This document shows, piece after piece, positions 1-64,000 of a stretch of DNA of 64,000 nt; position 1 is the first letter of the stretch; every line of letters starts with the position of its first letter. The stretch covers positions 5,056 to 69,055 of the forward strand of contig JAAVVG010000026.1 in the NCBI GenBank assembly GCA_012976225.1. Direction: 5' to 3'. The stretch comes from Golubevia sp. BC0850. Lineage: Eukaryota; Basidiomycota; Exobasidiomycetes; Golubeviales; Golubeviaceae. A program made the translations under genes and the position numbers. The notes under the pieces are model-generated. The model saw only the letters and a program-made list of their open reading frames with translations. It made no database searches and was not told where the DNA came from.

Positions 1-347
1 TCCTGCAGTGGGAGTGTGAGTGGGGACAGAGTCTGAGTCACCATGTTGGTTTGCTTGCATTCCATCTCTTTCTCCCTTTCTGCCTCTCTTGTTGTTGCTG
101 CTAGCTGTTCTGTTATCATTAGATGGAGAGGAAGGGAATCTCTTCAATACGGTAAAGGTGAACTCAGGGGAATTAGGGGCAGTTGGGGATGATGATTCGA
201 ATGTTGATTGAGGGAGGATCTATTCTAATTTCGTCTTGTTCTGCCGTTTCGATTCTTCAGTAAACCTCAACAGCATCTACAACCTTTTAATGCTTCAACG
301 TCTCCAACAGCCTTCAAGTCTCAACCTCGAACTCCTTTCAAGTACCC
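1..347. other. Left edge and 5' flank of the first gene
   Basis: I see no supportable gene here. A short open frame at 20-211 begins with a hydrophobic leucine-rich stretch but has no recognisable domain or splice context. The last 100 bases are rich in CT and CAA, which is typical of fungal 5' leaders, and end at the ATG at 348. Confidence 0.4.
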
Positions 348-1335
348 ATGTCAGCTGACGAAAAGGAAACTCAAGATCTAAAGCTATTAGACGATGATGA
401 TCCTTCCATACTCTCTCAACAGATTTTCCAAATTCTCAAAGAGGCAGTGTTATCTAAAGGTGAGCCATCACCTGGAGCTTCAGCAAAGAGGATCGATTCT
501 CTCCTGAAAGCCAACGTCGGGTTAGTAACCGAAGAAGGAGGAGCGATCACCTCGAAAGGCTTCAGCTTTGTAGTAGGCATGATGTTAGTCCAAACAGCTA
601 TCCAACTACCAGCTGAGAAGGACAAACAACACGAGAGGCTGGGAGAAGTAATACTTGCCCTCACTAGAATTCCAGAGAGAATGGATGGGGATCAAATTTT
701 CGCTTGGAGTAAATTACCTTTCATTGAAGGGGAATTTGAGGATCGATGGCATCGTGAGTTCTTATGCAGGTCTCGTGAAATGGAACATAATTCTAATCAT
801 GTCTATAAATGGTCATTCTTGACACCCTCTCCTCACGTCTCCTCTCAAAGAGATTGGACCTGGTGGGGGATCTCGTGAACAAGATTGGAGACGTCTCAAC
901 TCTTTTATGGCCACTCTAGTCGGTCTCAACTCGCAAAGTTCTTCTCCCTCATACCAAGTCCAGAGGTGGATCAGATGGGGGTGGTACCCTTTCAACACGT
1001 CAACCGGAGGTTCCTATCGTCATCGTCACACGCAACAAATATCAGAAAACCCAATCGCTGGCAAACACTACAAAGCCAATCTAGAGATGACTGCTTTATG
1101 GATTGATAAAGCTGGAGAAGAAATCTACAGGCAAAGTAAAGATTCGAAATCTGAGGAGGGAGGTGGACTTCTATGGAGAGAAACCTTGAAAGATGGAGGA
1201 AGGCTGAGTGATAGATGGGAATTTTGGAAGGAAAGGTTGAGAGTTATTGGTGAATTTGAAGGAAGTGATCAAGACATTAAGACACTTATAAAGAAGATGC
1301 AGAGGAAGATGGGAGAGATTGAAAATGAGCTTTAA
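348..1335 (+). CDS. Hypothetical fungal protein, possibly DUF3632-like
   Basis: Two exons (348-753 and 851-1335) are joined by a 97-base GTGAGT...AAAG intron that carries one base of a codon across, giving 296 residues. The first exon has an acidic start and a helical segment around residues 70-110. The second opens with a glycine-rich motif followed by WRRLNSFMATL. A later stretch (ALWIDKAGEEIY) and the charged C-terminus look helical. The 'W..LN.F.A.L' pattern and a later 'WI..AGE' pattern recall the fungal DUF3632 family, but this is from memory and weak. I see no signal peptide or membrane segment. A second short intron inside exon 2 cannot be excluded, because residues 150-200 look less protein-like than the rest. 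The function is unknown. Confidence 0.6.
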
Positions 1336-2133
1336 ACTTGGATGTTGTTATGGATGTGATCCTTGCTGTAAGCATGAGTTTCCTTTCATCTACTCCACAC
1401 CGTTTCTTGGGCCAACGGCCCGGCTGAATGCGCACTTGCAGATCGTTTTTTGATTCGATTTGCTTTTTGCTCTGTTTTTGAGCCAGAGACAGCCTGTCTT
1501 CTGGAAGATTCCAGGAGTGGAGGAGTGATGAGAATGGGGTGAAGCTGAATGCATGTACAAGAAGTTTCTGGAGACTACAATATGGAAAATGAGATTGGTT
1601 GGCAGTAGGGCCTATGAGAGTCGTTAGACACCTACACAGTTTCATTACGAGGAACAAGAGTCAGAGCGATTTTGAAGTCTTACGGAATATAGCAAACGCA
1701 AATGAGGGTTCTTGCCGCCATAGATTGTCATCTCAAAATCAACAAGTTCCAACAGTGAATACTGCCTGGAAGAGGGCAATCTCTCTGGATCTCACTTATG
1801 AAACTGATGTTGAGCAAATCAACGAGATTGGACAACACGGACCTTGGAAGGAAATGATTTCATCTTCAAAAAAGTTGATCAGAGCAGGAGGTTGCCCTCG
1901 AACGTAATTCCGCTTGGTTGTATCATTATATTACGACCTTGGTCTTCGATATATTGCTTACGGTCCTTGAGTCTGTTCTGATCTGTAAATGTCAGTACCA
2001 TCAGAGGGTAGCAAAAGTCTCACTCAGAAAGTATCTTTTCTTGTCAAAAAAAACTGATAGAGGCAGCAAAATTGAACTGCAAACAAAGGAATCTGATAAT
2101 TAATACAAGTCAGGAAATCTAAAAGGGTTCTTT
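1336..2133. other. Convergent intergenic region, no gene seen
   Basis: The region lies between the stop of the hypothetical gene and the stop of FOL1, so both genes end into it. Open frames of about 100 codons (for example 1599-1907) show no domain, and I found no tRNA-like fold. It is probably the 3' UTRs. Confidence 0.5.
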
Positions 2134-5100
2134 CTACTGCTCCCCAACTCCCCGGAAGATAGCATCACAAGTTCGAGAAACATCCTTCATCTCTTCAACA
2201 TCATGTACTCTCAAGAAGTCAACTCCAGCGGCAATAGCAGCGGAACAAGCAGCAGCTGTTGCGTAGACTCTCTCTTTAGGTTCACTTTTCCCAGTGATAG
2301 TTCCCAAGAAGCGTTTCCTACTCGGGCCAAGAAGAACAGGGAAACTAGATAGACTAGAAGAAGGTTGATGCGGATCTTGAGCTCCATTGAAGCTTGAGGA
2401 AGAAGGAGAGAGGGGGTCTTGATTTGGAGAGGAAGGAGAAGAATAGGTGACAGTTGAATCCTTCAATGATTCTCTCATCGAAGTCAAAGAGGTCTTTCTA
2501 GAAGTAGGTTTAGCAACCGAAGTTGTTAGATTGGTACTAGCGACATTGATGTTGTTGAAGTTCTTGTTAGTCAGACTTGCTAAACCTCTGATCAATTCAA
2601 TGTTTCCCGTCGAATCTTTTGCGAAACCTAGACCTGGATCTAAAATGATATTCCACCTTCTAATTCCAGATTTCAAAGCGATGGAAACTCTATTCTCAAG
2701 TTCTCTTCTAACTCCACCAACCACATCTCCATTCTCATATTTTGAAAGCTTGTTCATCGTCTTTGAATCTCCTCTCATATGCATTAGAATGAAAGGACAA
2801 CCCCACTCTTTAACCACTGATAACATCTCAGGATCTCTTTCTCCACCACTGACATCGTTGACCAGATTAGCACCAGCTTCCAACGCAGACCTAGCAACTT
2901 GAGATCTGAATGTGTCGATTGAGATTGGTGTCTGGATTCCAGCTTCTCGAAGAGCTTTGATTAAAGGAGCCGTTCTTGAGATCTCTTCTGATACTGCGAT
3001 TTCCGGAGCTGAAGGAGCCGTAGACATGCCTCCGATGTCTAGAACATCAGCTCCAATCTTGACCATCTGTTTAGCACTTGTGACAGCTCGATCCAAAGAG
3101 AAGTGATCTCCGCCATCAGAGAAACTATCAGGAGTTGAATTGATGATTCCCATGATGAAAGTTCTCGACCCCCAAGCCCAGCTCGAATTCGAATCTTGAG
3201 TAGAGGAAGAGGGAGCAGAGGAGGAGATTGAAGAGCTTGAACGAGGAGTAGGAACAGGCATGACTCTGAAGATACCACTAGGTTCGTAATCAGGAGCATT
3301 CTGAAGGACCGAAAGTAGTTGAGAGACAGTTCTCAGAGCAGTAGGATGCTCATAATGAGGTAAAATGTCTGCTAGAGGGAGAAGGACAAATTCTCTTTCC
3401 TTTAAACCTGGATGAGGGATTGTTAACCTTGAGCTCTCTAACTCTAATCGATCGTAGAAGATTAAATCTAGATCGACAACTCTAGGACCTTTTATCGGAA
3501 CTCCTGTCTTGTCTCTTCCTAGCTTGGTCTCTATGGATTGAGTCAAGTTGAGAAGCTCTTCTGGTTCAAGTCGAGTGGCAATCTGAGTGGGCGAAAGGAA
3601 GAAAAGGGTGTGTGAGATTGCGAGGCAAGTTCAGCTACCTCTCGTCTCCTTTTCGATCGATCACTCACTCTACAAGCTCCATTCAGGAACCTCGGCTGAT
3701 CCATGACGTACATTGGATCAGTTTCATAAAGGAAACTCGTGTCCACCAGTCGACATCCTTCAGCTTGACTTAATTCTTGAACAGCTTTTTCGATGTTGTT
3801 AGCTCTATCACCTAGATTAGATCCCAGAGCGATAGCAGCGATATGCCAACTTGAAGGAGCAGAAGTAGAAGGCGTAGCTGATCCTTCGTTTAAAGAAAGT
3901 CCATCTACCGTCAGAGAGTTAAGATTCGTAGAAGCAGCTCCTAGTAATAGCGGAGAAGTTAAAACATTGTCGACCCCTGCCTTTCCCACTTCATCTTTCC
4001 TTCCAGAAGCGTTGGCTTCAGCATCTTGTTGAGCTTCAAGTTCGAAGAAAGCTCTATCTCTCTCTACTTCAACCCCCGCACTCTTAGCAAACATGATAGC
4101 ACTAGGTTTGTCGACTCTGACTTTGATTTTCTCAACTCGATTCCTTAACACCGCCACTCTAGCGATACTGGTAGCTAAACTCTCCACGGTCTTATAAGAA
4201 CTTTCCTCCACGTAATCTGAGATAGATCTTACAATAGTTCGATAATTGTGAGGTCTATTGACAACATCTAACACCTGATTCTTCTTTTCACCTTCAGTAA
4301 TCGAGGCTTGTCTTAACCTTTCCAAGCCAGAGTAAACCACCAAGTTTAGCTTGATTACTTGCTTATCCACTCTTTCCCACGGATTCACTCCGAGGATGGT
4401 TGAGATCAGAAGATCCTTCACCATCACCTTGTCATGGATTGCTGAGGTTGAAGTTGGTGAGAGACGGAATTGAGAAAGTTGTTCTGGGGAGATTCCAAGA
4501 TTTGAAGAAGCGATCGAAGAACCGGATTGATCTACGAAATCTTGAGAGGTTCGAATGACTTCAACTCCTGCTGAGACTGCGTGGAGTAGGGATCGTGGCT
4601 TTTGAACTGTGATGGTGACTCGAGGAGCATGACAGATGAAGATGCAGACTTTTGCAATTCCATCCTGGGGGGTAAAAGAAGAGAAGAGGAAGGGGAGATG
4701 GGATTAGTTGAGGCTGAAACTTCCGAAGTCTCTGCTTTTCCCCTGTCGTCTGCTTTCACCATTTCTGGAGCTTCAAGTCCATCGGTATTTCGACTCAGTG
4801 ACAGACTCAGTGACACCTGATAGATCTCATTATCTCATCTGAGAGTTGATATGAGCTTGGAAACAAGGTAGGAGAGCCAACTCAAGATGCTACTGGGAGC
4901 ACTCAGAAGCTAGACCTTACTCTCATTCTCACTTCGTCATATAAGACTCAGTTGCAAAAGGATGCAATGGAATCATCTAGTCTCATTCTTTCATTTTTCC
5001 AAACGCTTTTCCCCTCTTTAATAGTAGCCGCCTCGGGGAAGAGGAAGGACTGACATGAAGAACTTCAGCTCCTCCTTGCAACCTTCCAGCTCGTCTCACT

Positions 5101-5657
5101 CCTTGCATTTGTAGCTTCAGTGTCTTCAGACCAGCTCACATCAACTAGTCTGACGTGTCCTCTAGCTGTTCCTCCTCCTCTGAGTCTCTCAGATTACTCA
5201 CCGCCAAAGCCTCCAAACTTCTATACCTCTGCTCCCTACAATGCCTCTCCAACTCCTTTGTTAACACTCCATAATGAATGGAATAAGGGAGATGATCACT
5301 GATACCAGCTTTCGATACATCAGTATCCACTTTGACGTCTATCAAAACAGGTTGAGGTTGAAGTCTTTCCCAAGAATCTACTCCTAGTAGCATTCGAACT
5401 TCTAGCTGCGACAGAATGATCGAATCTGGAAGATGAGGAGTTGAGGAGGTCATGTTGAAGGTAGGGTTGAAGGAAGAGAATGATCTAGAGGAGGAAAAAG
5501 AAGTGATAGAAGCAGAAGAAAGTGGAGAAGAAGGATGAGTCCTCCTGCAGAAGAGAGAGAAAGAAGATGAGTTGAAAGCCGAAGGAGTTGAAGATGCCGA
5601 GTATAAACGGAATCGATTTGAAGAATTAAAAAGAAAAGATTTGAAGATTGATATCAT
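2134..5657 (-). CDS. FOL1: Trifunctional folate synthesis protein (DHNA/HPPK/DHPS)
   Basis: The exons are 5657-5202, 4664-3669 and 3582-2134 (966 residues). The protein makes dihydropteroate for folate synthesis. In order it has two dihydroneopterin aldolase domains (about 78-190, split by intron 1, and 233-370), HPPK (about 425-560, with IALGSNLGD and GPRVVDLDLIFYD) and dihydropteroate synthase (from about 620, with IMGIINSTPDSFSDGG and LGPSRKRFLG). The splice joins rebuild conserved strings: SLEALA joins DGIAKVCIF, and FLNGACR joins IATRLEPEE. The first 68 residues contain no Asp or Glu and are rich in Ser, Arg and Phe, like a mitochondrial presequence; yeast Fol1 is mitochondrial. A downstream Met at 5453 would give a form without it. 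A Ser/Pro-rich insert of about 50 residues sits inside the DHPS domain (about 840-895). Intron 1, at 537 bases, is unusually long here. Confidence 0.95.
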
Positions 5658-6277
5658 TCCATATATTCAGAAGATTAAGAAGATGAATCTAGAAGAGCAT
5701 CGTGATTGGTCGAGAGGAGGAAGAAAAAGACATTCCAAGTTCTTTTTCCTGATAAGGTACTTTCTTCAGACCGCAAAGTGGAAACTTTCCGCCTCCGCTA
5801 TTTTGGTTCCATCGATCTGATTCTTTATACAGAACAGTCCAGAACAGCATAACGAGGGACTACTTCTTGGACCTAGAAGAAAGTTGGATCGAGTTGGAAT
5901 TTGGGAGGGCATCACACGGTGAAGAGAAGATGAGAAGGACAGGGCCTTTTAATTGAAATTCAGAACCTAAAAGAATAATGATGGAACAAATTCGGGGGAA
6001 GAGGCTGAGAAGATCCCATGTTAGGGTTTCAAAGCTTCTTTTCTTGATGAGTTCCTAGTTCTTGAGTCTTCACTCTTGAGTATAGCAGCTCTTTTGAACG
6101 CTCGGGTTGATCGAACCCAATTCTTGACGTCACTATCGGATGAAATAAGAGGAGGTCTTGAGAGAGACTTGAAGTGGAAGCTGAGAGTTGAGAAGTTGAA
6201 GAAGACGAAGGGGCGAAGTTGGACCTGAAGTGGGTGTTTCGAAGAAGGGCTGAAGCAGTCATCAGTGTGACGAGAAG
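5658..6277. other. FOL1 upstream region
   Basis: The region lies between the FOL1 start and the end of the F-box-family locus, both on the minus strand. Short open frames at 6021-6293 carry no domain. It presumably holds the FOL1 promoter and the 3' end of the neighbour. Confidence 0.4.
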
Positions 6278-7292
6278 TTAGAATAACAAACACCCGTCAC
6301 CGAAAGCAAAAAGTTGGAGCCGAAGAAGCGGAGATTCAGTCGATGCCAGCTGCAAAGAGTTCACTTCAGTTGACATCTCCTTCAGAAAGGATGCTCTTCT
6401 TTTGAAATTCTCTGTCAAAAATCTTGATAAAACCCACCTTGATTCTGAGACTCGAATCTCTATCTCAATGTGAGTTGAGGCTACAGCTGAATCTAAAGTT
6501 GCTTCGACTAATTCTCTTAATTCTGGTAAAATCTTGAAGTCATTGAAAGGAATTACTAGCGATTTGATCCTTGCATTCTGACTCCATCGACTTCTAAGCC
6601 ACCTTCCGCGCTCTTTTTCCTCCCGCGCAGTTGAAACAAGAGATTGGTCACTATAGCGATGGACCCCCCTTATTTCTTCCAACAACGGAAGAGTATCTGT
6701 CAGATCGTCATCAGCGTGGAAATCGGCAACCCAAAGTTGGTGATAGATGGTAGTCCACCTAAAATCCAGCTAAGTTCGAAATTGATGGTCAAGCTTGTGG
6801 GAACTAACATCCAAAGCGGAAGGGACTCCGACTCTTGAAGCTCTAGAACCGACCATTTTCTTGACGAGCGAACCTCTGGGTTGAACTCTTGACTGTCAAA
6901 GACTCTAAACTCCTATAGCCCAGGAAGATCGTATATCAGCCCCATGAGAGATGATTGAGGAGCTATTGAGTTGCTTTTGATGGACACCGCCTCCAGAGTT
7001 CCTCTTTATCTTGAGTTGCTGAGAGTTGAAAGGCTTCCTCTTCTGATGGCCAGACTGACCTGATCAATATCAAGACCTCCTCCAACGTACTGCTGATCTT
7101 TTAGTCAAATAAGTTGAAGCATTTTTTCTTCATAATCTCATCCATCGTCTGATTCCATTCTTGGCAGACCCCTCTGAACGTGGCTACTTCTACTGAGCTT
7201 AGACACTTGAAAACGCATAACTTGATCTCCGAAGGAAGTTTTTCGACATTATTGAGGCGTTGAGTAGTCGAAGTAGATGGAGGAGAAATCAT
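6278..7292 (-). pseudogene. F-box-family locus, probably damaged
   Basis: The first exon starts at 7292 with a clear F-box-like stretch (LPSEIKLCVFKCL, then GVCQEWNQTMDEI). That frame meets a stop at 7101, yet coding-like sequence continues in the same frame beyond it. Further on, exons 6912-6809 and 6758-6278 join in frame through a GTTAGT...TTTTAG intron. They read as the C-terminal part of an F-box protein, with IKSLVIPFNDFKILPELREL followed by a tail of charged helices. I could not find a splice that joins the first part to the second without a stop. It is either a decaying member of a lineage-specific F-box family or an active gene with an intron I failed to see. A related damaged copy lies at 29.6-30.6 kb. 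Confidence 0.45.
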
Positions 7293-8377
7293 CTAGCCGA
7301 TGATTGGGAGAATTGCAAGGTGGGAAGGAAAAAGGTAAGATCGCATCCCCTAGCTATGATAGAACACTCTTTGTCAGTCATTTCAGGACTCACTGTAAGA
7401 TTACTGGAACTTCTCAGGTCCAAAGGCGATAAGTTGAGAGGAGAGATTGAGTGGTTGTGAGTTGTAGAGCGCGGATAATGTTTAGACTTAAGATTGTTAG
7501 ATTGGAATGGTAGAAAGATGCCATTCTAAATTCTGATCCCAGCTTGAGGGAAGAGAGTGTTCTGACGATCTTCTCTCTGCCTTCGCCCTCCTCCCACCCC
7601 AGCTTTCCTCCCTTTAGATCTCGGCCCATAGTTCTTTCACTATAGTTAGATATCTGAATAACTTTTCAGACTGACTCATGCTATCGAACCAGCGATCAAC
7701 TCGACTGATATCTGATCTTCTCCCTTCTACAATCCCCCCTGTCCAGATCTTTTACCATGCCTGGAACGTCTACAATCCCTTCCGAGGTCGACGATCTGAA
7801 TCAAATCTGACTTTCCCTCTGTTCTCTTTCCTTTTGCGCCCTCGCCTCTCTCGCTTTCTCTCCTACCTCGTCTAGCAGCTCGCGTTCCTTTGCACTCCGT
7901 AGGATCCTCTCCCAGTTTCTCTCGTCAGGATGGTGTTGCACGGAAGGGAAGCTCGAGGGAAACCCTGGAGAACTAGAGATTCTTGAAAGACGACGAACAA
8001 TTCACTCCGGATTTCTTCGGTGCAGTGAGTCTATTGTTTGTGTATTGAAGTGGTGGTCAAAATGTGATGATATAAAAGGCTTTAACAGAATAAAACAAAG
8101 TCGTTGGTGGATTCTCAGTTCGAATCCATCTCCTCCCCCCTCACTCACATTGGATCTCTCCCACAAGCATACGAAACCAATTCCTGAGGGTTAGACAATC
8201 TCTTGAAAACCCACATCATTCGATCACGCCAGGGATTTGAGAACCAGAAACTCGAATTGAAATTGTTGATGTTAGTACATGGCAGTTGACAGAGAAAACA
8301 AAAGTCTAAAGACGAGGCAGAAGAAACAAGGAGAGAGTCCGTGTAAGAAAATTGGGAGTAGGAGTGGGATGGATGAA
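7293..8377. other. Intergenic region between F-box locus and CCH1
   Basis: No supportable gene. It holds the upstream side of the F-box locus and the 3' flank of CCH1. A TATAAAA lies at 8071-8077 and a 7-bp perfect hairpin (TGGATTC / GAATCCA, 7-base loop) at about 8110-8131. Neither is linked to a recognisable transcript. Confidence 0.4.
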
Positions 8378-11300
8378 CTAGAAGGGTGTAGACTTCTCAT
8401 CCGTAGGAGATACTGGTCTTGAATTGGCATCGGACGGAGAGAGAGCTCTGTTAATGTTCGAAGGAGAGAATGATCGAGTTGAAGCTGCTAGAGCTCTCTC
8501 CTCTGCGATCGATTGACGGCTCATTCTCCTCGCGACAGCTCCCCAGGCACTGGACTCGAAGCTCTCATTGGTAGAAGAAGCTCGTCTAGATCCAGCTTCA
8601 TCAGGGTCTTCATCGTCCACTAGGATCCTGGGCGTAGTTGCAGGAGAAGCGTGAGGAGAGAGTCTGCTCGGAGAAGCCAAGTCTCTTTCGAAGGGGTTAC
8701 GAAGTTCTGCTGGAGGAGTGCTTGAAGCGTCGATGTGGAGGGAGAGATTGGGTCTCCTGGAACGTGAAGTCGGTTGAGTTGGACTAGGGTCGATTTGGAT
8801 CGAAGGTAGAGAGCTATCGGCGAACTGTGGAGTTGAGGCCATGTATCTCTCGTGTCTGTGAGCGAGGAACCTTCTCCTGAGCCATACCATCGACATGACT
8901 CCTTTGACTCGTTCCAAGTTGACCTTGTCCTCCACGATTTCCAGCTGAGCTCTTCTCTCGATAGTCTCTTCCAATTCCAGAGAGACAGCATCATCGATGA
9001 GCTTGTAGTGAGCGAGAAGGAGAAGCATGTCGGTGAACGAGACTCCCTTTCCTTCCTCTTCGAGAAGACGAGCTTCGTGGTAGAGATGATTGAAGCGATC
9101 CTTTCTGCGACGAAGCTCTTCCACGTCCGTCTTGGCGAGGGCGTGTCGAAGCAGTCCAATATCCATTCCGCTGATGATTGGGCCAGATGAGAGAGGAGAC
9201 CTTGGACCGGTAGAAGGAGATATTGGACCTGGAGAAGTGGGTTTGAAGAAATTCCTGGATGTTGGACTCTTGGGTTCTCGGCTTGGAGAATTGGTGCGAA
9301 GGAGTCCTCCTACCCTGCTTGGACTGGAAGGGCTGAGAGGCGGACCTCCTGCAGCGTCTGCTGCCTTGAAAAGGTTCGACACAGAGAGCTCTGTTGGGTA
9401 GATCCGAACCTCCAATACTCCAGTGAGACCACGGAAGAAAGGAACGAGTTTCTCGACCGGAAGGAATCCGGTCCGATGAGTGTCAAACTCAGCCCAGACC
9501 TTCTTGTAGCCTCGAACCTGCTCACGGGAGAGAGAGGGCTTTCCACCGAGATGCATGACATAGGAGAAGTTCTCTACTACGGTACCAGTGAACACTGTGG
9601 GAGAAAAAGAGGGAAACGTTTGAACACGCTTGTCTAAGATCTGACGTAGCTCTCGAAGCTCGACACTCACTGTTCAAGAAGATGTACATCGAGATGACGT
9701 TCCAGCCAATGAAGAGGAAGTAGGCCCAGCCTTTGCTTCCACAATCGGTATCCAGGTAGTTGTCCGAAGGAGTGCAGTCTGGGACAGAGAGAGTATAATC
9801 GTGCATGTACGAATTCCACCCTTCACTGCAAGTGGTAGATCAGAGTCAGTTTGAGTTTCTTCGAGGCTGGAGAATCATCAGTTTCAGCTGCACTTACCCG
9901 GTAGACATCATACTGAGGAAAACAAGAGATCCTATCAACGTCTTGAAGTTCTTGGAGTAAGTCTCGTTGTCTCCCCATTTCGTGAGACCGAAGACTTCGA
10001 CGAGCATGATTCCCCAGACCAAGAACATAGTGAGCCAGAGCAAGAATAGAGATAAGATGGCAGGAAGACTCGCACTGGAAATGAGAGAGAAGATAGGAAA
10101 AGAGGGAGTTGTCAGAAAGTTTCTACTGATTCGGAATCCTTCTCCTCGAGAACTCACATCGCAGTCTTGAAGAGTTGATTCAAAGCATTGTTCTTCTGGA
10201 CTAGCTTGAAAGCCACTCCAGTCAAAAAGATCTTTTGGAATTGAACGTTTGTTTGATTGTCCATGCCCCCTCGGAGAAGAGGAATGGTAGTAGCTAGCAG
10301 TCCAGTGACGACGGCCAGATCGTAGAGGTTCCAGGTATTCTCTCTGAAACTCCTCCAACCAAGACCAGCGAGCCTGACAGCCAGATCGATAGCGTAGATG
10401 ACCGTAAAACATAGATAAACGATGTCTGAAAAAAGGGGGGGAGAGGAGAGAAAAAAAGAGAAAAGGTCAGGTCGTCCTCATCGATCGAACGGAAACCAAA
10501 CTGTTCAGACTGACCTCTGAGCTGATCAACCGAGAAGGGATCGTCGTATTGTTGAGTCATGAGAGTAACGATGTTAAGAATGTAGAGCAAAGTCATACCA
10601 CGAGACCACCAGCCGTGCTTGTGAACAGCACGATCGTAGCACCAAGCTCGAACTCTATCAGCCGGCTTGACCTTTGGTCGCTTGGAAGGTTTCTGTCTTG
10701 CAATAAGGCGCTTGAGATCCAGCCATTGCCTTTGCTCGGTCGTCTGATAGGCAGCACCAGAGAAGGTTTGGAAGTTCTCAATGATGACAGAAACGAAAAG
10801 GGTCAAGACGAAGACGGCTCCGATAAGATTGTAGATCAAGAAGAACAAAGCGTTGACTTGACGATTGTCGGGTTCCAATTGTTGATTACGTCCGGTGATA
10901 CTCATTGCAGCAGTCATGACATCGATCCAGCCTTCCAAAGATACGATCTCGAAAAGAATAAGCAGAGAGCTCTTGAAGTCGTCGAACGAGTAGACCGAAC
11001 CATCGGTTGGATTGGCCCAGACCCTTGGAGCTAGGAAAGCCCATTCTAGAGGCGAAGCAGAGTACTCTCCTTGACATTCGAACTTGTTGGCGATACCGTC
11101 TCCGTCATTGCAAGAGTAGAGGAGACCGGCGAAGAGATTCTGTCCCCAGACGGCGTAGGGAACGATGTAGAGAATTGCGAGGATAGCAGCATCTGCGATT
11201 CTTCCGGCTCCAGCAATGACGACGGCGTGGAAAGTGTTGCGCATGTAGGAGGAGAGATTGATTAGACGCAGCGCACGGAAGGCTTTGAGAGCACGAGTGA

Positions 11301-14300
11301 AGCGACTAACACCCCCAATGACGGCGATCTCGGTTGTGACGTTGATGACCAGAGTTCCCAAGACGAAGAGATCCAAAGCGTTCCAGATGTTGAGAAGGTA
11401 GGCGTTGGGAGTGAAGGCGAATCCGTCAGCGATGACCTTGATGGCCAATTCCGAGATGAAGAAGATGGAAAGAGAGATCTCTGTGACGGAGAACCAAGAG
11501 TCCCTTCGAAGACCGTTCTCTCCATACCACTCTCTACGATAGGCGGGAGTAGCGACACCAGCAATGACGACACTGGCAGCGATAGCTAGGAAGATGGAGA
11601 CCTGGAAGAGGAGATACCTGAGCCTAGAGTAGGGTCTACCAAAGATACGTTCTCCGTAGGAGGGAGGAACGAGACTTTGACAGAACCTTCTCAACCGGCT
11701 ACGATTGTCGAAGATCCAGAGCGTCTTGTCGTAGGAGGGATGCGTGTTGATCAGAATGGCCTGCTGAACTCGAGGATCGTTCTCCACCCTTTGTTGATAG
11801 TTGGCGTCGACCTGAGCTTGAGTGAGTGGCTCCCTGCCTCCGAGTCCTAGATCCGTACGCATTCGATGAAGCTGTCTCTGTCGATGGAAGAGGTGCTCGT
11901 CGAACAGAGTTCCGTTGGCTCCTCGTGATTGCCTAGCGTTTGGACCTAAAGAAGCTTCTCCAGAAAGAGACTGCCTGAATTGTCTTGCTCGTAGAGTGTC
12001 TAGGGGCACCTCTTCTTCAGGGTTATCCAATCTCAAGACTCTCTTAGTAGTATCGAGGAATCTTTGGAACCTAGATGGATTGACGATGTTTTGAAGAGTG
12101 ACGCTCATCCTTCTTCTTCCCTTTTCGTCCACTTTCTCTTGATCTTGAGTAGAGGAAGTAGCAGCTCCAGCCAAGATGGCAGCGTTTCGATCTCTGAGGT
12201 ATCGATAAGGACTCAGTTTGTTCAAAAGTCCGGCTGTGGCTGATTGATCCTTCCCTTCCGCTTTCTTGAGGTACATTTCGATCTGTTGTTGTCGTTTTTG
12301 ACCTTCGGCGACGTTGAAGTTCTCGTTGATGACGGCGATGAACATTTGAAGCAGGATGACTGCGATAGGTGAAGGAGAAGAACGTCGACGTCAGAAAGCG
12401 ACACGAAGGAAATTGAAACCTCAAAAATCCGAAACTCACAATTGGCAAATAAGAACCAACCACAAATGAACATTCCAGCGATGACGGCTTGCTTGAATTG
12501 CTTTTCGTTAGAAAGAGAGGAGTAGAGAACAGTCGTCCAATCTTCTGAAGTAAAGATCTGAAGGTGGGAAGAAAGCAAAAGTGGCCATAGTCAGCGAAAG
12601 TGACTCATTCTGTCTCTCGGACGACGTCCTGAAGAAAAAAGCCAAAGACTCACCTGATACATAGCCAAGTACGAATTGAAGATCTGCTTGAAGTTCATCT
12701 CTACGTGTTCTCCATCATCTTCTTGAGGAATGTCTCCTCTGAAGAGTTGAGCAGCGACCAGGGCTGCAAGACCTACGGTCATGAGCAGAAAGAGAATCAT
12801 ATTGAATAAACCAGACATGGAACCAAAGACTCTAATCAGAAGAACCTCCATTCTAGGAACAGCAGCGATGACTCTGTAGAACCTAGCCAATTGAAAAAAA
12901 GTCATCCAAGGATAGACTGGAGAATTCTTGATTTGAGGAATCTGAGAGATAGAGGTGATGACAGCCAATCCTAGATCGGCAAGGTTTCTTTTGTGAGATA
13001 AGAAGTCTCTCCAATCATTGTCCAAGACGAAAGAGATGAACCTGAACATGATTTCGACGTCGAAGGCGACAGTGAACCAAAGTTCGGTAAGTTCTTGTCG
13101 TCTTTGCATGGCTGTAGTACTGTAAGATGCTTGAGAAGCTTGAACTCCGAGATCGGCAACGATGGCTGCTAGCCAGAAGTACTTGGTGTAACCCCAAATC
13201 CTCTTGTAGACATCGGCGGCACGCTTCCTTCTTCTCATTCCTTTGGTAGTGTCGACCTCAGGTTTGGGAGCAGCTACGACATCGATCCTGGAAAGAGAGA
13301 GGAAGAAAGGAAGGAAGGCGGACAAGAGATGGAAAGAACCAAATCAGCAAGTGTCTCAATCATTTCTCTCTACCGAATCCAACTCACTTCTTGTTGGTAA
13401 AAGCACTCTGCTTAGTCTCTCCAGTAATAACACTGAAAGTATTTGTAATAACAGCAACGAACAAATTAGCCAAGAAGAAATTGAGAAGAATTAATCCAAT
13501 GACGAAATAAAGGCAAGAAGCATAATAATCAGCGTCAATCATATCATACATGGTTTGAGACCAATTATTACTAGAGATGATGATGACGACTTGAAGTAAA
13601 GAAGCGAAAATATCATCGAAACTGAGGACTCCGTTCTCTGGATTCTGTTTACTTTCAACGCAGACTTGACCTGTAGGACAAATATAACCTTTAGGACTAA
13701 GAGATTCAGGTTTCCGATCCGTAGTAAGATGACCTCTGGCTTCATTGGTAGTTGCATTTATGAATCCACCACAGATTTGACTTAAAGTGACGTTGTTTGG
13801 ACCACCGGGCATGAGACCAGGGATAGCACCAGGAGGTAGACCGCTCGATAATTCAGGTACGTCTGAGAAATAGACGCAACTTCTTCTGTAACTCCCTTTG
13901 AAAGATTGTAAACCGATGACAGAGAAGAGTAACATGGCGAAGACTGTGAAGAACAAGACGTTGGCTAAAAGAGGACCTGCTTGCTTTAAACTGTTGAGAA
14001 TCGTAGAGGTGCCACTAGTAGCGGTGAGCAACCTAGAAGCTCTCAAGACCGAAAGAGCTCTGAAGATGTAGATGTGATGATTTGCAGTGTTCTCAGTTCC
14101 GAACATACAGAGTATGAAAGTGATCCAGAATCCAATGACAGCTACTAGATCGATTCGGTTCCAAGAATGTCGAAGGTAGGCGTAATGAGCCGCTTGAGCT
14201 CTTTGAGAGGCGATGGCTTCAACGAAAGGAGTTTTCTGAGCTGCTTTCTGCATGAACTTTGAAGCGTAAGGATCCGAGGCGTGGAGATGAGGAACCGTTC

Positions 14301-16975
14301 CAGTCCGATTCAAAGCATGACCTATTGGAACTGATCCAGTTCTTGAATGGAAAGCTCCTTTGGTTCCAGTGCTGCTCGTCGTTCCTTCCTGGTAGTGAGT
14401 TTGAGTTGAGGCTACAAAAGTAGAAAGTCTATCTGCACTGAAAGTTCTGTTCCTCGTAGGTCTCTCCTGAGCTCCTCCTTGACCGTGGCCGAAACCATTT
14501 CCTTTCTCGGCTTGAGCTGAGGCGTAGCCACTTTGACCTCCATCGGCTTGAATCTTCAGAGGATCAGCCAAACCAGAAGTCTTGTACCTCACAGTTGGCA
14601 TTCGATTGGGAGAGGTTCCTCTGACCCCGAACTCGTGCTCAGCTCTTGGTTTGAGAGCGTTGGAAGCCTTGCTCTTGAGAGAATCTCCGAGGACAGCAAA
14701 GGTGTCTAAAGTGTTGGACTTTGACATTCTTCTTCTAGGATCAAAGTCTTGCAGATCAGCATCGTGTCTGACCACTTTGCTCGAGCCTCCAGAGATTGAG
14801 CGAGCAGTGGAAGTTTGACTGATTCCGAAATTTAGAGTTGGTCGAGCGGGAGCTTCCGAAGGTTCGACTTGGGAGGCTGGATCGTACATCGGAGGAGGAT
14901 TGATAACCAGTCCGGAGACGATGATACGAGCTAGGACTTCGATACTGAGGACAGAAAGAGAAATGAGGCAGAGAAGTTCAGCGAAACGGAATCATCTACC
15001 CCCTTCTTTGTTTGTTTGAGTCGTCTGCCGACACTCACGTAAAGACGACAAAGATTCCTAAAAGAGCGTAGTCCGGCCAGTAATCGAAGTAACCAACTTT
15101 TCGTGGATATTCGAAGACATCTTGAGCAGATTGAATCACCAGAATAACGACATTGGCAACAATCATGATCAAAACCAAAGGTTCAATCCACCAGTAACCC
15201 ATTAATTTAGCCAAAGCTCTTCTAACTTTAGATGTAGGACCAAAGAACCCTAACGATTTCCCTCTCAAAAGTTGATTACTTGGATCCCAATCTTGAACCG
15301 GTTGGGAAGAACTGACAGGTCTAAACCCATCATTGACTTCATCCGAAGAATGAGAAGAATAAGAATCAGAATCGTTCTCATCGGCATCTGGTAATCTGGT
15401 ATGACCGGCTTTATTCCTTAAACCGTTTCCATTCTCATTTCCATCTAAATTGACAACCCTTCTTGAGATTCTCTTGATGGATTTCCCAACTTTGTTGAAA
15501 GAGGATTTGGCCTTTTCCATTCCTTGATCTGTGAAATTGACGTGTTCTGTCCCTTCAACTCCACCTGCACCTGCAGCTAAAGTATAGAAATCAGCGGAAG
15601 ATCTGTGAACCAAACCTCTTTGTCTTCGTCTTTCTTCAGCTGCATCTTCAACATCTACATCTTGAAATGCTAAATTCCTACCAGCTTGATCTAGATTCCT
15701 AGTTCTAAGACCTTCTCCTAGTTCAGGTGGAGAATCAGTCCAACCGACTGGACTATCGGTCCTTTGAATTCCAAAGGCATTCCCATTCCTGAAAAGACCA
15801 GGACCAGGCACAGCAGAACTAGATGAAGAAGTAGTATTAAAAGTATTCTGTCTTGAACCTTCTGCTCTATCTCTATTCGGATAATCAAATCGATCGTACC
15901 CCATTTGAGCTTGATGAGATCTTAGAACTACTCCTTCAGAGCCTGAGTCTGGATCGTTAAGATCTAAAGTAGCCATGGAAGGGTTTTGAAGAGAGTTGAG
16001 ACTCATCCCAGCTGGTCCCATCATTCCCATTGGCATGGAAGGAGAACCATTTGGCGAATCTTCAACTTGAGAAGGTAAACCTCCCATTCCATAAGATTCG
16101 GTATGAGAATGGGAATAAGGATAATCATTGTAATTCCTACTCCTTGCGGTCGGATTTGAAGAACCAGCAGTGGTGGTAGCTGAACCTATCTCTTGGCCAA
16201 TCCCAACTCCAACTCTTCCTCCTCTACTCAGCTCCACCGTCTTCTCTTCCTCATCTGCGTTACTCAATAGAATCCCAGGCATATCTAAACTACCAGTTCC
16301 GAATCTGGAAGGATTGTTTGAGGAATTGAGGTCGATCTCTGAGGAATGAGGTGAAAGGTTTAAAGGACCTCTAATTCTACTTTTACTTCCCAAATCGCCA
16401 GCATTACTTGAAGAAGAAGTAGAAGTTGTATTACTATCATTTAGCCTATGCCTACTTATATTGCCAATCTGATTTGAAGGGAATTGAATAGAAGGAACTG
16501 GACTTGTTGGAGACGGAAGAGTTGGAGTGACAGCTCCAGTGGAACCTGAACCTCCAACTGTTGTTGAGACTCCTAGGTTGAGATCAGGCATATCTACGTT
16601 GCCATAATAATAAGAAGAAATGAAAGGATTTGAACTTGGGGAAGGGAAAGAGGAAGAATTTGAGATTGAGAATCTATTGGGAGAGGAAACGTTGGAAGCG
16701 TTTGAATTGGAATTGGAATGTGAGGCTCGGCTTTCTGAATTTCTATTGAAATTGCTAGTGTTATCATCATGTGGAAATTCATTTCTTGGATCCGTTAAAG
16801 TGGAAGAAGTGGTAGTGGATGTAGAAGTAGAAGTAGAGGTAGGTGCAGCAGTAGATGTAGATGATTGAGCTGCTGCTGATGAAGGTTCTAACAAAGTTGG
16901 TGCTATGATTAAATCTGAATCTTGAGAATCATTACTCCATTCATTTCTATCTCTATTTCTATTAGGTCGGGTCAT
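8378..16975 (-). CDS. CCH1: Voltage-gated calcium channel, Cch1 type
   Basis: Nine exons give 2,635 residues: 16975-15039, 14944-13388, 13287-12654, 12557-12440, 12359-10515, 10425-10158, 10074-9898, 9825-9671 and 9594-8378. It is the pore subunit of the fungal high-affinity plasma-membrane calcium channel, which works with Mid1. Four ion-channel repeats are visible, and every join restores conserved text (FVVFT to IEVLARI; FAN to [15 protein letters not shown]). The pore positions read SNNW, SEDW, LEGW and GEGW, an N-E-E-E filter. The first ~590 residues are Ser/Asn/Thr-rich and disordered. An insertion of about 240 residues, basic and Ser-rich, separates S2 from S3 in repeat I. The C-terminal cytoplasmic tail starts with a region like the EF-hand-adjacent part of calcium channels and ends Ser/Pro-rich. 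The identity is secure; exact N-terminal start is not proven. Confidence 0.95.
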
Positions 16976-17419
16976 TATGGGAGAGGTAGAGTTGAAGATT
17001 GAGGAGAGTAGATTGCTGTGCTTGATTCGATTCCCCCTTTGGGACTGCAGAATTCACGTAGAAAGCCCCCACCCTCTCTTTGAAGCTATTGGTGCTTGAT
17101 CTTGAATTGATTGAGCGTATTCGAAGTAATGCTTTAGATGAGACTTGCTGTATAAAGGCTTGATATGTATTGTAGTGAATTGTGGGTGTCAGGTTGGAGA
17201 GCAACAACTTCACGTAAACAGAAGAAGCCAAAGTCATCTCACCTCCGTCGACTCGCTTACCCTCATCCCTAAGTTGTAATGGTTTTTTCATTGAAGTTGA
17301 GTAAGATTGAGTGGAATTTAAAAATACAATTATGACTGAAAAGCAAGAAATGAGTATGAGAAAAACGGGGGCGGGGGGAGAGTGGAACCAGGTAGACTTT
17401 TTTAAAAGAAAGGTATAAT
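16976..17419. other. CCH1 upstream region
   Basis: The region lies between the CCH1 start and the NUC1 stop. There is a G-rich run around 17366-17380 and no gene. It should contain the CCH1 promoter and leader and the NUC1 3' UTR. Confidence 0.4.
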
Positions 17420-19142
17420 TTAAGCAGTATTTCTCCTCTGTTGACCAACTTGTTTATTCCTATCACTGAAATCTCTAATGACAAGATCACAAGAGACGAG
17501 ATCACAAAGATGTTTAGAAGCAGCTTTAAGAGCTGGTGGGAAGAAAGTTAGACCTGCAGATCTTTCCACCGTTTCAACTGGTCGAAGGGAGATGAGAGAG
17601 AAGGAAAGGGTGAGGTTTCAGTGTTCTGAGAGAAATAGAAATAGAAGGTAGGAGAAAGAGGTGAGTATGAGGATTTGGAGGTACTGACCTGGAACGGAGA
17701 AACTTCTCAAAGGGACTGTATCTGGAATGATGGCATTGGGCAAAACGAAAGCTGTCATTGCGATTTGTTTTGAAGAGATTCCATTTCCTAAACCTAAGAA
17801 GGAAGTGCTAGGTTGAGGTGCTGTTAGACTTGTGGAACTTGAAGAAGATGCAGGAGGTGGAAGAATTGGAACGTTAGGTTTCAACCCGACTCCTAAAATC
17901 ACTTTTGCGAAATGAGTTGGGACTGCTACGTTTGGTGGATTTCCGATGACTCTGAGAGAGAAAACATGGGTACGAAAGGAAGGAGTCAAATCGAGGAAAA
18001 TTAAAGGTCAGCTTCTATGCTTCGAAGGTGAGAGGAAAGAGGGAAAGAAGAAGAAAAAAGAAGATCCTGCGAATATACTCGCTCATAAGTGACTCTCATT
18101 TTCCCATCCCCACTCATCTTAGGTAAATAAAGTGGTACAGTGAAAACCCAAACGTCATCAAATTTCCCAGTCAATTTCCTAACGAAATCTTCTGTATGAG
18201 CCCAATAATTCCGATTGAAACCTTCTCCAACTTGAGGTGCAATGTTGGACAACAAAAAGGTTTGATCCATTGCTTTTTGAGAAGATTTGGCATCTGCAGC
18301 TGGTACTAGATGTCCACGATCGTAACCTGAGCGAAAGTAATCGGCTAACTTGGACCGGAATTCAGGTGGGATTGAAACGTCTTCTTTGAAAACTGAATGA
18401 GACCGATCTGGTTTGGAAGAAGGCGTATTTGGTGAAGATGGAGGAGGGAGTAAGGAGGTGGAAGTGAGGTGTTCTGCTGTCCAGGAAGCATGTCGAAGAC
18501 GTCGATCATAAGATGAGAGGTAGACTTCATGTGAAAGTAGGTCGGAAATTGGACCTGTGGGAGGTTGATAGATAGAGGAAGGCTTCAGTAAAATGACTTC
18601 ATAGGAGGATTGTTCTTCCCTCTTCCTCCCCGAACCCCCCCCCCCTTCCATAAGCCTACTTTGTTTTATGATCAGTGTTAAGAGGTTTGAATTCAAAGAA
18701 TGAAGGCTTTCATTTGAAAGGATCATTCTCGGCGTATATTAAATATTGCCATCATTTCGTAACAAAACAAACAGAAAGGGGTGTTTCTATTCCCTCTCTA
18801 CCTAACCCCATCTCCTTCCAGGCTCCTTGAAATGGTTTTCAGGTTATTTAAATAAGACTCACCTGGAAATCCACCCGGTCCAAGAATGCTTCCAGCTTTC
18901 AAAGATCCGACTCCTGAATCGACTAGACTTCCTTCCACTTTCCCAAGCGAAGGTGAAGATGGTTGTTGTGGTTGCTGAGGAATTGCAGTCGGCTGCTGCT
19001 TCTCTGAACTTTTAGTTAGGCTAACACCAGCTCCACCTAAAAGGATTCCTGATGAGAAAGCAATGACTGGTAGTAGATAGGAAGACATGTTGGAAGAAGA
19101 TGGCATGGGGGTGTCAAAGGGGGAGGAAGAAGGAAGAATCAA
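17420..19142 (-). CDS. NUC1: Mitochondrial DNA/RNA endonuclease G family
   Basis: Four exons (19142-18863, 18554-18083, 17951-17689 and 17577-17420) give 390 residues. The family is a sugar-nonspecific nuclease of the mitochondrial intermembrane space or inner membrane, linked to mtDNA turnover and cell death. Residues about 19-41 form a hydrophobic anchor. The active-site motif DRGHLVPAAD lies near residue 170, with the expected downstream SNIAPQ and NRNYWAHTE. The C-terminal exon carries VERSAGLTFFP, typical of the family. A Pro/Ser-rich loop of about 25 residues precedes the active site. To rebuild TYEVIGNPPNVAVPTHF, intron 2 must start with GC (GCGAGT) rather than GT. The alternative GT donor breaks the frame. 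Methionines at 19106 and 19088 are possible alternative starts. Confidence 0.93.
17952..18082 (-). other. Probable GC-AG intron in NUC1
   Basis: On the minus strand exon 2 ends at TATGA and the intron begins GCGAGT, ending TCTCTCAG. Only this donor leaves the two bases that, with the next A, give Glu and the conserved YEVIGNPPN. The nearby GTATAT donor, four bases further in, puts exon 3 in the wrong frame. Confidence 0.75.
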
Positions 19143-19783
19143 GAAACCAATTTCAGAAGAAAGGAAGCGCAGAACACTCCTGTGTGCTCTGTCTCAGAGA
19201 ATCGAAAGAAAGAGGGAAATTCAATTGGATAGATTCTGATAATGTCTATAGTGCTTTACAAAGAAGGGAGAGAGAGAGAGGAACAGGGATAGAGCAGAGA
19301 CCATCACCAACCACCGACGAATACCAAGAAGTAGAAAGGAAGAAGGAAAAGTCTCAGTTAAGACATTATTAAAAAGTTATCTGCAATCGCCCAGTCTCCA
19401 CGTAGGGACAACTTTGCGCTAAGTGCTTGACTCTATATTGGTTATTTCCTCATCGACCTTGGAACTTTCTTCCTTTCCCTTATGGATTCTGTTGGAGTGA
19501 ATGGGGTGGGACAGGAAGGGGGACACAGCTTTGGGCTTGAGAGATGATAAAAGTAACTTAATTTAATTGATATTGCTTGAAGAATGAACAGTGAATAGAG
19601 AGAATAGAGAGGGAGTGTGATGCGGTGATGGGGGGAGAGAAGAAGAAAGTTGTTCTGCTTTGCAGCCTTGGGAGAATTGTGAGTCGCGCTGCTGCACACA
19701 GGTGGGATATTCCTCCGTCTCTGCCAAACTCTTTCTCCCTTTCCACCCACCTCTCTCCTTCCCTTCCACTTACACTTCTAATC
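19143..19783. promoter_or_regulatory. Divergent promoter region of NUC1 and PDA1
   Basis: Both genes start outward from this 641-base gap. The PDA1 side has a long CT tract just before the ATG (about 19700-19780), as seen before many fungal starts. There is no clear TATA box. Purine-rich tracts on the plus strand at 19265-19355 mark the NUC1 leader side. Confidence 0.5.
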
Positions 19784-21660
19784 ATGATGGCCTTACCTTC
19801 CATCGTCCGCTCTTCTCTACCAAAAAGTGGCGCTTCTGCTTCCTTCGCTGCTCGTTCTCTGGTGAGTAGAGTTACCCAATCTGATACCTCTCTCTCCTAC
19901 TCGTCCTCAAAGTCTTCCCTTCTTGTTCCCATTAACTAATCCTCTCTTCTCCTCCTCTTCCCATTCCATGCCTTTCAATTCTTCAATTCTCTTTCTCGAC
20001 TTTACCTACTCAGTCAACTCTTTCCTCTCGTACTCTACCTTCAATCACCAAATCCAATACCAATTCCCCAACCGCCTCTTCCTCAAGATCAGTTCACATC
20101 ACAGCCGATTCCTCTTCCATTTCTCAAGATTCCACAATTCCAGTCGGTTCTTCAGATACTTTCAAAGTCTCTCTCTCACCAGAATCTTTCCATGGACATC
20201 TGACTGAAGTTCCTTCTTTGGAAGTTGAAACTTCTAAAGATCATTTAGTCAAACTCTATGAGGAAATGGTTAAGATGAGAAGAATGGAAATGGCCGCTGA
20301 TCAACTTTATAAACAGAAATTAATTAGAGGGTTCTGTCATTTAGCGATCGGTCAGGTGAGTTTCCAGAAAACAAGTTGGGAGAGAAAGATTGGGAAAAAT
20401 GAACGGGCCGCCCTTCAGTTCAAATTTTGGGCAAGGTGGGGACAATGAACAAGGAAAGGTTGCTCTTGTGAAGGTCATTCAAACCAAAGGAGTTGATAGA
20501 CGATTCATAATCTTGTATCTCATCAGCCTCAAAGCCATTGTATGTTGGTCTGAACTGAGTTTCCTTCCCTCTAATCCCCCCCCCCAATCTCTCCGTCTCT
20601 ATCTCAACAGGAAGCTGTCGCTGTAGGAATGGAATCTGGAATGAAACCATCTGACAAGCTCATCACTGCTTACAGATGTCATCCTTTCACAGTTCAAAAA
20701 GGTGGTTCGATCAAGAGTGTCATCGCTGAACTTTTCGGTGAGTTTGCCCTTCCCTTATCTTCCTCCTTTCCCTCTTCCCCTCCTTTCTTGGCCACTTCCC
20801 CCTCTTCCTTCTCCTGACCCGGTCTACTTTTCTTTGTTCTAAAGGACGTGCCGACGGAATTTCCAACGGAAAGGGAGGATCCATGCACATGTTCACTCCA
20901 ACTTTCTTTGGAGGTAACGGAATTGTTGGAGCTCAAGTTCCAGTAGGAGCTGGAATCGCTTTTGCTCAACAATACCTAGGAAAGAAGGATGCTGTCTTTG
21001 CTATGTATGGAGATGGTGCTTCGAATCAAGGTCAAGTCTTTGAAGCTTTCAACATGGCCAAGTTATGGAATCTACCTTGTGTTTTCGTTTGTGAGAACAA
21101 CAAGTATGGTATGGGAACTAGTGCTGAGAGAAGTAGTATGAACACTAAGTACTTCACGAGAGGAGATGTGATTCCTGGTTTGCAGGTGAGTTCAGGAGGT
21201 AGAAAAGAGGAGCATACATTCAACAAATCGAGGTTCGATTGCCGACCAGAGAGATGTGAACTCATCCTCTTTTCCTTTTGATTTGTTTCTGATCTTCTCT
21301 TTCGTTCGATAGGTCAACGCCATGGACGTCTTAGCAGTTCATCAAGCAGTCAAACACGTTTCAGAATTCACTTTAGCTGGAAATGGTCCAATGCTTTTAG
21401 AATTGGTCACTTATCGTTACGGAGGACACTCTCTTTCAGATCCGGGTACTACTTACCGTACCAGAGATGAAATCCAGGCTATGAGATCGAGCTCGGATCC
21501 TATTCAAGGACTGAAGGCTAAGATGTTGGAATGGGGAGTTGTTGAAGAAAGTCACTTGAAAAAGATTGACAAGGCTGCTAAGGAAGAAGTTGATACTGCT
21601 GTTGAGGAGGCTAAACTAAGTCCTGAACCTGCTGTTGAAGAACTTTGGACGGATATCTAG
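19784..21660 (+). CDS. PDA1: Pyruvate dehydrogenase E1 component, alpha subunit
   Basis: Five exons (19784-19861, 20014-20355, 20611-20737, 20845-21185 and 21313-21660) give 411 residues. With E1 beta it decarboxylates pyruvate in the mitochondrial matrix. The N-terminus is Ser/Arg-rich without early acidic residues, as expected for a presequence. The thiamine diphosphate motif [20 protein letters not shown] starts near residue 238. [20 protein letters not shown] near the C-terminus includes the serines that PDH kinase phosphorylates in this family. Joins rebuild conserved text (CHLAIGQ to EAVAVGM; AELF to GRADG). Of the two adjacent ATGs the first (19784) is used here. The length fits the family. 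Confidence 0.96.
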
Positions 21661-22479
21661 TGGGTACTCGAGGATCTTGGGATGGAAGAGAAGTGGATAT
21701 TTCTTTTATCAGTGCAAGTCTTTGTTTCTAATCAAACGTCTTCTCTATCTCTTTTCTCCTTCTCTCTTCCTTTTCAACCAAACAGCCACAGAGGTTCCGA
21801 GCCTGACTTCATGCGTGGACGTGAAAGAGAGGAGATTCATTACTACAAGAAATAGATGAAAAGGCTTTTCGTCCTTCGATGACTCGGTTCAAACGGAGGA
21901 TGAAAGAGATGAAGTTTCAAAATGTCGTAAATACTATTTCCATCTCCCCCTCTCCGTTTTATTCTTTAGAAGATGCTCATTTTTAGTTGGTAGAAAAGAG
22001 GGAGAAGAAGGAAGAAATTCATGTCAGATAGAAGGGTTGAAGGGTTCTCTATTGATCTTTTAACGATCTCGAAATCGATGTTTCTCAAACGCAATTTGGG
22101 TTGATGATTTATTTGGTGACAATTTGGGTTAGGGTTCAACGAGGACCGGCAAGGTGCTTCGACATCGGGTAGATCGCGACTTAAACGAACCTAAATTGTT
22201 GTTCAAACTTTACTTCTCTTCTTCCCCTTCTTCCCACTTCTTCCTCTTCTCTTCTTCTCTAAACTTCTGTTGAGTAGTGACAGAAGGGATTTTCAAAAGC
22301 ACATAGACGAAAGCCCAGTCAGAACTCATAGAAGAACGGAAACTGTCGGGTAGAAAATCTTGGAGAAAAGAACGAAACGAAAGCTATTTTGACAAAAGGT
22401 CAACACAGCACAACGAGGATCAAAGAGAATTCGAGATTGAATCAAGTTCTAAGCAGTTGACACCATACACCAAATCATC
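21661..22479. other. Intergenic region, PDA1 to thioesterase
   Basis: 819 bases without a supportable gene. The PDA1 side contains CT-rich and purine-rich 3' flank. The last 250 bases form the thioesterase promoter and leader. Confidence 0.4.
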
Positions 22480-23860
22480 ATGGAAGATCAATTGCCCTTC
22501 AACGAAGTCATTGCCATCAAGAAGATCGGAGAAAATCAATTCGAATCTATTCATCCTCCTATCGCTTTGGGTGGAACTAGTGCTTATGGGGGAACGTGAG
22601 TTTTTTCTGAAATACTTGTTTTTCGAATATCAGATCAGAAGGATCTGTGAAGAGAGAAGGAACAGACTCGCCGGCGAAGCTCTTTTGACACTTGCGATTC
22701 TCCACTTTTCACTTCCCTTGCTCCCCACACACGCAGTCTCATTGGTCTATCGCTAGTGGCAGCTTATCAAACTTTACCAAAAGACTCAAAACATAAACCT
22801 TATTCGCTCCAAGGGAATTATCTAGGTGAGCTTGCTTGCTCTTGAACCTGACACTCGATGATGCTTCATTTCTGATTCCCCTCATCTCTATAAACAGGCG
22901 CAACTTCCATCGACGACGTAGTCTCAATCAGGGTCACTTCTATCAGAGACACTAGGACCTTCGCAACCAGACACGTCGTCTTATCTCAGACCGTCAACTC
23001 CGAAGATGACGACTCCAAAGTTACCAGAGATTGCATGTCTGTGGTAATTGACTTCATAGTCAAAGGAGATCAGAATATGGTGACCTATTCCGCTAAACCT
23101 TTCGATGAAGAGATCCCAAATCACAAAGGGTTGAAAACAACCATCGAAGCTCTGGATTATAGAATCGAGAAGGGAGAATTGGACGCTGGGATCAAAGACA
23201 TTTGGCAGTTCGGTTATGCTCCTATGTTGGAGATTTTCGAACAAAAAAGTTTACCCAATAGTGGTGAGTTCTATCTCAGAGAGCGGAATCTTTGAGAAGG
23301 GGGTCATGAAATTAAGAAGAGAGGTCGGGGAATCACAGAGCTGACGGCACCTCCCTTTTTATCGATCCTCAGTTCTGGGTCAGAACATGATGGGAATGAT
23401 GCACAAGAAAGCAACCACTCAAGATTCTAGATATGTCACAGACAAGACTGGATCCGATTGGTTCAAAGTTAGACTTCCAATCAATTCATCAACTTCAACT
23501 TCTTCACTTCCATTACTCCCAGGATCTGAGAAAACCATCTTCCTTTCCTTTGCTTTGGATTCTGCTCTCATCTATCTTCCTCTAGCTTTCAATCGCCTGT
23601 CTCCAATGAATGCCTCTGCAAATTCAAGCTCTGATTTCTCTGTCAGATTTCATCTAGACGATTTCGACGCTGAAGGTTGGTTCTTCAGAGAAATGAAAAC
23701 CATCTCGAGTGGAGATGAGAGAACCTTTAATGAAGCTAAGGTTTGGGTCGAAGATGAGAAAGTTGAAGGTGGTTTGAACTTGGTGGCTAGTATGAGTCAA
23801 ACTTGTGTACTTAGAGCTAAGGAAGGGAAAGCAGAGAAGGATAGAAAGTCAAAGCTTTGA
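22480..23860 (+). CDS. Peroxisomal acyl-CoA thioesterase II (TesB family)
   Basis: Four exons (22480-22595, 22737-22825, 22898-23263 and 23373-23860) give 352 residues. The enzyme hydrolyses fatty acyl-CoA and helps fatty-acid turnover. The family has a double hotdog fold. The first hotdog carries the typical GGTLIGLSLVAAYQT and VTSIRDTRTFATRHVVLSQ. The second carries LSFALDSALIYLPL and VRFHLDDFDAEGWFF. The protein ends in Ser-Lys-Leu, a classic PTS1 peroxisomal signal, matching yeast Tes1/Pte1. Joins are all in phase with GTGAG or GTGAGC donors. Medium linkers near the middle are Ser/Thr-rich. Confidence 0.92.
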
Positions 23861-24528
23861 GATTGGAGGGGTCAAGAGGAGGTTGGCGAAGCCGAAGAGA
23901 GAGAACAGTTATCTGGAATACATACCAAAGGATATTCAAATTTTGTCAGTCTAATCGTGCAAATCATCAGATCATTCATTCTTGAACATCCTTTTCTGCT
24001 GATTGGGAGAACTGCGAGATGGAAAAAGTGAAAAGTGAGAAAGAATCCTCCAGCTCTGATGATACGTTCTTAATCCCTCATGACTCACTGTAGATCCCAT
24101 GAACCTTTCTCAAAACCAAAGGGGCTACGTTGCAGAATCAAGAGGGATCGAGTGGTTACGTGAAGAGCGAAGAGCGAAAAGTTGTAGAGATCCGCGGAAG
24201 CTTGAATCTTCCCGTCGGCCAAATCCTTTTCAGAATGCTCTAAAGATTGGATTTCAAAAATTTGATTTGAATGCTGTAAAACGATTCCAAGCGAACTTTG
24301 AGTTGTTGAGGGTCAGATTCCAGATTCACGACACGCAAGTCGAAGAAATCTACGCGATGAATTCCTCCTTCCCTCCCACCCACTACATCTTTTTTCATTC
24401 TTCTTCCGATTCAAGATAAGAAGACTTGCCGAATCTTCTAGACAAACTTCGATCTATCTCACCATCAACCACCAAAGAGGTAGGAAGCGCAATCTCTCAG
24501 TCTCAACCAGTACTCTACTCAGCTCATC
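23861..24528. other. Intergenic region before SPT16
   Basis: A 107-codon open frame (24099-24419) has no ORF-supporting context or domain. The last 100 bases are CT/CAA-rich and lead to the SPT16 start. No tRNA-like fold seen. Confidence 0.4.
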
Positions 24529-27500
24529 ATGTCTGACATTGAAATCGACGTTGAAGCCTTTGGTCGCAGAGCATCTCAGTTAATCAAAGCTATTGGTGTG
24601 AGTGCCTACAAGTTTAGTTCAGTTCAGTTCAAGAAGGAGCAAGCGTCAACAAGGATCGAAGGAGTGGTATGAGGAGGCAGGGTGAAAGATCCTTTGAAGG
24701 AGGAAAAGCGTGGCAAGAAGAGGGATCTCTCTCTCATACGCTTCTCCCAGAGCAATGGAACAGAACATCATGAGAGATGATAGACTATGTGCAAAGAAAG
24801 AAACGAGGGAGGCAAAGGATTGACGCTCTACTTTGAGTTGTATCACCTCCTCATCCTCACCCTCCCCTCTCGCTCTCATCTAACCCTCTCTTCCTTCTCC
24901 TTTTCTTCTTACCGTCTTGCGCACAGTCTGATTCATCATCTTCAACTCTTTCGTCTGTGGACTCGGTCTTGGTCTCCCTAGGAGCTAGACAGCAAGATGA
25001 CATCTTTCTCAGCAAGGGTGGCGCTTTACATGTGAGTTCCTGTACTCTTTCTCTCTTCTGACTCTTTCATTCTCTATCGCTCTGTTGATAGAGATCTATG
25101 ATCGACTTCATTCTGATCCGAATCCTATCAGCTCTTGTAGCTGGGAAGGCTCGACTGGATCCTTCCTCCAAACCTGATCTAAGTTCTAACTCTACCTTTT
25201 CTCTCATTCTCCTCTACTGTTCATTGTCCTCAATCTGGCATATGATCAAATATGATTGCTTGTCACATTCCAGATCTGGTTGCTAGGTTACGAATTCCCA
25301 GCCACCTTGATTCTCTTGACTGCAGAGAAGATCATCTTTGTTACTAGTGCTTCTAAGGGTGAGTCATCTGCGACAGCTCAGGTTTGATGGGGATTCTGAA
25401 CATTGAGAATTAGGAAACATCAAAAGCGGGGTTCAGAAGAAAGGTCAGGGAGGGAGTTGAGTCTGAAGGTGGCAAGTGAATGCGTGCCAGTTCCCTAGAG
25501 GAGCTTCCTCCTGCTGCGCTCAGCAAGCTGCGATGTCTGAGAGATTACCTTCTCGAACTCATATGAATGACATCAGGTTCTCGTTCCCGACTGGTGATTT
25601 GAGCTGACTTCTTATCTCATCTCACCTCTGAAACTCTCTTCCTCTTTTGATCCTTCCTTTCAGCCAAACTCTTAGAATCTTTGACTCGTCAAAAGTCCGT
25701 CAAGGTTGAGATCATGAAGCGTCCAAAAGACGAAGAAGGTGGGAAAAAAGTCTTTGAAGAGTTCGCAGACAAGATTGGAGAAACTGGAGTGAGTGTTTCT
25801 TGAAAAGAGGGTCTTCGAATCCAAAGTTGAGGTGGAAGAAAGAGGGTTTCTCTTCCAGATCACTGAAAGCTGACTTCATTTTTTTCTTTTCTACAGTCAA
25901 AACTAGGGCTCTTCACCAAAGAAATCGCCACTGGAAAGTTTACCGACGAATGGAACAACATCTGGTCTTCCAAGAAACCTTCTTCCTTGGACGAGATCGA
26001 CGTCTCAGACGGAGTGGCCTCAGTTTGGCAAACCAAAGACGAAAACGAATTGAAATGCCATAGGATCGCTGCTAGACTTTCTACTCATTTGGTGGCCAAC
26101 TATTTTGCAGATGAGATGGGAAGGATTCTGGACGAGGGAAAGAAGGTTGGTTGTGAGAAGTTGGCTAGGAGAGTGGAGAATCGCTTGGAGGATGAAGATG
26201 CTTGGAAGAAGGCCAAGGGGATCAAAGAGGTGAGTGTTCTCCTCGAAGCTGAAGTGAATGGGATGGGGTCTTTGAGGGCGCTGATGAATGGTGTCTCTCT
26301 CGTCTCGCTTTCCTTTCCTCTCCTCTCCTTCTAGGCGGATACGAGTTTGGCAGAGTGGTGTCACTTACCTATCATTCAATCCGGAGGTATTTACGATATC
26401 AGACTCGCTGGTCAATCTTCAGACACCAAGTTGGATGGAAACGATTCTGCTGGGAATGTGGTGATCGCTAGCTTGGGAGTCAAGTACAAGAGTTATTGCT
26501 CTTGGGTTGGAAGGACTTTCTGTATCGATCCTCATAAGGTGAGTTTCTGGTTCTGTCTCTTGGACTTTCTTCGATCTCAAAAGGTCTGACTTGGCTCTTC
26601 TCTTTCTTCGCCCTGAACAGACCACTCAACGTCAATACGGAACTCTACTAGCTCTTCAAACCGAACTTGTGGACAACGTCTTGAAACCTGGAAAGACTGG
26701 CGCTGAGGTCTACTCGGAAGCTGTTGAATTCATGAAGAAGAAGGATGCTAAGTTAGCAGAGTCGATGCCAAAGACCTTGGGTTTCGCTGTGAGTTGTCTT
26801 TCCAGATTTTTCGAAGTTTGGTTTTCGACGTTTGTCTTTTCAAAGTTTGTTTCAAATCGCCAAGTCGACCTTTGATTTCTCACCTTGATCCCTTCTCTCT
26901 CTCCCTCTCCCTCTCCCTCTCAGACCGGTCTCGAACTTCGTGACTCGAGTTTCATCATCAGTGGCAAGAACAACAAGCCTCTGAAAGCCAACATGGTCAT
27001 CTGTCTAGCCTTAGGATTCACTGATCTACAAGACGAAGAGCCAAAACGCAAAGCTGAAGGAAAGAAGTACGCTCTTTCAGCTGTCGATACGATTAGGATC
27101 AACGAAGAGGGAGCTGCGACTATCTTGAGTGAGAGGATCAAGAGCGCATCTGACATGATGTTCTTCAACGTGAGTATCGATTCGAAATCTGTTTCCTAAG
27201 ATTTGAGTTAGATTTCTCGTTTCACTGACTCGCTGTCTCGTCATTCGATCTTCCTCGAACCCCCCAAGAACGATGACGAAGACTCAGAGAAGGAATCCAA
27301 ACGTTCTTCTCCTCAGAAGACCATCACTCCAGGAGGCAAAGTTCTTCGTAACAGAACCAACGCTGTCGCCACCGAATCTCTGGACAAACGTATCAAGGAA
27401 CACCAAAAAGAACTCGCCGACGCCAAGCACCAAGAAGGTCTAGACAAGTGGGCTGGAGAAGAAGGTGAAGGTGGAAAGGAGCGAGGAAAGACCTTTAAGA

Positions 27501-29322
27501 AGTTCGAGAGTTACAAAAAGGAATCCAACATGCCTATAGCTAGTAAGGCCGGAGATGTCAAGATCATCTTGGATCAAAGAGCCGCTTCAGTCCTTCTACC
27601 TATCTATGGATTCTCAGTCCCCTTCCATATCAACACCATCAAGAACGTCTCCAAGTCAGATGAAGGAGAGTGGACCTACCTTCGCTTCAACTTCATCAGT
27701 CCTGGTCAAATCATGGGAAAGAAGGAAGACGTTCCTTTCGAAGATCCAGAAGCTACCTTCATCAGGCAGATCAGTTTCAGATCTCAAGACGCTTTCCACT
27801 TCGGAGAACTAGCTAAGACGATCACTGACATGAAGAAAGAGGCGACTAAGAAGGAGACCGAGAAGAAGGAGATGGCAGACGTAGTCGTTCAAGACAAGCT
27901 CATCACCGTCAAAGGAAGACCCCCAGTTCTACCCGACGTCTTCCCTCGTCCAGCTCTCGAAGGAAAGCGTCATCCTGGAGACTTGGAAATCCACGCAAAT
28001 GGTATTAGATTCAAGTCGCCTTACAAGGAAGGTCATGTTATCGATCTTCTTTTCTCAAACATTCGTCATCTCTTCTACCAATCCTGTGAAGGAGAACTCA
28101 TCGCAATCATTCACATCCATCTCAAAGCTCCTATTCTAGTCGGAAAGAAGAAGGCTAAGGACGTTCAGTTCTTTAGAGAAGCTTCAGATGTTACTTTCGA
28201 TGAAACGGGAAATAAGAAGAGAAAGTACAGAACTGGAGATGAAGATGAGATTGAATTGGAACAGGAAGAGAAGAGAAGAAGACATCAACTTAACAAGGAA
28301 TTCAAGCACTTTGCTAACAAGATCGCTGAGGCTGTGAGTAATCCGAGAAAACTCTCGAAGGGAGGAGCTGAGATTGTTGTCTGCATATCATCTCATCTCT
28401 CTTCTCCCTCTTCTCTCAATTTTGTTCTTTCTTCGCCCAGTCCGATGGTCGTTTCAGTGTCGATGTTCCAATGCGTGAACTCGGATTCAGTGGTGTCCCT
28501 CATCGTACCAACGTTCAGATCCTTCCAACCACCGACTGCATCGTCCATCTCACCGATCCACCTTTCTTCGTCGTCTCTCTCGCCGATATCGAAGTCGCTC
28601 ATTTGGAGAGAGTAGCCTATGGTCTCAAGAACTTTGATCTGGTTTTGGTCCTCAGTGACTTCTCGAAGCAACCTCTTCACATCAATTCGATTCCCATGAC
28701 TGTGAGTGCAATTTCTGCCCGATTTTGGATGTTGGAGTACCTTTTGCTGACTCCGTTGATCTTTCTTTCCTTCCCTCCCAATCAGCAACTCGACTCCGTC
28801 AAGGAATTCTTGGATTCAGTTGATATCTGCATCTCTGAAGGACCTGTCAATTTGAATTGGTCAGCCATTATCAAGACGATTCAAGACGATCCTTATGACT
28901 TCTTCAACGAAGGTGGTTGGGGTTTCCTGCGCTCTTCTGGATCTGATGGTGGTTCTTCAGAATCGGAATCTGGATCTTCCTTCGGAGATGAGGAAGAAGC
29001 GGTTGCAGAGATCGCTTCTTCAGACGAAGATCCTTCTGACGACGATGATGCTTCTGACTTTGGTGGATCTGATGACTCGGGAAGTGATGCTGAGGGCGAT
29101 CTCTCAGAAAGTGGGGAGGATTGGGATGAACTTGAGAGGAAGGTGAGTACTCTTGTTGACGAGGGAAGGCAAGAAGGGCGGAATACATTTGATTGCTGAC
29201 CTGTCCTTCTCTTTGCTCTCCAACTCTCTTCTTCTTTCCAGGCTGCTCGTGCTGATGACAAGAAAGGTGGGGAATCGGAAGATGAAGATACTAAGAAGAA
29301 GAAGAAGAAAGGCGGAAGATGA
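24529..29322 (+). CDS. SPT16: FACT complex subunit Spt16
   Basis: Twelve exons give 1,032 residues, close to yeast Spt16: 24529-24597, 24927-25031, 25274-25358, 25664-25788, 25897-26229, 26335-26538, 26621-26788, 26924-27169, 27269-28333, 28441-28701, 28786-29142 and 29242-29322. FACT is the histone chaperone that opens and rebuilds nucleosomes for RNA polymerase II and replication. The N-terminal two-fifths is the inactive aminopeptidase-like domain ([16 protein letters not shown] near its end). The middle and dimerisation region ([36 protein letters not shown]) follows. Then comes a long acidic tail of Asp/Glu/Ser, and finally a lysine run. Eleven introns are more than in most genes here. 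All joins are phase-checked. Confidence 0.96.
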
Positions 29323-29639
29323 TATTAGGACGGGAAGGTCATTTCTGTTCCTGAGGTTTTGGTTTTGGTTCGTTTCCTCTTCAATTTGTTTCTCTACCTT
29401 ACTGTTTCTATCCAAAAAATTCTGGTCCTTTTCATTGCTGTGGAAGTATTTCTGAGGGAGTTGTGACTTCTCGCCAGGCGAAGCAAGTTGTCACTTCTGC
29501 TTTTTAAAATGCAATCTCTCTAGACAGTCTCTTGTTGGGACAAAAGCTTATACAGAGGTTGGAACATTTCTGTGAGAGACCTTATAACTGCACATCTGAT
29601 TGATTTGAGTCGCAGTGCTTCACGAAAGGAGGCAAACAT
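29323..29639. other. SPT16 3' flank
   Basis: AT-richer, T-run-containing sequence after the SPT16 stop, with no gene. It leads into the F-box-family pseudogene. Confidence 0.4.
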
Positions 29640-30573
29640 CATGAACACCGTTCCTATTCGATTCCACGTCCAAGAGCCGCTTCCTCTCCATCTCTTCCAC
29701 CACAATTTCCCCGCCATCTTCAGTCTTCCGTTTTGAGAACCAAGGTTTCGAAGAGTTTGAGTGAGCGATGCTCAACCTGCTAGAAGACTCCGATGAGATG
29801 GTGAAAGCAAGGGAGGTTTGCTTGTCATGGTTAGATATCATTAACGACAACAAGAGTCTATGAAGGAGGTTAATCCTGCAAACGCATTATGTCGAAGATC
29901 TGGAGACAGTACTCGACCTGTTTCACATCAAAAGCGAAGGAACTCTTCAGGAGGTTAGACAGTCTCAGCTCCCTCTAGGTCCCCTATCTCCAGTCTGCTT
30001 CGGAGTGGAGAAGAATTTTAGGAAGATGATCTCGGACTTTGAAGCATCTCTGGATCGGCATTTGGGACGACGAATGGGACGACGAGGAGGAAGAAACCGA
30101 ACTTCCACTTCTGCACTTTCCTGTCCTTCAGGTCCTCGAACTGCATTCTGAATCAACCCAACCCTTTCCGAACTGGATGGTTATTCCCACCTCTACTGCT
30201 CTGATTCTCTCTCGGGGTCCCGGGGGTTCTAACAGAAATACCTTCAGTGTCTGAGATTTGGGTTAATGTGGATCAGCTCAATCACCTCCAAAATCTGCTA
30301 GAAAGAGCTCCTATCTTAAAGAAACTGGGGATCTAGGTCGAACGCTATTCCTGGGAGAAGCATGTGGACAGTAGTCCGCTATTAAGATTTTTACGTCAAA
30401 GAAAAGAGATGGTGGAAAAGGGAACGCTTATAGATGGGATCAAAATGATTCCCATCGAGACTCTACTTCTCTCTCGGTCTACCTTCCAGTCGAGCGAGGC
30501 AGAAGAATTGGGGAGTGTTGTGAATGAGATTATTTGGGTCGCCCCGGATGATCTGATTGAGGTGATGTTGTGA
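29640..30573 (+). pseudogene. F-box/leucine-rich family pseudogene
   Basis: Translations in two or three frames give pieces of one F-box-type protein. Near 29770-29850 one reads EDSDEMVKAREVCLSWLDII, the second half of an F-box. This is followed in the same frame by a stop at about 29860 where the family would have Trp, and then by more coding-like text. A leucine-rich middle (FPVLQVLELHSE) lies at 30039-30250. The C-terminal part (NHLQNLLERAPILKKLGI, a stop near 30336, then IPIETLLLSRSTF) runs to 30573. Stops and frame changes mark it as a pseudogene. It looks like the same family as the locus at 6.3-7.3 kb. A host origin is assumed; no mobile-element flanks are visible. Confidence 0.65.
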
Positions 30574-31107
30574 CCTTTTCAAGGGGTGAGTTTCAAACGT
30601 GTTAAAGAAGGATGGCGGTTCCGAAACCAATCGATCGCTGACGTCCCACTGCTACATCCAAACCTCCTCTTTTGACTTATCTGATGGTTCTCTTCAGTAC
30701 AATGTGTCATCGCCCTCCCTTTGATCAGATACTTCCGGGATCTCTTCGCCTTGGACCGAATCTACCTTTCTCGACTGGGCCTCAGTTCTTTTGATCACAC
30801 TTCATTTTACTATCAAAATGACCAAGAGAAACTTCGAATTACTCCTCTCTTTTCGTCCTTGGTCATCTTTCTTCAAGCCCTTCGGTTTACCTTTCTCTCG
30901 GTACTTCTCAACCAACGCTTTTGTCCCCTCTTTTCTTTCCGATTTTTCCCTCATAGTGTTCTGTATCCTTTTTGATTTGACAAGTTGCTGCAACAGTTAC
31001 AAATACAAGAGACCTTACCCCCTCTCCCCGTCAACTCCCTCTCACTCTTATCCAAAATTCTCTTCAACTCTCCGCACAAACACCTCAGATCCCAACAAAA
31101 CCAAACT
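30574..31107. other. Intergenic region with RRP43 relic
   Basis: Short plus-strand open frames (30721-30975, 30791-31111) show no domain. The right part holds the RRP43-derived fragment listed separately. Confidence 0.4.
30985..31085 (-). repeat. Diverged copy of the RRP43 3' end
   Basis: The plus strand here matches, with gaps, the RRP43 terminal coding and 3' UTR sequence at about 31836-31950. Shared blocks include TACAAATACAA, CCCTCTCACTCT, TCTCTTCAA and TCTCC. Read on the minus strand it gives CGELKRILDKSERELTGR, beside WGELKRVLEESERVLAERRK in RRP43. It lacks the rest of the gene and a stop at the matching place. Confidence 0.65.
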
Positions 31108-31634
31108 TTAATTCTCATTTTCAGTCTCTTGTCCAGAAGTTTCGGTCAAAGCCACTTCGCTTTCGTCGTCGCTCTGAGAGAAATTTGATTGCTGTCTGTG
31201 ACCTGAACCCTTTGTCACATCGACGAGCTGAAGAAGCAGACTTGTGATCTGGGACAGCTGGGAACGAGGGAGAAAATGTCAGATGCATCTGGAGTAGGGC
31301 AGAAAGAGCAGTTCTCGAGCATTTCTCACTTGAGCTTGCATCGCCTGTCTTCCGGTGTCGACAGCTTCTCTTTGGCGTAACAGGGTCGTCATCTGTGAGA
31401 TGAAAGAGGGGGGAAAAAACGCGAAGGTCTATGAGCTTGTATGTTCTTGAACCATGTTGGAAGCTAACGAAATCCTTTCCCACTCAGTTCGTCGTGTCTT
31501 CCCTCTTGCCTTTTCTCTTCCCTTAGTATCGTTCTGAGAATGGATAGCCTGACTTCTCTCCCCTCTTCGATTTCCCTGATTTCTCTCTCTTTCTCCTCCT
31601 CAATTTGACTCTGTCGGAGTATTAAGTTCTCCAT
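31108..31634 (-). CDS. Small coiled-coil protein, unknown function
   Basis: The proposed exons are 31634-31554, 31392-31330 and 31257-31108 (97 residues). The last intron (GTGAGA...TTCCCAG) is convincing. It joins TGRQAMQAQ to LSQITSLLLQLVD, which continues a heptad-like pattern. The tail is Asp/Glu/Ser-rich and ends ETENEN. The first exon (MENLILRQSQIEEEKEREI...) is highly charged and coiled-coil-like, but its GTCAGG donor is weak and an alternative end is possible. The size and shape recall small kinetochore or tethering subunits, but no residue pattern lets me name one. It lies 247 bases downstream of RRP43 on the same strand. Confidence 0.45.
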
Positions 31635-31881
31635 GTTTAAAACTTTGAGTACTGATGTGAGGAAGGTTGACGAACAACGACTTGCAGAGAGATAAAGAAT
31701 TTCACGTCACCGGATGCGCAAGAGTAGCACGATTTGGCGATTCGCCAAAATTAAACCAATTCGTTGCTTCTTTCTGAAATCACCCTGATTTCTTCTCAGC
31801 TTGTGATTCTCGCTATAAAGATCGAAGACACCTTAAATGCAACAAGTACAAATACAAACATAGATCATCCTCCCCTTTTTT

Positions 31882-33712
31882 TTATTTCCTCCTCTCCGCC
31901 AACACCCTCTCACTCTCCTCCAAAACTCTCTTCAATTCTCCCCACCTCTTTCTACTCCTAGCCAAAGCGACCTTTACAGTTTGATTTGAATCCAACTTGA
32001 TCTTCTCCAGTCCCTCACCTCTCATGATTCTCTCCAACCCCTTGATTTGCATCGATTTCACCAATTCAGAGTCTTGTTTTCCAGAATGAGTCTCAGGCAA
32101 ATGGACAGAGGAAAACAAACCGGAGAGGGAAATTTGAGTGGGTTGGAGTTGAGGTGGATTGTCGGTTGAAGTTGAAGTGGTACTTGAACTTGAGGGAGAT
32201 GAAAGAGTGAGATTTAAAGATGAGGAAAGAAAGGAAGTTTCAAAGGATGTTGGGTCTGAAAGAAGATGTTTGCTGAGAGATTGAGGGAGAAAGAAGTGAT
32301 GAGAGAGAAAAAGTTAGTAATTGTAGCATGGATGAGTGGATTTGGGATTTGGTCTTGGAATTGATTTTCAGCTAGCTTTGATCATGAAGGGGACTTGATG
32401 AGAAAGAAGATGTTTCTCCGAAGCACTCACCCTTCCCAAACTCCAAAAGTGCAAGTCAAAGGTAAACCTCTCAGATCAAGAGGATGAGAATCTTCATCTA
32501 GAGGAGAACACAGAATCTGTCCTGAAGTTGGATCTAGGGTTGCTTTCGGTAATCTCACTGTTAGATCGAGACAAAAAGTCAGAGCCAGGGGAAGATTGGT
32601 TAGGTCACCGAAATAGAAAACACACAGGTTCGGTCAGCCAAAGATGAGCCAGCTAAAATCGTAAAATCGAGAGGAGAGAACCAACTTCATCGAGGTCTCT
32701 TTCTTCTGTTCTTTCTCGAATGATCACGACGAGCCAATTTGGAGCATCTAGCTTCGTTGAGTAGTGATTCTACCAACCGAAATGTAAGAAAACAACGGAA
32801 CAAGAAAGGCTGGTTGACTCACCATCTCTTAAAGCAGCCACCGTCCCTAGAACTGCTGCGTCCAAGACCCCTGAATCCCAACTGAGAACTGTGACATCGA
32901 GGTATAGACACCAAGAGGCCACTCCAGGAGAGATGTTGAGCGAAGTCAAGGGTAGGTAGGAAGATCTGAGAGAGAGAAGAAGGTTGGGAAGAAGGGTCAG
33001 TTGGAGCTGACCGGGGAAAGAGGTTGAACGTGCAACAAAGGATTTGACAGTAAAGGTTCAAAAGAAAAGAACTCGGAATGTTTCTTGCGAGAAAGGAGAA
33101 GGATGTGAAGCGATTTGATTAGGGTCCCCTTCGAAAGCTTCCTGTTGTTCTTTTTTTCCCTCAAAGGTCCTCGGTCTCTTGATCTCTCTCCCTTACCTTT
33201 CAAGGTTCCTCTGATCTATTACTGTTCAGACCAACTGGTACTCACGAATCCAATATGGCATTCAAAGCGCTAGTCAAACGCATAGCCTCATCATTTGGAG
33301 GACCTGATCTGAATTTTGAGTTTGAAATGGGACCGATCTCAACGTTTGAAATGATGTAACCTCTATTTGGAAACTCTTCTGTTGTAGGAGAGATCTCAGG
33401 AGTGATGTTGGTTAAGATCGAAGTACCTCCAAGAGTCATCATGGCTGAAGAAGATCGAATCGAACTTGATGAGGATGAAGTAGAAGTAGAGGTAGGATCA
33501 GGATTCAGTGAAGAGGTTAAAGGAGAGATGATTAAATTCACATTTCTAAATTGAGTGAAATCTCTACCATCGTCTCGTAGAGAAGAGGATAAGAATCGAG
33601 AAAGATAGCTTGATGGATGAAGGAGTGAGAAAATTGAGGAAGAGGAAGAGGAGGTGATCGAGGTAGCAGTAGCAGTAGCAGTTGCAGGTTCAGCTGTTGA
33701 CGTTGTTGCCAT
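31882..33712 (-). CDS. RRP43: Exosome complex subunit Rrp43 (RNase PH family)
   Basis: Four exons (33712-33246, 32965-32823, 32557-32431 and 32272-31882) give 375 residues. The protein is one of the six catalytically silent RNase PH-like ring subunits of the nuclear and cytoplasmic exosome, which degrades and trims RNA. The conserved path is visible: EIGPISNSKFRSGPPNDEA, then ASWCLYLDVTVLSWDSGVLD, then VRLPKATLDPTSG, then SDPTSFE. An Ala/Thr/Ser-rich N-terminus and a Ser/Thr insert of about 40 residues before the last helix are extra. It ends in a long basic helix. Introns 1 (280 bases) and 2 (265 bases) are longer than average. The gene sits head-to-head with BCS1. Confidence 0.9.
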
Positions 33713-33882
33713 GTTTGTAAGAGATCTTATGATAACCTACTTCAAGTTTAAGTTAGAATCAGTGACTGGCTTTAATTGTGGATGATGGGTGTGATACAAG
33801 GTGTTGCTCTCTCTGTCTTGGTGTCTTTCTTCCTTTCCTCATCTCTCCTCTCCTCTTCGCGGCTCTTCTCCGCAAAGAAAGA
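33713..33882. promoter_or_regulatory. Short divergent promoter, RRP43/BCS1
   Basis: Only 170 bases separate the two ATGs, so the genes must share regulatory sequence. If BCS1 starts at the upstream in-frame ATG (33778) the gap is 65 bases. CT-rich on the BCS1 side; no TATA box seen. Confidence 0.5.
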
Positions 33883-36292
33883 ATGTTCTCAGCTTCAAGA
33901 ACATCTTTAACATCTGAAACCAGCTCAAATCCTCAATCAAGTTCAAGTTCATTAGAGAATGGAGTCCCATCAAACTCTGAGGTAGTAACCCCTCCATCTC
34001 CATCATCTCCACTCTCCCTCTCCTCTCTTCTAGATTCCAATCCATTGTTCTCTGCTGGTTTCGGTTTAATGATCTTTGGTTCAGTCCTTGCACTTTCTAG
34101 AAAAGGTTTAACCTTAGCAGCTTCAACAGCTCAACGTAGATTGTTAATCTCTTTAGAGATCCCATCAAAGGATAAATCTCATCCTTGGTTCTTACATTGG
34201 ATGGGTGAACAAGCTAAAGCTCAATCTATGAGACAAGCTGGTCTTTTAGGTGGAGTCAAGAGAGAGAGTTTCTCTGAGTTTTTGGGAATGACTAAGGTCA
34301 AGGAAGCAGCTGGAGCTGGAGTGGGATCTCTCGATAAGGAAATTCCCAACCCTCTGACTTCAAGAGACGGATACAATGTCTCACCAGTCAGGATTCGATC
34401 TCATGATTTATCAGTTGAAACTAGTTATGTAGGGAAAGATGCCAATGGAACTGGTAATGGTAATGGGTTCGATGAAATCGGTGAGAGAGCTGAAGCTAGA
34501 TTCACTTTGGTTCCTGGACCTGGAACTCATTGGTTTAGGTTTAGAGGAGTTTGGATGAGAGTGAGTATTTAGAGAGAGACAGAGACAGAGAGAGAGAGGT
34601 GGGAAGGAGAGCTGTCGAAAGTCACAGGAAGAGATGATGGACGTACCCTTCTCCTCATTGGAGAAGCATCGAGGTCTTGGTTCCAATTGCCTTTCTGTTC
34701 CTTTTCTTTTTTGCTCTTTCAAAGTAAAAGTAAGGATCTGTCGTTTGGTTTCTTGAGGTTCTCTGGTCTTCTTCTTCAACGAGAGGCAAAGTTTTAGTCT
34801 CGATTCTATCGAGTCTTCCAAAAAGGCAACCTCTCTAACCTTTCTCTCTCTCCCCCTTTCTATTTCCCCATTCTTCTCCCTTCTCATCCCATCCTCCCCA
34901 AACCTTCCTCAGCTGCAACGAGAAAAAAACACCAGAATGGTAGACATCCGTTCGGGAGCACCTTTAGAAACCATCACTTTAACCACTCTCTATTCGTTCT
35001 CGCACCTCTTTCCTCAACTTCTATCTGAAGCTCGTCAACTAGCTTTATCGGCCACCGAAGGAAAGACTTCGATTTTCACAGCATGGGGTACAGAATGGAG
35101 ACCCTTTGGGAAACCTAGAAGGACTAGAGAGTTGGGAAGCGTGATCCTTGGAGGGGATCAAAAGGAGAGGATCAAGGAGGATTTGGAGATGTTCATGAAG
35201 AGAGGGAGGTGGTACAGTGAGAGAGGTGAGTTTTGAGAATCAAGGGAGGGGAGAAGAACGGGAAGTGTGTGTGAGAGAGCTGTCGAGAAGGTAACCCTGA
35301 CGTAAGACTATCCTCTTGTTCTCGAACTTCTCAACTCTCAATGCTTAGGTATACCGTATAGAAGAGGGTATCTACTTCATGGTTCTCCAGGATCAGGGAA
35401 ATCCTCCTTCATAACCGCCTTAGCTGGTTCATTCGATTTCAACATTTGTCTCTTAAACCTTTCAGAAAGAGGTTTGACAGATGATAAATTGAATCACTTA
35501 ATGTCTTCTTTACCTTCTAGGTCGATTTTGCTACTTGAAGATATTGATGCTGCTTTTTCTGGTAGGAAACAAGTTGATGGAGGAGGTGGGATGGCTTCAG
35601 ATGGTTATCAATCTTCAGTGACTTTCTCAGGTCTTCTTAACGCTTTGGATGGAGTTGCAAGTGGTGAAAAAAGAATCACTTTTATGACTACCAATCATGT
35701 TGAAAAACTTGATGGTGCACTTATAAGACCTGGTAGAGTTGATATCATTGCTGAATTGGGTGATGCCATGAAAGATCAGGTCAGGGAATTGGTGGTCAAC
35801 TTTTATGGGGATAGAGATGAGAAGAGCAATTTGGGAGAGAGGAAAGATGTTTCTGGAATCCAAAGGAAAGAGGAAGGGAAAGTTTTGGAATCTTCTATCA
35901 CAACTCCAATTTCTCAAATTGAACTTGAACGAATAGCTTCAACTTTCGCAGAGACGGTTATCAAGACTTCTTTAAACCGAAGATTGAATCTAGGTTTAGA
36001 TCCTACTGGTCGATATTCACTTTCAGATCCATCTTCAAGTCTAACAACTTCAACTGCTTCCACCTCAACTCCTTCAACTTCAGCTTCGATTTCAAACTCT
36101 TCGACTCCCTCTCCACCTCCTTTCTCTTCATCTCCAAGACCTTCAAACCCTCAAACCGTTTCTCAGACCTCAGCGGCAGCTCCGAAACCTGCTGCTAGAG
36201 GTGGAGTCAGTATGGCTGAATTGCAAGGGCTTTTCATTAGATTCCCAGGAGATGTTAGAGAGGCTGTGAGAGCGTTTGAGGAGGAGAATTAG
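33883..36292 (+). CDS. BCS1: Mitochondrial AAA chaperone Bcs1
   Basis: Three exons (33883-34560, 34913-35225 and 35349-36292) give 644 residues. Bcs1 translocates the Rieske iron-sulfur protein across the inner membrane for complex III assembly. A single membrane segment lies near residues 45-70 ([17 protein letters not shown]), followed by the Bcs1-specific domain (FLHWM..., [18 protein letters not shown]). Walker [11 protein letters not shown] is near 341 and Walker [12 protein letters not shown] near 389. [19 protein letters not shown] follows. It is longer than yeast Bcs1 (~456). The extra length is a Ser-rich N-terminus and a Ser/Thr/Pro-rich insert (about 560-620) before the last helix. 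An upstream in-frame ATG at 33778 would add 35 hydrophobic residues. Confidence 0.93.
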
Positions 36293-36720
36293 GTCGTTTC
36301 AGAGGGATCTCATGCTTTGAACCAGGCTGAAGACAATGCAATTTGTATTATACACATCTTTAGAGAGACAACATTGCTTCATTTTGGGACATCTTGCAAA
36401 TCACAGGGCTGCTTAGTATGTCGCCAGACCTTATTGCTTCACCGGGAGGGACTGGAAGTCAGACCAAGGGCTGCTGCACTTCTAGTGAGACGTGTCGATT
36501 TGCCAGACAAAGGGAGAGAACAAGATCAAGCCTTAAGCCTGGTAGCATCAACAGACCTAGAGGTGGATTAAGGACACTTTTGGAAGTTGCAGAAGGGGAA
36601 CAACAAGGATCTTTCCCTCTTCGTCCATCACTCGTCACTCCCTTCCACCCCACGCTCGCCTATCAGATTCGATCCTTCCTCCTCTCTAGCACTTTTTGAT
36701 TGCGATCTCATCTGGAAGTT
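36293..36720. other. Intergenic region, BCS1 to EDC3-like gene
   Basis: 428 bases with no gene. Short open frames overlap in two frames without domain content. The last 100 bases are CT-rich and lead to the ATG at 36721. Confidence 0.4.
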
Positions 36721-38758
36721 ATGGCAACGGCTTTCATTGGACTTTCAGTTCAAATCTTACTGACTTCAGGACAAGAAGTAAGAGGAACCATCTCTCAAGT
36801 TGATCCCAACAATGGGAATCTCTCACTATCCTACAATGGAACTCTTTTCAATCTCAACAGAAACCAGATAAGTGATCTTCAGTTGATCCAGCAGCCTCAA
36901 TCACAGCAGCCTCAACCTCAGCCTCATCAGCATCAGCACCATCAAGTCTCCCAGCAATCCTCTCAACCTGCTATCTCCTCTTCAGGTTCCTCTTCTCATC
37001 CACATCAAGCCTATAATCAAACACCTGCAGATCCAGCGATTCTGTCTCTCAGTACAAGTTCCAATCCACAGTCCAGGTACAACTCTCCTCAACCTCACTC
37101 CAATCATTTGGCTTCTGTTCCAACTCCCAATTTCCCTCAATCTCAATCCCAATCATCGAATAAAACAAACTTAGCTTCTTCTTCTGCTCCTCTATCGTCT
37201 TCTTTACCTCAACCGAGTAGCAACTCCAAGAGCCATTCAAATGCCAATCAGTCTTCGAATGGGAAGAGAGCCACTAATAAGAAGGTAGCGGAAGAAAAAG
37301 AGAGGACTTTGAAGAACAAGAAGAGCGGAACCAAACATAATGGAAATCAAAATGGGAATCAGAGTCAGAGGACTGAGGGTCAATCGAAGGGCAAGTCAAA
37401 AGCTAACAAGAACGTTAATTCTGAAGCGAACTACTCCAATGGCACTCATCAGGAATCTAGAAAGCAGGTTTATGGGAATGGGTTCGATGAAGACTTTGAT
37501 TTCGATGCAGGATTGAAGACTTTCGACAAGAAGAAGGTTTGGGATGAAATTAGAGTGCGTATAACGACAAGGCTTTCGGAGTCTCACTCAAGTGTTCTGG
37601 TGGTTTGGGAATCTACGGTTTGGGAATCTACGTTTTGATCTTTCTGGGTATTTCAGGATGTTCCTACAAACTGAGGTCGCATACATTGACGTTTCGGCCA
37701 CTCGAGAAGGATTACAGAATTTTACTTTCCTTTCCCCAAATTTGTTTCTCGTCTCTTACTGACTGATCTGATCTCCTCCTGCTATCTATTCCATCGATCT
37801 CGTCATCTTTTTTCATCAGTCTGCCGATCAATCAGATAGGTCAGAGCTTCTAGTATCACACAATCGCATCAATCAACTATCTTCAAACGACGACGACCAT
37901 TATCGCCACCACTCTTCCTCTTCTTCTAGACAATTAACCAAAGATGGTCGAAATGGACAAACTAAATTGGCACCTAATGAGAACGTTTTAAGTCCTGAGA
38001 TCGAAGGAGAAGATAAAGACTTTGGAATTAGTTCAAACTCGAAGGATCTGGAATCTTTCACTTTATTCAATGGAGGGAAGCAAAGAAAGCTAGAAGAAAC
38101 CGAGGAAGAGGAAGAAGAAGATGAAGAATTTCTAGAAGCTTTAAGTTCTCCATCTCCAGCTGCTGCTTTGAGTTCTTCAATGAGGAAAAGTGGTTCGAAT
38201 TCAAAGACTCAAGGTAATTTACTTTTCAAGGGACCTTCAAATAAGGTTTCATCTATTCTGTCAAGCTCCAATCTCGAATCAAAGTTCAACCCCAATCAAT
38301 TCAATCCTGATGGCCTTATCTCTTCTATAGAACTCGGCGACTCAACCTCAACCAAAGCTCTTCAGACTGAAATCCTACAACTCAAAGAGAAGTTAGCACT
38401 CTTCGAATCTTTATCTTCTTACTCTCTAAATCTTAATGAAAGTCTCAAATCATCAAATTCAGAACCTGGATCTAAGACTTATGATTGTTTATTGAAAGAG
38501 AAGAATCCTCAAAAGGAGGAGATTGAATTTAGATTCGGATTGGCTTGTAGTTTTAATGAAGAGGATCTTGAAAGTGGAAGTAGAATCGGATTGAACAAGA
38601 TTCGGTACTTACCCCCTTCAAGTGTCTCTGAGCGAGTGGGAAAAGAGGGGATGGAGATCTTATCAAAGTTACCAACGCATTATGGAAAGGAAATTGGATT
38701 GAGACCTGAGAATGCTGCGGTGTTCGTCAAGAGGTTGAGAGACGCCTTACAAGCTTGA
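36721..38758 (+). CDS. Edc3-like LSm/FDF protein with C-terminal Csm1/Pcs1-like domain
   Basis: Two exons (36721-37554 and 37820-38758) give 590 residues. Residues 1-60 look like the divergent LSm domain of Edc3 (FIGLSVQILLTSGQEVRGTI). A Gln/Pro/His/Ser-rich linker follows. The FDF motif (EDFDFDAGLKTFDKKKVWDE) sits at about 257-277. The intron lies right after it, and exon 2 continues with ERLVAHN-like SELLVSHN and the Edc3-type ENVL near 330. Edc3 normally then has a YjeF_N domain; none is visible. Instead come an acidic run, a coiled coil (LQTEILQLKEKLALFE) and a C-terminal block (TYDC...IEFRF...RYLPP...EILSKLPTHY...FVKRLRDAL) resembling Csm1/Pcs1. A second gene starting at the in-frame Met 399 (38180) is the main alternative. 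The GTGCGT donor is uncommon but gives the conserved join. Confidence 0.75.
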
Positions 38759-39333
38759 GGGGGATGAGAAATAAGAAGTAAGGAGATGGGATGGGATGGA
38801 ACCTTCTTTATGAAGGCAAATGCCAGGCGGCGAGAGAAGGGGGTTAAGCAGAGGATGAAGGGAAAGTATGAGGCTGCTCGAGAGGACGAATTCTAACAAC
38901 TCCATTTTGAAATGTAGAACTATCTCTGCTCATTCTTGTTGAAACAATTGCATTGCATCGTTCAGTCAAGTCTCACTCTGTGTTTGACCTTGGACGCACT
39001 TGTACGCTGTTCCTGCTTTCTCTTGACCTCTCCTCTTCTCTTCCTTTCTTCTTCAACTCTTCCGTCGACTGGGTTCTGCTGATCACATTTGGTTCTCTTG
39101 ACAAACTTCATTCAGATATCACTTCAATTCATACATTCCATTCCCTTTCAAGAAGAAATCAACCACAGGCAGCATTCAAGCACTGCCCCATCCCCATCCT
39201 CAATTCTCATCGGACCTCCAGAGTTTCTCAAATCCTCCTTCCTTAACAACTCTTCTGCAACTCATCTTAGAACTGATCCATCCCAGATCTTCTCAATCTT
39301 CAAGTCTCTTCTCATCTGCTCTGAGTCAATAAG
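38759..39333. other. Intergenic region before the arrestin gene
   Basis: 575 bases with CT-rich tracts on the right half. Open frames at 38953-39358 have low-complexity content and no domain. It probably holds the promoter and leader of the arrestin-like gene. Confidence 0.4.
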
Positions 39334-42300
39334 ATGTCAGCTCAAGCCAAACTGTTAGTCCTTTGTCCTCTACTCCACTCCACTCCATCCAACCTTGCCA
39401 GCTACTGATTACTCTCTCCCTCTCTACTTGTTTTTGCACACTTTCAGATCTCTAAGACCTCCACCTCACGTAAACTTCATTCAAGGTTATCCAGGAATCG
39501 CTCCCTCTGATTCTCCATCCTCTCTTCGAGCTAGACCTGCTGCTCATATCGCTGGGACAGTAGAAGTCAGGCTTGGAACCAAAGGTCTCAAGGCTAGTTG
39601 GCTTAGGATAGAATTGAGAAAACTGGAGTCCATCAATGGAGAGAATTGGGGAGAACTTATAGGAAGAGGTCCTATAGATGTTTGGAATGCCACAGGAAGC
39701 TCAAAAGCAGTTAACAGTGGGAAGGAGTTACAGAAGAAACATTCTATTTACAAGGGGAAGGACGATGAAGATGAAGATGGATGGGAGACTCTGCAGACTG
39801 TGAGTAGCTCTGTAGCCTGAGGAAAGGCGGAGAGGGAGAAGGGCAGGTCAAGATAAGAAACTGCGAGGGCTGAAAGAGAACAGCTCAATAGCATTTGATT
39901 GTTCCATTCCAATCATCTTTTTCAAAGTTCATTCATGCGTTAAATGAAACTCTATTCAGACAATGTCTGAAATTGACTATCTGACCTTTGCTCTCCTCTC
40001 CCTACACGGACGCTCTCCTACCAGGCCGACTTCCCTTTCCACATTTCGATTCCTGAAGGACTCCCTCCGACAGCAAGAATCGATAAGCAATCAAGCATCT
40101 CATACGAAATCGTCACAAGTCTTTGCGTCTTAGCAAAGAAGGGCCTCTTAAGGAAAGAATCAACTCAATCTATCATTCAAAGCACTCATCCAATCGCTCT
40201 AGAAAAACACGAACTTCACTCAACTTGGCCAATCTATCACATTCCGGAAGAACACACCTCAATGTCTGAAGATGTCTCTGCTAAAGTCTTTCGATCTCAG
40301 ACTTGTTATTCTCCTGGAGACAACGTTTCTATTCGAGTCGTCATTCTATCTGCAAGAGTTTCACCTGTCAAGTTGAAAGCTGTTAGCTTTTCCATTCGAG
40401 AAACTATTACCTACAAAGGGACTTCAAATCCAGTGGGGAAGAGAATGTCTAGTATAGTTGCTAGTTCAAACTCTGAGAAGGAAAAGGCAGCTTCTCAAAA
40501 AACGGAAACTATCGCTCAGAAATCAAAGAGTGTCGGAAAGAAGATGTACAAAGGAGACAATCAGATGTTGGATCTTTCGGTTCAGATACCGAAGACTCAT
40601 ACTTTGATGACTATCAGAACTGCAAAGCATATCGAGGTCAATTACACGTGAGTGTGGAGAGAATGCCAAACGAGCTCGATGTTCCCACGCTGATCTCTTT
40701 CCATTCACACCACCCTCCTTTTCAACAGTCTGCGAGTGCATGTCGATCTCGCTAAGAATCCAATCATCATCGATCATCTCCCAGTCACGATCTGCAACTT
40801 CAGTACTGCCGCTTCGCAGGATCTCGTAGCCAGAATTGGATACGTCCCAGGACTTTCGGATACAGAAACTGAAGCGCCTCGACCGCGACCAACGCAATCA
40901 ATGAGAGCTGAATCTGAAGATGCTGATCCTCGAAGGAGGATGTCTGTCAGAAGGAGTCAGAGCTACGCTGGGTCCGCAGCTGGAACGAACTTTTCAGACG
41001 TTCGAATCGCTTCTGGACCCTCCACTCCAGTGGGACGAGCACATGGCATGGACAGCCAGTATCCCTTCGCGCCTGGTTCTGGATCGAACAGTCCTCGAAA
41101 CAGCAGCCCTCGAAGACCACCTCAGAGAAATGACACAGTCTACACTACCGCCAGCAGCAACACCACCATTTCAGGTCCTGGAATGGCTGGGAGAGGAGCT
41201 ACCGGTGCCGGTGGAGGGAACTCAGGTCAATTCTTCTCTTGGGGTCAATATGGAGCTGCTCAGCCTTACTCTTCGGAACCAGAGTATCAGCCGCCGCCTG
41301 TCAGATCTGCCTTCGCTGGTCCTGCTAGCATCTACAATGGAAAAGATGGAACAGGTCTCTCCAGTCTCTCTCGGGAGGAAAATCGAGCTTTGGCTCATCA
41401 CAGTGCTAGACCTCAAAGTCTGGCGATGCTGGGAGGATACGATCCGATGACTGGAAGTGGTTATTCAGACAACAGGACCACTTCTTTCCAACCAGGTCAA
41501 ATCGTGGGAGCTTCCCCTTCGAGACCTGCTAACTTTGGAACGATTCAGGAAGGAATTCAAGGATTCAACCCTATTTCAGGTCAAATCGGTGGTCCTCAAT
41601 TCAGGGAGAGGACCTACTCTACTCCATCTAGCCAACACTCAGCTCCAAGGCCTTCTTCCTCCCCCAACTTCCTCGCTGCCAACTCTCTTTCTCCTAACTT
41701 CGATCCTTCTCAGCTCAACAATTCTACCACAAGTCTCAATTCACCTTCAACCCCCAATTCGACCAACCTCTCAACGACACCTACAACTCCTACCGCCCCT
41801 CTTGGAAGTGCTGCTGCAGCGGAGGCTGAGAAGATGCGGCTGTACGAAAGAGCACGACAGCAAGCAGAGAGGAATCAACGTCGAGCCGATGAGAAGAGAG
41901 CCAAAGCAGCTGGTGGAACTCTTACTGGAACTCTTTCAAGCGTCAGATCCGTCTCTAGTCCCGCTGAAGAAACTGGCGCGGCTCGAACTCCTACTCTCTC
42001 TTCGACTATTTCGTCTCATGAGAATGCTGAAGCCGAAAAGACGAGGCTCTACGAACGAGCTCGGAAACAAGCTGAAAAGTATCAGGCTGGTTACAAGCAA
42101 GGAGCGAGCTTCCCCAGCGACGAGGCGGAGCCACCTTCGTCCTCAGGTAGAGTCTCCGAGGGCTACTCGGATCCTAACTCAGAAGAACCTAGACCTCCCT
42201 TCGACAAGAGATCCAGTGCCAATTTCTGGATGACGGGAAATTCAAACAGTCAGAATCAGAGCGCAAGTGCAGCTACTTCGACCAGCTCTTCAATCGCTCC

Positions 42301-43651
42301 AGCTCCAGCTCCAAGTCAATTTGGCTCGGCAGCTTCGACTTCGAGGAACTCATTACCGCCCACTGCCTATCCGTCTGCAGAGGAGGAAAAGAGAAGGCTC
42401 TATGAAGCTGCCAAGGCTCAAACTGAAGCTCACCTCCGTCAAGAGTCTGGTGATGTCGGCGGGTCCTTCTCGTCTATGAGCATCGCCTCACCGCCGACCT
42501 CTGCAGCGGTCCCTGGATCTGGCTCAAGGCCAATGTCTCAAGCAGTTGGTGCAGGTGACGAGAAGGCTCAGATGAAGAGATTCTACGAAGCTCAAGACGC
42601 AGTCGCAAAACACCATCGAGGGGAATCCTCTTCTGGAATGGCTGGTGGAAGCTCCTCCAGTGCCCCATACGAGACTGTTCCAGTGCCCTCTTATGATGTA
42701 GCTACGAATTCTCGCCTTTCTGTCTTGGACGGAACTTCCTCAGGGACTTCTACTCCTCCAGCCCAGCAACTTCCAGAGAAAGAGCAGCTTCGACTCTATC
42801 ACGCAGCCAGAGATGCTCAACAAATCTCTGAAAATCAAGCAATGGAAGCGACTGGTTCTGGTTCAGCAGCAATGTCAAGTTCCAGTCAACCGCTTTTAGC
42901 TCGGCCAGCCCCTTCCTACGCCGCCAACTATTCGAAGAATGGTACTAGATCTACTTCCGCTCCTCAATCTCAAGACCCAAACACTCCAATTAATCAGACG
43001 GTCAAACAGCCTCCTTCTCCAAATCCTTCCCCGAACCAGCCTCAATCCAGACGAACAGCCTCCATCACTGGAGGGCCTCGACCTCTTCCAAGCACCTCTC
43101 CTCCTCCCTCCACCAAGGACGGAAATTTTGGAGCAGGCTCTTCAACTCTCCCACCTTCTTTCGGATCCAGTTTCAGTAACAGTGCACCTTCTCCTGCTCT
43201 AATTGAAATTGGAGAGAAGGCTCAAATGAAAGCCTACTATGAAGCCAGGGATGCAGCCGACGAAAACGCAAGACTTCAAGGCCATTCAACTTTCGCTAGT
43301 AGTGCAGACATTTATACATCTTCAAATGCGATTACCAGCTCTACGAATGGTCAAAATCAGCCTCCAATTCTACCTCCTCTCACCTTCTCCAATTCTACAG
43401 TTCCCCCATCTACTTCTCCTATGCCCTCCACCAAAGCCTTTCCTCCTCCTATCTCGACGTCTCCTTCATTCGCTCAATCTCCTCCCCCAATTCCTCCTCA
43501 GAATTTCTACGCTCCTAGGAGAGCGAAATCTAGTTGGGAAGAATTAGAGGGAGATGAAGAACAAGATAGATTGGAATCCTCGAATCAAAAGGGTAGTTCT
43601 TTCAAACCTCCTCCTCCTCCTTTGCCACCTAAGACACCGGTGATGAGATAG
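39334..43651 (+). CDS. Arrestin-related trafficking adaptor with long repeat-bearing tail
   Basis: Four exons (39334-39353, 39448-39799, 40025-40647 and 40729-43651) give 1,305 residues. The first exon is only 20 bases. Residues about 10-400 form an arrestin fold: HIAGTVEVRLGTKGLKASWL, then FPFHISIPEGLPPTARI, then FRSQTCYSPGDNVSIRVVI and LRVHVDLAKNPIIIDHLPV. Fungal arrestins of this kind recruit a ubiquitin ligase to plasma-membrane transporters. The remaining ~850 residues are Ser/Pro/Gln-rich and disordered, carrying six degenerate copies of a charged 'EK..(L)..YE.AR.' repeat. The C-terminus is a proline run (PPPPPLPPKTPVMR), a likely SH3-binding site. No exact PPxY motif was found; LPPTAYPS and VPVPSYD are the nearest. 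The subfamily is not assigned. Confidence 0.88.
41815..43275 (+). repeat. Six degenerate coding repeats in arrestin tail
   Basis: Copies at about 41820-41885, 42025-42090, 42375-42435, 42553-42615, 42771-42825 and 43207-43265 encode AEKMRLYERARQQAE, AEKTRLYERARKQAE, EEKRRLYEAAKAQTE, EKAQMKRFYEAQDAVA, EKEQLRLYHAARDAQ and EKAQMKAYYEARDAAD. Each is a short amphipathic helix set in Ser/Pro linker. Copies 4 and 6 share the KAQMK variant. Confidence 0.85.
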
Positions 43652-44523
43652 ATAGATCCTTCTGCTGAAGCTGGTCTTTTTTGCAAATTGGAACCGGAAT
43701 ATGTTGTTGCCCTCTGTACTTCTACACTCAAATCAATCTCTGTGCTCAATCTAAACATTTCTTCTGTTCTCATATCTCATGACCGCATTACGATAAGCGA
43801 CCCATCCTTCGTAAAACTGATTCTATTTATCGGTAGACATTTTTTGGCAAGTTAGCAGGCAAGGAAAATCTTGAGGTCGAGTCTGAATCGCCCTGCGAGA
43901 CTCAGTCTGTGAATTGCTTAATTTCCAGACAAAACAGTTGAAAATGAAGCGAGATCCGTGTAGAGAATTGTGAAAGTTCTAGATGAACAACCTCATGAGC
44001 TCGAAAAGTACTGCAGGACAAGGGAGAGGGAGAAGGTTGGTTTGGTGGCGAAGGAGTAGGACAAGGTTGAAGGTGAAGAGTTAGGGTCAAGAGGGAGATA
44101 TAGATCGATTGAAATTTGAAGGGATTCGAATGAATGGCGGTTGAAAAGGATGACAATGGTAAGGAGAGAGGGGGGTGATAGAGGAGAGAGAGAGAATCAA
44201 AATGATCAGATTTTCTATGGTTTCTGTTGATTCCTCAACCTGGTCGAAGCATCAAGAGTAGTGATCCCAGATCCACCAATCCTTCACTTCGATCTCTGGG
44301 AGGATTGAGCCCTTGAAGGAAGGAGGGGCAAGGTGAGGACCTTCGGGAGAGCAGCACCTGTAGATAGCTTCTTCCCATTCTCCCCACCTCCCTTCGACTT
44401 GAAATTCTCATCTGGTAGATCCCGTTCATCTTCTTCTGTGGGATCCACTTGCTTGGCCTTCTCTATTCTTTGCGAAGCTACCTTCCCAAAAGAATCCAAG
44501 ATGGACTTCTCTGTTTAGAACCA
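43652..44523. other. Intergenic region between arrestin and RAMP4-like genes
   Basis: Both genes end into this region. A minus-strand frame at 44499-44284 (charged, RIEKAKQVDPTEEDERDLPD) is somewhat protein-like and lies just after the RAMP4-like stop. I could not splice it to that gene with an acceptable intron. Otherwise nothing is seen. Confidence 0.4.
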
Positions 44524-44959
44524 CTAACCTCCTCCTATGACCACAAATACGATGGCGCCTAGAGCGAATTGTCCGACCTGAAATAGGGCATCACCCGGAT
44601 GCCGCAAGGGAGGTGAGGTCAGTTGCTTCTCCTAGAGCTGCTGTTGTCGAGTCGCTTACTGCTGGCATTCTTGGATTAGTAAAGCTAGCTACTTACAGGA
44701 GCTGACTTCTGTTTCCTCTCGACTATTGGAGCCTTGACTGATCTCTTTCCTTCCCTGTTCAATTTGGCAAACTGATACGGAGGAGGTGGAAGATGAGAGA
44801 GATGATTGTTGCGGGGGATTAGGATTAAGATTAGGGTCTGAGCTGTGATTGTTGTAGACTTCTCTTCAGGTGTTCCTTGCTGAGAATGCTGAAGGTTTTG
44901 AAGTAGAATTGTTTACTTACTCTTTCATTCTTTGCTCTAATGTCAGCTCCAGTCGGCAT
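44524..44959 (-). CDS. RAMP4/SERP1/Ysy6-like ER membrane protein
   Basis: Three small exons (44959-44921, 44771-44697 and 44577-44524) give 55 residues. The family consists of tiny tail-anchored proteins beside the Sec61 translocon, linked to ER stress tolerance. The pattern fits: a short N-terminus (PTGADIRAKNERFAKLN), a basic linker (REGKRSVKAPIVERKQKS), and a single membrane segment (VGQFALGAIVFVVIGGG). All joins are in phase with GTAAGT donors, and length matches the family (~65). The end is slightly early: relatives usually have a few hydrophobic residues after the glycines, such as LFEL. The stop codon overlaps a GTTAGT that could be a donor, so a further exon is possible. Confidence 0.75.
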
Positions 44960-45107
44960 CTTGAAACAGAGTTAAGTTGGCAAAGCACTATAGTAATAGT
45001 AACAGGAAGCTTTCCAAAAACGACATCAACCTTCCTTCTCTCCCAACCACCAACCAACGACTTGAACTCAATTCGATTCTAGTCCTTTCAAGTCAAGCAG
45101 ATCATTA
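44960..45107. promoter_or_regulatory. Short divergent promoter, RAMP4-like/HEM2
   Basis: 148 bases lie between two outward-facing ATGs. No TATA box. A CT/CAA-rich stretch lies before HEM2. Confidence 0.5.
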
Positions 45108-46790
45108 ATGACTGACATTTCGTAAGTTCATAATCATATACCTTGAGTCATCCAGTCCCAGATTGAGATATGGAAGGGAAGCTGACTTGACTTGCCTTTA
45201 TACCCGACCTTGTCTTGTCCTAATCCTCCTAATCCTCCCTCTCCTCTCCAACCTCTCCCTCCTTCAGATCACTTCTACATTCAGGATTCCAGAATCAAGT
45301 TTCTAGATCATGGCAATCTCAAGGAAAAGTTCTTACAAAGAGCATGTTCATGTATCCAAGTAAGTGATGTTCCTTCCACGTCTTGCTTCTTCTCATCACC
45401 CCACTTTTCTAATTTCCTCCCATTTCCTCCTTCCAACACTCCTCTCTCTACAGTCTTCATCACGGACGAAGTAGATGCAAGTCAGCCATTGGCAAACATG
45501 CCAGGTCAATCCAGGTGGGGCGTCAATCGATTGGAGGAATTCATTGGTCCCTTGGTCAAGAAGGGTTTGAAGAGTGTCATTCTGTTTGGAGTGCCTGTTT
45601 TGAAGGCCAAGGTGAGTTTTGGGAAGGTTCGACTTCTTTGAGAAGATAAGGCTGAACGAAAAAAATTGAGAAGGTAGATACGGCAGAGATTGTGGCTTTC
45701 AAGAAGAAAGCAAAAGAGAAGGATTGAACCTCCTCTTCGCCCTTCTCCCCCTTTTCTTTTCCAGTCCCAACTGACTCCATCTTATCTTCATCACAGGACG
45801 CCACAGGAACTCTAGCCGACGATCCAGAAGGCCCGGTAATCCAAGCCACCAAGAAGCTAAAATCTCTCTATCCAGAACTTTACGTAGCCTGCGATGTCTG
45901 TCTATGTGAATACACAGATCATGGACATTGTGGTGTACTCTTCGAATCAGGAATGATCAACAATGGACCTACAGTGAAAAGATTGGCGGACGTAGCTTTG
46001 GCCTATGCAAGAGCGGGCGCTGATTGTGTTGCTCCAAGTGATATGATGGATGGTAGAATCAAAGCTATCAAGCAAGCCTTGTTAGATGATGGAAGAGGTG
46101 GGAATTGTACTTTGATGGCTTATAGTGCTAAGTTCTCTAGTGGGATGTATGGTCCTTTCAGGTGAGTTTTTGCCTCTGAAAATCTTCAGATGGACAATTT
46201 CGACGACTCGCACCCTCTCTCTCTTTCTAATCCCTCTGATCGCCTCATCTATTACAGAGACGCCGTAGCATCGGCACCTTCATTCGGAGATCGAAGGTGT
46301 TATCAACTTCCACCTATGGCAAGAGGTTTAGCTAGAAGAGCTATCATCAGAGACGTTAATGAAGGAGCTGATATCATCATGGTTAAACCTATGTTACCTT
46401 ATCTAGACGTCATAGGTGATGCAAGAGAACTAGCTCCAAATCATCCTCTAGCTGCTTATCAAGTTTCGGGAGAGTTTGCAATGCTTCATGCAGGTGCTAA
46501 AGCTGGAATCTATGAACTTAGGAGAATGGCAGAGGAAACTGCCATGAGCGCTGTTAGAGCTGGAGCTACGCTGATTTTGACTTATTTCACTCCGGATTTC
46601 TTGGAGGTGAGTTATGTTTTGGGGAAGGAGTGGGATTATCGGTGCGAGGTGCCGTTTGTTCCGAGATTGAGAAGGATTTGGCTAACGAATGACTTCTTTC
46701 TTTTCCCCCCTGCTCTGCTTGTCATTTCCTCTCTTTTGGCTCTCTTCCAATTTTTTGAATTTGCATCTCAAACAGTGGCTTGAATCGTAG
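45108..46790 (+). CDS. HEM2: Delta-aminolevulinate dehydratase (porphobilinogen synthase)
   Basis: Six exons (45108-45121, 45268-45359, 45454-45611, 45797-46161, 46258-46606 and 46776-46790) give 330 residues, the usual size. The enzyme joins two 5-aminolevulinates into porphobilinogen in cytosolic heme synthesis. The zinc-binding cysteines are present (CDVCLCEYTDHGHCG, about 120-134), so this is the zinc-type enzyme. The two active-site lysines sit in YSAKFSSGMYGPFR (near 199) and IIMVKPMLPYLD (near 252). The first coding exon is 14 bases and the last 15 (ending WLES), so both would be missed by a plain open-frame scan. They are supported by rebuilding SLLHSGFQNQVSRSWQ and MYPIFITDE with exact phase. 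Confidence 0.95.
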
Positions 46791-47204
46791 AATTTCAACT
46801 TCTAAGCTTTTCTTCTTCCTTGTAATACTCTTTTCACCTCTCTGCAATTCTCATCGCTGACTTCATCTCAAGTTCTCTCTTGTATCATCGTCGTTCGCAC
46901 TCCCAAAAAAAAGTTCGCAGTCTTCAATTCTTGACGTCATCGAGCTTTTACTCGTCTTTTCCTTGTCTAGAGCGAAAGTTGATCTTTCTCACCGGACTCT
47001 TCCCTCGATTTTTCTCAAAGCACACTCGAGTCTCAGGAAAGAAAGAGAAACCGTTGATTAGGAATGCTATTACAATGTGGAAGTATTGATATCTTAAAAC
47101 TACATGAAATATGGAGAGGCCACAACAAAGTTTTTTTTGCAGTCATTTGAGATGTTAGGACATTGGGTTCTAAATTTTTGAGAAATGATGATTCAGTTGG
47201 AAGA
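46791..47204. other. Convergent 3' flanks of HEM2 and the GAR gene
   Basis: 414 bases without a gene. There is a T run at about 47131-47138 and AT-rich sequence, consistent with two 3' UTRs. Confidence 0.45.
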
Positions 47205-50200
47205 TTATTTCCAAGCTGGTCTTGATGGGGTTGAATTGGGATTGAAAGATGACGAAGTTGGTGTGAAGGTAGAGGATGATAGTCTTGGTCGTTGAATGAC
47301 GAGAGGGTGCCTGGCAGAGGGAGAAAGAAGAAGAGAAAAAGTCAGATGGAATCGGATAACACGAAGTTTGATTGCATCGGAACGACCAAAGAATTGAGTA
47401 GTCGATACTCACATCTGATCTTGGCTTGCCTCTGCGATTAGAGATGACCGAGGAGTCGAGGCCAGTAGACGATGAGGACTTGGATCGAAGGAAGAGCTGG
47501 CTCTCCTCTTGGAAGTCGCGTAGCCCTCGCTCTTTCTACCAAGAGAAGGGGTGGGAGAAGATGTTCGAGGGAAAGAAGGAGAAGAGCTGTCGTTGACACG
47601 AAGGTACCCGTTTGCAGGAGTTCCATTCCCGTCTCCATTTGCAAACTTGTCTGGAGTGAAAGGCATGGAAGGAATGGGAGGTCTTAAATGAGGATTCTTG
47701 CGGAAATTGACCGAAGAAGCTGGACTGTTGGGAGTGGACTCGACTCTCCTTCTTCGATAAGGGGTGCCAGTCTCGTTTCCATCGACCGGTCTCAAGATGG
47801 AGTGCGAGGCTTTGGTGTCTTCAGGAGAGCGGCTTAATCTATTGTTGTCCTCCGACAGACTTTGAGCACTGATCCATTTCTCTGCGGCATTAGCCGCTGC
47901 AAGAGCTTGAGGAGAGGACCCAGTCGCTTGTATTGTTGCAGCGTAGTTCCGATACAGGAACTCTTTCATTTCCATCCAGCCACCTCCAGTTCTGACCAGA
48001 CCTGTGAAAGAGAAGGATTGAGGGCAACGAGAGGGTCAGTGAGGCAATTCACCTCGCTGCAGAGTGATACAAAAGATACTCACAGCTTCGACGCATGATA
48101 CGACAGAAGACCTTACGAGGCTCTCGATCGCTCCTACCAATCCAGTAGAAGCCAGTCTCATTTTTGAAACCATCATCGGATCGAGAAGGGAGTCCTTGAG
48201 CTGGCGTGACTTGAGAAGCATGCTTGACGTCAATTGCGACAGGCAAATTGTTCACAATTCTTCCAACCGCGACGTCCAGTGCACTCTTTTTGTTGACTGG
48301 ATATTTAGGCCGAGATATGGTAGCGGAAGCCCTGCGAGACGATCCAGAGAAAGCTCTCGTACTGGAAGAAGGAGTTCGCATTGGCAAACGACTTGAGGGG
48401 GTTCTGATCTGGCTGGTCTGCGTTCTTGGAGTGCTTAAAGTTGGAGTCGCATGACCAGGAAGAGATGCCTTCTTTCGCTTGGAAGTCGGAGTCGGAAGTC
48501 TCGAGGTCATTGAGAATCCATTGGAAGGTGCGCGTCGAGGAGGAAGCATGGCGGAAGCTGACCTCTGGGACACGCGAGATCCAACTGGGGTGATTAGACT
48601 TTGAGTTCTTGACCGTGGAAGAGGAGTCATAGGGTGTTCGACAGCACGATCCAAAGCCGACGTCGATCTCTGGCTCTTTGCATCTTCCTGCTCGTAGGGA
48701 GTTTGACGTCCATCGATCGATTCCGAGACTGAAGTGCTGGAGGAAATTGTCGAGCCGGCGTCGTCGAAATCCTCTTCTGCCTCTTCACTTGCTTGACGCT
48801 GAGGAGCTCCAGGGTTGAGAAGCTTGTCGAGCTCCTCTGTCATGTCCTTCAACGACTCATCGAGTGTCTCGACCTTCGCCCTCACTCTCACGTCCCCGGA
48901 GACTGGCATCGCAGCCGTTCTGGCGTCCTCGATGATCGTGCCGAGCTCGGCGAGCTCAGCCTTGAGGGAAGACCGAACAAATTCCGTGAGCACTACAGGC
49001 CTCAGAGAAGAGCTGCGCATGGAGTTCCGGGAGGAGACTCTATCTCTGGGCGATGGAGCCCGTTGGGATGGATCCGATCCCGAGGCTGAGAGAAATGAAG
49101 AATTGAAGGGTAGAGGCGAGCTTCTGGAAGCGGGCGAAAGACCAGATGCTTCATCATAAGATTCGACAAATCTGGAGATGCCGTCATTACCAAGAGCAGC
49201 CATGGTGTTGAAGGCTGCCAGCAAACCATATCGTCTGACCTTTGGACCACGAGCTTTGAAATTCTCAGCCAATCTCTTGCCGTCGGGTTGAGGCAGCTCA
49301 ATCCCGTCTTGATTCAGTAAGGCTTGGCACTTTGAGCTAAAGACGGTCCAATCCTTCTGAACGACCGCGGCGCTAGAAGCGTTAGGAAGGTCGAGGAATT
49401 GACGCTGCTGATCTCTTCCGTCTTCGACAGTCTGGCGTTCCACTTCGTCGTTGCTGACATCGGCGATGAGCTTGCTTATTAGGATGCGAAGAGAGGTTGC
49501 TGAGGTCGATGCTGTAATCGATGGAATCGAAGAGCTTGCCGGGATTGAAGGACCGGGACCGAAAACGTCTGAATCCTGAGATTTGCGAGAGGCTGAAGAC
49601 TTTTGGAGATTGTTGACAGATGGCGAGGAAGTGATGTCAACCTGAGAGGTAAATCGCTTGCTAGAGGCGCTTAGAGGGAAGAGAGTGACTGCTCCAGTTC
49701 TCTTCAGGTCGACGCTCAAATTGAAGGATTCGTCTCCATCTGCCGTTTCGGTAAGATTTTGAGATTTTGATTTTGATTTCGTGACTTGTGGCTTCTTCTC
49801 TATCTCCAGCTTCTTCATTTCTCTTGCGACTCTTGCTGTCTCCTGATCTTTCGCTTCTTGAGCGAACCTAGCTGCTTCTCGGTCCTTCTCTTCTTGAAGG
49901 TGCCTCGCTGACTCTTTCTCTTCTTCGTCCTTAGCCGTTCGAGCCTTCTCCCTCTCCGACTCGGCCCTTTCGAGGCGCTCCTTCTCCTCCCGCGCCTCTT
50001 TCTCCTTGGCCAAGCGATCTGTCTCGTCGCTCTGCTCCTTCGCCCTTCGTCTTCTCTCCTCTTCTGCTCGACGGTTCTGGTTCATCTGCAGAAGATCGTC
50101 GCCCAGTTCCAGCAGCGCGCTCCTCCATTCTTTGACGTCCAACTTGACTTTCTCATCGACAGAGGATACTCGAGAGGATTCGGGAGCAGCTCCAGTGAAA

Positions 50201-53200
50201 GAGCAGTTGGCCGCTTCGCTCGAGAAGACTTGAATGGAAGCTTTAAGCTCGTCGATTTCCCCGTTGTAACTCGAGGACTGTGACGAACTTGGACTCTGAG
50301 AGCCGTTGGAGACGGTTGCCAAAATCTTGTTTTTCAAAAGCTCTCCTTGAGTTGAAATTTGCTGGAATTTGAATTCTAACGAGTCGACCTCTGCTCTCTG
50401 CTGATCGAATCTAGAATACCAGGCTACCAGCGCTTCTGCGGCTTCAAAACCTCGTCTGGTTTGAGCGTTTTGAGAGTCCAAATGCTTTGAGACAGATCCT
50501 AACTTCAGAGGGTCTACTGAGAGACGTGCCCAAGCCGATTCGTGTTGGACCATTCGAGACGACAAGTCCATCAATCGAACCGTGGCTTCGGAGGGAATAG
50601 GAGTCTCGCTCGGTACCTTCGATGCTTCAGACTGACAGCCGGCTTCTACTTCCAAGGAAAGCTGGGTAATCTGAGCTCTGGTCTCAGCTAGATTGGTGGC
50701 GTACCTCTTGAACTGATTCCTTGATTCCATTTCCTGATTCGCCACAGAGGTCGAGCTTTCCAGAGTTTCCAACATTGACGAGAGAGAGCTACACCACTGA
50801 TCGACTTGAGATTGAACAGTCGCATCGGCTGATGAAGGGCGGGGAGAACTGGAAGAGATGGAGCTGGGAGAGGGTCCCGTTGTTGAAAGAGAGCTCTGAG
50901 CATCCTTCGTAAACGCTTCGACCAGCTCAGCGAAGTCGGCTTGGCGAGTCGTAACTCCAAGAAGGGGTTGCGACTCCTCTGATGAAGTAGGTCTACTTGT
51001 TTCGACTTTGGACAGAAGCTCTTCTTCTGCTTCTTGAATTGCCTTGATCCTGGCGTCCTGGAGGTCTTGACTCAGCTTCTCTCCTTGCTTAACGACTTCC
51101 TGATACTTGATCTGGAAGAAACGAGTCATTTCTGACTGTCTTTCGACGTCAGCTTGCCATTTGATGAGAGCCTCTAGGTCCGAAACTTCTTGTTGAGCTA
51201 GATCCTTTTCCTTTGCAAGGTGCTGCTTGATGGGATCCGACTCCAAAGAGAGACCTAAAGCTGGCGAAAGATTCTCGATGTCGGTGCTGCAGACGTGCAG
51301 CCGACTGGAGATGGTTTTGAGTCGTTCCTCAGCGTCGATGGAAGAGAGAGAAGGGGTCTCGGAAGATTGCGACGCAGCCTTGCTTGTTTCGCAGGCTTTC
51401 ACTACCTCCCGAACTAGCTGCTTGTTGTCTGTCCTGACTTTGGCTAGGTCCTCGGCGAACTTCTTCGCTTTCCTCCTTCGCTGGCCCTCCACTTCATCTC
51501 CTTTCATAAGTCTTTCGATCTCTTCCTTCAAAGAAGAGAGAGCCGCGCACCACTGATTTCCATTGGTTCTAAGTTCGTCATCTGATGAGATCAACGCTGA
51601 GTGAGAATCAAGAGGTGGAGGGCCAGTGAAGACCATCCTGGAAGTTTCTTCGAGGAATTCTTCGACTTGGGATTCAAAGCTTGATTGATCTTTTTGAAGT
51701 TGAGGAGGTAGCTGTCCTAGGTTAGAAGGAGAAGTAGAGGTAGAGACCTCGACGATTGCTTTGAGAGAATCTTGATCGGAAGTTGCTTTGCCTTGATGTA
51801 GATTGGAGACTAGCTTCTCGCCGATATCCTTCAGTTGAAGATAGTTTTGCCTTAGCAGTTGACCTTTCTCAGCTTGTTCGTGAAGAGCTCTATACCAGCA
51901 TAAAAGCTTCTCCGACCTCTTGAGCTGATCCTCGAGACCTGCTTGTTGATTCTTGAGATGCTGCCTTAGAGGGAGAGCTTGAGCCAAAGCTTCTTCCACT
52001 TGTCTATTCTTCCTTGTTTCCATTTCAGCTTTTTGAGAGATCGATTGGGCTAGATGTCGTGAAAGCCGACCGAGCTGTTCCTTGACTTCATTGGGTGAAA
52101 GAGACGGCTTCGAATCAGAGCCTGAGATTGACGTAGAAGTGTTGAATCTTTGAGCATTGCAAGCCTCTTCGATCGAGGTTACCAGTAGTTGAGCTTGATC
52201 TTGCATGCTGCGATTTTGCTTGTCGATCTTCCTGCATTCCATCAAGATTACTCGTGCTGCGTTTCCTGAAGAAGTAGCTGTCTCTGCTTTCTTCATGGCT
52301 TCAGTGTACTCCGAAGCTGAGTGCTCAGCTGAACTACGGAAAGTAGGCTCCACCATTCCGAATTTAACGCACGAGAGAATAGAAATTGAAAGCTGCTGAA
52401 GTTGAGGTTGGGTTTCTGAAGCAAGTTTGGAAAGTTGCTGTTGAAGTGCTGGAATGTTTGAAAGATACCTGAGATGTGAGCTGTCTCCGAGTGATCCCAA
52501 AGAGCTTAGAGCAGGCCTAGATCCATCTTGAGTCGATGATTTACTAGGATCATCCAGGCGCCAAAGCTGTTCTGCTTTGACTCCATCTTCCACTTGACTC
52601 CCCCACCCTTTCTCTGAAAGTAAAGAAGCCGACTGACAGGCTTCTTTGGCCTTTTCTAGGTTCGACTGCAAAGCTATGACCTTCTCGAAAGCTTCCAAGC
52701 CTTTGCTGTACGTTCCAACTGCGATAGCCGCTTTCCGAGTTCTCTTCGCAGCGGAGGCTAGTTGCTCGAGGAGGGAAGATCGAGCAGTCGAGTTGTGGAC
52801 GTCTTGGTCTTCCCATTCCGAATGAGTTGGATCAGGAATAATGTTTTGCGGAGCAAATCGAAGAGCGTCTAGACTTGCTGGGCTCATAGCGAGCTCTCTC
52901 CCCCTCTGACCAGCTAGATTCTCTAATCGATCAACCAGAGCTTGGGTTCTGAGGTTGAAAGAGTCTAATTCCGTCCGAGTCGGCCGCTGAGTCTTGACCT
53001 TCTCTACTTCAGCAGCTAATCTCTTTGCATCGGAATGTAAAGTTCTGCAGAATTGATAGACTCCATCGGCTTGTTTCCATTGATGAGTTAAACCTTGAAT
53101 AAATCTGGACTTAGAGTTCATCGAGATGATTCTGTCTTCCATTTTGTCTTGCTCGTCTAACAGTTCGTCTGGAACCTTTCCCAAACTCATGACCTCATCT

Positions 53201-54321
53201 AGCTTCTCTGCTGCAGGTCTGGTAAAACTGAGGTCTAAATCTGTGATTCTTGCCATCAATCTTGAGGCCTCCAATTCTACCTTGTCTACCAGCATGAGCC
53301 TTGAAGTGGCAGATGGGGCTGACTTTGCTTGAGGATTGGGGGAAGAAGTGTCGGTTGAAGATGTTGAAGGCAGAGGAGAGGAGGGGGCTTGATTTGGAGA
53401 GGAAGGAGGGAGGTCCAAGAAAGATCTGGCTGGGGAAAGCGAGCTTGAGTCCGATTCCTGATCTGAATGAAGTCCTCTTGAATAGACAGAGACGCTCCAT
53501 CTTGCTCTCCGACTGACGAAGTTCTCTATAGCTGAGACTAGAGAGTGGTATTCTTTCCACCAGGCTATCCGCTTTGAACCCCAATCTTTTTCCGATGCTG
53601 CTAACTTCAAGCTTGCATCTCTTGTCCCTAGGAGGTGAAGAAGCTTGTCCAAAGCATTAAGAGTATCCAGAGTGAGCTCTATTAGATCAGTGTCATGAGC
53701 TGACATGTGCCCTTTAGAGGTTGCTGAGGAAGGGAGGTGAGGAGCAAGTTAATCTCCAGTCCTTCCTCATATTGCTTTCTATGCCCGGTTCAGCTTCGTT
53801 GCCAGACCTGATGACTCACCAATGCAGACCTTCCTTAGCCTATTCATGTCCTCCCCTCGGAACTCTTCCGTTTCCAGAGCAATGCCATCTCTCTCCTCCT
53901 GCCACTCCTCAAGTAGTTCTCTCGCCCCTCTCAGTTCTACCTCCAGCCGATCCAAGCTATCTTGCTTGTCTTCTAAAGTAGCAAAATCTCGGAAAGGCTC
54001 GATCTTGGGTCTTGATTCCAGCAGCTACAGAGTGAGAGGGACAAGGAGAGAGGCGATGAATGGGTGAAGCTGGTGAGAGGAAGAGTGATTCATTAGTGCC
54101 ACTCACTTTCGTCTGTTGTTCGATCAGGGCCTACGGTGGAAGATAGAAAGCCAGAAAGACGAAGGGATGTTAGTGATGAACATTATGGAGAGTGTTGATC
54201 TTGGCTATCCTTCTTTACTTACCTTCCTCTGAATGAACTTTCTGAACTCAATGACATCATTCGAACTCAGAGCTACCTGATCCGAATCTTGGCTCTTGGA
54301 TTCGACTGTCTGAGTCTCCAT
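47205..54321 (-). CDS. Giant GAR (Gas2-related) domain cytoskeletal protein
   Basis: Six exons (54321-54223, 54130-54107, 54024-53820, 53723-48084, 48001-47413 and 47310-47205) give 2,220 residues from the first safe ATG. GAR domains bind microtubules. Here the domain lies near 1910-2002 (KSALDVAVGRIVNNLPVAID, FYWIGRSDREPRKVFCR, then GGGWMEMKEFL across the intron). Most of the rest is helical and spectrin-like, with three internal repeats of about 230-255 residues. A ~95-residue run of alternating Glu and Arg/Lys (about 1320-1416) looks like a single charged helix. The C-terminal tail is Ser/Pro-rich, as is the region before GAR. The first exons were found because 53723 joins in frame to a preceding coiled-coil exon. 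The frame stays open above 54321, and the true start may lie further up. A cortical or microtubule scaffold is inferred. Confidence 0.87.
50060..51920 (-). repeat. Three internal spectrin-like repeats in the GAR protein
   Basis: Units start near 51910, 51170 and 50430 (minus strand). Each begins with a Trp-containing helix (LLCWYRALHEQA; LIKWQADVERQS; LVAWYSRFDQQR), then a Q/G-rich turn (DIGEKL; KQGEKL; TQGELL), then a signature F....(T)GP/A (EEFLEETSRMVFTGPPP; EAFTKDAQSSLSTTGPSP; QVFSSEAANCSFTGAAP) and an NQWCAALSSL-like helix. Identity is low, so the duplications are old. Confidence 0.8.
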
Positions 54322-54630
54322 CTCTTTAGAAGAAGGTTGCAAGACGTGTTGCTTTGAAGGGTGTTGGAAGCAAAGGGGGGTCGAAGCAGTCACCGCCTGC
54401 TGGCTATTGCTTGATGCTCTTTGATTGTGGATCGGGATTGAATCTCCAGTGTTCACTAATCTTCTTCTAGTTCTTGAAGCTTTTGTTTTTCATCCAGAGG
54501 GAAAGCATTTGATGAAAGGTGGGAGGGGTTGCGGTGAAGGGTTGGCGAGTTGGTCTCCCTCTTGGAGTTCGCGGAGGATTAGCTTGAGCGACTGTTTTGC
54601 CACCAGCTTCCGAACGAAACTATTACTCAT
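54322..54630 (-). other. Stop-interrupted 5' extension of the GAR gene
   Basis: Reading up from 54321 in the same frame, the sequence is open to a TGA at 54492-54490, and beyond that TGA another 46 codons run to an ATG at 54630. The upstream part (SNSFVRKLVAKQSLKLILRE) looks like an amphipathic helix. No GT-AG intron that removes the TGA could be found. Confidence 0.5.
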
Positions 54631-55730
54631 TGTGTTCGTGATATTCTTTAAGAAGATGGTCTATCACGAAGCAGCTAAAGGGATCGGGGAAAAGCACAAA
54701 AGAGACAAACCAAGCCGAGATGTGCTATACGTTTACTCTCTTCAACGAGGAATTGAAGTTCAGGCTGATAAAACCCTTCACCGTAGTGAAGGGATCGAAA
54801 GAGAAAAATCCGATGAGACTCGTTTTGTGACTGCAAGGAACAGGCTAGGACGGAAGTTGATAAAGGATGAGGCACGCTGAAGATGCAGAAGCGAGGAAAC
54901 ATAAAGAGGAAAGCAAAAAGGTAAGTGAGAGAGAGAGAGAGAGAAGTTTCGTGTCTGAGTTCCGACCGTTTTGAAGGCTTGATGATTTCGTGCTGAAAAG
55001 CCTTGATTTGAGAATAGGAGGATTGGACCGACTTGGGATGCTGGATGTTGTGGGAAGCTGATGTCGACCCGAAAGACTTGAAGGAACCCAGTCTTAGAGG
55101 AGATAGATTAAAAAAATTAGACGAAGAAGTTTGAGATTCAGCTTCAGCTTCGTCTCATATTGAGGGAGAGATTTGAGAACATGGCGAGTCCTCATTAACC
55201 CCTCGAGCTGACGACAGCCAACCCGTTCCTCTCTCTCCCCAGACATCGCTTCTCATCCCTCCGACCAGTCCAGATTTTTTCTCTTTATGGTTCATCCCTA
55301 GTAAATCCAACCCCAAGTCCATACGATTATTTCTTCAATCTCGACTTTGACCACAACTGGCGCCACGTACGACCTTTCACCTTCAGCTTCTCCTTTTCAT
55401 TACTTCTTCCAAGTCCTTCCTCTTGTTTGAATCTTTCTTTCTTGACCTTTCATCTTCCAATTCGGTAGTTTCTTTTCATTTTGACGCTGACTGGGGACCC
55501 CCTTCTTGGCAATTGCCAATTGCCACCCTCCCTGGTCTTCTGAAACCATCTGCTTTGAACTCGATTTAATTTCGGAAAAGGCACTCAGACCAATCCAACC
55601 CATCCACGTTCGTATCGTTGGAAATTGAAAACCCGCGGGTTCTATGCCGGTGGAGTAAGCCGTGAGATTTGGACTCTGTACTACAACTTCTTCCTTCTGA
55701 CGACCAAACCTCGAATCCTTCTTCAACATC
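54631..55730. promoter_or_regulatory. Divergent upstream region of GAR gene and CNNM/Mam3-like gene
   Basis: About 1.1 kb with both genes facing outwards. It contains a GA dinucleotide run at 54927-54944 and CT-rich tracts near the right gene. Open frames in it show no domain. Confidence 0.45.
54927..54944. repeat. GA microsatellite
   Basis: Nine uninterrupted GA units. Confidence 0.9.
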
Positions 55731-58476
55731 ATGGCGTCGATATCATGGTCCTTCAATAGTCGTAGCAGCTCGAATTCATCAACGATATCCTATCGAAGTC
55801 AACCATACGTCAAGTTAGCAGTAACTCTATCAATGCTCTTCACTCAAGTTTTCGCCTCAGCTCTACCCCTTTCAGATAACTTTGGTTCAAATGACTTCAG
55901 CTCTTTCAGGCATCATTCAGGAGATGGCGATGAACTACCAAGAACTACTGGAAAGTTAATCTTGGATCTATTGAACATTGCAGGTGAATTCCATCCTATA
56001 ACTTGTCTCTCCATCTCTTTCCAGCTCCTGTCCTTTTGCAACCCAAAGACCAACTCCACTCTCTAACCTTCTTATCAAACTCAGGTCTCGTGTTGGCTGG
56101 TGGACTTATGGCTGGTCTCACATTAGCTCTGATGGGATTAGATATGGTCAATTTGAAGATCTTGGAAACTTCAGGGAGTGACGTCGAAAGGATTAGGGCA
56201 GCCAAGGTTTTGAAACTCTTAGAGAAAGGTAGACATTGGGTTCTAGTGGTCTTACTTCTCGGGAATGTCATAGTGAATGAGTCTCTACCCATCTTCTTGA
56301 GTGATTTCGGTAGTGGAATCACCGCTGTCTTGAGGTGAGTTGGAAGGGTGAGGAGGTAGGCAAAGAGCAAGACCTAGGAAGCTGCTGCCTTTGAGCTCTT
56401 TCGCTTCTATTTCACAGCAAAATTTGCGACAAGGAAACCATTCTGACTCTCTTCTCGATTCCCCGCTCACAGTTCAACTGCTCTTATCGTCATCTTTGGA
56501 GAAATTGTTCCTCAATCCATCTGTGCTAGATATGGATTGGCTATTGGAGCTGCTTGCGCTCCCTTCGTCAAGTTCATGATGTATGCGATGGCTCCTGTTG
56601 CTTGGCCAACTGCTAAGCTTTTGGATTGGTGCTTGGGTCACGATGAGGGAACCACCTACAGGAAGGCTGGTGAGTTAAGACAGAAGTTGAGGTTTTGGAG
56701 AAGGAGAGAGGGGTGGAGCAGGGTCATCTGAACAAGGGTTCAGGGTGCAGTCTGAAGTACCCAATCTTTTCCAGAGAGAATAGACTTGGGTTTTTAAGGG
56801 TGTGAGATGATTTGTTCGTGCGCCAGACTCTGAGAGAGCTCGAGCTCGAGCTCTAACCTTATCCTGATTTCCCCTCCTCTGCCCCTTTTCAGAGCTCAAG
56901 ACTCTGGTCTCGCTTCACTCTCAAATCGGAACTGAGAATCTCAATGATGACGAGGTCACTATGTGAGTGGAAAGCATGAAATTGAGAGGCTCACTTTGAG
57001 CTTGCTTTCTGATGCTCGCCACCCTTTCTCCTCTCTACTCATTAGCATTCGTGCCGTCTTGGACTTAAACGAGTAAGTTACCGAATGGTAAACTTCAGAT
57101 CTGAATCAAAGGAGTTGTTTGATGGAAGTATCGACACTCACTCATCTCTCTTGCCTACTTTCCCTCTTACAGTAAAACTGTCAGAACTGTGATGACTCCA
57201 ATCGAAGACGTCTTCACCCTCCCAGCCGATCACATTTTAGATGATGACAATGTCTCAAAGGTGAGTCATTGGTCTCCTTGGCTGAGTTCTCGTGGCTAAG
57301 CTTTGGATAGCTTAATTGGCTATTTCCTTCTCCCCTTTCACTCTTCAGCTCGTTCAATCTGGATATTCCCGTGTTCCAATTCACGAGCCAGGAAAGTCAG
57401 ATGCCGTCTTGGGTATGCTTTTGTTAGTATCGACTCTTCAATTGAAAAAGTCAATGCCATGGATTCGACCTTCGGATCCTCTTCCCTGACCTTCCCTTCT
57501 TCGCCTTCGCCCCTTCTCTTCAAACAGGGTCAAAAAGCTCATCGCCTATGATCCGGAAGACGCCATGCCAGTCTCTTACTTCCAGCTCACTCCTTTACCA
57601 GAAGCCAGTCCGGATTTGACCTTACTAGACTGTCTGAATTACTTCCAACAAGGAAGAAGTCACATGCTTTTGGTCTCTACTCATCCTGGAGAGCCAGAGG
57701 GAGCTTTAGGAGTCGTGACGTTAGAGGACGTAGTAGAAGAGCTTATCGGAGAGGAAATCATTGATGAGACGGGTGAGTAAAGTGGCAAGTGAGATGCCAA
57801 ATCGATTCTCTTCTTCTCGACCTTCCTGCTCACGTTCGAATTTTCTTCTCTTGCATCTGTTTGTGTCTTCTCAGATGTCTTTGTTGACGTACACAACAAG
57901 ATCAAGGTTAGGAGGAATAGAAAGGATGGAGACAAGACCAATAACCTAGCTCCTCTTATTTCTGGAATCATTGAGAGAAGAAGGAAACTCGGTGGTCCTG
58001 GTAGAACTCCATTGAGAAGTAGCTATGGTACGATATCAGCTGCCTCAAGAAGCAACTCTATCTCAAACAATGCCTCGGCTGGAGTTGGTTTATCGACGTC
58101 TGCTCAACCAAGCGCAGTTGACAAGGTTCAAATCAAGAGACCAACTTCTCCACCTCTCTCTTCTTCTCTGGGCCAGTACTCTTCAACATCCCCTCGTAAC
58201 ACTGATGGATTCCATCCTGAAAGATCTTCCTATCACGACGATTCAAATCCCATCAATGGAAAGAGAAGTCAATCTGATGTTGAAGAACCTTTCATCGTGG
58301 AAGTCGGAAGTCAAGGGAAACACAAGGTTCAATCCAAAGACATCCCTTCTCAAATTTTAGAGAACAAAGCTGGAGAAGAAGAAGCTGCAGCCCAGGAAGA
58401 GGGAAAGAAGAAAGCTAGTTCAGGTCAAGATGGTGAAAGGCAACCTCTTCTTCAGAAAATAAATCCTTTTTCTTGA
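55731..58476 (+). CDS. CNNM/Mam3-like membrane protein (DUF21 plus CBS domains)
   Basis: Nine exons give 601 residues: 55731-55983, 56085-56334, 56473-56669, 56893-56962, 57046-57072, 57173-57260, 57349-57422, 57528-57772 and 57875-58476. The family is tied to magnesium or manganese handling; yeast Mam3 is vacuolar. A hydrophobic segment near residues 28-48 is a signal or anchor. The DUF21 membrane domain follows ([57 protein letters not shown]). Then come CBS motifs ([45 protein letters not shown]). The tail is Ser-rich and disordered. Exon 5 is only 27 bases. All nine joins keep frame and conserved text, so the many-intron structure is firm. Confidence 0.93.
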
Positions 58477-58757
58477 ATTCCAAGCTTTCCTGTTCCGCTT
58501 TCCATCATCAATTGAACAATTCACAAAATTCACTTTCTTTCGTTCTTCCAAATTTCTTCATCTTGTTCGCCCTCTCTCTCTCCTTTGTTCGTAATCCTTT
58601 GTCCTTCGTTCATTCTTTTTCTTTCAAAGGCACTCGGTTGCTCAAAATGTCACTTGTCGATACTTGAACCTCATGGAATCTCCAAATCTCAAAATTCACC
58701 CGGAGTTTTGCCTCGAATTATTCCAAGATTCAAGTAGAGACATCGATTCGATGCAAT
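58477..58757. other. Convergent 3' flanks
   Basis: Short T-rich gap between two stops. No gene. Confidence 0.5.
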
Positions 58758-61700
58758 TCAATCATCGCCCTCGTCAACTTCTCTCCTTTCTTCCTCCTCC
58801 TCTCTTTTCTGAGCCTCCTGTCCAAAATGGCCATTGTAATCCAATCTGAGAAGCAGTTGCTCCAAATGGCCTCTAGCCGCTCCATCAGCTTCCAATCTGA
58901 CCTCATTCATTCTATCTCTTTCCTTGTCTTGTCCAGCTTGACCACTTCCTCCTTTGGATTTCAGATTTTGAGTGGCGGTTCGAGAAGGCAGAGGCATCGA
59001 GAATGAGATGTTGGAGAGCGACATTTCTCCAGCAAACGAAGTCGATCCAGCTCTATTGTTGACGTTGCCTCCAGTTGCACTGTTAGTGGATCCACCACCT
59101 CGATTCATCCTTGATGCGTTGGACAGAAGAGAGAAGAAGTCGTGTAATCGGGTGTCCAATTCCTGTAAGAGTGAGAAATCAAGGTCAGAAACGGGTTTGC
59201 ACTCGAAGACAAGACGGAAAAACAACAATACACTCACTGCTGAAATCTTGTTCAGGAACTCCATTCGAAAATCCAAGCTGTTGCGGTTTGAAGTAGAAGT
59301 TTTCCCACCTTCTTCATCACCTCCATTTCTATCAGCTAGATTTCCCTCACTTAACAACCCAGGCAAAATATCACCCTCCCATCCTTTATTAATCCTCTCA
59401 GTGAAATTTCTGCAAGTTTCCAAAATCTCTCGAATTTTCCCACTTGCGATTTCCGAGCTCAAAAGAGTTCCATCCAAGATGAAGGATAAAAAACTTTCAT
59501 GAATCAGTTTAAGAGAAGCGAAATCCAAAGATTGATTGGCACTTAGATTGGCACCTAGGTTTGCACTTCCCGTTAGAGTCGGAGTAGAATTAGGTCTGAA
59601 AGATCCTCCTTTCCCACCAAAGTTTCTAGGATAGGATCCTGGATTTCCAGCTCCTCCGAAAACGGATCTAGTGGGTGTGATGGTTCGATTGACGGTAGAT
59701 TGAGATCCGAAGATACTATTGGCGTTGTCCTTGACTGAATTGGCAGAGTTCAGACCTCCTCTTCTGAAGTTTCCAGCGACAGTTGTATTCGTAACGATGC
59801 TAGAGGCAACACTTTGTCTTCTACTGCCTCCTACTGGAGGTAATTCTGTGCTGGCTTTGGATGGTGAACTGGAGAGATTAGATTTTCGAAGTGAAGGAGC
59901 TGAAGCTTTAGATCTTAAGGGCAGAGTACTTGCTGGAGGAGGCATTTCGTTGTTGAGATTTGATAGAGGTAAGGTTGGTGAATTGGAATTGGAAACAGGA
60001 GGCGGGATTAAATCCTCATCTTCACCTCTATTCCTCTGACCTAGAGTTGACGTCTTTTCTCCACCTCCTAACTGATCGATTAATCTAGAAAATTGAACAT
60101 CGACGACATCGTTCATACAGAATTCCATGAGATTCCCGATAAACCAACTCATTAACCTATTCAAACCGAAGCTTTTCCTCAAAAGTCCAGTTCTCATCTT
60201 CGATTCTTTGCCATCAATTCCACCGTCTTCTGCTCCCGTCCACTTTCTACGTGCTCTCTGAGATCTAGATAGGTTATGCCAACTTGTAACCAAATCTTGC
60301 TTGATCTTTCGAAAAGCTGAGAAATAAGAGAAGAGACGTGAATAAGACGATAGATCTTGAGGAGAGAGGAACAGATCTAGAGGATAGAGAGCAGAATAAT
60401 GTAATTGGATTCTTGCTTCTCTAAGGAAGAAATCGTCGAATCTGACTCTCCCAGCTCCTCCTGCTGGCCCGCGATTCTTGGCAGGTTTTCCGTAATCATC
60501 TCTACCAGCTTGTGAACTTGATTTTGAGGCACCTTTCATACTTGGTAGACTCCATTTGACACATTCAAGACTTGCATCGTCTTCCAATTCAGTTCCTATT
60601 GAAGCTCTGCTGAGAATCCTTTCCAGATCTGAGATCTTGATTGCTTTCTCATTGACTCCTATCTTGCCTTTCACCTTTGATTTTGCTTTGGATTCTTGAA
60701 AGTCTGAGAAGGTTGAAAGGAAAGATTGATGAAAGTATCCTGATCGATGCAGGAAAATCGAACCTCTGTGGGGATTGACGATGGGGAGAGAGTGGGTGGG
60801 AAGTAAGGAATAGGGAATCTTTCTTCTGTCCTGATTGTTTATTCTCTCGATTACTCACAGGTCATGTAAAGCTCCCAAAACCGTCTCCTTCGTCAAAACA
60901 TTCCTCCAGATCCATTCGGAGACATCTTCTCTAATCATCTCAATGCTTCTATCAAATCGGATTCCTTCTTCTCCCGTCCCTGTGTCATTCAACCAACAGG
61001 GTCCAACTTCCATCAACATTTTCCTATGTTTCTCCAACATGAATTCAGGTAATTTCCCTTGTTTCCCACCACTCCTATGACTTGAGCTTGAATTAGAAGA
61101 TAACCTAGAAGATAGCTCAGATCTCCTGACTGTAGCTAAAGCTCTACCGACATATAAAATCGAGTCTTTGGTCCTCTCATCTATTTGAGATGGTAAAGAA
61201 TTAGCTTTGAACTTATAAATCGGACCTCCTGTAGAACTTGTGCTTGCTGATGTCAGAGTTGAATCTCCAACTCCAGCTCCGATCCTCCCTCCTGGAATGA
61301 AATCGTGATGATCCAGTTTTCTTTCTTCTTCTTCGAATTCGACGTCTTCCATTTCGATTTGGACTAGGTAATCTCCATTCCCACCAGCTTGATTGGTGGC
61401 TTCTCCGAAACAGACCCAATCGACTAACTTCTCAGACCAGCTTCTTTGGACATTTCGTTGGAGCGATATCATGCATTCTTGAGTTTTACCAACTGTTGAA
61501 GATGATTTAGAGGAGAGAAGATTGAGGAGTTGTCCTCCTGTCCATTGAGAGGAGGCCAGTTCTTGCAGGTCGGCTGAAGTACTTGAGGTGGTTGAAGGAC
61601 CGGCGATTAGTTCGTCAATCAGAAGATTCAGAGAAGTGAAAGGTTCGACCCAACCTTGGACCTAACCGAGAGATGAGAGGGAGATGACAGATCCGTCAAA

Positions 61701-62310
61701 GCCCTTATCATTGAGAGGAAGAACGGGGATGGGAGGCTCTCACTCTTTCCAAGCTCTGAATCCTATGCGATGCTGAATACCAAATATGGATAGAGCAGAG
61801 TCCTTCAGCTTCAACACACGCACCACTTGTACTCACCAGAGCTTTTATCGAGTTCAAGCTAACGAAACCATCTTTGGCCACCTTGAAGGTAGCTGCACCT
61901 GTCGGCTCTTCTCTCCTCTCCAAAATGATCTTCTGCAATCCCAATATGAGATCTTCATACTCTTTAAGTATGTTCAAAAGAGTTGAACAGAGCGGGGAAA
62001 GATGTGAAGAAAGGTGGTTGTCTTGATTCTCTTGCTGCTTCTCTTTGCCTTTTTTGTTACGTGAAACTCTAACACCAGCGTTTCTTAAAGAAGTTCTTCT
62101 GACTAAATCCAACTGATTCTTTGAGAATTCGCGTATTCTTGCATACCTTGATGATAGAAGTTGAAGTGACTTCAGTGATTCAATTTCTGATGGATGGAGA
62201 GGGAGAGATGGGAAAGTGGATAGAGAAGAGGTTGAAGTTGAACCTAGAGTTGTTGAGCTGAACAAAGATGATGGATGACCTGAAAGTGAAAGCAAAACTT
62301 CAGCTAACAT
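58758..62310 (-). CDS. Gamma-tubulin complex component 4-like (Spc97/Spc98 family)
   Basis: Four exons (62310-61837, 61661-60859, 60765-59238 and 59162-58758) give 1,069 residues. The family builds the gamma-tubulin ring that nucleates microtubules. The start MLAEVLLSLSGHPSSLF matches the GCP4 N-terminus better than Spc97 or Spc98. WVEPFTSLNLLIDELI and SIFLHRSGYFHQSFLSTF are family-like, as is LHDFFSLLSNASR near the end. It is longer than animal GCP4 (~670) because of Ser/Asn/Gly-rich inserts, the largest at about 680-810. The third intron (75 bases) is in frame and without a stop, so an unspliced form would add 25 residues. The same window holds a GAR microtubule protein, which is probably coincidence. 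Confidence 0.85.
59163..59237 (-). other. In-frame 75-base intron in the GCP4-like gene
   Basis: GTGAGT donor and TTACAG acceptor. The length is a multiple of three with no stop, so the frame stays open through it. Splicing joins FLNKISA to ELDTRLHDFF, which looks more like the family than the retained reading. Confidence 0.75.
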
Positions 62311-62755
62311 TGAAGAATTGATTTGAATTGGTTTGGGATGAGAAGAGAGGAACACGAGACACGAGACAAGACCAACACCCCAACGGAGGGTGAAGAACAA
62401 CACTAGCATTGGGAACTTGAAATTGTAGTTTTGGGTTCGCCATCATGAAAGTCTAGAGAATCGCAAAGAACATCTCCTGAAGAGAAGAGGAACTTTAAAG
62501 TAGGATTGCTGAGCACCAGCCCTCTCTCACCCTTTTCTTCACCCCTCTCGAGTGAATGCTTGACGCGCTTTCTTGCAGAGAGCTCGACAGCTCACTTCAC
62601 TCGCCGCTTTCACATTCAAAGCCTGCAAATGTTGAGAGAGGGAAAACTTGATTTTGTATGCTGTCACGGTATATGTTCTACATCAATGAAAAGTGGGAAG
62701 ACGCAGCAAACGAGAAAGAGTCCATGTGCGATACGTATTGTAGTTGATTTTCCAC
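62311..62755. promoter_or_regulatory. Upstream region of the GCP4-like gene
   Basis: 445 bases between the GCP4-like start and the stop of the edge gene. No gene seen. It includes the promoter and leader of the GCP4-like gene and the 3' UTR of the LCAT-family gene. Confidence 0.4.
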
Positions 62756-64000
62756 CTAGCCTTCTTTATTTCCTTTTCCTTTTCTGACAACCTCTGCTCT
62801 CCTATTCGCCTCCAAACAAATCCCTACCCCAGTAAGATCAGAAAGGAGAGTGACGTGTCTATGAGAGGTCTCAACGACTCCATCCGAGATTTCCAACTTC
62901 AAGCGTTGAGTCAAAGATTGAGGTTTCGACTCTGCTCCAGTAGATTTTGCAGACTGAGAAGAAGTTGGATCCGAATGATGAATGATTTTCTCCTTCTCTG
63001 CTTCCAATTGAACGAGTTCCGAATCCTTGACTAGAAGTCTGCTCCACGAACCAGGAAGAGCGACCGAACTTCTTCTCAGGATCACTCCATCTCCAGGAGC
63101 ATAGAGCATACGACTATAGTTTGCATCCCTGATGTCTTTCTTCCAGCCTTCGTCTGCTTCATCAGTTCCTTCGAACGAGCTGACCTCCTCTTCTTCCTCC
63201 GCGTCCCATCCGTTCTTCGAGACGAGTGCTCCTCGAACCGTTGGGGTTCTACCGCTGGTGAGGATAGAAATTGGAGGATAGTCTTTAAACCGACTCTCAT
63301 CGAAAGCTTTGACAATGTCTTCATCGAAAGCTTTGACGTCTTGAAGAGTTCGTTTCAGATAGCCCCAAGCTTCTCTTTGATCCTTGTCCTTCTTGATATC
63401 TTCTTCCGTCTTCGTTTCATCTCCTCCGGGGCTCTTTACTGAAGCTTGAGAATTGGAAGATGGAACAGAGTTGTTCAAATCAGCTCTGTTCTCAGGCATG
63501 AGCTTTCCGTCTTCCAGCTCTTGAGCCAAAGCTGGCGACGAAGAAGGATCAGCTGCTTCAGCTGTTACCGCTCCAACCTTTACTACTGCTTCTGCAGCCT
63601 TGTCAGCTATCTGCTCCGTTGGACCTTTCGGAGAATCTGCGTCGTTGCTAGTAGTAGTTTCGACCTCGGGAGAACCGGATTTGATCTCTCCCTCTGGGCT
63701 AGTAGCCATGGAAAGACCTGGAAAGCCATTCTGAGTTTCCGTGTTGTTGGAGGAAGACGAAGGATCAACTTGATCGGCAGAACCTTTTGAAGAACTCTTG
63801 ACGATACATGTGATCTTCTTTCCGTCTTCGATTGCCTTCCATTCTCTGGAGAGACAGGGAGAGAGACTCCAATCTTTCCAAGTCTCTACATCGAAGAAGT
63901 CCGAATCCTTATGAAGAGTTCCAATTTCCTTTTCTTCGTCCATATTCTTGCTTCTCTTGACTTCCAGCTCGAAGCACCGTCCATCTCTCGGAAGGAGGTA
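62756..64000 (-). CDS. LCAT-family lipase/acyltransferase-like protein, 3' part
   Basis: The frame is open from the right edge to the stop at 62756 (414 residues), so the 5' part lies outside. The first visible residues (LLPRDGRCFELE, DFFDVETWKDWSLSPC) match a segment of the lecithin:cholesterol acyltransferase family found in fungal homologues. The end also fits (MLYAPGDGVILRRSSVALPG; HRHVTLLSDLTGVGICLEA), where the His is the likely catalytic one of the triad. Between them is an acidic, Ser/Pro/Ala-rich insert of about 130 residues. An internal Met at 63943 is not the real start. The substrate is unknown; phospholipid acyl transfer or hydrolysis is the general role of the family. Confidence 0.75.
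   Translation of the reverse strand, partial: YLLPRDGRCFELEVKRSKNMDEEKEIGTLHKDSDFFDVETWKDWSLSPCLSREWKAIEDGKKITCIVKSSSKGSADQVDPSSSSNNTETQNGFPGLSMATSPEGEIKSGSPEVETTTSNDADSPKGPTEQIADKAAEAVVKVGAVTAEAADPSSSPALAQELEDGKLMPENRADLNNSVPSSNSQASVKSPGGDETKTEEDIKKDKDQREAWGYLKRTLQDVKAFDEDIVKAFDESRFKDYPPISILTSGRTPTVRGALVSKNGWDAEEEEEVSSFEGTDEADEGWKKDIRDANYSRMLYAPGDGVILRRSSVALPGSWSRLLVKDSELVQLEAEKEKIIHHSDPTSSQSAKSTGAESKPQSLTQRLKLEISDGVVETSHRHVTLLSDLTGVGICLEANRRAEVVRKGKGNKEG

What the first reader, a model, noticed from the sequence alone, without database searches (positions are those of the whole stretch)
36721..38758. Edc3-like protein whose YjeF_N domain is replaced by a Csm1/Pcs1-like domain
Seen: an LSm-like start, an FDF motif and an Edc3-type ENVL, then, in one open frame, an acidic run, a coiled coil and a C-terminal block with the spacing of Csm1/Pcs1 (YDC, FRF, YLPP, LSKLPTHY, FVKRLRDAL). 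Known: Edc3 is an LSm-FDF-YjeF_N decapping enhancer of P-bodies, and Csm1/Pcs1 is a kinetochore/rDNA clamp (monopolin). Inferred: a gene fusion that would link an RNA-decay scaffold to a chromosome-segregation adaptor, or two genes whose boundary I missed. I know of no description of such a fusion.
Basis: partly seen in the sequence, partly recalled or inferred. Interest (0 to 1): 0.78.

Follow-up and report, generated by a model that had tools for sequence, protein, structure and literature searches.

The report
Decapping scaffold fused to kinetochore-like domain
In an unnamed fungus, a gene for an mRNA-decapping scaffold (Edc3) appears to lack its usual C-terminal domain and to carry instead a domain that looks, with moderate confidence, like the head of the chromosome-segregation protein Csm1; that would be an unusual domain swap, but no second genome was at hand to confirm it.

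Summary
The observation mostly holds, but it is not one open frame. Two exons (36721-37554, 37820-38758) flank a 265-nt phase-0 intron and would encode 590 residues: LSm, low-complexity linker, Edc3-type FDF motif, ENVL, acidic run, short coil, C-terminal domain. Exon 1 matches fission-yeast Edc3 (E 4.8e-5). Exon 2 has coding signal in one frame for 120 codons before its first in-frame ATG, which argues against a hidden gene boundary. No YjeF_N domain was found in the pieces scanned, and there is little room for one at the locus.

The Csm1 label is plausible, not proven. Direct Pfam, PDB-sequence and Foldseek searches do not name Csm1. But the Pfam Csm1 model gains about 4-6 bits when the domain is appended to yeast Csm1, unlike 25 controls, and a single-sequence AlphaFold model (pLDDT 63) has a coil-four strands-helices order, as recalled for Csm1.

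Best reading: an Edc3 whose YjeF_N dimerisation module is replaced by a Csm1-like coiled-coil head, keeping a dimeric decapping scaffold. Whether it also serves kinetochores, and whether the species has another Edc3 or Csm1, could not be tested: no genome is held, and the few searches possible (prokaryote and viral collections) found no relative.

The parts
36721..37554 (+). Exon 1 (278 codons): LSm-like domain, low-complexity S/Q/N linker, FDF motif
   Evidence: ORF from ATG; phmmer to S. pombe Edc3 4a53_A E 4.8e-5; coding signal
36721..36894 (+). LSm-like domain, residues 1-58
   Evidence: alignment to 4a53_A residues 9-64, 12.7 bits, i-Evalue 1.2; Pfam LSM E 0.19 and SM-ATX E 0.073, both below cut-off
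37264..37323 (+). Basic stretch, residues 182-201; could be a nuclear-localisation signal (by eye, not tested)
   Evidence: position
37483..37554 (+). Edc3-type FDF motif (FDF...FDKKKVWDEI), residues 255-278; expected Dhh1/DDX6 site
   Evidence: Pfam FDF 31.2 bits on the joined protein; alignment to 4a53_A and weak hit to 2wax_B, human Edc3 FDF peptide
37555..37819 (+). Inferred intron, 265 nt, phase 0, GTGCGT...TTTTTTCATCAG
   Evidence: splice-site list; loss of coding signal
37820..38758 (+). Exon 2 (312 codons and stop)
   Evidence: open frame 37772-38755; coding signal in this frame
37847..37990 (+). LLVSHNR ... NENVL stretch, Edc3-like (motif recalled), residues 288-335
   Evidence: positions; Pfam FDF match ends before ENVL, and its gain over exon 1 alone is not specific: 1 of 5 shuffles scores higher
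38093..38128 (+). Acidic run, residues 370-381
38351..38416 (+). Short predicted coiled-coil helix, residues 456-477
   Evidence: AlphaFold helix at model residues 2-21; position
38417..38755 (+). Csm1-like globular domain, residues 478-590
   Evidence: predicted four strands then helices, pLDDT 63 for the 137-residue construct; Pfam PF12539 chimera test

Best explanation
One gene in a fungus encodes an Edc3-type decapping scaffold whose C-terminal YjeF_N dimerisation domain has been replaced by a Csm1-like coiled coil plus globular head. Shown: two exons, coding in the stated frames; Edc3-type N-terminus; no YjeF_N found at the locus; C-terminal domain with weak Csm1 profile signal. Inferred: the LSm domain binds leucine-rich motifs in Dcp2 or its partners, the FDF motif binds the helicase Dhh1, and the Csm1-like head makes the protein a dimer, so that it still cross-links decapping complexes into P-body-like networks. 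The head may also offer Csm1's peptide-binding cavity; the residue aligned with yeast L161 and fission-yeast I241 is an isoleucine (I570).
For: Edc3 match of exon 1 and Pfam FDF above cut-off on the joined protein. Coding signal continuous through exon 2 in one frame, 0.126 bits per codon over 37820-38179 where no in-frame ATG exists, and none in the intron. Donor GTGCGT and a T-rich acceptor, both phase 0. YjeF_N absent from both exons, from 40 other ORFs of the window and from 10 ORFs in and next to the locus (one of these, 39359-39817, was also). PF12539 chimera: yeast Csm1 head alone 78.8 bits, plus this domain 82.8, plus its first half 83.0; 25 controls 76.6-77.8. Predicted order coil, four strands, helices. 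Two-member Csm1 profile: 3 of 2000 shuffles and 0 of 2000 block shuffles reach the score (one member is recalled). Mechanism: Edc3 dimers with two LSm domains cross-link Dcp2, and Pdc1's coiled coil could be replaced by a GST dimer in vitro (PMC4320757, passages); YjeF_N was required for Edc3 dimerisation (PMC4059234, passages).
Against: No direct Csm1 hit: Pfam at E up to 10, PDB sequences, BLASTP, Smith-Waterman to yeast Csm1 reached by 38% of shuffles (2085 of 5000). In Foldseek no Csm1 entry is among the 50 rows listed of 681 and 687 matches, and the best rows are other folds. In a tandem-copy Pfam scan Csm1 is not among 20, 7 or 18 families. The second half of the domain adds nothing over base in the chimera test, 77.7 bits. 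The rise of the FDF score across the splice site is not specific: 35.0 bits for the real join, 38.5 for 1 of 5 shuffles. No relatives, no transcript data, no reads.
Confidence: 0.6

Rival explanations
1. A real single gene, Edc3-like at the N-terminus, whose C-terminal domain is an RWD-like or other small alpha/beta domain not descended from Csm1. It would still be an Edc3 with YjeF_N replaced.
For: No direct search names Csm1. The Foldseek rows include inner-kinetochore chains (8ow1_O, 6qld_O; that chain O is an RWD subunit is recalled) at low probability, 0.11 and 0.15-0.16.
Against: PF12539 gain seen for this domain and for none of 25 controls; two-member profile test.
Confidence: 0.2
2. 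Two genes: an LSm-FDF gene that ends soon after 37554, and a separate Csm1-like gene, for instance from the ATG at 38180 (192 codons, close to the 190 residues of yeast Csm1).
For: The ATG at 38180 opens a 192-aa ORF; unspliced exon 1 runs to a stop at 37638; the intron is pyrimidine-rich and could hold a promoter (by eye).
Against: 37820-38179 codes in the same frame as the C-terminal block at 0.126 bits per codon, with no in-frame ATG upstream of 38180, and carries the ENVL stretch; the context of ATG 38180 is weak by eye (T at -3).
Confidence: 0.12
3. A misassembly or a deletion private to this isolate has joined an Edc3 gene and a Csm1 gene in frame.
For: No reads, no second assembly and no whole genome could be consulted.
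Against: An in-frame, stop-free join with coding signal on both sides would happen about one time in three by luck (arithmetic), so this is weak evidence only; no break of coding signal is seen inside exon 2.
Confidence: 0.08

Closest known systems
Edc3 (enhancer of mRNA decapping 3; LSm-FDF-YjeF_N)
   Same: LSm-like start, Edc3-type FDF with FDK motif; match to S. pombe Edc3 4a53_A
   Different: no YjeF_N domain found; a Csm1-like coil and head in its place
Csm1/Pcs1 (monopolin, PF12539 and PF18504)
   Same: coil followed by a domain with four strands and C-terminal helices; PF12539 chimera gain; isoleucine at the position of yeast L161 in an alignment that is not significant by itself
   Different: no direct Pfam hit; much shorter coil than yeast Csm1, and no Csm1_N hit; attached to a decapping scaffold; V-shaped Lrs4 complex not testable
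Scd6/Lsm14 (LSm-FDF-RGG; family recalled)
   Same: LSm followed by an FDF motif
   Different: FDF here is of the Edc3 kind (FDF...FDKKxVxxEI aligned to S. pombe Edc3); no Pfam LSM14-type hit was listed

Membership tests
Edc3 | N-terminal LSm domain | tested here: inconclusive
   aligned to the LSm of S. pombe Edc3, i-Evalue 1.2; supported by order with FDF on one chain, E 4.8e-5 overall; Pfam LSM below cut-off
Edc3 | FDF motif | tested here: met
   Pfam FDF 31.2 bits, cut-off 26.1; exon 1 alone 21.0
Edc3 | C-terminal YjeF_N domain | tested here: not met
   absent from both exons at E up to 10 and from 10 ORFs in and next to the locus; hence 'Edc3-like', not filed as a standard Edc3
Edc3 | dimerisation and binding of Dcp2 and Dhh1 | not testable with these tools
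   needs protein work
Csm1/Pcs1 | Pfam Csm1 domain PF12539 | tested here: inconclusive
   no direct hit at E up to 10; gain of 4.0 bits over base and 5.0-6.2 over controls in chimera
Csm1/Pcs1 | N-terminal coiled coil (PF18504 in yeast) | tested here: inconclusive
   only a helix of about 20 residues predicted; no PF18504 hit
Csm1/Pcs1 | Csm1 fold in structure comparison | tested here: inconclusive
   topology fits by eye, but no Csm1 among the 50 rows listed of 687 Foldseek matches; model confidence low
Csm1/Pcs1 | kinetochore or rDNA localisation and Lrs4/Dsn1 binding | not testable with these tools
   needs experiments

The most novel reading that the evidence does not exclude
The fusion is the only Edc3 and the only Csm1 of this fungus: one polypeptide is both the P-body scaffold and the kinetochore/rDNA clamp, either switching between cytoplasm and nucleus or made as a long decapping form and a short Csm1-only form from the internal ATG at 38180.
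Probability: 0.2. Interest if true: 0.8.

Novelty: new variant of a known kind. Interest (0 to 1): 0.5.

Why it matters
YjeF_N gives Edc3 its dimer and a nucleotide-binding pocket. A natural Edc3 that uses another dimeriser would be a ready test of whether dimerisation alone is what P-body assembly needs from the C-terminus. If the head is truly Csm1 and there is no other copy, mRNA decay and chromosome segregation would be physically linked in one protein, for which the paper searches made here gave no precedent: of the 20 papers listed of 22 one names both Edc3 and Csm1, in unrelated gene lists, and the one paper with Edc3 and monopolin names them apart.

Tried and rejected
Own-genome search for another Edc3, YjeF_N or Csm1: no genome is held for this window. 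Relatives: viral contigs with the C-terminal domain, with yeast Csm1 and with the neighbouring Spt16 piece gave none; genome contigs with exon 2 gave none. These collections hold viruses and prokaryotes, so the absence says little.

FDF score across the splice site as proof of the join: rejected after its control. Real join 35.0 bits, exon-1 tail alone 25.2, acceptor 37847 29.5, read-through 28.5, five shuffles 30.5, 25.1, 34.4, 27.3, 38.5.

Direct alignment with yeast Csm1: not significant. Tandem copies of the domain to get past the Pfam filters: Csm1 not listed, and shuffled tandems also gave spurious families. Foldseek with two single-sequence models: no informative match. Rfam and tRNA scans of the window: nothing.

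Passages only were seen of PMC4059234, PMC4320757, PMC12595034, PMC3944740 and PMC2688081; of PMC6823300 passages and section 31. PMC2547010 is not held.

Full report
Gene structure. The ATG at 36721 opens a frame that stops at 37638; the C-terminal frame is open from 37772 to 38755 in a different phase. Exon 1 ends at 37554 before GTGCGT, and the frame resumes after CTTTTTTCATCAG at 37820; both are phase 0. Of the 6 acceptors listed from 37772 onwards, two, 37820 and 37847, keep the exon 2 frame, and 37820 has the pyrimidine tract. The 265-nt intron is long beside the 72- and 89-nt gaps between ORF pieces of neighbouring genes, but 187- and 296-nt gaps also occur (these are gaps between ORFs, not measured introns). 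The product would be 590 residues.

Is it one gene? A codon-usage score trained on 18 stretches of other window genes (6141 codons; three stretches are long ORFs without a Pfam hit) gives 0.087 bits per codon for exon 1, 0.126 for 37820-38179 and 0.052 for 38180-38755; training windows average 0.122 (SD 0.077), off-frame windows -0.333 (SD 0.132). The intron is negative in all three forward frames. There is no in-frame ATG from 37772 to 38180, so exon 2 needs an upstream exon, and exon 1 is the nearest coding stretch with a fitting donor. I first took the rise of the Pfam FDF score from 21.0 to 31.2 bits on joining as further proof; the control took that away, because 1 of 5 shuffles of the exon 2 start scores higher than the real one.

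N-terminus. Exon 1 matches S. pombe Edc3 4a53_A with E 4.8e-5, LSm and FDF in order; the human Edc3 FDF peptide 2wax_B also appears, E 3.8. The FDF...FDKKKVWDEI form is that of Edc3 in the 4a53_A alignment; that Scd6/Lsm14 has another form, and that LVSHNR...ENVL belongs to fungal Edc3, is recalled.

YjeF_N. Pfam finds none in the two exons at E up to 10, none at E up to 0.01 in 40 other ORFs of the window (the window has 150 stop-to-stop ORFs of 90 aa or more), and none at E up to 10 in 10 ORFs in and around the locus (one of them was already). The upstream BCS1-like ORF ends at 36292. The next ATG that I take, by eye, for the arrestin-like gene is at 39334, leaving 575 bases. Whether the genome holds another Edc3 or a separate YjeF_N could not be asked.

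C-terminal domain. Direct searches fail: Pfam at E up to 10 for three cuts of the domain, PDB sequences, BLASTP and Smith-Waterman against yeast Csm1. To get a weak second domain past HMMER's filters I appended 116 residues (475-590) to the yeast head. Yeast head alone: 78.8; with the window domain: 82.8; with its first half: 83.0; with its second half: 77.7. Controls: 6 shuffles 76.7-77.8 and a reversed copy 77.2 (one of 7 shuffles made was left out by slip), 8 block shuffles 76.6-77.0, 10 unrelated protein pieces of the same window 76.6-76.9. So the gain was seen in no control, 0 of 25; it is small, it was tested for one family only, and the domain is not listed as a stretch of its own. A two-member profile of yeast Csm1 and a recalled ascomycete Pcs1-like sequence (115.2 bits on PF12539) gives 6.3 bits, reached by 3 of 2000 shuffles and 0 of 2000 block shuffles, here through the second half of the domain; the recalled member may be biased. 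The recalled sequence aligns with the window domain better than 44 of 5000 shuffles allow at gap cost 11, and 1 of 5000 at gap cost 8 (block shuffles 42 and 8 of 5000), whereas yeast Csm1 alone does not (2085 and 2916 of 5000). A tandem-copy scan did not list Csm1.

Structure. AlphaFold without an alignment gave pLDDT 52.6 for 192 residues and 63.0, pTM 0.48, for 137 residues: helix 2-21, strands 25-32, 43-53, 60-71, 82-89, helices 100-107, 111-117, 121-136. That order fits Csm1 and RWD domains as I recall them. Foldseek had no match at E 0.001 or better; among the 50 rows listed of 681 and of 687 matches there is no Csm1, and the best rows are NTF2-like and VirB8-like folds.

Mechanism. In S. 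pombe, Edc3 is a dimer whose two LSm domains bind leucine-rich motifs of Dcp2, giving a network that phase-separates; Pdc1, whose coiled coil oligomerises it, still worked when a GST dimer replaced that coil (PMC4320757, passages). YjeF_N was required for dimerisation and RNA binding of Edc3 (PMC4059234, passages). Csm1 is a homodimer with a hydrophobic cavity; S. pombe I241, the equivalent of yeast L161, is needed for binding Dsn1/Mis13 (PMC6823300, passages), and Csm1 is thought to go back to the last eukaryotic common ancestor (section 31). A Csm1-like head is therefore a plausible substitute dimeriser, and the window protein has I570 at the aligned place, though that alignment is not significant. 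That the head still binds kinetochore partners is open.

Verdict. Gene fusion in sequence: likely. YjeF_N missing: likely at this locus. Csm1 origin of the head: more likely than not. Dual function: speculation. The fungus is unnamed; that it is a basidiomycete is only my impression.

Noticed in passing
37565-37759: An open frame of 65 codons inside the inferred intron, with an ATG near 37659; low coding score and no Pfam hit.
   Followed up: partly
2137-5666 (-): Folate-synthesis gene pieces: two FolB matches, HPPK and pterin-binding enzyme in order, as in a fused folate-synthesis protein.
   Followed up: no
48052-53748 (-): A 1899-codon open frame without any Pfam hit, followed at 47412-48035 by a weak GAS2 match, E 0.0053, below cut-off.
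   Followed up: no
10297-14991 (-): Three adjacent ORFs with ion-transport domains, probably one large voltage-gated channel gene.
   Followed up: no
291-1332 (+): Two ORF pieces that together match DUF3632, a family of unknown function.
   Followed up: no
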